The position numbers and the translations under genes are program-made. The notes beneath the pieces are model-generated. The model had not been told where the DNA came from, ran no database searches, and worked only from the letters and a program-made list of their open reading frames with translations. From Picochlorum sp. 'celeri' (taxonomy: Eukaryota; Chlorophyta; Trebouxiophyceae), in the NCBI GenBank assembly GCA_010909725.1, contig JAACMV010000021.1, positions 972,243-1,036,242 of the forward strand: DNA of 64,000 bases. The letters are read 5' to 3'. Positions 1-64,000 of this stretch are shown piece by piece; positions within the stretch are counted from its first letter, which is position 1; every line of letters begins with the position of its first letter.

Positions 1-625
1 AATCAATGTGAAAGTGTTGGCGGCAGGGTCGAGTGCAGGGCGATTATTGCTGTGGGACACCGAGTCAGGGAGGCTGCAGGGCACAATGGTGGGACATGAG
101 GATGAGATTCTTGATTGTCAGTGGGCAGCTAATGATGTGATTGTTTCTTCTTCGGGCGATGGATCAATTCGGATGTATGACCTGCGGGATAAAGACCATT
201 GCACGGTATTGTATGAGACCCCCAGGAGGACCCCTGTGCCGAGGTTTTGTTGGAACAAGCTGGATCCGAGGCATCTTGCATTTTCTATAGAAAAGAGTCG
301 GCTTGTTAGTGTTCTCGATGTTCGCTTTCCGACAGAGCCGGTGATCTTGCTGGACGGTCATATGGGGAACTGTACAGCACTTGGTTGGTCCCCTCACAGA
401 GAGGAATACCTCTGCTCGGTTGGAGATGATTGCCATGCATTGATATGGGACGTGGGGAAGGTGAATAGTGAGGAGGATAGTAAGCCAAATCGAGAGGCGG
501 TGGACGCATCTCCTATCCTAGCGTACAATGCTCAGGCAGAGATCAATGCGATGGCTTGGAATCCAATAGACCCAGATTGGATTGCCATTTGCGCTAGAAA
601 CAGAACACAAGTATTGAGAATATGA
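1..625 (+). CDS. LWD1: WD40 repeat protein, LWD1/TTG1 (DCAF7) family, 3' part
   Basis: The gene runs in from the left edge; the frame is open from base 2 and no start is visible, so only the C-terminal ~207 residues are present. The protein is built of WD40 blades, with repeat ends such as LLLWDTESG, IRMYDLRD and ALIWDVGK. The order of blades and the C-terminal pattern MAWNPIDPDWIAICA followed by a LRI end are those of the small LWD1/TTG1/AN11 (DCAF7) family. In plants these proteins are scaffolds: TTG1 bridges MYB and bHLH factors and LWD1 acts in the circadian clock. In algae the role is less certain, so the exact paralogue name is an inference. It is convergent with the next gene, the two stops being 68 bp apart. 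Confidence 0.8.
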   Translation, partial: INVKVLAAGSSAGRLLLWDTESGRLQGTMVGHEDEILDCQWAANDVIVSSSGDGSIRMYDLRDKDHCTVLYETPRRTPVPRFCWNKLDPRHLAFSIEKSRLVSVLDVRFPTEPVILLDGHMGNCTALGWSPHREEYLCSVGDDCHALIWDVGKVNSEEDSKPNREAVDASPILAYNAQAEINAMAWNPIDPDWIAICARNRTQVLRI

Positions 626-693
626 GATTAAATGCATTTGTATTAACTGATCCTTTGTAAGAAGGAGACTTTTCGATGTGAATACGGCGGTAT

Positions 694-1818
694 TCATACA
701 GCTTCATCAATCTCCATGCTGATCACCACTTGGGGTCCCTCCTTTGTTTTAGAGCGGGCCAGTGGCTCATTCGGACCATCGTAATACATTCTATAGTTCT
801 TGATGTATATATATTGGTCTCTATTTGGACTCCATGTAGCATCGCTTCCACCATACCAGGATGCTATATTTACCCCTTCAATTTTGACGGTATCATTGGT
901 TCTCCAAACAAAGTTAAATTTCTCATAGGCAGTCTGGTCATTCACGACAAGCCTAATCATCCCGTCCGGGTATCCAGGATTGTTTAGTTTCATTTGTACC
1001 TTCACTTTATTCCATTGTCCTGGCTGGAACCTGAATGATGCCCTGCCAAGTGACCACCCAGTTGTCCCATCACAATTGTTGCATAGGACAGATGGTGTCT
1101 TGGTATTGCAGTCTGGAAGCTCGGCACACAAAGTTGGGTCTTGGGAAGGGAAAGGAGCGTACACGTATGCTTCACCATAGCCTTCCCTTCTCCACATGAC
1201 CCTATAAGAGAAACAGTCGTAATCTCTGTTTCCTCCTCCACACCCTATACCATTGGATGCGCCTCCCATAAAGCCAGGTAGCTTGCCTCCTTTCACCCAT
1301 TCAAAATCAAGTGGGAAATACACGTCGTACTCTAATGTCGCTCCAGAAGCTGACACAGGATATGCTTTTTCAGAAGGCTCCGTTTTTGTAGGGTAGGTGT
1401 AGAAAAGGACTCCCCCTGGCTTCTCCGACCCAGGAGACCAAGAACCAGCTGGGTACGAAATCTTCATCACTGGCTGACTGCTGTCCGGGTCCGTTGGATC
1501 TATTGGATACTGTTCATAAGGATACGACTGTCCTGCAATCAAGCTACATTGCTGCCTCCGCTGTGCGCACGAATTTTTAACGTAAGATGGGGTGAAATAT
1601 GACATGCCATAGACAGAGTCCAGTCTGCCCAACCACGATGGAACGTTCTGGCCATTCTCAGTCATAACGCGCTCCTTCCCTTTCGCAGTGAGGGCTCTGC
1701 CAGTCATACTGTCTATTAAATTCTCCTGTGCTACACTGAATGGAATCAAAGCTAATACAGTCAGAATGGCTCTGCGAGCGCTATATCTGTTTTTCGGTGC
1801 CTGCACTCCCCAATCCAT
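694..1818 (-). CDS. Secreted polysaccharide lyase, PL14-type (copy 1, intronless)
   Basis: I chose the ATG at 1818 because it opens a protein with a basic N-terminus and a hydrophobic stretch (ILTVLALIPFSVAQ), a likely signal peptide; the frame is open further upstream but a TATA-like block lies there (about 1984-1996). The 374-residue protein carries the core seen in PL14 lyases: GGKLPGFMGG, a glycine-rich GCGGG segment, CFSYRVMWRREG and GEAYVYAP, then a C-terminal beta-strand region with SWYGGSDATW. PL14 enzymes cleave uronate-containing polysaccharides such as alginate or glucuronan by beta-elimination; the substrate here is unknown. Paired cysteines fit an extracellular enzyme. It is the first of three tandem paralogues but lacks the 3' intron the other two share. 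Confidence 0.75.
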   Translation of the reverse strand: MDWGVQAPKNRYSARRAILTVLALIPFSVAQENLIDSMTGRALTAKGKERVMTENGQNVPSWLGRLDSVYGMSYFTPSYVKNSCAQRRQQCSLIAGQSYPYEQYPIDPTDPDSSQPVMKISYPAGSWSPGSEKPGGVLFYTYPTKTEPSEKAYPVSASGATLEYDVYFPLDFEWVKGGKLPGFMGGASNGIGCGGGNRDYDCFSYRVMWRREGYGEAYVYAPFPSQDPTLCAELPDCNTKTPSVLCNNCDGTTGWSLGRASFRFQPGQWNKVKVQMKLNNPGYPDGMIRLVVNDQTAYEKFNFVWRTNDTVKIEGVNIASWYGGSDATWSPNRDQYIYIKNYRMYYDGPNEPLARSKTKEGPQVVISMEIDEAV

Positions 1819-2278
1819 TCTTGGTAAAGAGCACTGCCTCACGCAATCAATACTGTAAAGTAATAATTCGATTAAAGCCTGAATCTTTCTGCGTTCGATT
1901 GAAGAACGACCTTCTCTCTCCGACCGCGTGGTGCCCAAGTGCAGCTTCCTCCTCACCAATAGGCTACGCGGTGTGCATGTACAATAATAATATATATTTC
2001 TGACGCTGTGTTCGCTTACCATTCAGGAAAGAGGGGGCGAAGATGCCCTCCCTGCCTGCATTGCATCAACTTCCATGTCAGCTCCGAATCAAGCTGAACA
2101 GCAGGCCTAGGTCTTCATGAAGACATGATCGTGTTCCATTCAAACCAACGTTCCCGTCCCTTTTGATGCGATATTGTTACAAAACATGTTCCTTCGTCAT
2201 GATTCAATGCATCACGATGAACAAATAATGAAGAAAAACAATGCAAACTTGATATATAAGACAGTACTCGGTTTGATT
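1819..2278. other. Intergenic between PL14 copies 1 and 2
   Basis: This 460-bp stretch holds no supported gene. On the minus strand it contains the likely promoter of copy 1: an AT-rich TATA-like block at about 1984-1996, roughly 165 bp upstream of the chosen ATG at 1818. The rest would be the 3' flank of copy 2. A 123-codon plus-strand frame (2174-2545) overlaps the antisense of copy 2 exon 2 and is not convincing. Confidence 0.5.
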
Positions 2279-3537
2279 TTAGTATTCCTCTTCATACTCT
2301 TCTTCTGGTTCTTGAATTTCTTCATACGATACTGTGGACTCCATGACTCCCATATCCTCAGACAATGGTGTTACTCGACTGCTTTCACGCGAGTATGTAG
2401 CCGGTCCAGTCCGGTATGCCTTCATATCACGGATGAGTGTGTAGGTGTCTCTTGGTGGACTCCACGATGCATCGCTGCCTCCAAAGAAGGACGCGAAATT
2501 GATAGCTTCAACCTTGACCTCTGCAAAACAATAATAGAGTTGTAGTATAAGAATAAAGGGCACAAAAAACAGCAGCAAAAAGGTAAAAGCATTGCATATC
2601 AGAGTAACGTACTGTCATAGGTTCTCCAGCGCATCTGATCATATGAGATTACCGTTTTTCCATCAACCTTGAGCTCCACGTAACCATTTGCACGATTTCT
2701 ATCATTGAGTACAATGGAAAGCGTGAGTTTTTGCCACACTCCCTTCTTAAACTGGAAGGTTCCTCTACCAAAGGAGACTCCCTTTTTATAGTTGCAGACA
2801 GTGCACGGGAAGTTCTTTCCATCGCATCTACTGTACTTGGAGCAAAAGTTCTTTCCTTGTTTTCCCTCTGGTGCATAGATATAGAGCTCACCATTTCCTT
2901 GTCTTCTCCACATAATTCTGATCGAGAAGCAGACATCAGGATCGTTTCCTCCACCGCATCCTCTGCCATTACTTCTGCCTCCTGCAAGTCCAGGAAGCTT
3001 TCCTCCCTTGACAAAATCGAAATTGGGATCAAAGTAAACATCATACTCCAACGTTGCACCCTGGACGGAGAAGGGATTGTCCTTCGTCAGTGTGTTCTTC
3101 TTGTAAGGGTAGGCAAAGAAAAGCAAGCCCCCAGGCTTTGGAGAACCTGGAGACCAAGACCCTTTAGGATAACCAATCTTGAGGACGGGCTCTTGAGATC
3201 TTCCTGTTGGATCCTTCAAATATCTGTCATAAGGATATCTTCCTAGCGATGTCTCACACGTTTTTCCCTTTTTGCAGATATTTGCCGTCAAAGCAGGCGC
3301 TAAGTAACTCTTTCCAAACTTTGGATTCATACGGGCTCTCCAGGCTGGCAGCTCCTCAACACGCCTTCCATTTGCTAGAAGAAGATTTCTCCTCTTCATA
3401 TAGTCCACTAATTCCTCTGTCGTCGTTCCATTGAACTGGGGAAAGACTTCGTCGCCAGATCGTAGATCCCCGAAAGCCTTTCTGCTCAGCATCGCAAATG
3501 CGATTGCCAGAATGCAAAAAAGGAACGAACTTTGCAT
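2279..3537 (-). CDS. Secreted polysaccharide lyase, PL14-type (copy 2, one intron)
   Basis: Two exons on the minus strand, 3537-2613 and 2520-2279, flank a 92-bp intron (donor gtacgtt, acceptor ttgcag, phase 1); joined they give 388 residues. The N-terminus FLFCILAIAFAMLSRKAFG is a signal peptide. The PL14 core is clear: GGKLPGLAGG, GRGCGGG, CFSIRIMWRRQG, GELYIYAP. The splice joins the end of the core to the C-terminal strand region (FFGGSDASW), exactly as copy 1 reads without an intron. The C-terminus ends in an acidic Glu/Tyr-rich tail that the other two copies lack. It likely degrades a uronic-acid polysaccharide outside the cell or in the cell wall; the substrate is not readable from sequence. 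Confidence 0.77.
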
Positions 3538-4042
3538 TTTAAAGCTTTATTCTGCGCACCGATGTAGCCAACGACGTGTCTTTACTGAAAGCTTTCAAAA
3601 GCCTCCTTCGGCAGCTGCTGTAACCGCTCACTCGAACGCCGTAGATAAGAATCTCTCAAATCTACTCACAGATCGCAGGGTTAAATATATATTTCAATTA
3701 ATTCTTGGCAAGATTTGAAGGGCATCGTATCTCTATGTAATGCTCGGATGAGCATCGCCAGCTTCTATTGTGGGGCTCACCTTCTCTTCCCCCCGTCCAA
3801 GCCACTGTGCCTAGAGATCTCCTGATAAGGAGATCCAGGTTGGAGATGAGGTGGCCACCAAAGAAAAAGACTGATTGGATGAACAAGGGAAAGGGTCGCT
3901 ATTGGTCACGATAGCAATAATAATTGCTAAATAGCAGTCGCGGTCGACGCTAGGTGGATTGATAGTGTATGTATGCATTCGACGTTACATTTTTTGTGCA
4001 CCCACATGCAGATGTATGCATATACATGCTAGCCTCGCCTGT
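3538..4042. other. Intergenic between PL14 copies 2 and 3
   Basis: About 505 bp with no supported gene. It holds the TATA-like block of copy 2 and the 3' flank of copy 3. Short frames on both strands (for example 3698-3886 minus) have no protein-like features. Confidence 0.45.
3681..3695 (-). promoter_or_regulatory. TATA-like element of PL14 copy 2
   Basis: A long AT block that reads ATATATATTTAA on the minus strand lies about 145-160 bp upstream of the ATG at 3537. Similar blocks precede several other genes here (8554, 14043, 16230, 33155). Position and composition are the only support. Confidence 0.35.
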
Positions 4043-5256
4043 CTACCACGGCGTCTCATGCAATTCTTCTTCTATCAATACAGGTGGTCTAGGACTTGAT
4101 GGAACTACATACGGTGTTCCAGGTGGATCATCTCTCCATATCTTGATGTTGCGAAGCAAAACATGGGTGTCCTTTGGAGGTCCCCACCCTGAGTTACTGC
4201 CTCCAAACCACGTGGAGAACTCGACTGCTTCTATTTTGGCCTCTGCAAGCACAAGAAACGCTATTAGAAAAATATTGAGAGAGAAGAACAACTCCAACAA
4301 AAACGCGTACCATCTGTTTGTCGCCAATTAAGCTTGTCAAAGTAAATAGCTCTTCTACCATTGTGCCGGATCTCGAGTATGCCATTGGTCACGTTTGGTG
4401 TATTTAACGTCACATTCATGTATATCTTATTCCACTGTCCCTTTTGAAATACAAAGCCTCCCCGAGCGAAAGACACCCCCTTGTCCAAATTGCAGAAATT
4501 ACAAGGTTTAATACCGGTACCACTGCATTTCTGATACTTGTTGCAGAATTCAGGATGCTGCATGTCCTCGGGCACATACAAGTATGCCTCACCCCATCCA
4601 TCACGACGCCACATAATTCTAGAATTGAAGCACCAAGCAGGATCCGCCCCGCCTCCGCATCCACGCCCGCCTCCTCTTCCGCCAGACATTCCCATGAGTT
4701 TACCCCCCTTGACAAAGTCAAAGTCGCTCGGAATGTACACTTCATACTCCAAAGCAGCACTTGTAGCTGAAACAGGATTATTCTTATCACTGGGGCTGCT
4801 CTTATAAGGGTACACGAACATCAGAGTACCTCCTGGCCTCTCACTGCCAGGAGACCAAGACCCTTTCGGATACCAAATGCGAATCACTGGCTGTTTATCT
4901 CCATCCGTGGTAGGATCGAGAATGTACTCGTCATATGGATACATTTTACCTCGAATAGCAGTGCAATTTTTCTTCGAGGTGTCACATTTGTTCTTTATCC
5001 TCGCAGGAGCAAGGTATGCATCCTCATACCTTGGGTCAAAGCGAGCCTTCCAAGCTGGTGGCCTGCCATTTCCCGAGGGCAAAACAGGATCTTGCAGAAG
5101 CTGTCGATGCCTATGCTCATACTCTAACATCTGACTGTCCCCGTGAGAGTCTAGAATCATTGAATTGCCCAGCGCTGTGGTCACATCCTCGCCGAAGCCG
5201 CTGCCCGCAACCAGCCCAGAACACGCTAGTAGGATCCCGCAAACAAGGCACTGCAT
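4043..5256 (-). CDS. Secreted polysaccharide lyase, PL14-type (copy 3, one intron)
   Basis: Exons 5256-4311 and 4242-4043 on the minus strand flank a 68-bp intron (donor gtacgcg, acceptor ttgcag), giving 381 residues. The intron is in the same phase and at the same place in the protein as in copy 2. A signal peptide opens the protein (MQCLVCGILLACSGLVAG). The PL14 core shows GGKLMGMSGG, a longer glycine-rich GGGRGCGGG, CFNSRIMWRRDG and GEAYLYVP, and then FSTWFGGSNSGW in exon 2. It is the most upstream member of the cluster and is divergent from the ceramide glucosyltransferase. Substrate unknown; the family includes alginate and glucuronan lyases of algal viruses, molluscs and fungi. Confidence 0.77.
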
Positions 5257-5679
5257 TTTTCTCGCCTACAGTCCCGAAGAGTATAATATATTTTTTCAGA
5301 TTTTTTCGTGATGATATACGACCACAGTGGTGGAGATACCCTTCCTTCCTCCTTAGATCTACGTTCAGAATTTGGTACGCTGGATTCGCTTTCTGATGGT
5401 ATTGCACCTTATCTGAAATGAAAAATGAAATCTTTCACGATATTTAAAAACATTTATAGAGAATTCTTCGCTTCTTAGCCCTGTCGGACACTCGGCAAGC
5501 AGCTGCTTAAGCAGGTGCATGTTCTTCATTCCAAGAGTTCCGTAATAAATACCAGTTGCTTGTTCTTTTTCGCCCGATTGCTTTCAAATTCCCGATGAAG
5601 ACTCAAAATTGAAAACAAAAGAATATTTTTATTATGTGGGATCATATGTCACACGCGTGGAAGAAGCATCGGCACTGCC
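5257..5679. promoter_or_regulatory. Divergent promoter region, PL14 copy 3 / ceramide glucosyltransferase
   Basis: 423 bp between two divergent starts. Minus-strand TATA-like blocks lie at about 5281-5293 and 5439-5447; a plus-strand AT block lies at about 5618-5632 upstream of the ATG at 5680. No open frame here looks like protein. Confidence 0.4.
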
Positions 5680-7159
5680 ATGAACAACGTTGACTTGAGC
5701 CTTGCAAAGTCCGTTCTGGACAGCTGGGTGGTCCTGATACTGCAATGTCACTCAATTGTGCCTATGATATTGATTGGAACTCTTTGGTACCTCGCAGCTG
5801 CGGCAAGGCGTCGGGAGATTCGTGCCTTGACGACGAAGGCGAGACGCAACAGGAGGCCATCTGAGAAAGGGTTCCCAAAGGTCACCATCTTGTTACCTAC
5901 GAGAGGTTTTAGACGATACAGTGCCGAAAACTGGAAGTCAATTCTGAATTTTCGATACGGTGAGTACGATTGCGTGTTCAGAAATGAATGCTGTACGACA
6001 TAATGTGGGACATTTCAATTATACAGATGGGCCACTTTGTTATGTGTTTGTTGTTGAGGATATGGACGATCCGAGCGTTTCAATAATCAACGAATTATCT
6101 GAAACATTCGATGGCTCAAGATCTAAAAATGCAGAAATAGTATGTGCCGGCAGAGCACGGCATTCATCTCAGAAAATTCACAACCTCATGTATGGTATCA
6201 AACACTGCATCAAATCCTCACAGGATGCACAAAATGAGTACATCATGTGCATGGATGACGATGTCCAGCCACACAGTACATTCCTTGAGGATCTTATTTA
6301 TGATTTGGACTCTATGCCAGATATGCGTGTGGCCACTGCGTATCCTTTCGATATCCCCCCAACAAGGGATGCTTCCATATTTTCATATGCAACCTTGGCT
6401 TATCATCTGCCTCTGAGCGTCGGCCTTGCCATTCATACCAAGACTCGTTTCGTCTGGGGAGGCTGTATGGCGTTTAGACTAGAAGACATGATTGGTGATC
6501 GTTTGGGAATTCTGTCCTCGTGGTCCAAAGGAGGATACTCTGACGATTTAACAGTTGCTGCACAAATGGGAAAACTAGGACTGCAGATCTATTGCCCTGC
6601 AAGCGCTGTCTTTCCCCAATGGCTTCCAGAGACAATGACATTCAGACAATACTGGAACTATTTGAGGAGACAATTGTTTGTGCTGGACACGTACTCTGAT
6701 GCGCATAACAAGCACACAAACTATGCTCTTGTGTGTCTGCTCATCTATGGATCTGTTGGGTTTGTTGCCCCTGCGGTCACGATTCCATTGCGCTTCGGAT
6801 TGTATGTCTTTGAGGTGTTCACATACTCGAGTAGGCTATTCATACCGCAAGCATGGGCTCTATCTGCCTGCCTCTTTTGCATCGGAGTTGTTTATATGGG
6901 GGTCGCATTGGCACAGATGATAGCAGAGACTGCAACCCTCATATCAATTCTACATGGATCTGATCGTGCAGCGATCACATCCAAATTATCTTTCTTCAGA
7001 ATTGCCGTTGGTTTCTGGTTTGCTCAACTAGTATCTCCAGTGTGCTTGGCATACACTCTCCTCACGCCACACATTGTTTGGACTGGAGTGTCATATGTTC
7101 GCAAACAGGGCAAGGTGTCTGTAGTGTCTCACAGTGCAGCCCCGTGTGACAGATACTAG
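5680..7159 (+). CDS. GCS: Ceramide glucosyltransferase (GT21)
   Basis: Exons 5680-5959 and 6027-7159 around a 67-bp intron (donor gtgagta) give 470 residues. The enzyme transfers glucose from UDP-glucose to ceramide to make glucosylceramide, on ER or Golgi membranes. It has an N-terminal membrane anchor (about residues 20-42), then VTILLPTRG, and the splice restores YDGPLCYVFVVED, the typical GT21 block. The D1 motif (EDMDDPS), the D2 motif (CMDDDVQPH) and the D3 region (KGGYSDDLTVA) are present, and RQYWNYLRRQ takes the place of the QxxRW signature. Several hydrophobic segments close the protein. Length and domain order fit plant ceramide glucosyltransferase. It converges with the DUF1997 gene with 86 bp between stops. 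Confidence 0.88.
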
Positions 7160-7245
7160 CAGGAAAAAAATGGACTTACAAAATGTGGTTCTGAGAATTT
7201 ATAAACGAATGAATAACGAATGAAGTAGAAATACCTGCATATTTT

Positions 7246-8554
7246 TTATTTTTCAACAGTTGCAAATAACTCCCCAATTGTATCATCTCCATCTCTTGAT
7301 TTGCCCCTCTTTGCCCAATTGCCAAAGTCTTTCGTCAGCAATTCAGCAAAATTTGGTACAGCCCCATTTAAGACGGCCTTGGATATGAGACTTCCCGCGT
7401 ACCCCAGCAGAGGATTTGGAATCACCTTGAGCGCAGTTGGGACCCGTACAGCCATTGTCACATTCACCCTACAGTGGAGATGAACGGTGCCATTGGCACT
7501 AGCAGAGGATTGCCCCACTTCTTCTCTCGATTCTCCCGCGCCTTTCTCTTCCTCTTCTTCACTGACACTATCACCTTGACTGAGATAAATCTTCTCAGAA
7601 GGAAAAGGGGCACTGTCAGCAAGATTTTGAACATCCACATCTGCCAATTCCTGTCCCTCGATATCGACGAGCACATTGATATCTTCTTCAACATGTACTA
7701 CTGCCTCGCTGTCCTTGTCCCCCAATGGGGCTTTCTGTCTAGCATTTGCCGCCCATTTCTGAAGCCTACTGACAGGTCTACCAGGTATGTGATCCGGGGT
7801 AGGAATCCTAGGGATACGCCTCCTCCTCCCCTGACTTTGCAGGACAGCTACGACATTCAACCTAAAAGACTCATCCAGCCCAGGAGACCCGAGTGACGCT
7901 CTAGATCCCACAAATGTCACCTTTCCCTGCCCAGAATGTGGTTTCGCAACAATGGAAAGTGTTGGAGTCAAATCCACCCCAACAAGCTCACTCAATGGTA
8001 CCTTGACAGTAAAAACATCCGAGCAAGGATCCAGCTGCTGCTCTCCCCCCGGAAAATCCCCAGAGGATGCATGCTCAACCCTCTCAACCCACTTTGGATC
8101 CAACAGTGAATACTCTGACGTAGGCAACGACAAATACTCCCCTAACAAGGATCCCACATCTTCCTCGACACCTTCAGACAATAAAACTGGAACCTTTGCG
8201 CTCGTCATGGCGCCAAACTGAACCCACCTCTCTCGAGTTTCCCTCCCTTGTTCACCAGCTCCATCACTTGACTTCCATTTGGCCTTTTCGCCGATACTTA
8301 TCACTCTATTCACAATCTGCAAGGATGAATAATTCTTATAACACCAATTCTCCAGTATACGTACGACAACAAGATACCAGTACCTGTATAGCTCGCTCCA
8401 AAGGCTCGTAAGGACTAGCCCCAAAAGCCCAGACTGTGACACCCCGCCTCCTCCTAGGATTCCGCGTCAGATAGACCCCCCTCCTCCTTCCAGCACCACT
8501 ATAATATCCGTGGGTAGTTATCATGCTACGACGCTGCCCTTGGAGCTGATTCAT
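7246..8554 (-). CDS. DUF1997 family protein, probably plastid
   Basis: Exons 8554-8384 and 8316-7246 on the minus strand flank a 67-bp intron (donor gtactgg, acceptor ttgcag), giving 413 residues. The arginine-rich, acid-poor N-terminus (about residues 1-40) suggests a plastid transit peptide. The C-terminal third contains the DUF1997 pattern: a beta-strand segment (VHLHCRVNVTMAVRVP), then IPNPLLGYAGSLISKAVL and a LLTKDFGNWA end. Between these lies an acidic, low-complexity insert (about residues 270-325). DUF1997 proteins occur in plants, algae and cyanobacteria; no activity can be assigned from sequence. Confidence 0.65.
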
Positions 8555-8623
8555 TCCTGGCAGAACAGTTCTTTCTCTCCTACGTGTGTTATCTTCCTAC
8601 AATGCGTGTGTACCTCATACCAT

Positions 8624-8636
8624 AATTAAATATACA
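8624..8636 (-). promoter_or_regulatory. TATA-like element of the DUF1997 gene
   Basis: On the minus strand the sequence reads GTATATTTAATTA, about 70-80 bp upstream of the ATG at 8554. It matches the AT-rich blocks in front of other genes of the window. Confidence 0.4.
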
Positions 8637-8813
8637 TGAAATTTTCAATGTGCTATACCGGAGCGCCAATGGATCACAAGTGGACCTGGAGGTCCTCTGA
8701 TCGTCAGTTTCCTGGTTTCAGCAACAAATTCCATGCATTCCACTGGATACCATCCAGGTTTGTCACCTCCATTGGACAGGCATGGTATTAAAATAAATCA
8801 TCATATCGTAATC

Positions 8814-11800
8814 ATGAGTGTCTGTGATCATATAGTGAAGGCAAAGGGCATACTCGGGAAAGACACTCTAGTCAAGAGACTGTTGAGAGAGGTGCTCGGT
8901 TTCCCAGGAGCAGAACGAATACTGGAGAAGAATTCGCTGACGCTATCCACCTTTATTGTGCTTAGAAGGTTTAGATCCAGGGACGACGATGCTTGTATCG
9001 ATTGCGAACGATTTGTACAGTCCTATGAGAAAATTCAAAGCACTGCAGAAGAGTTTGAATCGATTGTGGAGCAGTATTTGTGTGGCTCTGATATCGCGGA
9101 GATTTTTGCCCCAATGTGCACGAGGCAGATTTATCTCAAGTGTGGCGCGCATGGTCAAATATTTACGGTGCACTGTCCGAGCTCGTTTGGGTTGGATGAT
9201 GCTATGATGATGCACATGGTTCATGCTATGACAAACCAGGGCATGAGGAGATTGCGTTCGATAGAGAAGGATAGCAGTGGTACTTTGAGCAAGCCGAAAC
9301 CCGAAATAAGGCAGGTCAGAAGAAATCAGAAGGATTTGAATGTTCCAGATAGTGTTGATTCGACGAGGGGAGCATTGAAAGAAGCCATGCAGCAGGGGGA
9401 AGCGATGCAGCTAGTGAAAGATGCTTTGCTCAATCCTTACACGTTTAATAGTATTGGAAAAGTTCTTCATGTGGATCCCGGTTTAGACTTTGGCGTGCAT
9501 TGTATGCGGAAGAGTGAGCCACTGGGTGATCTGAGCACCCTGCTGGAATATCAGGAATGGTTGCACCTTCGAGGCAACGACTTTATGCATCGCGATCGTA
9601 TTCGTATCTGTTTTCAAAATCAGGGAGAATTGTGGTTATGTGGTGCTGTGGCGGTGCCCAGGTGCGCTTGCGTATTGTAATTGTAAAAAAGAAGTCATGT
9701 GACAATCAACATGGCTGGTGCAGGCTCCCATCGACATTCTTGCATGTGGATGAATCGAACTTGTTTCTGCTTGAAGAATCAAAGCCACTTAGGCTGCAGA
9801 AATCCATCCCATATTATATCGACGTCACCATGTCTACAGAGGACACTCCAGGTAGGGTAGAAGAAATGGGATATCTGGAGCAGAGCTTGCTTTACATCTT
9901 TGCATACCCGACGAAAACCCGATATGGAACTACCAGCAAAGAGGATGCACTACTTCGTAACAAATTGCGTACTAGAAAGATAGGCTGGGTTGAATGCCAA
10001 GTTCAAGGGAGGGAATATCTATTTTTCTGCTTGAGGTCTCGTCTTGCCACAATCTTACTGAAGCAGAAAGAGTACATGATGTTTCAAAAGCCTTTGAATT
10101 TCAAGGCCAAACCCTTTTATTCTAAAAGGTTAGAGCAAATATTCGATGTCACTCCTGACTACATTTGCTGCGAATTTCCTGAAGAAGAAAAGGCATCCTT
10201 GATGGTTGACAGGCAATTGCTTGTGCACCCTGCAAGAGATGCCATGACAGTCGACGCCCTTCGATACGATGGGTTGAATTTTCATTCCATGTCGTATTAT
10301 CAGAAGAAATACACTCGATTAGTTCAGATAGAGGCCAGACAGCAGATACTTGATATTCGATGCCATGACATGCATTACGTAAGGCCCATTCCAGTTGTCT
10401 TTGACAAATCCAATGGCAATCAGCGCAAGTGCTGGGTAGGGGATGATGACCATCTGAAAATATATAGAGGTTTCATGTCCCAACGCATGAATAATAGGCG
10501 AGGAAAACCAAGCTTGATAGCGATCAGGGTGCCAAGCATACTGGAAGGTCAGCCCAGTGTCCACCTGGGCACAATAGTCCGCGTCAAAAGTTCCGAGCAG
10601 AAGGGCCACGAGTATGAGTTTAACATGATATGCTGTGGTATCGATGGTACATTGGTGTTTTTGTTGCCACCTGTGGGGTTTTGGGAGGAAACACCTCTTG
10701 GCAGAGCCATTGAAAGCTGCAAAGGGCAGGAAAAGGACCTGTTCATCAGCATTCGATTTGGATACTCCAGTCGAGCGATGCGCCGCATGCTGGATGTTCC
10801 GATCTCCAAATTTATGTTTGAGGATTCTCGTGCATCTTTTATAGGAAACACATCTCTGCTCCCCCAAAGAAAAGATGTTGAGAAACTATCTCTGGAGCTG
10901 CAGTCCAGATCCTTTCTGAATGAGCAGCAAGCAACAGCGATTTCGTCGGTTGTGTCAGGATCCGGGCGGATCGCTCCATTTTCGATCATCGGCCCACCTG
11001 GTACGGGAAAGACGTTCACATTGACGCACTGCGTTTGTGAGATTTTGAACCAGTACCCTTGCGCAAAAATACTCTGTTGTGCCCCACAAAACTTCAGTGC
11101 GGATATCATCTGCTCGGAATTGCGCAAGAAAGGGATCAATTCCAAGAAAATGCTTAGGCTCAATGATCCCCGTCGGCCAATATACTCTACCAAGGAAGAT
11201 GTGCTAGATTACTGCTGCATGGATGATACAGGCACCTTCCGAGTCCCTGGGTTCCGTGAATTGGATGAATTTTCCGTCATTGTTTGCACCTGCCTCTCCA
11301 GTGAATATCTTCGTCCAGAATCTAGAACACATGTGTTGATCGATGAGGCAGGCCAAGCATTACTTCCAGAGAGCCTGCTTCCCTTGCAGGCTTTGTGCTG
11401 CGATAGAGACCCATTGAACACAGGTTGGGGATCTATCCTGTGTGGCGACCCTAAACAACTCGGCCCAATCGTTCGAAATAAGCTTGCATCTGAGTGTGGA
11501 CTCCAGAAAAGTCTTCTTCAAGTGCTAAGCGAAGGCAAGAACTGGAATGGCTTGATGCTTTGTCAGAATTATCGGAGCAGCAACGCTCTCTTGAACTTGC
11601 CATCAAAGCTGTTCTACTCTGAATCTCTCTATTACGCAGGAGAAGATAGCGATAGTGTCCTGCCTCCATCGTTCAAGTGGAATATTCAAAAAGAGGAGGA
11701 AGCTCTGCCGTGCGTGTTTTATGGAGTCAACGGTAAGCAAATCAGAGAAGGGGATTCGTCATCATTCATGAACAAAATTGAGGCAATGGCAGTTGTTGAC

Positions 11801-12346
11801 CTAGTGGTCAAGCTGCTTGAGAATGACAGTATTTCAGAGGATGATATTGGCGTTCTTGCCATGTATCGTAAACAAGTATATCTTATCCGTAAGCTCTTCA
11901 GAGACGAGGGTTTACGCAAGATTCGTGTGGGCACAATTGAAGATTACCAAGGTCAAGAGGAGCGCATAATCATCATCAGTACTGTTCTTTCGGATTTGAA
12001 TGACTTACCTCTGGGATCGTTTGCACGCTCGTTCTTCCAGAATCCGAATCGCTTCAACGTCGCAATCACACGAGCAAAAGCCCTTCTTGTGGCCATTGGA
12101 AATCCCACTGCACTTGCCCAAGATTCCAACTGGAAGACATTCATTCGGCATTGCTATGCAAGATCTTCCGTCTTCGGTGCTCGCAGTGCAGAGATTGATA
12201 GTGCTTGCAATGAAGTGGACGAGGGAGGAGAAGAGGCGATCCTGTCTGCCATCTCACAGATTGCAGCACTAGGGCCTGGAACAGCAAACATGGTTGATGA
12301 TTTTGATCCATTTGATGAGGACTGCCCGTGGAGGATCATGATTTAG
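8814..12346 (+). CDS. SDE3: SF1 RNA helicase, SDE3/MOV10 type
   Basis: Exons 8814-9661 and 9724-12346 around a 62-bp intron (donor gtgcgct) give 1,156 residues. I start at the ATG at 8814; an in-frame ATG at 8733 is possible. The C-terminal half is a UPF1-like superfamily 1 helicase: Walker A GPPGTGKT near residue 705, DEAGQ near 822, GDPKQLGP, QNYRSSNALLNLP, then GTIEDYQGQE and NRFNVAITRAK. This combination is typical of MOV10/SDE3, which unwind RNA and act in small-RNA silencing and against transposons and viruses. The N-terminal half has no obvious zinc-finger and is poorly conserved. The stop lies only 35 bp from the stop of the convergent RING-PHD gene. Confidence 0.82.
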
Positions 12347-12381
12347 TATTTGTACTTTATGTGATTTATATATAGAATAAA

Positions 12382-14043
12382 TTAATCAAATTGACTCATT
12401 GCTTTCAGAACTTCGTCCACTGCCCAGGCAGCATGGTCTCCATTGATTCCATCAGGATGATGCCTTTGGCACAGATTTCTGACTGCGTGATACCGTACAT
12501 GTTTTTGCTTCTCAGGAGGCAATTCAGAACCAAAGAGAAGTTCAATTTGTTCATCAATTAACTCCAATGCTTTGTTTTGGCAAATCCCGTGCCTTGCATG
12601 CAACTCACTTGGTGGAGATTTTCTGTTGGTCCTGCACTCCGGAGGCGCCTGACGCGAGTTCAGGTACTCTACAGATCGTATTGAAGCGCAATTTAACCTC
12701 TCGTTGTTGCTATATCGCATTTCCATCCTCTCCCTCAAAGGTTTCGGACTGCTGCTTCCACCGGCATTAGCGTGGCACCCAGCGCTGGCAGCCATTGCAT
12801 GAACCATTGCCTGTGTTTTATGAGCAAAAAGCTTACCAACCCCTGAAGATGTTGATTCTTTCTTTCCAGAAGACTTTGGAGTCGTCCTGCCAGCTGCAAC
12901 TGATGCCCCGAAAGTCAAATCTCCCAGGGTTGTGACTCTCCCTTCCTGCTGCCTCCATGCCCCTCTCTGATGGTTGGGCGTCGTGAATGAATCTGGCGAT
13001 AAGCCTACATACTCCTTCTCGTGATCCAATAGGTCTTTTTGGATCCTTGACCTTAGATCTAGAAGTGGGGGCGAGAACTGACCGGCTCGAAGTAGGCTAC
13101 CAGAGAACCCTGCATTGGGACTCCTCTTAGGAGACTTGACACCAGTCAGGTCTATTGTGGGACTATCGTTTCTCGCCCTCTTGGAATCACTGTTTGTCAT
13201 TCTCATTTCGTCACCTTCATCACCCGAAGTGTCCAAAATTTCTTCAAAGGACATCGATCCCTCCCGCAAAGATTCCCAATTCTCTTGCAGAGATGCAATC
13301 CTTTCACGATCTCCTCGGTGTCGGTGGACAGGTGTACCCTCCACTCTTCTAGATCTCCTCCAATGTTCCCCACTTCGAGCTGTCTGAATTCTCCTGGATC
13401 TTCTTGTGGGATGAATCGAAACAGCATCGGTAAAAACTGACGCCTGTGCCTGTCTGTGCTGATCCTCCTCTTCTTCCTCACTATCCTCGACAATTGTAAG
13501 AGATCTTGAACGTGACCGTCTGCGAGGTCTCGTTGTTTGCATCTCTTCTGCTATGGCATGATGATTTTCGTGATTCACAGCCTCTTGTGTCCTGTCCCTA
13601 GCTTCTTGGCACATAGAGCAGAACCAGGCCTCCTCTGGCACACTGCTCAGCCCCAAACAGTACGTATGACAGGCCTGGTCACACCCATCACAGAGGAGTA
13701 ACTGGTCTTCATTCTCTGATCCATTGCAAATGATACAAGCAAGACCCTCTAACCACTCTAAGAAGGTGAGATCTTCGAAAACCACTCTTTGGTCCCTCTC
13801 TGGGACTTCCGTCCGAGCAACAACGGTTCCTCCAACCAAAGGTCCACTCGGGGAGACGTTTCCCTTGAGAGGGGAAGTTAAGAGCCTCCGTGTGATGCAA
13901 GAAAATCTGACTTTACAGAATGGGCACTTGCTCTCGATTTGAGACCATTTTGAGATGCATTCGTGGCAAAACCTGTGCTCGCAACTGTCGATTTCTCCAA
14001 TGTCAAGCAAATCGTCCTCGTGGCAAATACCACACACTAGCAT
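12382..14043 (-). CDS. RING plus PHD finger protein, probable chromatin-linked E3 ligase
   Basis: Single exon, 553 residues. It opens with a RING finger (residues 4-45: CGICHE, then CEHRFCHECI and CPFC) and continues with a PHD finger at about 100-145 (CIICNGSENEDQ, LLCDGCDQACHTYCLGL, WFCSMC). RING fingers recruit E2 ubiquitin-conjugating enzymes and PHD fingers bind histone H3 tails, so a nuclear ubiquitin ligase like PHRF1 is the best guess. The middle (about 170-430) is Ser/Arg-rich and disordered, with an arginine-serine patch that could be a nuclear signal. A short basic-helical C-terminus (RNLCQRHHPDG) is not recognised. Target unknown. Confidence 0.75.
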   Translation of the reverse strand: MLVCGICHEDDLLDIGEIDSCEHRFCHECISKWSQIESKCPFCKVRFSCITRRLLTSPLKGNVSPSGPLVGGTVVARTEVPERDQRVVFEDLTFLEWLEGLACIICNGSENEDQLLLCDGCDQACHTYCLGLSSVPEEAWFCSMCQEARDRTQEAVNHENHHAIAEEMQTTRPRRRSRSRSLTIVEDSEEEEEDQHRQAQASVFTDAVSIHPTRRSRRIQTARSGEHWRRSRRVEGTPVHRHRGDRERIASLQENWESLREGSMSFEEILDTSGDEGDEMRMTNSDSKRARNDSPTIDLTGVKSPKRSPNAGFSGSLLRAGQFSPPLLDLRSRIQKDLLDHEKEYVGLSPDSFTTPNHQRGAWRQQEGRVTTLGDLTFGASVAAGRTTPKSSGKKESTSSGVGKLFAHKTQAMVHAMAASAGCHANAGGSSSPKPLRERMEMRYSNNERLNCASIRSVEYLNSRQAPPECRTNRKSPPSELHARHGICQNKALELIDEQIELLFGSELPPEKQKHVRYHAVRNLCQRHHPDGINGDHAAWAVDEVLKAMSQFD

Positions 14044-14082
14044 ATTGTACCATTTCCTAATCTAACTATCTAATATTGCTTA

Positions 14083-14096
14083 TACATATATATTTA
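14083..14096 (-). promoter_or_regulatory. TATA-like element of the RING-PHD gene
   Basis: On the minus strand the sequence reads AAATATATATGTAT, about 40-53 bp upstream of the ATG at 14043, a fitting distance for a TATA box with a short 5' leader. Confidence 0.45.
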
Positions 14097-14285
14097 ATGA
14101 CCAGGGGGTAGGCGTCGCCCGTCAACAAACACCCTGCACTGTGACGAAGATGAAGGTGCTGGCATCTTTTCTGTTGTGCAACAGACAAGACGTTCACAGA
14201 TGAGAGGATGATGATAGCATCGATCTAGATAGATTACATATTCTATTGTCCTATCAAGTTGAACCAATACTGTACATTCGCACGA

Positions 14286-15878
14286 TTATTGCAAATTCAG
14301 TTTCGGTATTCCCATTCTACCTTTGGGCAGTGTCTTCTCCTCTGGAGATGATTTGTATTCGCTGTTGTCGTCTTCTGATGAGGAATACTCTTCGAATAAA
14401 TCCCCAGAATCGCTGGAAAATGCATCATCGTCGCCATCACAGCTATCATCACCCTGCTTTGACTGTGGTGACGAAAGGTTGAGTGGAGGGGGGCCAAGAC
14501 GAGAAAGACCTGACGATTTCCGTGCTGACAGCAGAACGGATGGGCTATGAGACCGAACGATACGGCTGCCATTAGGATTTCCAGCCGAAAATTTGTCTGT
14601 GCTGTTGTCTGGCATGTTGGACCTCGCTTGCTTACGATGCCTATCATTTGGAGATGCACACTTGGCCTCTACCCGTGGTGTCTTTCTGCCGCTCCTAGCA
14701 CTATCGCAAGTATCAGTGCCCAGCATATCCGAGGCTTTTGAAGAAAACGATGCTCTGTTCCAAATATCAAAGTCCATGTCGAAAGATGAGCAGTAGGATG
14801 TATCATTTGCTGAGAGCCTCCTGTCGCCCTCCATGCAGCTATTCAGGGAATCCCAAAACTCCTCGGGCTCTCGTCCCTGATCAATTTTCAAAACTTCTAG
14901 ATGCGTTGATGAGTCCTCGCTTTCGTATTTTCGGAGCTGATTTGCAAACCTATACGCCGCCACCATGAACTCATCTGCAACAATCTCTGACCCACGCCAC
15001 AAGTATATCATCCGTTTGCTCTGCAAAACAAAAGCTCCGCGAGGGTCCAGTGAAAATCCTCGCAACTCGTGTCCATTCATCCATTTGGGTACCAAATACG
15101 TCGGTGCCGATACCGACTGGGGGGCAATCCTGTACAAATTTGAACTACTTGCATGCCCACCTCTCCGCTTATGCCACTGAATCAGCTGACAAATAAACCC
15201 AATATTCGGATTCGCTACACCTCTCATCTGCTTCACCTCTGCAAACACATCTTCGTACTGTCTCTTCTCTCTCCACATTCTGTACGCAATGGCGAGCGAG
15301 GTTGACCTTGACACGCCCTGGGAGCAGTGCACAAAGACATTACCCACATTCCTGGCATCCTCGATGAAATCAAACACATCATATAGAACCGCCAGTAGAT
15401 CTTCTTTGGGGCTGTCTTGCAGGTACAATGTCTGATACTTCAACTCATCCTCAAAGTACGCGGGATACAAGACACCCACGCAGTTGACAACGTGTGATAT
15501 GTGGCACCTCTGCAGGATATCCCTACTCTTTGCAACAACCTCTCCACCGACAAATAGATTCTCTCCCACCCGCGTACAATCTCTCTCATATTTGGAAAGC
15601 TTTTCCTTCCGGTTCCTCACCTCGGACGGGGGTCCTTCACCCCTGCCAAGAACGTCAAGATCAAGTTGCTTCAGAGACGCACCAGAGCACGACGCTCCGC
15701 CTCCCACGGAACGTGTTTCGTTCCCAATATCCTCCAAGATCCTTAATCCCACCCCAGTATGCCTCTTTTCCGTCTCTGAACCGTCCCGCTCCCGACCTGC
15801 GCCCTCCTCCTCTCTGGGTTTGCTGATGGGCACGTCCTCATCCTTTTTGATAAACGCAGAGGTAAAATGCGGAAACAT
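14286..15878 (-). CDS. MKP1: Dual-specificity MAP kinase phosphatase with gelsolin-like domain, MKP1 type
   Basis: Single exon, 530 residues. A dual-specificity phosphatase domain spans about 105-245 and contains the complete active-site loop HCSQGVSRS (about 182-190), with catalytic Cys, loop Arg and the general-acid region LQDSPKEDL. A gelsolin-like domain follows (about 255-355: LDPRGAFVLQS, IYLWRGSEI, FANQLRKYES). This DSP-gelsolin order is the hallmark of plant MKP1, which dephosphorylates stress-activated MAP kinases. The last ~170 residues are Ser-rich and disordered with an acidic tail. It is divergent from the pirin gene. Confidence 0.85.
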   Translation of the reverse strand: MFPHFTSAFIKKDEDVPISKPREEEGAGRERDGSETEKRHTGVGLRILEDIGNETRSVGGGASCSGASLKQLDLDVLGRGEGPPSEVRNRKEKLSKYERDCTRVGENLFVGGEVVAKSRDILQRCHISHVVNCVGVLYPAYFEDELKYQTLYLQDSPKEDLLAVLYDVFDFIEDARNVGNVFVHCSQGVSRSTSLAIAYRMWREKRQYEDVFAEVKQMRGVANPNIGFICQLIQWHKRRGGHASSSNLYRIAPQSVSAPTYLVPKWMNGHELRGFSLDPRGAFVLQSKRMIYLWRGSEIVADEFMVAAYRFANQLRKYESEDSSTHLEVLKIDQGREPEEFWDSLNSCMEGDRRLSANDTSYCSSFDMDFDIWNRASFSSKASDMLGTDTCDSARSGRKTPRVEAKCASPNDRHRKQARSNMPDNSTDKFSAGNPNGSRIVRSHSPSVLLSARKSSGLSRLGPPPLNLSSPQSKQGDDSCDGDDDAFSSDSGDLFEEYSSSEDDNSEYKSSPEEKTLPKGRMGIPKLNLQ

Positions 15879-16229
15879 GAATGTTTGAATATCGCTTAAT
15901 CGCGTGTATGTCCACCCCTGGGGACTGTGAACTCTGCACGTGAGGCAACGTTACCTCAGATCCACGAGAAGGTTGTTTTCCCTGATCATCACAGTCTCAA
16001 TTCCAAGAAATCATTCCAATCTATAGCAATGTATACATCCACACGAGTAGTGTGATGTCAAACGCGCGATGAATGCGGGTTAGCAGATCAATTTTTTAAT
16101 GTCTTTATTAATACGACATATGTGGGTCGTATGTATATAAATGATACCCTCGTTGTCAGTAAAATTCACTCAATACTCCAGAAGTACACGATTTCTTGGC
16201 AGAGATTCGTCTCACGGGGGGTGTTCGTG
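15879..16229. promoter_or_regulatory. Divergent promoter region, MKP1 / pirin
   Basis: 351 bp between divergent starts. On the plus strand a clear TATA block (GTATATAAAT, 16133-16142) lies about 90 bp before the chosen pirin ATG at 16230. No protein-like frame is present besides the upstream extension of the pirin frame. Confidence 0.5.
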
Positions 16230-17114
16230 ATGGCGTCCTCTTCTGTCAACAGCATGAGACCAATTGCTACCGTCGTACGCGGTAAGAAGCTGATGGAAGG
16301 CGCAGGGGTGCAGATATGCAGAACCATAGGGTATGGAGACGTTCGAGTTGATCCATACCTCATGCTGGATGAACTACGACTTCCTGCTGAAAAAGCTTCT
16401 GCTGGGTTTCCAGACCACCCTCACAGAGGGTTTGAAACCTGTACCATTATGAAGCGTGGGAAGATGGAACATCGTGACAGCGTGGGAAATAAGGGAGTAA
16501 TTTGTGATGGAGGTGTTCAGTGGATGACTGCGGGTCGCGGGATTGTGCATTCGGAAATGCCAGTAGTCTCCGAGGGAGACCTGCATGGCTTCCAGTTGTG
16601 GATCAATCTCCCAGCGAAAGACAAGATGGTCAAGCCACGGTATCAGGATATACAAGCACCTGATATCCCAGTAGTGCAGTTTGAAGATGGTGGACACGCT
16701 CGAGTCATGGCAGGTGTATGCGAGGGTGTTGAAGGACCGCTCAAGTTGCGTAATCCTGGGTTGCTCCTCGATGTGACTGTGCCAGCGAGTTCTCAAACGT
16801 GGAAGCAAACGATTCCTCGAGAATGGAATGGGTTTGCATATGTGTACGACGGAGCTGGAACGATTTCTGACATGAGAGTTGAGGAGCAGCATGCCTATAT
16901 ATTTGCCCAGGAGGGCGGCGACTTTGTTGCAGCCAAGGCAGATGCGGCGTCGAAAGAGATGAGCTTCTTGTTGATCGCTGGGAAGCCGATTGGTGAACCG
17001 ATTGTCCAATACGGGCCCTTTGTGATGAACCATGAGCTTGAAATTGCTCAAGCCTTTCAGGATTACAGGACTGGAAGGCTGCAGAATCCAACAGACGATC
17101 CATGGACAGCGTAA
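16230..17114 (+). CDS. Pirin family cupin protein
   Basis: Single exon. The frame is open back to 16122, but a TATA block at 16133 sits inside that extension, so I place the start at 16230, giving 294 residues, the usual pirin length. The pirin N-terminal cupin shows DPYLMLDEL, FPDHPHRGFET and the metal-binding histidines (HPHRGFE, then HRDS and HSEMP); GFQLWINLP and the second cupin follow. Pirins are iron-binding proteins of nucleus or cytosol; some act as quercetin dioxygenases and some as transcriptional cofactors, and plant PRN1 binds a G-protein alpha subunit. Which role applies here cannot be told. Confidence 0.88.
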   Translation: MASSSVNSMRPIATVVRGKKLMEGAGVQICRTIGYGDVRVDPYLMLDELRLPAEKASAGFPDHPHRGFETCTIMKRGKMEHRDSVGNKGVICDGGVQWMTAGRGIVHSEMPVVSEGDLHGFQLWINLPAKDKMVKPRYQDIQAPDIPVVQFEDGGHARVMAGVCEGVEGPLKLRNPGLLLDVTVPASSQTWKQTIPREWNGFAYVYDGAGTISDMRVEEQHAYIFAQEGGDFVAAKADAASKEMSFLLIAGKPIGEPIVQYGPFVMNHELEIAQAFQDYRTGRLQNPTDDPWTA

Positions 17115-17330
17115 GACTGAATAAATATCTATAAACGGATATGCGTAAGATATATATTCATGTATGGGACCGTGAATGTTAAAGAATCGGCCCCTCGCTC
17201 TGGTGGAACCGTGAACTGCCGATCGTTCAGCGAGCGGCACGTTCCTCTGACCATGCCCATGCGCAAGTTCGGCGGTGATAGTATTAAATTAATATTTAAT
17301 GTGAAAAAGAACGTGCTATCAGCTTCAACG

Positions 17331-18140
17331 ATGGAGAGTATGGTGTCGACTACCGACGGAGTGAGTTACAGTTCACGACAGAGCAGTTCAGGCGTTGACA
17401 TTGTCCTCTCGTCGGGGTTTTTAGCATTTGCATCGCATTGTGGCTTTCTGCAGGCTGTAAAAGATGTAGGATTGAATGTGAAAGGAGTCATGGGGACGAG
17501 TTCCGGAGCATTGACGGGGTCCCTGTTTGCTGCTGGGTATTCCCCCATGGAAATAGCTCAAGAATTCTCCAGGCTTCCTCCAATAGAGCGTATCAAGCTA
17601 TCAAAAGAGCCATGGAAAGGTGTTTTTAGTTTGGATCCGGCGACCAAGAGATTGCGTGAGCTGCTCCCCGATACATTTGATGAGATGGAGATTGATTTTG
17701 GGGTTGGAGTCGTCTCCCGGTATGGCTACGATATTGTTGACTCTGGCAGTTTGGCGGAGGCGGTCGTCGCGTCTGCTGCTGTTCCAGTGCTTTTTAATCC
17801 AGTGAGGATACCTAGTCGAAATAATACTCCGCACATTGATGGAGGCATAAAAACGCGAGTAGGCTTGGAGGCATGGCGGGCGCATCAGAAGGCTAAACTG
17901 GGGATTCTCCAACCCCGCCCTGCTGCTGTCCATGTGGTGGGTCGCAGCTCTCCATTCAGTGGGAGTGACAAGGTTGACACTGAAAGGACAGAGGACATTG
18001 CACTAGTCCTGAGCCCAAAGAGCAAATCGTCCCTGTGGGACATGAGCAAATTTGCTTCTCAAATGGAGCACACATATGCTGCTGCTGTCCCAGTTCTACA
18101 AGTTTTTGCTGATCAAATCCATCCTGAAAGTACCTCTTGA
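17331..18140 (+). CDS. Patatin-like phospholipase
   Basis: Single exon; I use the ATG at 17331 (269 residues) because an AT-rich promoter-like stretch (17281-17300) lies within the longer frame that could start at 17160. The catalytic Ser sits in GTSSG (about residues 60-64) and the catalytic Asp in DGG (about 165-167), as in patatin lipases with a Ser-Asp dyad. The usual glycine-rich oxyanion loop is replaced by LSSGFLAFASHCGF, a variant seen in a subgroup of these enzymes. It probably hydrolyses acyl groups from membrane lipids; no signal peptide or membrane anchor is visible. Confidence 0.75.
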   Translation: MESMVSTTDGVSYSSRQSSSGVDIVLSSGFLAFASHCGFLQAVKDVGLNVKGVMGTSSGALTGSLFAAGYSPMEIAQEFSRLPPIERIKLSKEPWKGVFSLDPATKRLRELLPDTFDEMEIDFGVGVVSRYGYDIVDSGSLAEAVVASAAVPVLFNPVRIPSRNNTPHIDGGIKTRVGLEAWRAHQKAKLGILQPRPAAVHVVGRSSPFSGSDKVDTERTEDIALVLSPKSKSSLWDMSKFASQMEHTYAAAVPVLQVFADQIHPESTS

Positions 18141-18477
18141 ACCTGATGTTGAAGAACCATTGATTACCTGTTTATATGCCGCTTGTAACACACTGTACCC
18201 ACATGCATCCAGACTGGATATCCAAAACATCGATGTTTTGTTCCAATTGGACTTTCAAGTCCAAGTTGGGTCGATGATTCTTGCGAGATCGGTTTGAATG
18301 CGCCAAGTCGCTTAAGCGAAATTCACACAAGCTTGTCTTACACAAATAGAAAAAATTTGCGAGTAAATTTTCCATGGCAGTGAAATCAACGGTCCTCTGC
18401 AGACAGTGACTGCTCTGCATCGGAAGGAGTTTCTCTGTGACGCTGAGCCATACATAGCCTGTGCGGCATACCAAAGG
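18141..18477. other. Intergenic with two adjacent palindromes
   Basis: 337 bp between the patatin and PRP3 genes, both on the plus strand. It contains a perfect 18-bp palindrome (CAAAACATCGATGTTTTG, 18223-18240) and directly after it a near-perfect inverted repeat (about 18243-18269, arms CCAATTGGACTT and AAGTCCAAGTTGG). No gene is supported. Confidence 0.55.
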
Positions 18478-19902
18478 ATGACGGATGGCAAAAGGAAAGT
18501 GGAGGAGGAGGTTCCTGCCGATGGAACCAAAAGGGCCAAGGTGGAGGGAGGAGAGCGCCCCAAAAATGTCTCATCTGTCCTGGAAAAGGCCAAAAAGGCC
18601 TTGGAGATGCAGAGCAAATTGAAGCAGAGACTAGAGAGCATTAAGAAAGCCAAATCAGAAGATAAACAGGGTGCAGAGACGTCTTCCAAACGGGAGGGTC
18701 CGAAGCAGTTGAAGTTGATACAGCCTGAGGAGTTGTATGAGGAGGAGGGAGACTCTTTTTATGACCCTATGTTGGGGTACACACGGAGATCGCAACGCAA
18801 AATACGGCCGACTCTCCAATTCATTGAGGAGGGTTCATTGAAAAGGCAGGCGGAGATCGAACGATTAAAAGCCGAGTTTGGAGATGAGTACGTGAAGAAG
18901 CTTGAGGAGAAAGGCGGCCATCTTGCTGAGGCAAGGGAGGACGATGACCTCTTGAAACGAGAGGCGAGTGGGGCAGTAGACATGGAAGTAGAAGAAACAA
19001 CGCCTTCGGTAGAATGGTGGGATGAGAGAATCCTGGTGGACAAGGGGCAGTACCCATCTGCATCTTCATGGGCTCAGATTGACGACAAAGATGTTCGATT
19101 AGACAGAATCACACATTACGTTGAGCACCCTGTTGAACTAGAACCGCCGCTCCAGCAGCCTGAACCAGAACCTGCACCTCTAAAATTGACAAGGAAAGAG
19201 ATGAAGAAGCTGAGAACACAGCGTAGGCAGGCTCGGGAGGCTGAGAAACAAGAACTTGTACGCCAGGGGCTGCTGGAACCTCCAAAACCAAAGGTGAAGA
19301 TCTCGAATTTGATGAGAGTCCTGGGCTCGGAATCCACTGCAGATCCAACGGCAATAGAGTTAGAAGTTTCCAAACAGATGGCAGAAAGGCGCGCGGCACA
19401 CGAGGATCGAAACTTGGCGCGAATGCTCACCCCAGCAGAGCGACGTGAAAAGAAAATGAAGAAGCTGCTTGATTTTGTGCCTGGCTCTGACGTGGAGCAG
19501 AGGGAGATTAAAGTTGCAGTGTATAAAATCAAAGATCTATCGAGACCTCAGCATAGATTCAAAGTGCAAGCCAATGCACGAGAGAACCATATGTCTGGAA
19601 TTGCCATAATTGTGCCTGGGTCCTTCTCTGTGGTTGTCGTCGAGGGTGGGCCGAAAACGCTTCGACGATACGAAAAATTGATGCTACATAGAATAAAATG
19701 GAACTTGGAAGAAGATGACGAAGAAGCTGTGGACCAGGGTGCGAATTCTTGTCATTTGGTATGGAATGGAATAGTAGCCTCGAGTGCCTTCAAAGGAAAA
19801 TTCAAGACTCGTGAAGCGGCAAGCAGTCTTGCTGGCAGGAAAATTCTAGATGACCACGGGGTCGCTCATTATTGGGACATGGCTGCTTCAAGTGAGGCAT
19901 AA
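18478..19902 (+). CDS. PRP3: U4/U6 snRNP splicing factor PRP3
   Basis: Single exon from the ATG at 18478, 474 residues. The protein is highly charged at the N-terminus and carries the PRP3 region (WWDERIL, ITHYVEHPV, KKLRTQRRQAR, KVKISNLMRVLG, LTPAERREKKMKKL) followed by the DUF1115 ferredoxin-like domain (VAVYKIKDLSRPQHRFKV, then RRYEKLMLHRIKW and KFKTREAA near the end). PRP3 is a core component of the U4/U6.U5 tri-snRNP, clamping the U4/U6 duplex. It is shorter than animal PRP3 (no N-terminal PWI domain). Its stop is only 22 bp from the stop of the convergent J-protein gene. Confidence 0.92.
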   Translation: MTDGKRKVEEEVPADGTKRAKVEGGERPKNVSSVLEKAKKALEMQSKLKQRLESIKKAKSEDKQGAETSSKREGPKQLKLIQPEELYEEEGDSFYDPMLGYTRRSQRKIRPTLQFIEEGSLKRQAEIERLKAEFGDEYVKKLEEKGGHLAEAREDDDLLKREASGAVDMEVEETTPSVEWWDERILVDKGQYPSASSWAQIDDKDVRLDRITHYVEHPVELEPPLQQPEPEPAPLKLTRKEMKKLRTQRRQAREAEKQELVRQGLLEPPKPKVKISNLMRVLGSESTADPTAIELEVSKQMAERRAAHEDRNLARMLTPAERREKKMKKLLDFVPGSDVEQREIKVAVYKIKDLSRPQHRFKVQANARENHMSGIAIIVPGSFSVVVVEGGPKTLRRYEKLMLHRIKWNLEEDDEEAVDQGANSCHLVWNGIVASSAFKGKFKTREAASSLAGRKILDDHGVAHYWDMAASSEA

Positions 19903-19924
19903 AAATAATAAAATATAATGTAAA

Positions 19925-21049
19925 TTATGTGTTGGTGCCGCCAAACTTCGCTGCAAGTGTGTCGCACGAGGCGAGGGATACCTTGGCAGCTTTTTCAGAC
20001 TGGCCGTAGTATTCATACCTGTGCCTGACAAGCTTTTCTTGATAACACTTTTTCTGCATCATATCCTTCCAACTCGTCTCTATTTGATACTCAAGCCGTG
20101 TTCTCTCTTGCGATCCGGGCCTAAAATCTCTAGCAAATTTTGCTTTGCTTGCTACATAATATGGGACTCTATGGGCAGATGTCATTGAGGGAAATGGGTA
20201 CTCCCTCGTCTGCGAGAGAGAATATACCGGAGCGCTACCCTGAGAAATAAGATTGAAAAAAATCAAAAGCAACATCGGGGCCAGGGACAAAAGGACCCGG
20301 AAAATTGGCATGGGACTGTCCTGACCCCTCTGCCCTTGGCGCGGTGGATGTTGACCGCGGAACTGTGCTCCCCGCCTATGACCTGTGCTGAATGTTGCCC
20401 CCATGAACGGATTGCCACCAAAAAACATTCTAAATATCTCATCTGGATCAATTTCTTGGCCATTAAATGTCGCGGTCGAGTATCTGTGACCCCTAAAATT
20501 GGTTCTCGGGATGCTATCAACATCCCCGTATCTGTCATATTGGGCACGCTCGTCTGGATTGGATAAAACAGAGAAAGCTTTTGATACCATTTTAAAAGCC
20601 TCATCAGCTCCTGGAGATTTATTTTTATCGGGATGCAACTTCAACGCGAGTTTCCTATACGCCTTTTTAATGTCATCATCGCTTGCCGTCTTGGAGACAC
20701 TCAGTACCTCATAGTGGCATTTCTTGGACCTAATCGTTCTCACCAGGTGCTGCTGATCTGCTGTCCCCCGACTAGACCCTTGGTCAGACGTATTACTATT
20801 GCTGCGATGCTTCAGTCCATCTGAGGAAGGCGCTGTCCTGGCGGATCCCTCGCTCGCCGATGTCTGCCCCCCAGCACTCTCCCTAGCCCTCTCCGCTCGT
20901 GCCACCATGCCCTTCGATTCCTCGGTTGGATACAAGCGATAGGCCTTCTCTGCAAATCTCTTCGCTTTATCATAATCACCATTTTCCATTGCTCTATGAG
21001 CGATGGAAAGGCATTTCAAACCTTCGTCTCTATTTGCTTCTACGACCAT
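19925..21049 (-). CDS. ER membrane J-protein, DNAJB12/DNAJB14 type
   Basis: Single exon; start taken at the ATG at 21049 (374 residues). A helical N-terminal segment (about 5-55, [10 protein letters not shown] onward) is followed by a J-domain at about 115-185 with the HPD motif ([10 protein letters not shown]) needed to stimulate Hsp70. A single membrane span lies near residue 260 ([19 protein letters not shown]), and the C-terminus is the DUF1977 domain ([15 protein letters not shown], then a lysine-rich end). This layout matches DNAJB12/B14 and plant relatives, tail-facing ER J-proteins in membrane protein quality control. It converges with PRP3. Confidence 0.85.
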
Positions 21050-21369
21050 GGCCTCATCAATCACAGCCTAGTTGTCTCTACTGTATCCTATTCAATGATA
21101 CACTTTGTCTCCCCCATTTTATCTATATTTATTCGGATTATTAGCCATCGTATTGAAGCTGTGACATCATATCATCTTCACCAAGGAACAGATCTCCACA
21201 GAGATCTCCACAGAAAATGGATCTTTGGTTTGTCGATTTTCGGGGGGTGGATTGCTTTGATCTCTCGTACTCCACTTTATTTGTCATAGGTAATAATCCC
21301 CTATTTAGAAAAAAGGTATGGCAAATATGCCTGAATTGACTGGATGATCATGGGTTTCAGAAGCAAACC
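21050..21369. other. Intergenic, divergent J-protein / NDUFAF2 spacer
   Basis: 320 bp with no supported gene. It contains a 12-bp direct repeat (AGATCTCCACAG twice, from about 21190) and AT-rich stretches on both sides. A short upstream exon of NDUFAF2 cannot be excluded, but the protein starts plausibly at 21370 without one. Confidence 0.4.
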
Positions 21370-21738
21370 ATGTTCAAGAAACTTGGTGAGAAGTTGACCT
21401 GGGCCGTTTTACGGCGGAAATTCGTCGGGAGAGATGGGCATGGAAATTCTTATTACATCCGTATGGAGAAAAATTTCAATGGGGAGCTAGTAGAGAAGAG
21501 ATTCGTCAAGTTTCAGGGTGGAGAGTACAGGCCTGAAAGAATGAGCCCAGAGTGGGTCCAGTGGCTCCAGACCACCCGGCGCGAGACGCCATATGGCGAT
21601 GCATCGGCAACGCCCGTGGGCGACAGTGTCGATACGAAGAGTAGCGATGAGGGGTTGGACGAATGGCTGAGAAGGCAGGAGCAGAAGTCGTCTGGACAAA
21701 AATCCAAGAAAACTCCCGTCATTCCAATACAAAGATAG
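21370..21738 (+). CDS. NDUFAF2: Complex I assembly factor NDUFAF2 (mimitin) homologue
   Basis: Single exon, 122 residues. The pattern FVGRDGHGNSYYIR, then RFVKFQGGE, PEWVQWLQTTRRETP is that of the NDUFA12/NDUFAF2 family. The arginine-rich start and the phrase VEKRFVKFQ fit the assembly factor NDUFAF2 better than the structural subunit NDUFA12, which has a longer N-terminus and different spacing. NDUFAF2 is a mitochondrial matrix chaperone that occupies the NDUFA12 site late in complex I assembly. The C-terminus is basic and polar. The stop lies 36 bp from the stop of CCT2. Confidence 0.78.
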   Translation: MFKKLGEKLTWAVLRRKFVGRDGHGNSYYIRMEKNFNGELVEKRFVKFQGGEYRPERMSPEWVQWLQTTRRETPYGDASATPVGDSVDTKSSDEGLDEWLRRQEQKSSGQKSKKTPVIPIQR

Positions 21739-21774
21739 AGATAGAACAATTGTTACAAACTTGGAGAGATATTC

Positions 21775-23441
21775 CTAAGCCTCGCGTTGTCGTGGTGCTG
21801 CTTTGATAATGTCATCCACCCTCAAAATCATCTCTGCTGCTTCTGTGGCACTCATCAGAGCTGCAGACTTGACCTTGAATGATTCATACACACCTCTCTC
21901 CTTCATGTCTCCCGCTCCTCCAGTGGTGACATCCACACCAATGGTTGAGGATGGATTCGAGGCGACCGCCGCTCGCATTTGCGATACAATTTCTGCAAAA
22001 TCCAGTCCGGCGTTGTCAGCGATAATTGATGGGATCTGGCGAAGAGCCCTTGCATATGCAGCCATGGCCAACGACTTCTTCCCTGGTGTACGCGCAGCAA
22101 CCTCGTCGACTGCGGCAGCCATCTGCACTTCAGCCCATCCACCACCATAGATAACTCGAGTGTCAGCTGCGGTCTGACTGAGGACGCAGAGAGCATCATG
22201 CAAGGAGCGCTCAGCCTCGTCCAAAATGTGCTCAGAGGCACCTCTAAGAACAATGGTACATGCCTCACCGAGAGCACATCCGCTAAAATGTATCATAACA
22301 TCTTCCCCAATCATCATTTCTTCGATAACATCACAATGTCCCAATTTAACGCCGCTTGGGTCATCAAATGTTGATGTAATCTCGCCACCAGTGACAAGAG
22401 CCAACCGTTCAATGCCATCAAAATCTGCATGCTCGATTGCCATCACGCCCGCGTCAGCAAACAATTCCTCGGGGAAGTTATAAATTAGCTGCCGGTTGAT
22501 GAAGACGTTGGCGCCGTGGCTTATGATCTTTTCACATTTTGACCTCATCTTCTCCTTCTCTGCCAACTCAATATCAGCAACCTTGGCGAGAGAATCTGCC
22601 CTCACTCTTGCTCCATATATCTTAATTTTGTCCGAGTCCATTGAGGTATTTGCTACGAGTACTTTTGCGTTTTCGATTCTCTTGGGCTGCCCTACACCAA
22701 TCCTCTTGTCTAAGATGAACCCCTCATCCAGAAATGAGTCTTTGATTGTGCCTCCAGGCTTTTTCAATATCTGAATCGCTTCCAGATTGGTGGAGCCCTT
22801 CAGACGAAGCACTGCATCTACAGCCAACAGGGCAAAGTGCTCTTTGTCAGATGTCAATATCTTGCTACTCAATGTTGTCTTGGCAATATTCATCAAATCC
22901 ATTCTGAACGCTTCCTTATTCTCCCCGTTATCAAAGGCAATCTCCTGCAATTTAGCCCTGGCAATATCCGCAGCCTCTCGAAATCCAGCTATGATGAGCA
23001 TTGGATGAATCTTTTGCTGCACGAGTTGTTCAGCTTCCCTCAGCAACTCTCCTGCAAGCACCACGACGGATGTGGTCCCATCACCAACCTCATCGTCCTG
23101 AACTTTACTAATATCAACCAGTACTTTCGCAGCAGGATTGTCGACGTAGATAGACTTCAATATAGTCGCCCCGTCATTCGTCACAGTCACGTTCTGCCCT
23201 TGGCTGACACTCTGCAAAATCTTGTCCATTCCCTTGGGACCGAGCGTGGTTTTCACCAAATCAGCTATTGCCATGGCACCAACAAACGAAGACTACATAA
23301 CACAGTGTACCAAAGTCAGCATGATCACACATCACACCCCATCGTGACGGCACTTCGTACCAAACGAGCATTCTCGCCCTTCTCCTCCACAGCCCCTTCC
23401 TGGAGCACACTTTGGGTGAAATTCGACGGCACCTGTGTCAT
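21775..23441 (-). CDS. CCT2: T-complex chaperonin subunit beta (CCT2)
   Basis: Two exons on the minus strand, 23441-23361 (27 codons) and 23292-21775, flank a 68-bp intron (donor gtacgaa, acceptor tatgtag); together 532 residues, the normal CCT length. The short first exon is supported because it restores the family N-terminus [15 protein letters not shown]. The ATP-binding and hydrolysis motifs are present: [17 protein letters not shown] and [15 protein letters not shown], plus the late [10 protein letters not shown]. The closing block [16 protein letters not shown] is typical of CCT2. It is one of eight subunits of the cytosolic TRiC/CCT ring that folds actin and tubulin. Confidence 0.96.
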
Positions 23442-23940
23442 TCAACCACATATTGGTTAGTCCAAAGCATGCATGCGCCACAGCTACGTGCTGCGCAGTC
23501 GTTCAAAACGCCAATTGATCACGCACCCCAACTTGACCCATGGTTCAATACCAACACTTTCGATCAGCCCTCCCACGCTGTGGTATTCAACTCTCTCTAT
23601 TATCCTTGTGCCTTGAAGTTTCTTCGGAAGAAACAATCTCAATATGAAATACTCGTTGTGGGAAGGACTGTGTATACTTTGAAAAAAAAAGTAGCCTGCT
23701 GTCATCCAGGTGGAGAGGGGCATTCGCTCGCATATCGTATTTGACCGGATGCCTTTTGAATTCACTCTTTGTCCTTCCATTCCAATGAAGCCACAGCCTC
23801 CAGTGCGCAGCAAACTTGAATTTTGCGATTTTCGTATCATGTATTATCTTTATATGGTGCCACATGTGTGACTGTGGGACGATTCGCGCATGACGTAAGG
23901 GTGCTGTGTGTCCTGTCCCGAAACAGACCTGTGCTTCCCG
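23442..23940. promoter_or_regulatory. Divergent promoter region, CCT2 / VPS52
   Basis: 499 bp between two divergent starts. No protein-like frame. A plus-strand AT stretch (ATCTTTATATGG, about 23847-23858) precedes VPS52. The frame of VPS52 is open about 30 bp upstream of the chosen ATG but offers only a GTG. Confidence 0.4.
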
Positions 23941-26031
23941 ATGGATGATTGCAATACTTTAGTTGGATTGGCTCAGGATATAGAGAGGTTTTCTAACCGG
24001 GAACAGTTGGCTGCTATCCTAGACAGTGGAGCAAATCCAGAAGATTTTCTGAGCGACTATGAGTCAAAATTGCACGTAGCTGAAGGGAGAGCGATAGCTG
24101 ATTACATAGCGGAGGCAGATAACCTTTTAGAGCTTAATGTAAACATCGAGAAATGCGACGAGGTGCTGCAGGCGCTGGAGGAAGTGCTGCGTCGGTTCGA
24201 CCAGTCTCTGGGCAGTGCCAGTGATGAAATCATGGGTCTGCAGCGGAGGAGCGAGGACATGAGGCGACGCGTGGAGAACGGCAAATCGGTGCAAGAGCGC
24301 TTGTCATCCTTTATCGAGAAGATTGTGGTGTTGCCGAGCTTGATTGAAGACGTGATGAAGGCACATGTGAGTAGCAAAAGATTTGAGGATGCCCTCACGA
24401 CACTGGACAGCAAGCTCCGATATGTGGACGAGCACGAGGATGTTAGGATGTCAGCGGCTTTTCGGGACGTAGCAGTAGAGATGGAACGGTTGAGATTGGC
24501 GGCAGTGAAGAGGTGTCGTGACTTTCTGATGGATAAGGTGTATGAGATGCGCCATCCAAATTCAAACATTCAAGTGCAGCAGAATGTGCTGATCAGGTAC
24601 AAGCAGATGATTTCTTTTCTGAGGGATCACGGACATAGTATGTACGAGGAAATTCGTACGACATATATTGCGTCGGTGACATCCAAATTCATGGAGATTT
24701 TTAGAAACTATTGGGCTAGCATGGAGGGGCTGGAGGAGATTATAGTGCCTTCTGATCTGTTGCTAGGGTCTCCCGCCAGCACAGGGATCTCACAAGGACT
24801 CTCTAATATGGTATCTTTATTCAATTCAATGAGAAAGGAACTACATGAAAGCATGGATCACCATGAAGCATTTCAATTGAATGATCGGTTGGATGTGCTT
24901 GATCATCTGCATGACAATCCCATCATTCCATCAGCTCGCCAAGTTAAACGACCGTTCGAGTATCTATTTGCTTCACTATCCAGACTTTTAGTAGATACAG
25001 CTGCGCACGAATACTTATTTTGCAAGAACTTCTGGCAGAAAGATGGGAGGAATATTTTCAAGGATGTTTTCAAGCCTGTTGTTGATTTCATCCACGGATC
25101 TTTGAATGCATCATTCCAGGAGCAAAACGACCTTATAGCTCTTCTTTTGTGCATTAAAATCAATCGAGAGAACTTTTTGACCATGTCGAAGAGAAGAAAT
25201 CCAGCGTTGGACGAACATTTTGATGCCGTCAACCTGCTGTTGTGGCCCAGAGTAAAACACATTCTTGATAGACACTTGGCATCAGTTCAGCCCTCAGAGT
25301 ACACGGGTAATGAGGGAACGGATATTACATCTCATACGATTTTACCTCTCAGTAGAAGATATGCATCTTTGATGGCTTCAATTTTGATTCTAAATGCTCA
25401 TCTAGTAGAAGGATCGCTTTCTCTCAACATTGAACAACTGAAATACGCAGTCATGAATATATTGTTGACAACGAGTAGGCAGCTGCCAAAACGGGGGCAA
25501 GGCACAATATTTCTGTTGCACAACTTTCACCACATCATCTCAGCACTTAAATGTAGCGTAGACCAAGCAGATGGTCGCCAGGAGGATGAGACTCAGAGCC
25601 CAATCCCGCCCTTTGGAAAGCAAGTACTGGAGTCCTTTGAAGAAGCATTTTCAAGAGCACTTGATCTTTATGTGGAATCAAGAATACAGGCTGGGGTCCC
25701 CCACGTATCGAGTTTTGTTCGCAGGGGCGAAGCTGCAGTTGCAAAGGATGCAAACCTGTCGGAATCTTTGGATCACAACACTGCCTTGCAAGTAGCACTG
25801 GAGTTTTCTAGCCGATGGGACAAAGTTCTTTCAGTACTCAATGGGGAGATCCGAAAAGATTTTAGCCACGAAGCCTTGTTTGCACTGGTGCAGAAAACAG
25901 CACATAGCAAAATTCTACTTTTGTGGAGTCGCTTTGTCGAACTCCTGAAGAAGATGGGTGAGCAAGGGGAGGACATTGTTAGGAGATCCATTTCGATTCC
26001 GACCATCATGCAGACCATGCGAAACAACTGA
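23941..26031 (+). CDS. VPS52: GARP/EARP tethering complex subunit VPS52
   Basis: Single exon from the ATG at 23941, 696 residues, the usual VPS52 length. The N-terminal third is coiled coil and matches VPS52: IADYIAEADNLLELN, then EIMGLQRRSEDM and IEKIVVLPSLIEDV. The mid-region SNIQVQQNVLIRYKQMISFL and the alpha-helical C-terminal part (RPFEYLFASLSRLLVDTA, NPALDEHFDAVNLLLWPR) follow the family order. VPS52 with VPS51, VPS53 and VPS54 or VPS50 tethers endosome-derived vesicles at the trans-Golgi or recycling endosomes. A helical-bundle tether such as COG6 was considered but the N-terminal motifs fit VPS52. Confidence 0.9.
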   Translation: MDDCNTLVGLAQDIERFSNREQLAAILDSGANPEDFLSDYESKLHVAEGRAIADYIAEADNLLELNVNIEKCDEVLQALEEVLRRFDQSLGSASDEIMGLQRRSEDMRRRVENGKSVQERLSSFIEKIVVLPSLIEDVMKAHVSSKRFEDALTTLDSKLRYVDEHEDVRMSAAFRDVAVEMERLRLAAVKRCRDFLMDKVYEMRHPNSNIQVQQNVLIRYKQMISFLRDHGHSMYEEIRTTYIASVTSKFMEIFRNYWASMEGLEEIIVPSDLLLGSPASTGISQGLSNMVSLFNSMRKELHESMDHHEAFQLNDRLDVLDHLHDNPIIPSARQVKRPFEYLFASLSRLLVDTAAHEYLFCKNFWQKDGRNIFKDVFKPVVDFIHGSLNASFQEQNDLIALLLCIKINRENFLTMSKRRNPALDEHFDAVNLLLWPRVKHILDRHLASVQPSEYTGNEGTDITSHTILPLSRRYASLMASILILNAHLVEGSLSLNIEQLKYAVMNILLTTSRQLPKRGQGTIFLLHNFHHIISALKCSVDQADGRQEDETQSPIPPFGKQVLESFEEAFSRALDLYVESRIQAGVPHVSSFVRRGEAAVAKDANLSESLDHNTALQVALEFSSRWDKVLSVLNGEIRKDFSHEALFALVQKTAHSKILLLWSRFVELLKKMGEQGEDIVRRSISIPTIMQTMRNN

Positions 26032-26243
26032 ATGCCTTCAGCACCGAAGTACAATGTGATTTTTCTCAGGTGGATCTCAACCTTCCCTGTAAATACTGTT
26101 CGATCCTATCAAAGATTGTACCCAACCGGGAAATATATCCTGTCGCGGTGGCGGTGGACCTCGCCCTGGTGTGATGCATCGTCAATGTACCGGTGGCCGA
26201 TCTCGAAATAGTGCATAAAATTTTTCATTTCGAATAATCAACG

Positions 26244-26959
26244 ATGCAGTTTGCTCTGTCTGCCCGCATGGGCAATCTTCGTGTGTCGTCTAAGGCGCCA
26301 GTCGCGCAGGTGCGTTTTGCTTCGTTTCCACTGTCTGACTTTTACTTTCTCGTCAATCTGCTGTCAAAATGAGTAGAATGTGTGACATTTGTGGCATTCT
26401 ATCACCATTCTGGGAATGTATGTCGGTCGGCCCAGGGCGACTGGTGGTGGATAGTAGTACCCAAAGGGCGACCTGCTGCAAGTCTCTGCATAATGGCCGA
26501 TTCCATGACATCTGTACATATGTAACAAGAATTATTTTTTATGCAGACGTTATCCTCCAAGCAGAATGGCATCGCCGGAGTAGCGCCGCGCCTGTGCACC
26601 ACTGCTTTGGCTACTCAACGCAGAGCTACAGCAGCTGTTGTTGAAGTCGAATGCGCTGATGGTCGCCGTGGAGGTAAATTGAAGACAAGAAAGGTGCGTT
26701 TGGATGCATTTGCATGGCTCACTTTTGTTTCATTGACTAATTTTGAGCGAAATACCTTGTCCTGCAGGCTGCGGCAAAGAGATTCAACGTAACTGGAAGT
26801 GGTAAGGTTACCGTCCGTAGAGCCGGAAAGAACCATTTTCAGGAGAAGAAGAGCAGCAAAAGGAGAAACAAATTGTCCATGAAGCAGCAAGCGAGTGACA
26901 GCATGCTGGACAACATCAAAGGATGCCTTCCATACTCCAAGGTGAAGGGAGGCAAGTAG
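26244..26959 (+). CDS. RPL35: Plastid ribosomal protein bL35
   Basis: Three exons, 26244-26309, 26547-26693 and 26768-26959, encode 134 residues. The first exon and part of the second are Ser/Ala/Arg-rich and acid-poor, a plastid transit peptide (exon 1 starts MQFALSARMGNLRVSSKAP). The mature part is bL35: KLKTRKAAAKRFNVTGSG, then HFQEKKSSKRRNKLS and a short C-terminal end with LPYSKVKGGK. bL35 is a bacterial-type large-subunit protein, so the gene serves the plastid ribosome (a mitochondrial destination is less likely). Intron 1 (237 bp) is about three times longer than the typical intron here; intron 2 is 74 bp. Confidence 0.9.
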
Positions 26960-27024
26960 ATTTACACACGTTGCTCATGTATCCATCTAAAAGCAGTATC
27001 AAAAAATGTAAAACAATTTAGTTA

Positions 27025-29439
27025 TTACAGTTCTTCATGGACAGTAACATCATCATTTTGAACGTCGCTTGTTTGGTCTTTGTGCGCTCCACTCTCATTG
27101 TCAAACACCCCCGTCTCTAATTTCGAGCCATCATTATCCGAGGGAGAATGTAGGCCTCCTCCTCTGCTCGCGTTTGGGGAGATCTTGGTCGAAGACAGAG
27201 GGGCTGGAGGCGTTTCTACCTTTGATGACTTGCCATGGTAAGGGTACAAGAGATTTTTGTCGTACTCTACCTGCTGTATAGTTGAATTCGTTCTAGGACC
27301 CAGCACTGGAATGAAATGCGCTTCTGTGTTTAATACAAAATCAGTCAGTGGATACTTTGCCTTCAGGAGGGGCTCATTTTTGCAAGATGTATGCAGGCAC
27401 CTGTCAGGTGGCTCGCTGAAAATCAGGAACAAGTACTTCAGAGTTTCCGATATCCAAAACGATTCCATTTTATCGATTCGCAGCGGCGGTACGACTTTTG
27501 TTGACTGCAGACCTGCGTACCCCGAGCTGGCCCCTATCTCTCCACAAACGGTATTTGAAATAGTGTCACCGTCCCATTTCGGATTTCCATAGCCCGGCTT
27601 TATTATTCCAGATCTAAAACTTTGTATGAGAAAATTTATGGCACCCTTCACTTCGACAGATGCCGTGTTTATAACCTGACTGCCTTGTTTCAGATCTGCC
27701 AAACGGGTTGCCTGAAGCATCCCTGTGGTTAGCTTTTGTGTTTCGTTGGCAATAGCCTCCCACGAACGGCCCTTGGATCTCAAGTCCACAGCCTTTCTCA
27801 GAGCTAATCGTGCAAGTGTCTGCACAATGTCGTCCTTAACTCTGTGGCCTTGCCTTGCAAGGCAGAGCTCGAGCCCCTCCACCCTTGTCCATCTCTCAAA
27901 AGCCCTAAATATCTGCCATGCCCTCTCCCTGTACATGGGGTCCCCTGTTGTTTTCCATAATACGAAAAGACTCTCAACTGTTTCTGGTCTCAAGATATTG
28001 TGTGCATCGTTATCTTTCACGTAGAACAGGCCTCCTCCAATATCACTATGATGATTCCCCGGATACGCAGGATCCTGAGGAATGAAATGCGCAATTTCGG
28101 GCGCCAAGCCAGTCGGGGACAGCCTGTATAATTCATAACATGTTGATGCTAATTCTTCTGCAATATAGAGATCGTCGCCCCAGAGATGTTTGTGCCGTTC
28201 CACCTCCCATTCATCTTCCTCCCCGGAGATGGGTGGTTTGGGAAAAGCTGTGGAAACACCGTGAAGATGACCAAGAGCGAATACCCCGGGCAGAAAACAC
28301 ACTAAATGATCCATCTTTGGAGACATGGTCTCCCCCTCCATCTCTGAAACGAACAAGAACCCTATATCATGCTGTCGTCCTGGCAGAATGTTGGTTCTCT
28401 TGAGCATCCTCTTCCTCAACGACTGCATTGCGTGTACATACCTGTTTTTCAAGACATCGTCTGATTTTCCAGTTATAATCCAGTACTTTAAGAGGTATTC
28501 ATAATACGAATCGGTTCGTGCTCCCAGCATGATGTAACGTCCCTGTGCAGTGCCTGCCTCAGGGTTGAAGTACTGCGGTAGCAGACCATCGTATGCCCGA
28601 ACCGCATTACTTAACACATCGTACACATTTCGAATGGATTCTTCAAAGAAAGAATGGCCAGTTAACCTGGACAAGGCAGAAAACTCTAGGGCCAATGTAG
28701 TCATCTCAGACAGCGACGAATGTGACACTGAAAAATCAATCTCGCCCGTCCTCAAATTCACGTCAGAGTGAGGAAGGCCACTCTTCGATGCAAAAGCCTG
28801 CGAGAGGCGAGCTCCCAAAGCGATGGCACTGTCCAGCAGCATGCGCTGTGTTCCCTGCACCCGAGCAGATGTGCTCTTCTCAATTTCAAAATATGTCGAC
28901 AACAGGCCCCCAAGCACTCGTATCGTCGTCTCGAACACGTTGCAATATCCCGGCGAATGCAGACTGAAGTTCCTCTCCATGACGTGCATGGCACTCATGT
29001 ACTCGTCCTCGAGACCCATGATGAGCAAGGTGTCCATGCTGTCCACAGCAGTCAGTGTCAGATTCAGCCAGTGTTTCCCACCGCACACAAGCGGCCGCAG
29101 CTCGTCTTCTCCAGAAGCACAGGAATCATACCCTCGCCACGCCCATTGCGTAGCCTCCCGCACTTTCGCAGCCCTCTCCCTTGGGCTGCTCACACAACTT
29201 AAACGTGCATCCCTCTCCCTCGCGAGCAAATCAGAAAACACCAGACCTTCCACAGATCCATGGATCGCTTTTGAAAACTCATTGTGAGCGCAGACTCCAC
29301 CTTTCTCATCGGAGCCTACGTCGCAAATACCAGACAACCTGCAGCGAGACCCATCGTCAAGGACTGCCGTTCCAGTAGCACAACACCATGGGCCAGCGGC
29401 GACCAGAATCAGCAGTAAAGTTTGAACGACAACATTCAT
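27025..29439 (-). CDS. GH47 alpha-1,2-mannosidase, ER mannosidase I type, with insert
   Basis: Single exon; start taken at the ATG at 29439, which opens a signal peptide or anchor (VVVQTLLLILVAAGPWCCA), giving 804 residues. The class I alpha-mannosidase fold is clear: AWRGYDSCASGEDELRP, LTAVDSMDTLLIMGL, FETTIRVLGGLLS, DVNLRTGEI, GARTDSYYEYLLKYWI, DHLVCFLPGVFALG, RPETVESLFVLW, KMESFWISETLKYL and the calcium-site end LNTEAHFIP. These enzymes trim Man9 to Man8 on N-glycans in the ER/Golgi. An unusual insert of about 115 residues (about 27530-27870) lies between FERWTRVE and the PLRIDKMESF block. The C-terminal ~90 residues are polar and disordered. Stop is 65 bp from that of bL35. Confidence 0.87.
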   Translation of the reverse strand: MNVVVQTLLLILVAAGPWCCATGTAVLDDGSRCRLSGICDVGSDEKGGVCAHNEFSKAIHGSVEGLVFSDLLARERDARLSCVSSPRERAAKVREATQWAWRGYDSCASGEDELRPLVCGGKHWLNLTLTAVDSMDTLLIMGLEDEYMSAMHVMERNFSLHSPGYCNVFETTIRVLGGLLSTYFEIEKSTSARVQGTQRMLLDSAIALGARLSQAFASKSGLPHSDVNLRTGEIDFSVSHSSLSEMTTLALEFSALSRLTGHSFFEESIRNVYDVLSNAVRAYDGLLPQYFNPEAGTAQGRYIMLGARTDSYYEYLLKYWIITGKSDDVLKNRYVHAMQSLRKRMLKRTNILPGRQHDIGFLFVSEMEGETMSPKMDHLVCFLPGVFALGHLHGVSTAFPKPPISGEEDEWEVERHKHLWGDDLYIAEELASTCYELYRLSPTGLAPEIAHFIPQDPAYPGNHHSDIGGGLFYVKDNDAHNILRPETVESLFVLWKTTGDPMYRERAWQIFRAFERWTRVEGLELCLARQGHRVKDDIVQTLARLALRKAVDLRSKGRSWEAIANETQKLTTGMLQATRLADLKQGSQVINTASVEVKGAINFLIQSFRSGIIKPGYGNPKWDGDTISNTVCGEIGASSGYAGLQSTKVVPPLRIDKMESFWISETLKYLFLIFSEPPDRCLHTSCKNEPLLKAKYPLTDFVLNTEAHFIPVLGPRTNSTIQQVEYDKNLLYPYHGKSSKVETPPAPLSSTKISPNASRGGGLHSPSDNDGSKLETGVFDNESGAHKDQTSDVQNDDVTVHEEL

Positions 29440-29912
29440 GCTACATTCCAATGACCCATCTGGAGGCAAGTTGGCCAGCTTCACAAAAATACGGTGTTTT
29501 GAATGAAAAAATGGATTATTATGAGCCGAATGGCTCCATGTGTCTCGGAACCGGCTCACCAATTGGTGGACCGGAACAAAGCTCTGGAGCATGCTGCCCT
29601 AATCTCCGCCAATGTCGACCGAATATTATTGCCAGATTCCATCGAGCAAGCTCCACTACTACTATTACTACTACTATTCACAGTATACATACTAGGATAG
29701 CATCTCATATTTATACCCTGACAACGTATTGTTGTTGGGATTACAAGCCTTTGAACCCATACGGACCCGTTCTAGGGTATCAAAGTTACAGAACCATTCG
29801 GTGGACGACGGCGTTTTGGTGATATTTCTCGGGCTATTTTACTGTTTTTGTAGATAACAGTCATTTTTGCTTCTGTGATGCACAGTCTTCCTGCTCGGAA
29901 CTACTGAAAGAT
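29440..29912. promoter_or_regulatory. Divergent promoter region, mannosidase / SBP gene, with CTA microsatellite
   Basis: 473 bp between two divergent starts. A (CTA/TTA)n microsatellite lies at about 29653-29680 (on the minus strand TAG/TAA), close to the mannosidase 5' side. No supported gene; the frames seen are extensions of the mannosidase frame or antisense of it. Confidence 0.4.
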
Positions 29913-31898
29913 ATGGCAGGTGGAAATCACTGGCGCTCTCAGGAATACGCCTGGTCGCCTGAGACGCTCGTAGCGAAGAGAGTTTCTGAGCGCAAACAAG
30001 CTGAATCTAATAAGCGGGGGGAAGATGCTCACCATGTATCTCCGGAAGGTGGGGTGTGTCACAAGAAGGCTTCCAGGAGGCGTGCAAAGGGTGCTCCGAT
30101 ATCATGCCAGGTGGTTGGATGCACCAATGTATGCGAGAGTAGTTACTATAAGAAGTATAGGATATGTGAGGAGCACGCCAAGTCCCCAGCGGTGTGCATC
30201 GATGGAGAAGCAATGAGGTTCTGCCAAAAGGTATGCATGTTGTTGGCCACCCTGGATGATGGGGGCAAAGTCTAACATCTGGTCGTCATGTATATGCAGT
30301 GTGCACGATTCCAGAGTCTGTTCAGTTTCGATGCCGAGCACAGGAGCTGCCGCGTATCATTGGAGCATCACAACAGACGGAGAAGACAGGCAAAGGGTAG
30401 AAGCCGGGGGAAATCAAAGGCTGTCGCAAAGAGTGCGGTGGCGGCCGTTTTCTCGGAGCACGAGCTGATGCATCTGAACTGTGTGTCTAATGGACCTTCG
30501 CAGACAGAACGCAGCACCCCAAGCCATGAGGATACGCAGTCTGCAGATGATGCATATCTGTCCCTCATGAAGGCTGATGGAAGCATGGATATTGATGAAT
30601 ACAGTCCAGAATACAAAGAGATGCATCTATCGATAAAGTTTCAAGAAGGAACGCCATCAGATCTGCCGGAAAGTCTCTATGATGACCTGTTGTTGGAGGT
30701 GCCTGCCGTTGCAGATGTGGTGGGCGCCATTCGCCCGGGCTGTACCCACTTGACAACATCTTTAAGAATACCTGCGGAAGTGCATGCGGAATTCATGAGC
30801 TCTACCAAGCCATATGATATGGCAAGGCGACTTCACAAGAAATGGTCTCAGTCAAAGAGTCTGAGCAAAGGCTTTGAAGTTCAAATTGAGCAGCATGCAA
30901 CACAGGTCACAAGTGATGGCTCCCATGTTATGGATCGACACGCGCTGCCATCACTGTTATCTTTAATTCCTTTTTGTGTATCCAGCACCAAAGATGCGTG
31001 CTTGGTCGATGTCCTTGGCCACGATATCAAAGATTCAAAGTTTGTAGCCATGTGTCGCCAGAATGGCAGATATCTGACAACAACCATGCTAATGGATGAA
31101 AGCTGGAATGATTCAGTGTTCAAACATGTACCACGAAGTCACACGAGTGATGATGAGACATCTCATGGGGGTGATTCATTGGGATCCTCACTGGAAAGCA
31201 GAGGTAGCTCGAGCATTTGTGTGACGGATGGGTTTGACAAATATGATCAGAGCGATCTGGGATCAGACACTTCTGACGTGAACGAAGAAAGGAATCACAC
31301 AGAGAAGAGGTCCATCAAAATAATTGGCCTTCAAGATGGTGTTTGCGAGATTGAGCTTGTGCATGAGAATAGCTCTACTCCGCCTTTGGCTTTGCTGATT
31401 CTTCCTGATCCTGATGCAGTAGAGGAGCTTCAGAACAAAATCACAAGCCATCAGCACAAGCCATGGGCTCAGGCTTTTCTCAGAGATGTGGGATTTGTGA
31501 CCCATCACTTGCATGGTGAGGTGCCGTGTAGTATGGAGAAGATGTCTCTGGTCAGGAGAACTGCGGATAATCTGATATCGTACAGTTGGAAAAACGGTTT
31601 TTGTGCGCTCGCCAATTTCCTTGAGACTTCCATTGCAAAACATGGATTCCCAGAGGACACAGATCTACTAACAACCAAAAGCCACAAGAATGCCATCTCT
31701 GTCCGGGAAGTATCCTACAGTAGAGGATTGGAGTACGTGAAGCTGGCAGATGCCAAAGTTTTGCTGGAGAAGATTATTAAATTGACAGGAATAACCAGAA
31801 GACCCATTGATTCTGGATGGAAAGGCCTCGAGAACCAGATAATATATGGGTCAGGAATGCTCATGATTGCCATCCTTGTGTATGCCGCAAGCAGTTGA
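29913..31898 (+). CDS. SBP-box transcription factor with C-terminal membrane segment
   Basis: Exons 29913-30230 and 30300-31898 flank a 69-bp intron and give 638 residues. The SBP domain (about 64-140) has the two zinc sites and nuclear signal of the family: CQVVGC, CEEHAKSP, RFCQKCARFQ, FDAEHRSCR, then HNRRRRQAKGR. The intron splits the SBP box right after RFCQK, as in land-plant SPL genes. SBP proteins bind GTAC-core promoter sites; algal and plant members include the copper regulators CRR1 and SPL7. The long C-terminal part (about 150-615) has no recognised domain and no ankyrin repeats. The last ~20 residues are hydrophobic (IIYGSGMLMIAILVYAASS), a possible tail anchor. Confidence 0.9.
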
Positions 31899-32065
31899 TG
31901 ATTTGTTGTTGCAGATCGTGTTGTTGATATTTTACCCAAAGCAATTGCGTGTTTTCTTTTGCGTTACTTTTCTTGTTGTATGTCATGTGGTCAACATTTT
32001 TGTCCACTGAAGGTTGAATGATGTAGCTGAATGCCAAAATTTTCATGAAAAAATAATAGATTTTT

Positions 32066-32752
32066 CTAGGTAACGATTCGAACCAATACTACTTCAAATA
32101 TAAGTGGCTCGCTCTTATGATTCTCGAGCTGCCTTTTGGTTCCAAAAGTTGGCATCTGTGGCTCCACATCGCTTGCCTGCCCTGACAAGTAGCCAGCGCT
32201 GGGTGGAACAAGAATTCTACGTTTGCCGCCTGGCCTCATCCCTGAGAGGCCTTCCACGAGCCCTGGCAGCAAACTGCCATTGTTTAGTTTCCATCGGACC
32301 GGACCAGTCGGAATGTCTCGAGGCTGAAAGCTGACACCTTCCACAGTGGAGTAAATAAAGTACCCATTAGCTCGCCTTAAAACATAGTCGACCAGGACGT
32401 CGTCCCCATTGCGGGCTTCCGCGTAATTGGCTGGACCATCAATTAGATCTTGTACCAATGCTCCAGATGCTGTCTTGCGGAATTTTGGAGCCGAAGGATC
32501 GATTGGGGCGGATAGTCCTGGACTCGACCAGTCGCCTGAATCCCTGGCTCCCAAAGCCTCTCCACAGCCAAGCAGAGAGCCGGAAATCAGAGTCATACAC
32601 ATTAAATCCCTCCTTTTAATACATAAATTTCTATCAATCGTAGCATCGCCCACTCCCGGTCGCACTTGAGCACATCTGTGCACAGACCGTCTCGTGGCGC
32701 AGCGTTCCGAAACTTTACGGGGCTGTTGCCCCCTAGAAAAGCATCCTTTCAT
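32066..32752 (-). CDS. FKBP-type peptidyl-prolyl isomerase, thylakoid lumen type
   Basis: Single exon, 228 residues. The N-terminus is bipartite: an Arg/Ser-rich, acid-poor stretch (1-40), then KRRDLMCMTLISGSLLGCGE with a twin-arginine followed by a hydrophobic segment and an ALGA cleavage site at 66-69, as in Tat-imported lumenal proteins. The isomerase domain follows (about 95-228: GDDVLVDYVLR, GVSFQPRD, LLPGLVEGLSGMRPGGKRRILVPP, LIFEVVLVRI). Several aromatic active-site residues of FKBP12 look replaced, as in other lumenal FKBPs, so activity may be weak. Divergent from the PKS gene. Confidence 0.83.
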   Translation of the reverse strand: MKGCFSRGQQPRKVSERCATRRSVHRCAQVRPGVGDATIDRNLCIKRRDLMCMTLISGSLLGCGEALGARDSGDWSSPGLSAPIDPSAPKFRKTASGALVQDLIDGPANYAEARNGDDVLVDYVLRRANGYFIYSTVEGVSFQPRDIPTGPVRWKLNNGSLLPGLVEGLSGMRPGGKRRILVPPSAGYLSGQASDVEPQMPTFGTKRQLENHKSEPLIFEVVLVRIVT

Positions 32753-33154
32753 TCCTCAACCCGAAAGATAATCCATTCAGACTGCAATGGTAGTAACGGA
32801 TGACGAAACGCTTATCGGACAGTGTGGGCCACACCTCTGGGCATGTACTGCGCCATTTCCATGACAGGTCAACCCTTTGTAAGGGTTGACTTTTTCTCAG
32901 GGATGGTCATCATCGCCCGATCATCGGGATTACCAAGACATCTATATCATGATACACTTGAATATTGTAGAAAGAGTTAAAGATATAGAGAGAGGGAGTG
33001 TGTGAATAGGTGGGACGTCTCCAGGTCCTTTGCCTGTACAGTTGACCACTGAAGGGCCCTTTCACGGAAGGGTATCCCTCAACATATGTGCGGATAGATA
33101 TATATGAGAAAGATATTATACATATTTGGTTTGGTTTGAGAATCGCATTGCGTG
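32753..33154. promoter_or_regulatory. Divergent promoter region, FKBP / PKS
   Basis: 402 bp upstream of the giant PKS gene. It contains a perfect hairpin (32868-32890) and a plus-strand TATA-like block (GATATATATGA, about 33097-33107) some 50-60 bp before the PKS ATG. No protein-like frame. Confidence 0.45.
32868..32890. repeat. Perfect 10-bp inverted repeat, 3-nt loop
   Basis: GTCAACCCTT, loop TGT, AAGGGTTGAC, followed directly by TTTTT. It lies between the divergent FKBP and PKS starts, about 265 bp upstream of the PKS ATG. It could be a dimeric factor site or a small hairpin. Confidence 0.7.
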
Positions 33155-33950
33155 ATGGAAACCTCGGAAGGTAGCATGAGCAGGACTTTCCTGTGTCGTG
33201 TGTGCTCCAAGCCATTGCAAGAGGAGGTCGATCTACTAGTGAAAACGGTACAGTCCAGGTACGTTCCATGATTTTTCATGGTATATGTTGCCAAAAATAT
33301 GGATATGGAATACTTCAAAGCACAATGCGCAGGGCCATGACGGAGGAGCTTGTCGTTTTGCATCACAGTGAGAGCCAGATGCTTTTACTGATCGACATGC
33401 TCAGGGGCGTTTTGAAGGAGACTAAAGTCTCTGGAATATTGATTGATTCTCATGGCGTAGAAGATCTCATGATTGCTCTTCGTGATGAAGAAAGAGGGGG
33501 AGGGAGGATCCTCAAAGACCTGTTGGATACAAAGCCCCTGATGGTTGATGACCAGGTACGTGTACAACTGAAGGGTTCCCTGATCACTGCGATTGATATT
33601 TCTATAATATTCACTCAAACTCGCATACGCAGGCATGTACTTGTGAATTCGACCCAAGCATTGTCCAGGGAAGTGGGTATTGTAGCATGACCAAGTCTGA
33701 AATTGAAGATATTGTTGTTGGAAGTACTCGAGAATATTTGGTAGAGAATGGGTATCAATTACCTCAACACAAAATGAGAGATATCAGCTTTTTTAAAATT
33801 GGCCTAGACAGTCTTGATCTAATGATGCTCGCAGAAAGGATCTCGGAAAGGATCAAGGTGGAGATGGAGCTCACAGCTCTGATAGATTACCCTACAGTTG
33901 ACGCATTGTGCACATATATCAACAATCTTTGTGACCCTGATGCCTCGAAT
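33155..33950 (+). other. PKS N-terminal region and loading ACP
   Basis: Exons 1-3. The first ~127 residues match nothing I know; they hold a CxxC pair (FLCRVCSKPL) and a later CTCEF, perhaps a small metal site, and a helical part (QMLLLIDMLRGVLKE). A carrier protein follows (about 33687-33930) with the phosphopantetheine site GLDSLDLMM and the typical end DYPTVDALC. No acyl-CoA ligase or acyltransferase precedes it, so the starter must come from another enzyme. Confidence 0.7.
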
Positions 33951-36900
33951 GCTACTCGTGAAAGTATGTGTTATACCTGATCGCATTTGGTCCGATTCAT
34001 CCAATTTATGTGTATACATGCTTTGCAGGATCACTGCTTCCTCACATTCCCAGTCATGTTGTCCTTGGGGTCACAGGCATCAATTCAAACCTCCCGACGC
34101 GTTGTGAAGGACACATAAGCAGCTTTTCCGAGGATGGTATCACTCAAATTCCCATGAAGAGATGGGATATGGACCGCCATGGCTATACTGAAAGCCCCAC
34201 TGCGAATGCACAGGTTTTGACAGTTCGCTTTGGAGCCTTTTTGGAGAATATAGAATACTTTGATCCTACCATATGGGATATTCCTGTGATTGAGTGTGAA
34301 TATATGGACCCACAACAGCGCCTTTTGCTTGAAGCAGTCTCAGGATTGGCATTCGCTCTGGGAGCGGCTGTGGTCAAGTGTGGTATTTTCGTGGGAGCTT
34401 CGACCTGCGATTATCAATCCCTAATCTCGAAGCGGACTGAAGCATATAAGACGACTACTTCTTTTTGTGTGACTGCTACGGGGCTAGGGGTCATCCCTGG
34501 CAGGATAGCGTTCCATTTGGGCATGCAAGGACCTGCTATTGCCACAGACACTGCATGCAGTTCCAGCTTGGTTTCACTGAGTATTGCTCACCAAATGACC
34601 CAGCAAGAGGTCATTAAGTCTTCTTTCTCATGCGGATCTAGCCTTCTGATTGATCAGGGGCAATTTCAGGCGTTTGAGTCGGCAAACATGTTGGCAAAAG
34701 ATGGTAGGAGCAAGGCCCTTGATGCCTCTGCTGACGGTTTTGCGCGAGGGGAAGCCATCGTGGCTCTGCGGTTGGATGAAATTTCTGAAGACAGTCGTGA
34801 TGTTTTATGCGTCCTGCAAAGTATATATGTGAACCAGGATGGAAAGAGTAGCCGTTTGACAGCGCCGAATGGGCCTGCACAGACAGCGCTCATAACAGAG
34901 ACATTGAGGCGTTCCGCCTGCGAGCCCTCTGATGTGGCCAAGCTCATGCTGCATGGGACAGGTACCCCATTAGGAGATCCTATAGAGCTTGGAGCTTTAC
35001 TTAAATCATATCAGAGCTCAAACCAGGATACATGTGACAGCCAACGGAATTTGTGCGCCGTCAAAACATCGGTTGGGCACAGTGAAGCAGCAGCTGGCAT
35101 TGTTTCCTTGTCTGGGGCCATTGCCATGAAGTCAATGCAGATTGTTCCTGTTCTTCACTTGCGTCATTTGAATGAGCACTTGGAGCGGCTCGTGGAATCC
35201 TGTAGAGACAAAGGGTCCTGTCTGGGCATTAAGAGATGTTCTGCACCCAGCAATGGAGATAGGACTGACAGAGATTTCATTGGAGTCTCGAGTTTTGCTT
35301 CCCAAGGTACAAACTGCCATGCTATTTTGTCCCTCTGCCATCACCAATCGGTGCAAACACAGTCGGAATCAGTAACGAGAGACTTGTGGAGGAAGAAATG
35401 TATGTGGATTTTTGCTCTGCCAGAGACTCGAATAAAACTCGTTTGTTCCAGGGACACCTGCATTTTGTTTGAAGTGCCTGTTCATTTTCCCTCGCCTGAC
35501 AGCTTGCAAGAGTGCTTCTTAGAGGTATGTGATGTGCTGTCTCTTGCTTTCCAGAGATTCTGAAGAAAAAAATTAAATGTATAGTCGATGCATGTGTGTT
35601 GTTCAGGTGGCTTTGGACGCCGTGTCAGTCCTCCGAAGTGACAAGCAACTAAAGGAAGGCGGCCACGGACTTCAGGGCATAGTTTACAGGAAATTCGTCA
35701 AAGAGAAATTGAGCTTTTATATTATGAAGGTCCAAGTAGAAGTTGACGTAGTGGCGGCGTCTGTGGACGGCCTACGATGTTTCTTTGCAGAGGCTCATGC
35801 CTGCTCTCTACTTGATCTTTCGCAATGTACACCTTGCACCATTTGCCCACTGATGCCCACTGATGCTGTGAAGCCGGTTGCATCTCCTCCCATCTTTGCC
35901 AACAAAAAGCCGCCAACTGATTTTTGTCACACCCACGCGTTGGCACTACTAAATTGGATCCAGCTTGCTGATGATGGCACATTTGGTCGAAGCCCTCCGA
36001 GGCTACAATCACTTGCACTTTACACCTCTTGCGAGAGTTCTGGCAGGGATGCTTATCAAATCATAAATGAAGAGATTTGTTTATCTGCAAAAAGAACATT
36101 AAATGGATATTGTATGGGTTTCAAAAGAGATGTGCCCACCAATGCTGAAATTTATTATACCAGCAATGTCCTTGTGGATGAATGTGAAGGCGGGAGACAC
36201 GAGACAGTTCCCGAGAAATACTACCCTCTAAGCCTCCATAATGCGAATTATTTCGTGCCGCTGTCTATTTATGAGTGCCGGGACAGTTTCTTGGTCAGTC
36301 TTGGCTTTCTGCAGCAGTCCATGTCCTATGAAAAGTCCACTGGGAGAATAGGAAATCCACTGATATGCGCGAATGACTTCTCACTGGTTTGGACCCGGCA
36401 AGATACTACACTTGCCAAATTCTGCTATGCTGTCAGTCGTTCTTTTGAAAGAGAGACTTTCAATGGAAAGTTTGCTTTTGCGGGGAGCAAGGGGAGGACA
36501 AGAGGTGTTGATAATGAAATCTCTCTCAGGAGCACTCAGCCTGAAGAGGACAATAATGCTAGGCATTCACGCTCTAACAGAAAACTAGTTCATTGCATCT
36601 CACAGATGGATCATCATTATGGATATTTGATGCATCAAAGAAAGACGATGCCCTCTCCTTGGATGCTTTCTGGCGGCACCGGTGGGTTGGGCTGGCTTCT
36701 AGCAACATTATGTGCTGTGGACCACTCCCATGTCGTCTGCATGAGTAAAAGTGGTGTTCTAAAACAAGCAAGAATATCGGATATTGATTCGATCAGAAGT
36801 GATTCGGCAATTTCCATCGAGAGGTTCGTGAATGTGAAGAGCTGAGTGAAATTGATTTTTTTGCTGTCGTTTCCTGAAGATGCATCGTGCTGTGAATGCA

Positions 36901-39900
36901 GGGGGGAAGTGAGTTCCAACGAGGACATTGGTCAGATTGTCAACGATGCCACCTATAAGATGAGGACTTGTCGCTTCGTTCATGCAGGAGGAATCTTGCA
37001 TGACTCGAGCCATAGAAATGTGTCCCTCGAAACATTTCGGAAAATGTTTGCCCCAAAGGTGTCCGGGATCCATTGCATAACAAAGAGCTTGTTGATACAT
37101 TCCAATCTCCAAAATCTGATAGCCTTCAGCTCTATCGCTGCATTGCTACACCCTTCTGGCAGTTCAATATATGGAGGTATCAATACAATAATGGATACCC
37201 TAACATCGCGGTTGCCCGCGACAGGTATGCCCGCTGTTTCTATCCAGTGGGGTCCCTGGAGCTCGGTAGGCATGGTTGCAAAATCGTCCAAAGTCAGCAG
37301 CGCAATGAAAGCATTCGGAATTTCAATGCTGTCGACAGAACAAGGACTATGGGCATTTTCTACTTTACTGTCAATGAAGTCGAGTCCTTCACTGATCGCA
37401 GTTGTGCCCTTCGATGAAAGGCAGTCAAGTTGTGGTGCTACGCTGCAAGAGGTGATTCTCAGCAGAGCCTCCTCCAGGAGGCACCATCAGATGAGTGGAC
37501 CCCAGATCAGCAATGCTGATGCCAACTCCCTTGCGCCCAGAGTCCAATCGCTATTGTCCGCGATAATTGGTAACAGAATAGACAGCCAAATGGAATCTCT
37601 CATTAAGTACGGCGCAGATTCTCTCTGTGCCATCGAGATTCAGCAACAGCTGTCTGAAGAATTCCGCATAGACCTGCCCCCCTCATTCCTATACGACTTT
37701 CCCACAGTTCACTCTATGAGTACGGCAATCCAGGCAATGTTATCAGACAAAGAAGCTTATTGCTTGACAGCAGAGTTGAAAAGTGACTTAGACGGGCAGA
37801 AACATCAAGGTCCTCTTGGCATCAAAGAACTTGCCTCTCGTGAGCCTGATGGACTTTCGGGAGCCCGCTTTGATGTTGAATGCACAAAAAGTGCAAACTT
37901 CTTTCGATGGGATGTAGATGAACTTGCAGACAATGTTCCAGAAGCGAGGTTTGGAAAATTCCTGTCACATATTGACATATTTGATTCGGGGGTTTTTGGA
38001 ATATCGACTTTGGAAGCAAACCTTATGGACCCACAGCAGAGAATTCTTCTCGAGGTGCGTTGATCATAGTATCCAGCAATGTACATATATTTTGTTGAAT
38101 TAAACTATACACACACGCCTCCAGGATTCCTTAGCGCTGCGCTGTAGTTGTACCGAGGCACAAGATCAGGCAGTTGGAGTTGTCGTCGGTCTGTCGTTCT
38201 GGGACTACTCAAATCTGTCTGAAAGGCATACTCAGTCTCTTGGAGATGCTCTGAAACTGACAGGAAGAAATTTCAGCGTATCCTCAGGCAGGATAAGTTT
38301 CGTTCACGGTTACTCCGGTCCTTCCATGGCAGTTGATACGGCTTGCTCATCGAGCATTGTAGCAGTCAGCATTGCCTCACACCTGTTAACGAGGGAGCCA
38401 TTACGGTCCGTGATCGTTGGTTCGGCTCTTATTTCACTTTCTATTGACGTTATGAGATTTCTCGCTTCGGCGTCCATGATTTCTGCTGACGGGAGATGCC
38501 GAACCCTTGATGAGGGAGCTGCTGGATACGGCAGAGGAGAAGCCAGCGTGTGCATGCTCATTACGCGCTCTCCAGATGGTCCAACTGCCATTTGTGCAGT
38601 GACTGTAAATCAGGATGGGCACTCTGCTTCGCTGACTGCGCCCCATGGGCCTTCCCAAATTCAAGTCATTCGGCAAGCGTGTGCAAATGCTGAAATGTCC
38701 CCGGTAGATGTGGAGGTGCATGAACTCCACGGCACAGGCACCCCGTTAGGGGATCCTATAGAGCTTCTCGGTGTTTCTAAAGCTCAGGAAGAAGCATCAA
38801 ATGGTATGGCATCGTTGTTGTCCATCTCTACTTCCAAGACAGCCCATGGACACTCGGAACCAGCAGCAGGGTGCATAGGAATTCATTGGATTCTGAGGCA
38901 GCTTGAAAAGAAGATTATGGCCCCAAACATCCATTTAATAGAGGTTAGTAAGCATATAGCATCTGCGCTCCTTGCAAGTAAGAGGCCCATGTATCCTGCG
39001 AGGGAATGCCGCCCTATCGGATTACAGGAACAAAGAGCCTTCGCTTCTTTGAGCTCGTTCGCATTTCAAGGGACAAATGCACACGCAATCTTACAGTACG
39101 ATACTTCGAGGGATACCCAGTTTCGGGTAGATGCATTGAGATGTATGGCAGCGTATCACGGACATGTCTCTTGGTACTGTTCAACCGTACATGCTCTGAT
39201 GCACCCAATCAGCCCTACCTTCCCAGACCAAGACATCTCTTGGAGCGTTGGGTACAAGCAGAACTTTATTGCTCGGATGAAAGATCATAAAGTATTTTCA
39301 GCGAGCCTATTACCAGGAATGTGCGTTTTCGCAATCATGTCTGATGCGGCACAGTTGTGCCTTGCTGGAAGGGCTGATTACCAACACCTTCTCAGGAGTG
39401 CAAATATTGGGACGCCTGTGCATCTTGACGACGCACATAGCCTTGTGGCAAAAGTGTCACTTTCTACAGGCAAGGCCACGTTATCTGTGGATAACGGAAA
39501 CTGCAGCAGGCCCAACGCAATGTGTGGGATATGGTGTCTTTCTAGCCAGGGGCAAGGGCCCGTCAGCAAGGACCCACGCCCACTGGTGCTGAACACTCAT
39601 GCGAAACCACATACCAGTGCGCCTTCGATTGGCTTTCTTGCGCATGCTGTCGATCAAAAGGTCGAGATGGCAAATGTGCCTTCTCCTGAATTGCTTGATG
39701 GCTCAACTCATCTTGCCGCCTTCTCTGAAACTCTGAAAGGGAGGGCTGTCTCTGTACCCGTCTCGTCTGAATGCTTGAGCATCGCATTTACTAGCCTCCA
39801 TACTTCTAAAATAGTCCGATTTCAGGGCTTTGCAGTTTGCGATGATGCACGTGCAAATGAGAGGCTGAGAGACTACTTTGTCCATCTGCCAGGGACAAAA

Positions 39901-42900
39901 TACACGTATATCAAGTCGCTGTACTCGGCATCGATCAAACGAGAGAGATCTTTGGAGGCTAACTTTTATTTTTTAAATGTAGATCATATCAATAATACTA
40001 GAAAAGCTCGTGAACTGTCTGATATCAGGCACCGCCAACGAGCAGTACACAAGTTGCTAACATTGCAGGGGAGCATCACTTTTTCCTCTGCTAGGAGCCA
40101 TAAAAATCCTCTTTTGGAGTACTCGACGCTAATAGAATTTGTACGTACCCAGCATGGGAGATCATTCAGTTATCTGGCGCCCAAACTGTTGGGCGTGAGT
40201 TCGAGCTCAAGAAATAGCGGACAGCTTCAAGCGGCGAACACAGAAATAGGTTGTAAAGCAGACATCATAGAGCTCGATACCAGCGCCTGTAGACTGCACA
40301 CTGTCGACTCCTGGAAAGAGGTATCGATTCCCTATAGTCCGAATGAAAATACGTTCGGGCCATCGAAAAACTACAGGAGCCTGGCAGCGGGTATGGCTGC
40401 GGTTTCAGGGGGAACTGACGGCATAGGCCTCCTCCTGGGACAGTGGCTCGCATCAGGCGAGGTCGAAACGCAATCATCCATCGCACTAGTTGGACGAACC
40501 CCATTTCTCCCCACCTCGTTTCCTAAATCCTTTTCGCGCAACATTCCGGTGACGATAACGCAGCACGACTGCGCAACTGAGACGGGGACCCTTGGCATGG
40601 AAAAACTGTGCAGGGCTTGCACTGTTGGCTTTCGTGCAAACATGTTTCATGGAGCTGGCGTCATCCTGGATCAAACAATTACTTCCACGACTTTTGGATC
40701 TTCATTAAAAGTCTTTGCACCAAAATATTGGGGCATCAAACGGACAGCAGCACGCGCAGTGTCCTGTTTGGCTGTAGGAAGCATCGTCTCTTTGTCTTCC
40801 ATGTCAATCACGATAGGAAATCCAGGACAGACTAATTACATCGCTGCAAATTCAGCAATGGAAACTGTTTCACAGGATATTGCATACACAGGCATAGATT
40901 CTCGAATCATTCGATATGGCCCGTGGAAAAGTGTAGGCATGCTTGCAAAAAAGGAGAGTATCCTAAAGAGCTTGAGCAAACTTGGATTACTACCTCTCTC
41001 TCCTTCGCAAGGTTTGGCTGCGACAGAGACATTTATCCGATCTTCGCATTTATTTTCTACACTAGCTCATATTAAGTGGGAGACAAGCAATCGTGGTGAT
41101 CCATTCGACAATGAAAGGTGCAACTTGGATTCTGAGGGCTGCCAGCATTCTGAAACCATCGATCAGTTGTCAGATACTCGGGATTCGTACGATCATGTTC
41201 GATCAATCATTGTTGACATTCTCGCGGATGTTTTGGACGAGGTACCCTCCACTGATGATGATCCTTTCTTTGAGGTACGTAACTTGCTTGTATTTCACCA
41301 GACAAATGATATGAGGAGACATGCACCTTGTCCTGCAGATTGGTATTGATTCAATATCATCGATAGAAATTCATAGAAGATTGAATAAGAAGCTACAGAA
41401 AGATTTACCACCCACCATCCTATTCGATTATCCAACGGTGTCAAGGCTCGCAAACGCTCTCTGTGGGCATCTGGAGATCCGTGTATCACATGTCCTTCAT
41501 GTGGATAATGGGGAAGAGAAGGACCGCAAGGTATCCATTTGCGGCACATCTCAAATCCTTCCAAAGATAGGCCTGAGCTTGATTGAGGAATTTGTTAATT
41601 TGGTGCCTTCATCCACGGATCTTCATAGTGTGCTCCCAAAGGACAGGTGGGATTTTGAGCGACACTTTTCACTGTCAACGGGTGGCACGACAGCGTACAC
41701 GGGTATTGGTGCATTCGTCCCCAATATATGGGCATTTGACCAGGACTTTTATGGATTAAAAGCTAATGAAGCCAGACAAACAGATCCTCAACTGAGATCT
41801 CTGCTGCATACTACAGCAAATGCTATTCACTATTCTAGAAAAACGGATCGCCTCCGAGATACAACTTATGGAGTCTTTGTTGGGTGCATGTTCTACGACT
41901 ATTTGAGGATTATCCAAGGTGCTGCCTCGGGAATCGATGCAGCAGCTATCATTGGTAACGGGGCGCCCTACTTGTGTGGGAGGATTGCCTATACATTCGA
42001 CATGCAAGGCCCTTGTGCAGGCATCGATACGGCCTGTTCAAGCAGCCTGGTCGCTGTCGACAGCGCGTATCACGCAATATTGAACAGGCAAGTACGCCAT
42101 TCTGTGGCTTGCGGAACAAATGTTATCATCTGTCCAGGCACAACAGCGATGGTCTGTCAACTCGGAGCCCTGTCCAGATATGGACGATGCCTGAGCCTCG
42201 ATGCAACTGCAGATGGATATGGGCGCGGAGAGGGGATAGTGTCTCTTAACTTGTCGGCAGACCATAATGAGAACACTCTGGCTTCCATCAGAGCAACTGC
42301 AGTCAACCAAGATGGGAGGAGTATTTCAATGACTGCCCCAAACGGACCAAGCCAAGAGGCTCTTCTCCGCTCATGCTTATCCAAAGGGGGGCTCGCGAGT
42401 GATGACCTTGATCAGGTCGTAATTCACGGAACTGGCACCTTGTTGGGAGATCCAATTGAGTCTCAGGCACTGCATAATCTTTTGCAGGGACCAAGTGTCT
42501 CCCCGACCCACATAGCAGCTGTCAAGGCGCTTCTGGGGCATTGCGAAGGTGCTGCAGGGACAGTTGGTGTTCTTCTTTCTGTGTATACTGCATGCAGAAA
42601 GTCAACCGCATCAATTCAAACGCTGCGCTCGATGAACCCGCTAGTTCAGAACACCCTGAAGAGTGGGAAACTTGTACCAAGTCGCGAGCACGCGCCAGAA
42701 CGTGCGACAATAGCCGGCGAGACCGTCTCTGGAAGCAGCTCATTTGGGATGAGTGGTACGAATGCGCATGCAATACTTTCAGGCACGCAGGTCTTTACGC
42801 CGGGTCGGCAACACGAGACGCTGTTAAAGGATCGCATGTATTCTTTTAGACTTTTTGTTTCGGAGTCCCTCGAGTTCCTCGGACATGAGGTGCAACATGC

Positions 42901-45900
42901 ATTGGATCTGTTTGAGTACAACGCATCAAGCTCTACTGTGCAAGTCATGATGAATCATCAGATCACAGGTAAAACACTGCTTTTGTACCACCGCTCGATG
43001 GTATTTTTCTTTCCATTCCGCTCAATATTTAGTTGCAAAACATTTTGGTTGTGCAGGCCGTAGTATAATCCCAGCATCTTTACAGATATATATTTGCTTT
43101 CAAACTTTGCTGCAGACAACGACCACAAAATGCGAGTGGGGTATGAATACTTTTATCTTCTATAGGCCTTGTCTGATGAGCAATAATCTTCGATTGCTCG
43201 TACGTCACGATTTTGCTGAGGGCTCTCTTGCGATTCTGGACCGTGCAACCAGTGGTTTGGAATTCTCGTCGTCCCGGGTAGAATCTTTGTGCTGCCGCAC
43301 GGGATGGACATCCGGGGCATCCCGCTCGAGCCTCCAAAGCCACGTGATGCAAAACTTTTTCTCTGCAAAAATTACGGAGAAATGTTTTGCGCTGATCTCG
43401 GCGGGTGGGCGGCACGTTGCTCCCATTCTTGATGCCTCGTTCCACCTAGGCGCAATTCATCAGACTGATTGCAGAATACCAGTATCATGCGGATCAATCC
43501 ATTTCGGTGCCGATCCATCATTCAATATGACTAAAAGTAACTTTTTTTCGAGTGCTGAAAGCTCAAAAGAGTACCGAGACCAGAGCATGTACCATGGCCT
43601 TGGAAGGAGGGAGCATTTCAAATCCAGGCAAATGAAAGTAAAACGCACACAGGGTGATCTGATGCGCCAAGAATCTATCTGGCAATCCACTCCTGGTTTC
43701 AAAGTTTTGCAACCAGGAGCCAGAATAAAGCAGACAATCGCGCCATTCTATCAGGCGAGCGATCCCGAACCACTTCGATTGGTTTCAACAAGTTTGGAGA
43801 TGCTGTATGGAGGCATCGCAACAAAGGATGATGATTCCGTCTTTCTCTCCTATCAATATCCCTCCAATGATAGACAGTTTATAAATCAATATCCACTGGG
43901 AGCTTGCTTACAACGAGTTTACAATTCCGAAGCTAACCAAGGGCTGGTGCAGCCCTTGAGTGGAGAGATGACCTCAAGACAATTCGTGCCGTTTGACAAT
44001 GTCCCTGTCCAGTCATCGCTGCAATACCCCATACCAAATCAGACTGCTAAGACTCCCGGGATACAAGGCGGAACCATTTTATCCTCATTAGGAGGTATTG
44101 GCATTCTTCTAGCTCAATATTTTGCCACAATGGGCTCTGACATTCGTTCTTGCTCCCGACACGGCGTGACTGAATCGTTACCATTGAGCAAAGGAATAGA
44201 AATCACTAAAGCAGATGTATCGCATGCTGAGGATGTCCAGTTTCTGCTGTGCGATGCCACGCTCGGGTATGGGATCATGCACACCTCAGGATGTCTGCGT
44301 GATGGATTGATTCGCAGTATGGACTTGGAGGGCCTCCGGGCGACTTTGGCCGCAAAAAGGAACTCATTCGATCTCATCAACCATTATTCACATGGTTCCC
44401 CCCGGATGTACGTGTGCGCCTTTTCTAGCATTGCCAGTTCTTTTGGGTCCATCGGTCAAGCCGCCTACGCAGCTGCAAACCAGGCCTTGGACGCGGCGGT
44501 ATGCCAGTGCTCTGACAGCGGTTTGCCATCTCACAGTATTCAGTGGGGTTTGTGGGATGGCATTGGCATGGCGAGAGGGCTTCATACAGCCGCGTTGAAA
44601 CGCCTGTCCTCAATTGGAGTCTCAAGCATCACTCCTGTCGAGGGCTTGGAGCGGCTCGAAGCGTTACTCAGTCTCCAAAAGAGGCACCATATACCCATCG
44701 CGATGATTTGCAAGATTCACACCGATCTACTTGAGAAATATCTGGCGTCGCAGCCCCAATTAAGGCATCTACTGAGAGGCATCAAATCCCATCAAGACTT
44801 TGGTGGCCGGGAGATCTCGAGACCGAATGAGGTTGACAGGGTAAATCAGTACCCGGAGTACAACATTCCTCGGAAACTTAAGCTATTACTGTCCCAACAC
44901 GTTGACACCGAAGAGGATGACTTGGACTTGAGTGCTCCGGTTCTTCAATTGGGCTTTGATTCTGTCTCTTCTGTGGAGCTCTTGCAATCCCTGGAAAAAC
45001 AATTCCATGTGCATTTTCCTGCTACCTTTATGTATGACTATGTTTACTTCGACGATATGGTGGCCTATATCAAAGAAAAATTAGAAATAGATGGGCTCGA
45101 GGAGCACACAGCAGTCAGAATCACTCCAGTTGGACAACTCACCAAAAGGATCCAAATAGTGTGTACAGCCTCACTATTTGCAGGCGCCGATGATCTTCAA
45201 GGGGAGAGACTATCATTTGGACACGACTGTGCTGGTCCCACGCTGCGAAACTCGCCGGATGTACACTCTGAAGTTTTTGCATCGACTCTATCCAAGAGAG
45301 ACATCTTTGCGTTTGACAGCGATCTTTTCAAACTGCCGAAGACGACAGTAGTAGGTCTTGATCCGAATATACGCTGGATGCTAACGTTGACGAAAGAATT
45401 GTTTGGACGAAAGGAGGCAGTGCAGCGCAATTGCGGAGTGTACTTGGGATGGATGTGGTCGCATGAAAATTTCCACCGCTTGCAGCGAGATGGATATGCT
45501 TCGCAATATCTGGCATCTTCAGTAACAGGAAACTCTGCGGCATTTGCAGTCGGTTATACCTCCTATCTGTTCGAATTAAATGGGCCCAGCATCCCGATTG
45601 ATACCGCCTGTTCAAGCAGTTTGGTGGCGTTGCACACTGCCAATCAGGGCATGCAATCATCTGACTGTGTTGATGCAGTCATTTTGGGAGTCAACAGTTT
45701 CTTGGAAGACCAGACATGGACTAAAATTGAAGCTCTCAAGGCGCTGAGTCCCGATGGCAGATGCAAGACTTTTGATGCAGCAGCAGATGGGTATGGTCGT
45801 GGAGAGGCCTTCACGTCCTTGCACCTGAGTTCCTCCGATCAAAATAGCACTGCTAATCTGGTCGTTGGAACAGCAATTAACACAGTGGGAATAAGATCAT

Positions 45901-48900
45901 CGCTAACAGCGCCGCATGGTCCTTCTCAGGTGGATGTCATCCGGCAGGCCCAAGAGCGATGCGGCAATGTCCCCGTTTCGGGGCTCTTCTTGCACGGAAC
46001 AGGTACGAGTCTTGGGGATCCAATTGAGATACGAGCGCTGCAGCAAGCGCTGAAAGAATCTGGGGAATGCGGACCTGTTGCGTTGCAATCACCAAAGTCG
46101 TCCGTTGGCCACACAGAAGGCTCGGCTGGCTTGACAAATATTTTAGCAGCACTCGCTGCGATGCAGTCGCAGCAACTGATGCCCATCCATAATTTACGCT
46201 CGCTAAATCCTATGATAGCTCTCATCCCTGGTACAGCATCTGTGACCCGTACATTACGCCCCCATTCATGCGAGACACCTGCATATTCTGGTACGTGATA
46301 CAGCAACCCCGACCCTCTAGTTTATATCAACTTACACCGATGATCCCTTTTTGATCAAATAATACAGGGTCTAACTCATTTGGAATGACGGGAGTGAACT
46401 CACATGCAATTATGCTGCATTCAACCGGGGCGGCAGATCATCCATCCTCAAGTGATGTGGAAATGGGTTGGATGTCACCAGTCGGTTGGACCCAGCACGT
46501 CCTCCGAACTGGCGAGAGCAGCAATGAATTCCACGTGCTACCCCATATATCAATGAAAGCTTCATTTCTAAGAGATCACTGGGTGAATAAGCAGCAGCTT
46601 CTTCCTGGAACATTATTCATTGAGCTCGCCAAGGAAGCATTGGCCTTGCTCAGTCAAAATGGCCTTCAGCCGCTGTCCAACATCTCGTGGAATGTCGGTT
46701 GCCTATTTGATGATCTTCCTGGTATTAAATTGACTATCGAAGATAAGGGAAGGATCAATGTGAGTAAGAGAGGCGTGAGGTGCGCATGCACCATGGACTG
46801 TGTTCAAACCCTGGCACAGAGTGGGGGCATCAGTACGAAGGCCCCATCACCGCCATGGCCTGTACCATTCTCGGATACCACATCCGATACAGCCTCGTAC
46901 ATCTCTAATTCTTCGTCTGAAACTTCGTATCGCGGCCATCCACTATGGATCGCCTTGCCCACGGACGCAATGTTGCATTTGGGAGCAATTGACAGCAAGG
47001 CGATGCATATTCCAGTAGCCATGAAATTTTTCCTCGACAGACAAGTCTTCAATCCACCTGCCTGTATTTCTACCTTACCTTCAAATACAGAGAATCGGAA
47101 GTCGACAGGGGCACTATCACTGGGCGTCACTGCAAATACAATCAGCATTGAGAGTCATTCCCTCGTGGGAAAAGCAGTGATTCAGGGAGCCAACAATGCT
47201 GGACGCCAACCCCCTGAGAAAATGTACGCCGAGATATACAATGCCTCTTGTCCAACTCCTCAAGAGTGGGAGAACTCACGAGCGGCTTCTGGCAACCGAT
47301 TCGTCATAGATGGTCGCATCAGTGTACTGCCATTGCGTGATGCTAAGCACCCTGTCGTTGGCGCATTTCAGCAGTCAATGTCTATTCTCCGGGGCTCTAT
47401 TGGCCATCATATTCATCTACTAGCACCGCGAGAGAGGTCTCTTTGTTCGCAAAGATCAAAAGACGCAGAGGATACCGCTGTTCAGGAGGCAACTATGCAA
47501 ACATTCAGCAAGGAGCAACTTGGTTCGGCAGTCATGACAAGGTACTCCGATTTAAAAGCACAAACAACATCTTTGGATCATGGCACAGTATCTCATAAGG
47601 CATACCAGCTTGAAGATGCACGAGTGGAATACAAATCTACCTTTATTGGTCAGTATTGGCACCCAGAAACATATTTCCCAGATCAGCTCCTCCATGATGC
47701 TCTGCCTGATTCCGGAACCAAAACATCCCTCGGTAAGGACTTGAACCATTTTTCTGGATGTGATAATATGAAGCAAGGAATATCAGTCAATCTTTCCGCG
47801 GTTGGCTTGAATTTCCGCGATCTTTTGATGGCCCTGGGCATGTACCCAAGCGAGTCTACGGATATCGGCAGTGATTTCGCGGGCTTCGTCTCCTCTTCCC
47901 GTTTCGCTGATTTTAAACGAGGTGATGCCATTTTCGGACAGACTTTTGGCACGTTTCACCAGGAAATCAATGTCGATCCCGATACCATCTCCCATATCCC
48001 ACCAAGCATTTCACACGAAGAGGCATCGGGCATGCCCACGATATACCTGACTGCAATGGCTTGCCTGAAATGTTTGGCAACCACATCTGGAGAAGGTAGC
48101 CTTTTGATTCAATCCGCAGCTGGTGGATTCGGGATTGCGATGACGGATATGGCAAGGGCATCTGGAATGTCTGTTGTGGCCACAGCAAGCACGCCACTGA
48201 GACGATGCTTCTTGCGTGCACGATGCAATCATACATTCAATAGTAGAACTACTGAATTCGTCGAAGAAATCACAACACGTCCGTCCCTCTCAATTAAGAG
48301 CGTGGTCAATACCCTGACATCGCTAGGAATGGTTGCCGCCTCCTGCTCGTTGTTGCAGGTGGGTGGAACCTTTGTTGAGGTGTCGAAGCGGCAGATCTTT
48401 AGTGCTCATAGGATGCTGCAAGAGCGCAATGATATTTCACACCACACTGTTGCGGTGGATATCATGCCATCCAAGGCCCTGAAACAAGACTTGCAACAAA
48501 TAGCAAAACTTGTTGCGCTCGGGGAGATTCGACCATGTCCATGCACCACGATGCCTCTTACTCGCCTTCGCCAGGCTCTTCTTAGATTCAAATCACCCAA
48601 TAACATTGGCAAAATAATCTGGAGGAACAAGAGAGATGATGAGACGAGCGGAACATGGCTCGTCACCGGAGGTCTTGGAGCCTTGGGTATGCTCACAATC
48701 TCTCTTCTTGTTTCGAGAGGCTGTAATATTGCCGTTCCAACGAGAACTGCAAAATCTTGCCCAACAATCCTACGGGATGCACATGGAAGCGTATCAATGC
48801 AAATTGCGAGCATATCCCAAGCAATTGGCTTGAGAGAATACTTCAAGCGAAATCAAAAGTCGGTCGATGGAATTGTGCATTCCAGCGGGATCCTGCAAGA

Positions 48901-51900
48901 TGCCTTGCTTCTCGATCAAACTCTCGGACAAGCAAGAGAAGTCTTCGCTGCAAAATCTTCACCAATTCAGATACTTCAGAATATTGCGAGGAACGAACCT
49001 TTGTCCAGGATCGTATTATTCAGCAGCATATCCTCCGTATTTGGCAACATTGGGCAGGCAAACTACTGCAGTGCAAACAAAGTCCTCGACATTTCTTCGC
49101 AAAAGTTCAGCCAAGCTGTACGTCTTTTATTCTTTATTTACTTTCCCTGCGATTGATGGCAGTCTCACGATGAGTTGGACGATGCAGGGACACGGCAGTT
49201 TTGTCATCAACTGGGGACCATGGGCTGGAGGAGGGATGGCAGCAAACCTCAACGCATCGGTCCTTGAGTCGGCAGGGCTGTCCCTTATAAATCCAAAATA
49301 TGGAATGTTTATGATTCAGCACTTTGTGAGCAGTCGACTAGCGTCCCATCTCTCTGGTTATGTCTGTGTCTCGTCACAAATGGAGCTCGACCAGCAATTG
49401 GCAACGAGCAACAAGAACGACGGGGACCAACAATTGTACCGTGCGAGACTACCCGAATCATCCTCCACAAAGCGCAACACAACATATTTTTCACGAGAAT
49501 TTATTGGCAGAGAGATTCGATCGATAATTTCTTCACTTTTAGAAAGGGATCTGGACCCCTCTGCTCCATTGATGGCCTCTGGACTGGATTCTCTAGGTAT
49601 GGCAATTTCTCTGATTTTTATTCCACACATGTCTTCTGATCTCACAGGCCCCTTCCTTGACCACACTTTCTTCTTTCCAGGATCTATTCAACTTGTGACG
49701 ACTTTATCGAAAACATTTGCTATCGAAATCTCGTCGACTTTCCCGTTTGACCATCCAACCATGCAGAGCATGGCAGACCAGATATTTGCCATGAAATGCC
49801 CAGTCATACGCGCACCGAGGACAAATTTCGGCCCTACAGACTCTCCAACTAGATCCCCGCAATCCAAAAGAGGCCTCAGCATTGTTGGGGTTTATTCGCT
49901 GCTTCCAGAGGTGGAGGGACACGGGGACGCTGGACGAGTGGTGCCGTTCGACCGGTGGGACTGGGACGCGACACAGTCAACCTTTAAACTCTCTAACTTT
50001 ATTCGTTTCGGGGGGTTTCTTCCTTCGATTAGAGTTGAGACTTTTGATATTTCGCTGTTCAGGATGTCTCTAGGAGAAGCCAAGATCATCGATCCACAGC
50101 AGCGATGCCTCTTGGAGGGGGTCGCGTCCTGCAGAGGGCAGCAGGCCAGGCAAGACACGTGCGTTGCAGTGGGTATTGCACGCCTCGAAGATCCTTGGGA
50201 GACTATTTACTCGACTCACAATTTAATCTTGCAAGGCAATGGCATGGTGTCCACGTCGAGAGCTGCCAGTGCAGCAGCTGGAAGAGTTTCATACACCTTT
50301 GATTATAAGGGGCCATCCTTATCTATTGACACGGCATGCTCTAGTTCTCTCGTAGCCCTCAAGGTAATTGAAGATATAGTCTCTCAAAAGGAGTCCACAG
50401 AGGGAATTTTGTGTGGAGTGAGCCTGCCGATGAGCGTACGAACAAGCATGATGCTGGCGTCCAGCTCAATGCTAGCAAGAGACGGCAGGTGCAAAACGCT
50501 AGATGCCTCGGCTGATGGCTATGGCAGATCAGAGGCCTGCTTGGTCATGAAATTGAGGCCTCGACAGCTCCATACTTCCACTAGTGCAGGGGTTATACTC
50601 TCCCAGGGAGTCATTATCTCCTCCGCGGTAAATCAGGATGGGGCCTCCTCGTCATTGACAGCCCCACATGGTCCAAGTCAGGAGCAGGTTTTGCATCAAG
50701 GTCTCTTGAATGGTAGGATCACTCCCATTCAAGTCCATGTGGCTGGAATGCATGGCACGGGGACACCACTGGGCGATCCAATAGAGATTTCCTCCCTCCA
50801 GCAAAAGTTCTCCACCAGAGGCATTCCTCTCACCCTGGCTTCCTCAAAAGCAAGGTACGGTCATGCCGAAACAGCATCGGGCCTCGTCGGCCTTCTATGT
50901 GCTCTCGGAGTGACCAGCAACTCGAGCACACAGAACATAGTCAACCTTCGGTACTTGAACCCACACATGACGGCGGCCTTCAAAAAGGAGAGCACTCTCC
51001 ATGCCCCCAGGGAGAGTGAGCCATACGTGCACCAGGATCAGACCGGGATATGCTCAATCAGTGCGTTTGCGTTTCAGGGAACTAATGCATGTGCATTTGT
51101 GGACAGAGAGCCAGTTCAGCCTGGAGATGGTGGACTTGATTCAGCAGATGAAGGCCTGAATCTCCTCAGTCAGCAAGCAGACATTGCAGGACCCAAGTGC
51201 CACAGACTGGTCGCCAGGATTCTCTTGAACAAACACAATGAGCCCGCTTTCATGTGCGGAAACGCAGCACCTGCGCTTAAGCTGATGGATCACGTGGTAA
51301 ACGGAAGATCGACATTGCCTGCTGCCGGAGTCATTCATCTCGTCCAAACAGCCGTCGATTCACTGAGATACGACGACGGCCTAACGCTTCTAAGCAATCT
51401 CAATTTCAAAAACGTGAAACTTCTCTCGGCAAGGAAAGCGATCGACATGGTCGTGAAGGTCCGTGCAGGGCGAGTATCGGTAACAGAGGAGCGTGATCAT
51501 GTGATTACGGAACTGTGTTCGGCACAAGTGGCACGCCTTACGAAGTACGAATTGTGTATCAATACTACTTGCATGTGATTGCAAGCTCCTGATGTGACTT
51601 CACACGATGCCTTGATGCTGCAGGAGGAGCGTGCTGCGAGGGGAATCATATCACCTCGATGCTGGGGGAAATAGGACATCCAAAACGAGAGTAGGAGGTA
51701 TCATTCTAGCGGCTCGTCCCGACTCCACTTCGTATGGCCTCATCGACAGTCGATGTACCGAGTTCGTACACTCTTTAGATTCCAATTGGCACCTTTTGGC
51801 AGCAACGCAATCGACCCCAGAGGACCTGCATATCCCAAGTACCTTGAATGTATTTCAGCAAGACACTGCAAAGGACTGGCATCGTCATATAGGGTATGCA

Positions 51901-54900
51901 AGCCTTCGTCAGTTACCGACTCCATCTTTTGATGGGATCAAGTTTATTTCCTCGGCTTTGCGATGCGAAGAAGGTGAACTTCTGCACCTTCGAGCCCACA
52001 ACATGGCACTCAGAAGGATTCATCAAACCAAGCGTGCAAAGAGCCAGCCTCTGTTACTTTCTCTGGAGACACGAGTCCTAGAACCGTTTTATTACAGAGT
52101 TCAATCGTATTCGAATCCTACGTCGTTGATGACGCCACGTGGGGCCCCTGCTGCAAGCTTATCAGCACAGATGTGCACCATTCTCCAGGCCTTGCAGACT
52201 AATGGCCATAGAGTCTGGTCACATGCCTCGATTCTCCCTTCCGATCCAGCAACAGTTTGTCATATTTGTTGCAAAAAAAAATGGCGGTGGAGTCAACTCG
52301 GCCGCCCTCGGCAGTATTAAGGAGCTGCCTGGATTTGAGAGACTTCAATCTAACGAACCCAGCACCCGTGCAATGATTGACGTCCCCGAGGATTCAGACA
52401 ATACTCTGAGCAGCTCATATTCGAAATTTGATGTGATTATAACAGGTGGAGCTGGAGGCATTGGCACGGCTGTGCAACAGTGGCTGTCTTTCCAGGGGAT
52501 CGGCACTGTGTGCTTTTCTAGGAGGGGATATGGAAAATCAAGCCCACGTTCGAACCACTATGGCGCTCCAGTTTTGATTCAAATCTTGATGAACGATGTT
52601 ATTGAGCCCGACACTGGCTGTATGAGAGAGATTTTTCCCGGCCATTATACGATGCATGCAGCTGGTGTGCTCCATGACCAACTCATCAGAGATATACGCA
52701 TTGACAAGTTCAGGCGAGTTTTCTCGCCCAAATACTACGGATCTATACGACAGACGGAAAGCGGTGAGAGACTTGGAGCGAGAGGGTATCTGTTTTTCGG
52801 ATCCATTGCTGCCGTGTTTGGTAACGTAGGACAAACCTCCTATATTCTCGCCAACTCGGCCCTCGAAGATGTTGCTTCGAGGCTTTCCAACGGGGGTATA
52901 TTATCATCCGTAATTCACTGGGGTCCATGGCAGATCAAAGAGGGGATGGTGACATCCAAAATTCAGAGGAGCCTCCTGCAGCAGGGGATGGCAATGCTCT
53001 CGCCACTTGACGGGCTGTCCATTCTTCAAAATCTGGTGATATACCACACACGTACTGTTGCACAAGGCTATCATATATATTGTTGTTTTGATCAAAACAG
53101 GTCATCTTTCTTTGATCGCAAAGGAGACGACACAGTAGGACAACGCAATGGCCCTGCAATAGCAGAGCAGCAAACAGGCGCCGTCATCATGGCCACCGTG
53201 ATTCGAATCGCCACCAGTCTCATCGCTGCGAGCAGCGAAGAGCTGAGAGAATCATCCAGATTTGTGGACCATGGGTTGAGCTCCTTGCTAACAGCAGAGT
53301 TTGCAGAAGCTCTAAATAACGAATTTCATGTCGGGGTCACCAGCACTGTGGTATTTGACTACCCAACGGTCAAGGATCTGAGTGAATTTATCGTCGCAGA
53401 GACCTCACGCAGGCATGACATCGTCGCACCCAATAGAGCAGCATCAATCGCAACAGTTCTAAGTAAAAACGAGATGGAGAAGCCCATAGAAATTGTGGCG
53501 CAGGCCCATCGCTATCCTACTGGACGCATGTCGGGGGCGATAGAGACGGTATGGGCAGAAGCCGATGATTTCCAGAGCACCACACCTCCGTCGAGATGGG
53601 ACATCGACGAACACTTCTCGCCTGCATCGACATTGGGTAAGATGTATGTAAGATTTGGCTGCTGGCTGGAGAGGGTTGATCATTTTGAGGGCCATTTCTT
53701 CGGTCTCTCTCCTCAAGAGAGTCTCACGTTAGACCCTCAGATTCGTATTCTCATGGAATTGTCTCAAGAAGTGCGATCTAAGGTGAAGCTGCATCCTTAT
53801 ACATCGAACTTTGTCGGTGTCATGTACAATGAGTATTTAGACGCGGTGTTGGGCCCAACAAGTATAGCAGACGAAGTCCCATCTAGCATAACAACCAATG
53901 GAATGTCGTTCATGGTAGGGCGCATAAGCTACCACCACAGAGTTCAGGGTAAGGCGGCAGCTATCGACACGGCGTGCTCTAGCAGCCTCGTGGCAGCCCA
54001 TTTGGGGTACCTCTCTGCAGCAGAAGAGAATGGAGCACACTCTCTTGCCCATGGCATCAACCTGATGCTCAGCCCTCAGACCACAGCAAGGATCTGTTTG
54101 ATAAAAGCCCTCTCTCCGGTCGGCAGGTGCAAAACCGCCGACTCTACAGCCGATGGGTACGGCAGGTCGGAATCTGGGTGCACGATATGCATGGCACCTG
54201 TGGGTTTGGAAGATGGGATTGTGGTTCTTGGGAGCAACGTGTCTCACAATGGAGCCAGTGGCGGCCTGACAGCCCCTCACGGACGCTCCCAGGCAAACCT
54301 AATCCTTTCTATCCAGTCTCGTTCCTACAATCATGGGGCACCAGCGGTCGTCTCCCTGCACGGGACGGGAACTGTGCTCGGTGACCCGATAGAATTTGGG
54401 GCATTGAAGACAGTGTTGGCAGAAACCCTTCCAAAAGAAAACAAAAGCATATACCAGTCTCTTGTGGCTACAAAGGTATGCAATGATTTTCGTGTATTTT
54501 AGTGATAATATTCTTCCTTCGCGTGCTGCTCTCACCTGTGTTGTTGTATCTGCCCCCCTTTTCAGGCGGCCATGGGTCATACGGAGGGTAATGCTGGGCT
54601 CTGTGGCCTCCTCCTCCCTCTGTCCAATATACAACGAAGGCTCTTATCACCAATCAAGCATCTCAGGTATATAAACAGTTATATTGAGACCTTGCAAGGA
54701 GAAAAGCCCCATCGTTTCGTCCGACAAGCAGCTCCTCACTTTTGTGATGAAATTGGACCGAGGGCAGCCTATTGCACCAACTCGTTCGGAATGAGCGGGG
54801 TGAATGCACACGTGATGTGTGACGTACCAATTTCAGGTGAGGTTCGGCATGACGCGGCATTATCGTCAAGGAAGACGCTGCCATGGCATCGAACACGAAG

Positions 54901-57721
54901 CTGGCCGTTGCCCCCAGCACCAATGTTTCCGTTAAGACACGTGACTACAGCGGCACATCGGCTGACATTTTCGGCAGACCTAAACCGACAGAGTCTCTGC
55001 TGGATAGAAGATCACATTGTAGGACGTAGTAGCATTCTTCCAGGCTCCGTAAGCTTGTCCATGTTCTCCCAAGCGCTCCAGAGTGTCTCCGAAGATGTCA
55101 GTTCCCATGCAATTTCAAATGTTGCATTCATTAGACCTGCCTTCTTGACCACGTCAGCATACTTCATTCACATGGAGGAACAAAATATAGTTTTGAGCGA
55201 TACCAGACGTGCCATGACTGTCGCAGCAAATATCAGCAGTCTCGTCAGAAGAATCGCCAAGGATGATGGATTGCCCAAGAGCGTTCACGTGTTCAGATAT
55301 CAGGCGACCGGGCCAAAATACGCTGCAAGCACAGCAGTTCCCGGGAAATCAGTTCCGTTTTCTGCTTGCACACTGGATGCTGCTATGCACTTGGCTCTCG
55401 CTGCCTGGCCCACAGGCCAACGCAGACAGGTGCCAGTTAAACTGGGCCTGTACCACTGCATTTCTGGGTTTGCTGACCCTTTCATCTCATCTCACAAGGA
55501 CTTTGGTGATAATACAGTAGCCGTGCAAACCAAAGATCAATCGATTCAAGGACTACAATCCTCCACAGTGCCACTGCTTTCGGAGGAATCTCAACAAAGG
55601 TTGCCTGCGCCATCATTGTACGCTCGCGAGTACCTTGTAGACACCGGATGGACTTCATCCACACCCGTTTCCTCGATTGACTCTTGTATCTTGAGGGGAG
55701 AAAACTCGATGGAGATGGGATTCACAGAATGGTACGCCCCACTGGAAGTAGCAAAACTGGATGGTATTTGGCCGTGTAATGCTCTCACCTTTGTCATGGG
55801 AGGAACTGACAACCATTCCCGGAGGAGCGACGCCATGCAGTCCCTGGCATCCTCATTGGCCAAGGTGATATCTGCAGAGATTTCTACGTCGACCGTGCGC
55901 TATTTGGAGGTGCCACCCTTGTCTGCGCTCCCACGCCTGCCAGGTGTGAAATTTCCTGTTGGGGCTGGGGACGTCATACTGCAGGGAAGAGTCATGGCCA
56001 CTCCAGGGTATGAACCCTATTATACTCTTCATAAAACCACATTGGATCATTCAGAAATTCAGGATCAAAGTTTTGGAGCCACTGCAGTTGTCACCGGAGC
56101 CTTTGGAGGCATTGGCACCCTTGTTTCAGAGTGGCTGGCGAGCCACGGGCAGCATTTGATACGGTCTGGGAGGGGCATGCCCACTCGACCAGACCTAAAT
56201 GACACAGGAAGATTATCACTGCAAACATGTGTCAAGGCTGATGCAAGATTCGCATCTGACTTGCCTCAATTGCTAGAAGGCCCATCGTCATCCCATCTGC
56301 AGGGCATGCATCACACATCCGGAGTTTTGAAGGTGAGGCACGGCATCAAGCTTGCCGTTTACGCCGCTCTCGCCATTGAGATCACCCACTAATGGTACTA
56401 TGTATGTGCACCGCAGGACAAGATGTTGTTCAGAGCAAATCTCGGGGACTTGCTGCATACTGCCGCTCCCAAATGTGCCTCCCTGGATTTGATGCTGGAC
56501 CATGCAAACCTTCACAGGGCGCAGTATACTCTTGGATACAGCAGTATAAGTAGCATCATAGGTAATGCTGGTCAGCTAGCATATACCTTCGCAAATCGTC
56601 AGTTGAATGCAATATGCAGCAAGAAGAGAGAATGTGGCATGGATGTCACCGCGGTTGCCTGGGGACCGTGGAGTGGCATTGGAATGGTCGCCCATGCTGG
56701 CCTTTCGGCGGATTCGTTTTCCACGGGCATGAGGCCAATCGCGCCACAGGAGGGCCTTTCACTGCTCTCGGCCATCCTTGGACCAGCCCGGTCTTCTGGG
56801 CTGATTATTGCTGGAGCGTATGATCAGGATGTGTTCGGGGCCTCGGCAACATCATCGTCCCGAGATGGGGCTCCAGGCACAAAACTTGACATTTCCACGA
56901 TTGCAGATGAAAGGGGTGTAGACCGATTTTCGAGCTTGGAGGATGTGACTTTGTACGTGACGCACACAATTGAGAGACTGTTGGGTGCGCCTCTAGGCAT
57001 GTCTGACAACATCGCCGGAGAACTGGACTCGTTACAGTCGGTCAGCGCGACTGAACAACTGTCTACTGCGTTGCAAATTGAAATACCGCCCACCGTGTTG
57101 TACGACTATCCACGGCTCCAGGACCTGGCACATCACCTTGGCAGTCTGTACATTGCAAGGGCACGGAGCAGAAGCCCCCAATCCACAAGGACTTTGGACC
57201 CAAGCACAGAGACCCAATGGGGGCATGGAAACACAAGATCTCGTGAGTCGCACACTACAGTGCGGACCACAGTCCCAGAGCTGACCACCATGGAGAAACG
57301 TCGACCCATGTTGCCTGCTGGATACTACTGCAGGCCCACCATCGACCACATCAGAGCACTGTCTCCAAAAGATCTTGCTTCAGTCGAGAACTTCGTTGTG
57401 GGCAGGGAAGGAGTCGGCGAGATTCGGTACCTATATCCAGTCGACTTGACAAACGTTGACCTGCACAAGAGCGTCACAATCACCAGAGCAGGCATGGCCA
57501 TAGCCGGCACAGCATCCAAAGAGCCGGGGCAGGGCCTCAACCAACCGGCGATCCTGGTCTTCAGGGGGACCTCGAAGAAGATGTTTCGGTCACAGAACGC
57601 GAGGAGGCTGCTTGTGTCAAAGTTGCGAGCAGCATGCGATAGAATGGGAGCTACCCTGGTACACGTGGATGAGGATGCTGCAGAGTGGATGGTAAAGATA
57701 GACTGTTTCACTATCAATTGA
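33155..57721 (+). CDS. Giant modular type I polyketide synthase with C-terminal Nup98-type autopeptidase domain
   Basis: Exons: 33155-33258, 33333-33555, 33633-33963, 34029-35524, 35607-36823, 36902-38054, 38125-41274, 41339-42968, 43057-46290, 46368-49117, 49188-49596, 49681-51544, 51624-54475, 54566-56332, 56417-57721. All 14 junctions keep phase with GT...AG introns of 62-90 bp and rebuild known motifs across splices. The sum is 23,485 nt, one base over a multiple of three: one frame break is needed, at an A9 run (52273-52281). Product about 7,827 residues: unknown N-terminus, loading ACP, six modules (six KS, seven ACP in all), then an S59-like domain. No acyltransferase (no GHSxG outside KS blocks) and no thioesterase or reductase is seen, so acyl units must be loaded in trans. 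Reductive domains predict a partly reduced, mostly unsaturated chain. A TATA-like block lies at about 33097. Product unknown. Confidence 0.88.
34029..37760 (+). other. PKS module 1: KS - degenerate DH-like - KR - ACP
   Basis: KS1 (34029-35340) has the Cys in DTACSSS (about 34547), the first His in LHGTGTPLGDP and the second in TSVGHSEAAAG. The following ~430 residues have the place and length of a dehydratase plus structural KR half (a weak FCHTHALALL block near 35930) but no HxxxGxxxxP motif. KR1 shows SGGTGGLGWLL (36664), FSSIAALL and YGGIN, then WGPWSSVG. ACP1 has YGADSLCAIE (about 37606). Predicted outcome: a beta-hydroxy group. Confidence 0.75.
37850..41470 (+). other. PKS module 2: KS - DH - KR - ACP
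   Basis: KS2 spans the exon 6/7 junction (37900-39100): MDPQQRILLE, DTACSSSIV (38332), ELHGTGTPLGDP and TAHGHSEPAAG. DH2 has DHKVFSASLLPG (about 39283) and the second-site block LLDGSTHLAA (about 39691). KR2 has SGGTDGIGLLLG (40408) and NPGQTNYIAANSAME. ACP2 is split by the exon 7/8 intron just before GIDSISSIE (41342). Predicted outcome: a double bond. Confidence 0.8.
41520..45090 (+). other. PKS module 3: KS - DH - KR - ACP
   Basis: KS3 (41540-42800) has DTACSSSLV, VIHGTGTLLGDP and ALLGHCEGAAG. DH3 is split by the intron 42969-43056; the splice restores the HxxxGxxxxP motif (NHQITGRSIIPAS), and LDASFHLGAIHQ gives the second catalytic site (43429). KR3 has an unusual nucleotide loop (GTILSSLGGIGILL, 44070) with Y and N in AAYAAANQALD. 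ACP3 has LGFDSVSSVE (about 44950). Predicted outcome: a double bond. Confidence 0.78.
45100..49800 (+). other. PKS module 4: KS - DH - ER - KR - ACP (fully reducing)
   Basis: KS4 (45120-46430) has DTACSSSLVAL, LHGTGTSLGDP and SSVGHTEGSAG. DH4 has RDHWVNKQQLLPG (46573) and TDAMLHLGAID. The enoylreductase (47560-48610) shows SAVGLNFRDLLMALG and the nucleotide loop SAAGGFGIAM, the only ER in the protein. KR4 has VTGGLGALGML and NIGQANYCSANKVLD. ACP4 is split by the 84-bp intron 49597-49680 just after GLDSL. Predicted outcome: a saturated two-carbon unit. Confidence 0.8.
49850..53420 (+). other. PKS module 5: KS - DH - KR - ACP, contains the frame break
   Basis: KS5 (49865-51110) has DTACSSSLVAL (50329), MHGTGTPLGDP and ARYGHAETASG. 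DH5 has MDHVVNGRSTLPA (about 51286) and, after the intron 51545-51623, a weak second block YHLDAGGN with Asn in place of the usual His/Gln. The frame breaks at the A9 run 52273-52281, just before KR5, which has ITGGAGGIGTAV (52440) and NVGQTSYILANSALE. ACP5 has GLSSLLTAE: the Ser is kept but the preceding Asp is Ser. Confidence 0.72.
53450..57150 (+). other. PKS module 6: KS - DH - KR - ACP
   Basis: KS6 spans the exon 13/14 junction: DTACSSSLVAAH (53965), LHGTGTVLGDP, and the His of AAMGHTEGNAG is restored by the splice at 54566. DH6 has EDHIVGRSSILPG (55008) and TLDAAMHLAL (55372). KR6 has VTGAFGGIGTLV (56092) and, after the intron 56333-56416, NAGQLAYTFANRQLN and WGPWSGIG. ACP6 (56935-57140) has GELDSLQSVSATE. 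Predicted outcome: a double bond next to the carrier thioester. Confidence 0.78.
57300..57721 (+). other. Nup98-type autoproteolytic (peptidase S59) domain at the PKS C-terminus
   Basis: The last ~137 residues follow the Nup98/Nup145 autoproteolytic domain block by block. GYYCRPTIDHIRALSPKDL fits the YYT-P-x(n)-L start. ENFVVGREGVGEIRYLYP fits the FtVGRxGyGsI block. VDLTNVDL and the GQGLNQPAILVF block (family: vGeGLNrkAevtL) follow, and the end WMVKIDCF-TIN replaces the KVsHF-S cleavage site. In Nup98 the domain cuts itself between Phe and Ser and docks on Nup96 or Nup88-type partners. Here the base His is Cys and the nucleophile Ser is Thr, followed by only Ile-Asn and the stop. The domain shares exon 15 with ACP6, joined by a ~50-residue Ser/Thr/Arg-rich linker. 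Family assignment comes from my recall of the pattern. Confidence 0.78.
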
Positions 57722-57980
57722 TCCTGCCAAATGTGAGATGCCTGGCGGCCCTCCCTCGAATGATGAGGACCTGTGAAATCATCCCTCTGCTTGAGTCTCC
57801 CTTGGTCACACCCACTGCAGAGACCAGCTGGTCCGACTGAGCACTGGGTCAACGAGGCACAAATTCCATGTTCTTCTCCCCTTTTTTCTTTCTCCTTCTT
57901 CTTTTACATCTTGGCCTGTAATGTAGCACAAGTCAAGTAAAAAAGTGATACAGTTCCAATTCCGACACATCGTAAATAAA

Positions 57981-58052
57981 CAGAATAAAAATTGGCGACC
58001 TTTTTTTAACAGTCGTGATCACGGTCGCCTTTTTCTATTTTGTCTTTTTACA
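57981..58052. repeat. Inverted-repeat element, copy A
   Basis: Left arm (57981-58000) has the pattern CAGAATAAAAATTGGCGACC; the right arm begins GGTCGCCTTTTT (58023) and runs into TTTTGTCTTTTTACAGACGG. The loop is about 22 bp. The right flank (CAGACGGAGA ... GTGATGTCTCCGGTC, about 58051-58096) is shared with copy B. Confidence 0.65.
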
Positions 58053-58639
58053 GACGGAGATGGAGAGGGTGAAAACTAGCGTGATGTCTCCGGTCAAAGC
58101 AGCAGGAAAGGGACATCTTGATGCTCTCAGTCGAAAAGAGACCCTGTAGCTTCCCTCCACTCTCAACCAAACTCTCCTTTGAAAAGAGTCCTTTCCTTAT
58201 ACTGCTGGGCACTCTTCTTCCTACATATTATGATGATTCTGTTGGATGGTTTCCTTCCAAAACTCGAGATGAACACAGATCTTCAACACCAAGCGTGCGT
58301 GGCTTGCTGGCTGTAACAGCACAGATGATGCCTCAAGGCACTCTCTTATTAAGGAATCAAGCTACCAAGAAGATTACACAATATAACCATGAACCAGAGT
58401 CTATACTCGAGGACTCATAAGATTATCTACCATTCTACTACATAAATCATCGTGTAACACATTATAATCAAGGCCTGTGTTACCAGGATACAAACATAGT
58501 GCAGTCTCTACTACGGTGTGGACCGTCAGCCGACCGAACCCAAGCATCAGTCTCAGGACGCTCAGTGCACGCTCTTACACTGGCACACATTCTCATCGGC
58601 TAGCTTGATTTTGGTTTTTTTTCTGTCGTCCCCTTGACT

Positions 58640-58970
58640 TGATTCAACAGTAGTTTATTGGAATGACACGCAACAATTACTACAGAAACCCATCAGCAGA
58701 AAGAGAGGTCCTGGATGTCGTGGCTCTGTCCACTGTGATTGCCAAGGCATTCCCGTGAAATGGTTAGGGGCCCTTCTCTGTGGACGTGGCCATATGTGGG
58801 TCGTATGATGGACTTTTTACGAGTCTATGAATCAGATTAAGGACCCTCCTGCGCATGGGTGGCAGCTCTGCAGGCCCCTCCTCCTCGTCCCAACCAATGT
58901 GACGCGAACGGAATTGACGACGACCAGCTGTGTTTTTAATGGGGACTCTCATTCCTCAAGGTGTCGACGG
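58640..58970. repeat. Dispersed repeat family 2, copy 1
   Basis: Shares ordered blocks with 59511-59830 and 63524-63850: GGTCCTGGATGTCG, then CAAGGCATTCCCGTG, TGGACGTGGCCAT, GAGTCTATGAATC, and a CCAACCAATGTGACGCGAACG block near 58885. Blocks are diverged but in the same order and spacing. Confidence 0.6.
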
Positions 58971-59070
58971 GACGTTTTTGCAAGAATAATAATCCCTTAT
59001 TCAACAATTGTACACCAGACTGATAAATACACATTCCCAAGTACCCAAGTGTTTTTCTGCTGTAATTGAA

Positions 59071-59164
59071 CACAATAAAAAATCGTGACCTTCCCTGTTT
59101 TGGACAAAGTCCACTCCGTCGATTTCATAACAAATGTTGCGTGGTCGCCTTTTTTTATTGTGTC
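59071..59164. repeat. Inverted-repeat element, copy B
   Basis: Left arm CACAATAAAAAATCGTGACC (59071-59090) pairs with the right arm GGTCGCCTTTTTTTATTGTG (59143-59162) across a ~52-bp loop. It is the best-preserved copy. It lies about 1.09 kb after copy A, and the flank GGACGGAGAC ... GTGATGTCTCCGGTC follows as in copy A. Confidence 0.7.
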
Positions 59165-59510
59165 TTTTTACGGACGGAGACGACGAGCGTACTACGCGTG
59201 ATGTCTCCGGTCGAATGGATGACAGGAGCGGACACCACACCATTTTCCATTTTCAGTGAGACCAACACAGACTCTCCACTCCGATCCCATCAAGCGGAGT
59301 ACCTAAGTGCTCCTACTCCTACTCTCAGAGGTAATAAACATCATTGTTACCTGTTACATGGTTTATGTGCCCACAATTTTGCGAGCCGACCACAGATACT
59401 CCTCTCTCCTCTCAACAAGCAAGCTTGGCATTAGTTGTTGGCATTCGTGCCAACGCAGACACACACAACCATTCGCTTTCATTGAGGTTTGCAGTAGTCT
59501 GCCGTCTCAT

Positions 59511-59830
59511 TGAATTGATTTAGCGATATTGTGAAATAACAATCAACGATCGATTCACACAGAAACCTTATGGAAGGTCCTGGACGTCGGAGCATGTTGC
59601 TAAGGCAATGCCGTGGAACGATCGGGGACAGGTATCTCTCTCTGGACGTGGCCATCGATGGGTAGCATTATTAATTTAGTATAAATCTATGAATCCTAGT
59701 AATCGCTCTTCTTGCCCCTGGGGAGCGACCCTCTCTCCAGGCCTCCTTGGCCCAACAGCTGTGACGCGAGAGGAATTCACAGTGTAGGACATTCGACACG
59801 GTGTCCACAGGAATATACCATCTGCGGCAC
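59511..59830. repeat. Dispersed repeat family 2, copy 2
   Basis: Blocks GGTCCTGGACGTCGG (59575), AAGGCAATGCCGTGGAACG, TGGACGTGGCCAT (59644), AATCTATGAATC and CCCAACAGCTGTGACGCGA (about 59750), in the same order as copy 1. About 0.87 kb separates it from copy 1. Confidence 0.6.
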
Positions 59831-60194
59831 GTATAATGTCATATTTAATTAGAAGTGATATATTTAATGCCAAATATTCTGCTTTCTTCTCTCTCTCACG
59901 AGGGGGTGGGACCACCTCGGTCGTTGCAATGCCCAGGGCTCGTGGCTGTGGGTCGGACTGCCAATAGCCAAGGCCTTTTCAACCACCCTGAATGTTGAAA
60001 TACAATACAATAGGTTTTGTAGGCATATGAATGAATACGTTATCTGCCTCGCATGATTTGTCGTGGTGGATTCTCGCCAGAATTCTCTCTCCCCATCTGT
60101 CTGTCTGGAAGATTATTCATCGGTCCGACAGGACACTGGACCGGCTCAACACACGATCGTTATGGGCTGTTTCCCCTTTCTCTCCCTAAATGAC

Positions 60195-60270
60195 CACAAT
60201 AAAAAAACAGGACAAAATCGAACCCAGTCCGCATTTATACTTTTTTTATTCATTATTTTACGGAATGCAA
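60195..60270. repeat. Inverted-repeat element, copy C
   Basis: Left arm CACAATAAAAAAACAGGAC (60195-60213) and a diverged right arm (60239-60252, ATTTTTTTATTC-like) followed by ATTTTACGGA, as in copy B. It lies about 1.12 kb after copy B. Its upstream flank (GGTCCGACAGG ... TGGACCG, about 60121-60145) recurs before copy D (about 62090-62112). Confidence 0.55.
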
Positions 60271-62164
60271 AACGCCTTGTGCGGCGTAGCATCTTCGGTG
60301 CAACCGATCGGTAGACCGGACCATGGTGCAGATCCATGGGCCTTGTGTAGGCACTCTCCCCTCCTCCTCCAGACAGAGAGGTACATCACTTCTTTTTCTC
60401 GCAATCTGTTTCAGTGGTCGCCCTCCTTGTTTCCTTTATTGTCACTGTTTACAGAGGGACACGAGTTGTAGGCATGGTGCACACGGAAGAATGTCTGGTT
60501 TGTGTTGGACACAAAGCAGAAGAAGCCAGTCACCTCGTTCTAGATGGCATTCTGACAAATTCACACCAACTCTCCCACCATTGCTCGTCATTCATTTTGT
60601 TGTCTAATCTTCTTGTACGAGGATACGACGTGGTGGTATTGTTTCCGTAAAGCCAGGCGCGTTTTTTCACTTGTTGTTGCTGTGTGGTGCACAATTCCAG
60701 ACATGATGTGCATGTTTATATGTGCGTCTCCACAAGCAATGGGGGATGCTGGACGACCCCCTCAACCACCTGTGTCAGCGTCTGGTCCACTGTTTTGATA
60801 TCTCATCATATGACAATAGAGCACACTGGACTGCGATGGATGGGACCGATTCCGACACGTTGCTGTCGTTGGCTTGTTGTTGTGGCAGCAGCAGCATCAA
60901 TGGTGTGATTGTGGCCTGTCGATTCTCACAGGCAGATGAGAGACACGGCGCCAGTCCCTTCCAAGAACACACACTGTCTCTCTCTATGTTTTGTCCTTCC
61001 GTCTATTGAGTGTTGGACTGCTCTATCTTCTGGTAGTAGTAGTAGTGGTGGTGGTGGTGGAGCACCACTCAAACTACAGGGTGAGCTCACCTGCTCTCTC
61101 TTGTCATTGGCTTTTGCGTTATTCAAATCGATGCGATTGGCTGGAGTTTATTACAAAACATGATAATAAACTTTCTTTGTTCTTTAGTTTTACGTTGAAG
61201 GTAGGTTCATTGCTGTGTAGCAGAGAAGCCTCCTTTTTTTCTGTAGCTCCTACGTTTTCATCCAGGTCAGTGCAGGAGCTGTCCTGTGGTCGCCACATGC
61301 TCTGCTCTTTGGTGGACAGACAACACCTATCATTTCAACCAAAACTAGATTGATTCTAATGTATAATATTGTTCTTTTTTCTCTAGTAAAGCAGCCGAGT
61401 GTCGGGACGGGCAGGGTGTGTTGCATGATTCCCAACAATCCCTGCATGTGTGTGTGTGTGGAGGTATGTATAGGGTAGGGAGCTGTTTTGCTGTTTTGTT
61501 GGTTATGAGTGTAACAGCATGTCGCCAGTGTGGTTCTGGACTTCCTTCCAGAGTGACACGGCATGCTGCCAACATGCGCTCACCAGCCGTTGCCGACAGG
61601 GAGCGTTCAACCTTCACACGCAGTGAGGTTCGACTACAGTGTGGATTGCATAGCAATTAATCATACAGTGGGTATCTCTCATATTCACTAAAAGTACTCG
61701 AATTAGAAGTTACATGAGAGGTAATAATGACCCTCATTATATGAAATGACAGCGATTGTGACGAGGATGATAGATCTCTCCCAGGATCTCATTGTCCTAG
61801 AATTTTCCTAGAAATCCACTCCTGCAAGGACGTAGCTCTCTGCTACAATGAGTCTGTGGACGGTGGGTGAGCACACATTGTGTGCTATTGCTACTACTAC
61901 TCTCTTGGTTGTTTCTACCTGGAGCAGCAATGGCAGTGATTATTGCTGTTTGTTTTCAGTAGTAGTAGTAAATCAATAGTAATAGTAATAGTTGTAGAAA
62001 AGAAGAAGAACAAAAGGTGTAGTAGTAGAAGAGGTATCTCGTCAAAGGTCTTGTCTCCATCGGGAGGGGTAGATAGACTGAAGGCATCGGTCCGACAGGG
62101 TATTGGACCGATCGGTGAGGTCGCCATCCTTTTCTTTTCTCAGGCGTGTCCGTCCGTAATTGAT

Positions 62165-62433
62165 GACAATAAAAAAGGACGACCACGGCAAAGTAACCGT
62201 CAAGTATCCAGCAAGTATCCAACAAGTAACCGGCAAGTAACCGTCAAGTATCCAGCAAGTATCCAACAAGTAACCGGCAAGTAACCGTCAAGTATCCAGC
62301 AAGTAACCGGCAAGTAACCGTCAAGTATCCAGCAAGTAACCGGCAAGTAACCGGCAAGTAACCGGCAAGTAACCGGCAAGTATCCAGCAAGTAACCGGCA
62401 AGTAACATTTTTGGTCGGGTTTTTTTTATTGTA
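62165..62433. repeat. Inverted-repeat element, copy D, expanded by a minisatellite
   Basis: Left arm GACAATAAAAAAGGACGACC (62165-62184) and right arm GGTCGGGTTTTTTTTATTGT (62413-62432). The space between the arms, 20-50 bp in the other copies, is here filled by an 11-bp tandem repeat. Confidence 0.65.
62191..62406. repeat. 11-bp minisatellite, about 19.5 units
   Basis: Units AAGTAACCGGC, AAGTAACCGTC, AAGTATCCAGC and AAGTATCCAAC follow one another without gaps. The first part shows a higher-order pattern of four units (CCGTC, CCAGC, CCAAC, CCGGC), the later part is more uniform (several CCGGC units in a row), which suggests recent local expansion. Confidence 0.9.
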
Positions 62434-62686
62434 TTCTATTCCGGAAGGCAGTGTCCTGGCGACAGGACGACTTCCCGGTCGCCCACAGGACATTAATTAA
62501 TGTGGGTTACAGCACCAGCCTGGGAGTTCCCGGTCGACGGAGGAATTCGTCCATCGGAGGCCCCACTCCAGACATCATTGGCGAAGAGGAAAAAAAAATA
62601 AGAAAACAGAGAAAAACAAATGCAGTGGCAAATAAATCTACGCTATTGATTCAACTCGAGATACAACTCCACCTGTTATCAACCCA

Positions 62687-63478
62687 CTAATACAGGGAGG
62701 AGACCAGTGTCAGAGTAACTCTAGCAGGTAAAACTGTCATAAACGACCTTGATCCAGAGTACCATAAAAACACAAGTTTCCAGCGAGAAGTAGCTATCCA
62801 ATAATAAAAACTGAGGTCTGAGGCAACCGAAATAGGGGAAAAGAAGCTAGTGCAAGATGTGAGAAGACCTACAGGAGGCACAAACTACCTGGCAAGTTCC
62901 CAGCGGTTCTCAGCATCTCGCCAACGAATGATGGGGAGACATGTCTGAGCTGCCGACCCGGGAGAAAGGCTATCTTTATAAGCATCTAATACCTCATTGA
63001 ATGTGCTGATGAGGGTGTCAATAAACTGGGCAGATGTAGCGTCTGCCGAGGCCTTGAAGATCTGTCGTCGAATATCATCCAAGCTATAACTGCACGCCAC
63101 CACGATGAGATACCAAGTGTCCGAGGGGTATGGAAGAGGTGATGGAGGCTGGTTGGTCCAAATGGAGTGCAACACCTGGGTGACTGGAATGCCAAGACCT
63201 GTGGCAAGGTGCTGATATAGGCTACAAGCAATGCTGCATTCTGGGGTATAATAATGGACACGACCACATAAAACCGCCTCAACAACAGATAGCAGCCATC
63301 AAGACGAGAGCCTTGAGCTCCCTGTGGGACATGTATGTGGGATTTGAGGGGCTACTATAGATCGTAATAACTCATCCAAGAAGCCAGTAAGATCAGTTGT
63401 CACACATGCAGGAAGACCAACCCACGCGAGGAGTGTGCTTACGCATTCGAGACAACGATGCGAATCTCCCTCAAACAT
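62687..63478 (-). pseudogene. Relic reading frame, 264 codons with two in-frame stops
   Basis: From an ATG at 63478 one minus-strand frame stays open to 62687 except for TGA at 63299-63301 and TAG at 62885-62887. At this base composition about a dozen stops would be expected by chance. The middle part has protein-like composition and a clear helical rhythm (SLDDIRRQIFKASADA, FIDTLISTFNEVLDAYKDS), and the N-terminal part is Cys/Leu-rich (HRCLECVSTLLAWVGL). I do not recognise a family. It may be a dead host gene, a transposon fragment, or a gene with undetected introns over the stops (a GTAG lies at the TAG stop, but no acceptor at a normal distance is obvious). Confidence 0.45.
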
Positions 63479-63523
63479 ACAGTCACGTCGACTTTAGATT
63501 TGTCTGCTTTCGTGACTTGTATT

Positions 63524-63850
63524 CAACACTGTGTTAGAACACAGTCATCAGAAGAAAGAGGCCTCAACGTCGCGGCTTCGGAATGGTTGTAACTGTCATT
63601 GTTGTCATGACATTCCCGTGGAACGGTTGTTGTTGGAACCCTGTCTGTTATGCTTCGTGGTGGTCAATCGTCGGTTATTTCGACTGATATATAATTTTAA
63701 ATCAAGAATGACGCTCCTTCATGTCCATGGAGGACGACTCCAGGCCTGTGCTGGTCCCAACCGTCGCGACGCGAATGGAATCGACGACCGTCGGTTGGCG
63801 TGGAAACCGACGCGGTCACCACGGAGGGACTCCTCCTGAATGATGTTTTA
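63524..63850. repeat. Dispersed repeat family 2, copy 3
   Basis: Blocks TCAACGTCGCGGCT, GACATTCCCGTGGAACGG (about 63609), CATGTCCATGGAGGACGACTC and CCCAACCGTCGCGACGCGAA (about 63757), in the same order as copies 1 and 2. Confidence 0.55.
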
Positions 63851-64000
63851 ATTATCCATTTATTCAATATTAATCACCGTGGGGCACCGTTTCTTCGGCA
63901 GTCCGTGTTTATTTTTTGTTTGTGTGGCGGAGTGGGTGCTAGTACTGCGTTATTTACCCTCATTACCCTTGGCCCGGGAGAACGACATAGGCACAGCGTT

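Follow-up and report, generated by a model that had tools for sequence, protein, structure and literature searches.

What does a domain of the nuclear pore do at the end of a polyketide synthase (PKS)? The question is raised by a stretch of 64,000 nucleotides of Picochlorum sp. 'celeri' (contig JAACMV010000021.1, here C21, positions 972,243 to 1,036,242 of the forward strand), called the window below. The first-pass annotation had proposed that the autopeptidase domain (APD) of Nup98 is fused there to a modular PKS, as a self-processing tail, a docking module or a release device. Our analysis showed that the C-terminus of a type I PKS with six KS modules is formed by a Nup98-type APD, which is in the already-processed form.

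The last exon of the PKS gene (56417..57721, plus strand, like all features of the gene) is a single open frame of 434 codons and a stop, open from the acceptor site down to the TGA at 57719-57721. It encodes the end of KR6, including the motif WGPW (56417..56674), ACP6 with the motif ELDSLQS (56966..57139; Ser codon at 57029-57031), a variable tether (57140..57316) and the APD (57317..57712), which covers positions 2-144 of the 148 of the PF04096 profile. The C-terminus, CF-TIN (57704..57718), has Cys for the catalytic His, then Phe, three residues and the stop. The KR and the ACP were found by both Pfam and motif scan, and Pfam scored the three domains of the exon at 47.4 (KR), 30.9 (PP-binding) and 72.1 bits (Nucleoporin2). 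KR6 is interrupted by an 84-nt GT..AG intron (56333..56416) with inferred splice sites. Its profile positions 1-93 lie in the exon before the intron and 93/94-179 in the exon after, and since the profile runs on across the intron, the last exon is part of the same PKS gene. The annotation had suggested a profile search and a structural comparison, and both bore out its assignment: the matches to PF04096 (72.1 and 75.3 bits) are far above the curated cut-off of 28.4, and the model of the fused domain has the APD fold and aligns with the human Nup98 structures 1ko6 and 2q5y.

The enzyme upstream of this domain is a type I modular PKS, described here from a Pfam scan of 14 of the 15 plus-strand ORFs of at least 150 aa between 29823 and 57721. 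A GLDSL motif before KS1 (33801..33815), found by motif scan only, suggests a probable loading ACP. It is followed by KS1 (34130..35161), KR1, ACP1 and KS2 (36894..38937), KR2, ACP2 and KS3 (40396..42586), KR3, ACP3 and KS4 (44088..46196), DH4, ER4, KR4, ACP4 and KS5 (46544..50906), DH5, KR5, ACP5 and KS6 (51282..54430), and DH6 with the first part of KR6 (profile 1-93; 54941..56332). All are Pfam matches, supported by motifs for the KS domains and in the stretch from DH4 to KS5. Some are weaker: ACP4 is a partial match, ACP3 and ACP5 (which both lack the DSL pattern) were found by Pfam only, and DH5 scored 21.5 bits, under its cut-off of 27. The DSL pattern occurs at 33801, 37611, 40320, 41342, 49581 and 57020; the site at 40320 is followed by a stop and is matched to no ACP. 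The modules are thus three of KS-KR-ACP, then KS-DH-ER-KR-ACP, KS-DH-KR-ACP and KS-DH-KR-ACP-APD. All six KS domains carry intact DTACSSS and HGTGT motifs, which speaks against a pseudogene, though the three single-base indels between the haplotypes may lie in exons. The neighborhood of the PKS includes, upstream, a Vps52 gene (23899-26031), a GH47 gene on the minus strand (27025-29598) and an SBP-box piece (30276-31898). On its 3' side there are two repeat pairs, 58023-58070 / 59143-59190 (48 nt, 85% identity, spacing 1120) and 58775-58840 / 59637-59702 (66 nt, 73% identity, spacing 862), which suggest diverged duplicated units, and an array of an 11-bp unit (62147-62437; 18 registers of 104 nt that overlap one another, with identities of 63-100%).

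The fusion is genuine, as the annotation had held: it is found in both haplotypes and in six further database records, which also rules out an assembly chimera. The assembly that we searched has 27,412,692 bases in 30 contigs, some of which behave as pairs (C21/C1, C8/C17, C3/C23, C4/C30). This fits the phased diploid genome published for Picochlorum celeri, whose 27.43 Mb are divided between two sets of 15 scaffolds (PMC7225527). The haplotype on C1 has the same PKS-APD fusion and is 99.3% identical to that of the window over 32.8 kb. The two differ by 128 SNPs and five indels (three of a single base) over 24.7 kb. Within the 796 bases of the last exon that were compared, the only differences are a single substitution and an in-frame gap of 3 bp, the latter in the tether. 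C21 ends with the window, at 64000, and C1 seems to run about 97 kb past the corresponding point, so that one of the haplotypes may be cut short here or have a different structure.

The six relatives come from a database that covers public genomes and metagenomes, and are ORFs 349-409 aa long. The annotation had suggested looking for the same fusion in related algae, and PF00550 and PF04096 occur within one ORF in all six sequences, with the KR motif WGPW in three of them and a Pfam KR match in P0002. Our protein searches scored only candidates of 0.55 to 1.75 times the query length. With the window's APD as query (300 candidates) they returned four proteins at E <= 0.001: three fusions, P0002 (85% identity), P0003 (59%) and P0004 (62%), and the Nup98-like protein P0005 (E 1.4e-5). 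With the APD of P0004 (188 candidates) all five matches at E <= 1 were fusions, including P0004 itself and P0002, and P0006, P0007 and P0008 were newly added. The latter search missed P0003 and the window's own exon, and the searches are therefore not exhaustive. A search with a long query found no full-length PKS-APD protein at E <= 0.001 among 69 candidates of 3300-10500 aa, and there was no relative among 123 pattern matches in viral contigs. At least one such ORF has been named for its tail alone, since P0006 is called 'nuclear pore complex protein Nup98-Nup96' in its source. Word searches of open-licence PMC papers retrieved no description of a nucleoporin domain on a PKS, in line with the annotation, which knew of none; nucleoporin terms are absent from the main texts of PMC10794256, PMC12633428 and PMC4661987.

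Is the fused domain still a protease? Nup98 is cleaved after the Phe of His-Phe-Ser by N-to-O acyl shift chemistry, in the human protein between Phe863 and Ser864. The crystallized Nup98 chains end at HF, and the ordinary Nup98 of the alga keeps the site, with EVEHF before the bond and SRYGLDD after it. In contrast, the fused domains end in KIDCFTIN (the window), KIDCFNIG, KVDCF, KVDFF and KVDSF (three times), the ends of the relatives being those of the database proteins. The position of the catalytic His is occupied by Cys in three, Ser in three and Phe in one, and by His in none of the seven. In five, the chain stops exactly at the Phe that would precede the scissile bond; the other two extend three residues past it, with Asn directly after Phe in P0002. 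In the structural alignments, the Phe of the window (model residue 140) is the last residue to align, and in both 1ko6 and 2q5y its counterpart is residue 863 of human Nup98. Truncation would hardly make five independent sequences stop at one and the same residue. The fused domain is therefore probably no longer an active S59 autopeptidase: without the His, and ending at Phe or three residues after it, it is made as the cleaved product. This speaks against the self-processing tail of the annotation. In the copy of the window, where Thr follows Phe, a residual cut could at most free the tripeptide TIN. P0005 (688 aa, 19 FG) likewise ends at the P1 Phe (EIDSF), showing that APDs which stop at this point also occur outside the fusion.

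The domain is old and well conserved. The mean identity over the 21 pairs of fused sequences is 0.63 in the APD, 0.49 in the ACP, 0.28 in the KR-ACP linker and 0.22 in the tether (over the tether columns used), with 0.55 in the KR end for only six pairs. The APD of the window is 52-89% identical to the other fused APDs, and to five of the six relatives it is 52-61% identical with no gap within the domain. The fused APDs are only 30-34% identical to the APD of the alga's own Nup98, and are about 12 residues shorter, with several gaps, the longest of six residues. These values rule out a recent copy of the alga's Nup98 and imply that the fused APD predates the divergence of its carriers. In a tree of 13 rows, the seven fused APDs lie beyond one branch of 2.06 changes per column with support 100/100. 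The tree has only six Nup98-type rows and was rooted at the midpoint, and the program gave a warning about long branches meeting in it, so that it does not single out a source lineage among the Nup98s.

Conservation of the domain with loss of the self-cutting site, in the window and in six relatives, suggests a built-in docking tail. The APD would then act neither as a protease nor in release; it would be a docking module, mature from the start and held by a flexible tether about 70 residues long. Nup98 is anchored by its APD, which binds the N-terminus of Nup96 or the propeller of Nup88 (PMC11148069). Both partners are encoded in the genome. The PKS-borne APD would most likely hold the same kind of ligand as that of Nup98, and so give the synthase an anchor on a partner. 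Foremost among the candidates would be the N-terminus of the alga's Nup96 (SRYGLDDTSDDEE) and Nup88 at the nuclear pore, and next a trans-acting partner with a Nup96-like peptide. We regard docking of some kind, to pore or non-pore partners taken together, as quite probable, and lean modestly towards a catalytically dead docking module whose first-named partners are those of the pore. The most specific version, in which a captured and pre-matured domain of Nup98, kept since before the carrier lineages split, ties the PKS to nuclear pores through Nup96/Nup88, is less likely than not. The charge of the domain gave no hint of an acidic ligand, since its net value (0 to +4 in the fused APDs against -5 to +8 in the Nups) is uninformative. 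If the partner is the pore, the making of natural products would be connected to the nuclear envelope in a new way. In any case, the APD of Nup98 can leave the pore and serve as a module elsewhere, locked in the form that it has after cleavage.

The same tail might instead dock the synthase to a partner outside the pore, such as a trans thioesterase, an acyltransferase or a next synthase with a Nup96-like N-terminal peptide, making it a PKS docking domain of new origin and possibly a part for engineering. In favor of this, the gene has neither an acyltransferase nor a thioesterase match. In a six-frame search of the genome, PF00698 had no match in this gene and six matches elsewhere, all on C3/C23 and C7/C24. 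The enzyme is thus of the trans-AT type, though the link between these acyltransferases and this PKS is putative. Strong divergence from Nup98 also fits a new ligand: at 30-34% identity, about 12 residues shorter and beyond a branch of 2.06, the fused APD may have a changed partner surface. We consider a non-pore partner rather unlikely, if worth keeping in mind.

Could the APD replace the thioesterase and release the polyketide, or process the enzyme itself, through the N-to-O acyl shift? Its position might suggest so. We found no PF00975 thioesterase and no PF07993 (NAD_binding_4) match near this gene at E <= 0.01, and so no cis release domain at its end, whereas three other PKS loci of the genome have PF00975 matches at their downstream end, at C8 143.6k / C17 140.2k, C4 312.7-315.1k / C30 315.5-318.0k and C3 979.0k / C23 958.9k; in the last two, one open frame holds these together with KR/ACP matches. 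The APD thus occupies the place where these loci have their thioesterase match. The giant PKS on C4 (312657-343121) has an open frame that runs for 10443 codons and thioesterase matches at three places at its end, while its counterparts on C30 lie in frames of 2993 and 3086 codons. Release might also be thought compatible with the Thr that follows Phe in the window, as the title of structure 5hb6 (Chaetomium Nup145N APD, T994A) suggests Thr there too. Yet the catalytic His is replaced in all seven domains, five have no residue after Phe and P0002 has Asn, and the tether is long and unconserved. Moreover, the acyl shift takes place within a single chain, and to attack a thioester on an ACP the domain would need a new active site, so that the chemistry itself counts against this role. 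The release device of the annotation is therefore very unlikely.

Even less probable is that the PKS ends at ACP6 and that what follows is a gene of its own, or comes from an overlapping transcript that starts at the ATG at 57290. This codon is in good context, with ACCACC ahead of it, and our searches were biased against finding lone APD proteins of this subfamily, which would be missed because candidates below 0.55 of the query length were unscored. However, a stop after ACP6 is absent from all seven sequences, as the annotation had noted for the window, and the tether, measured by motif from YDYP to YC.P, keeps a length of 65-74 aa. The chance that 65-74 codons of random sequence stay open is 0.03-0.04, which is supportive only, since the matches were selected as long ORFs. 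The tether has two Met in the window and two in P0003, a sole Met immediately before YC in P0004, and none in P0002, P0006, P0007 and P0008. Four of the six relatives, including P0002 at 85% identity, thus have no Met from ACP to APD, and the ATG of the window is not a conserved start. The difference between the haplotypes in the tether is also an in-frame gap of 3 bp.

Finally, a harmless and functionless leftover of an old fusion would account for the lost cleavage chemistry, but hardly for an APD more conserved than the ACP, the tether and the KR-ACP linker, and gap-free in five of six relatives at 52-61% identity, and we give this explanation very little credit.

The docking tail that we favor resembles several known systems in part. 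It shares with the S59 domain of Nup98/Nup145N (PF04096) the fold, core residues such as GxGLN..A and the C-terminal Phe at P1 of mature Nup98, but lacks the His of HF(S/T), the FG-repeat region and the Nup96 part, and is borne by a PKS. Its seven carriers have 0-1 FG, against 19 in P0005, and in this are unlike Nup98 nucleoporins; upstream of the window's APD Pfam finds a KR and an ACP, and the alga's own FG-repeat Nup98 is located elsewhere. Yeast Nup116 (described as tethering the Nup82 complex, PMC5653651) and P0005 are Nup98 paralogues that also lack the Nup96 part and have the APD at or near the C-terminus; they are FG nucleoporins, whereas the carrier here is a metabolic megasynthase. 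Trypanosome TbNup158 also has an APD without catalytic residues, (PMC4758718), and yet remains a single FG/alpha-solenoid nucleoporin. On the enzyme side, the chlorophyte multimodular type I PKSs with displaced acyltransferase (PMC4661987) are likewise large modular enzymes with no acyltransferase match of their own. Unlike the three other PKS loci of this genome, which have a thioesterase match at their end, this one ends in an APD. In bacterial PKSs, docking domains are terminal, non-catalytic modules that recruit a partner; the role proposed for the fused APD is similar, although its fold and origin are unrelated to theirs.
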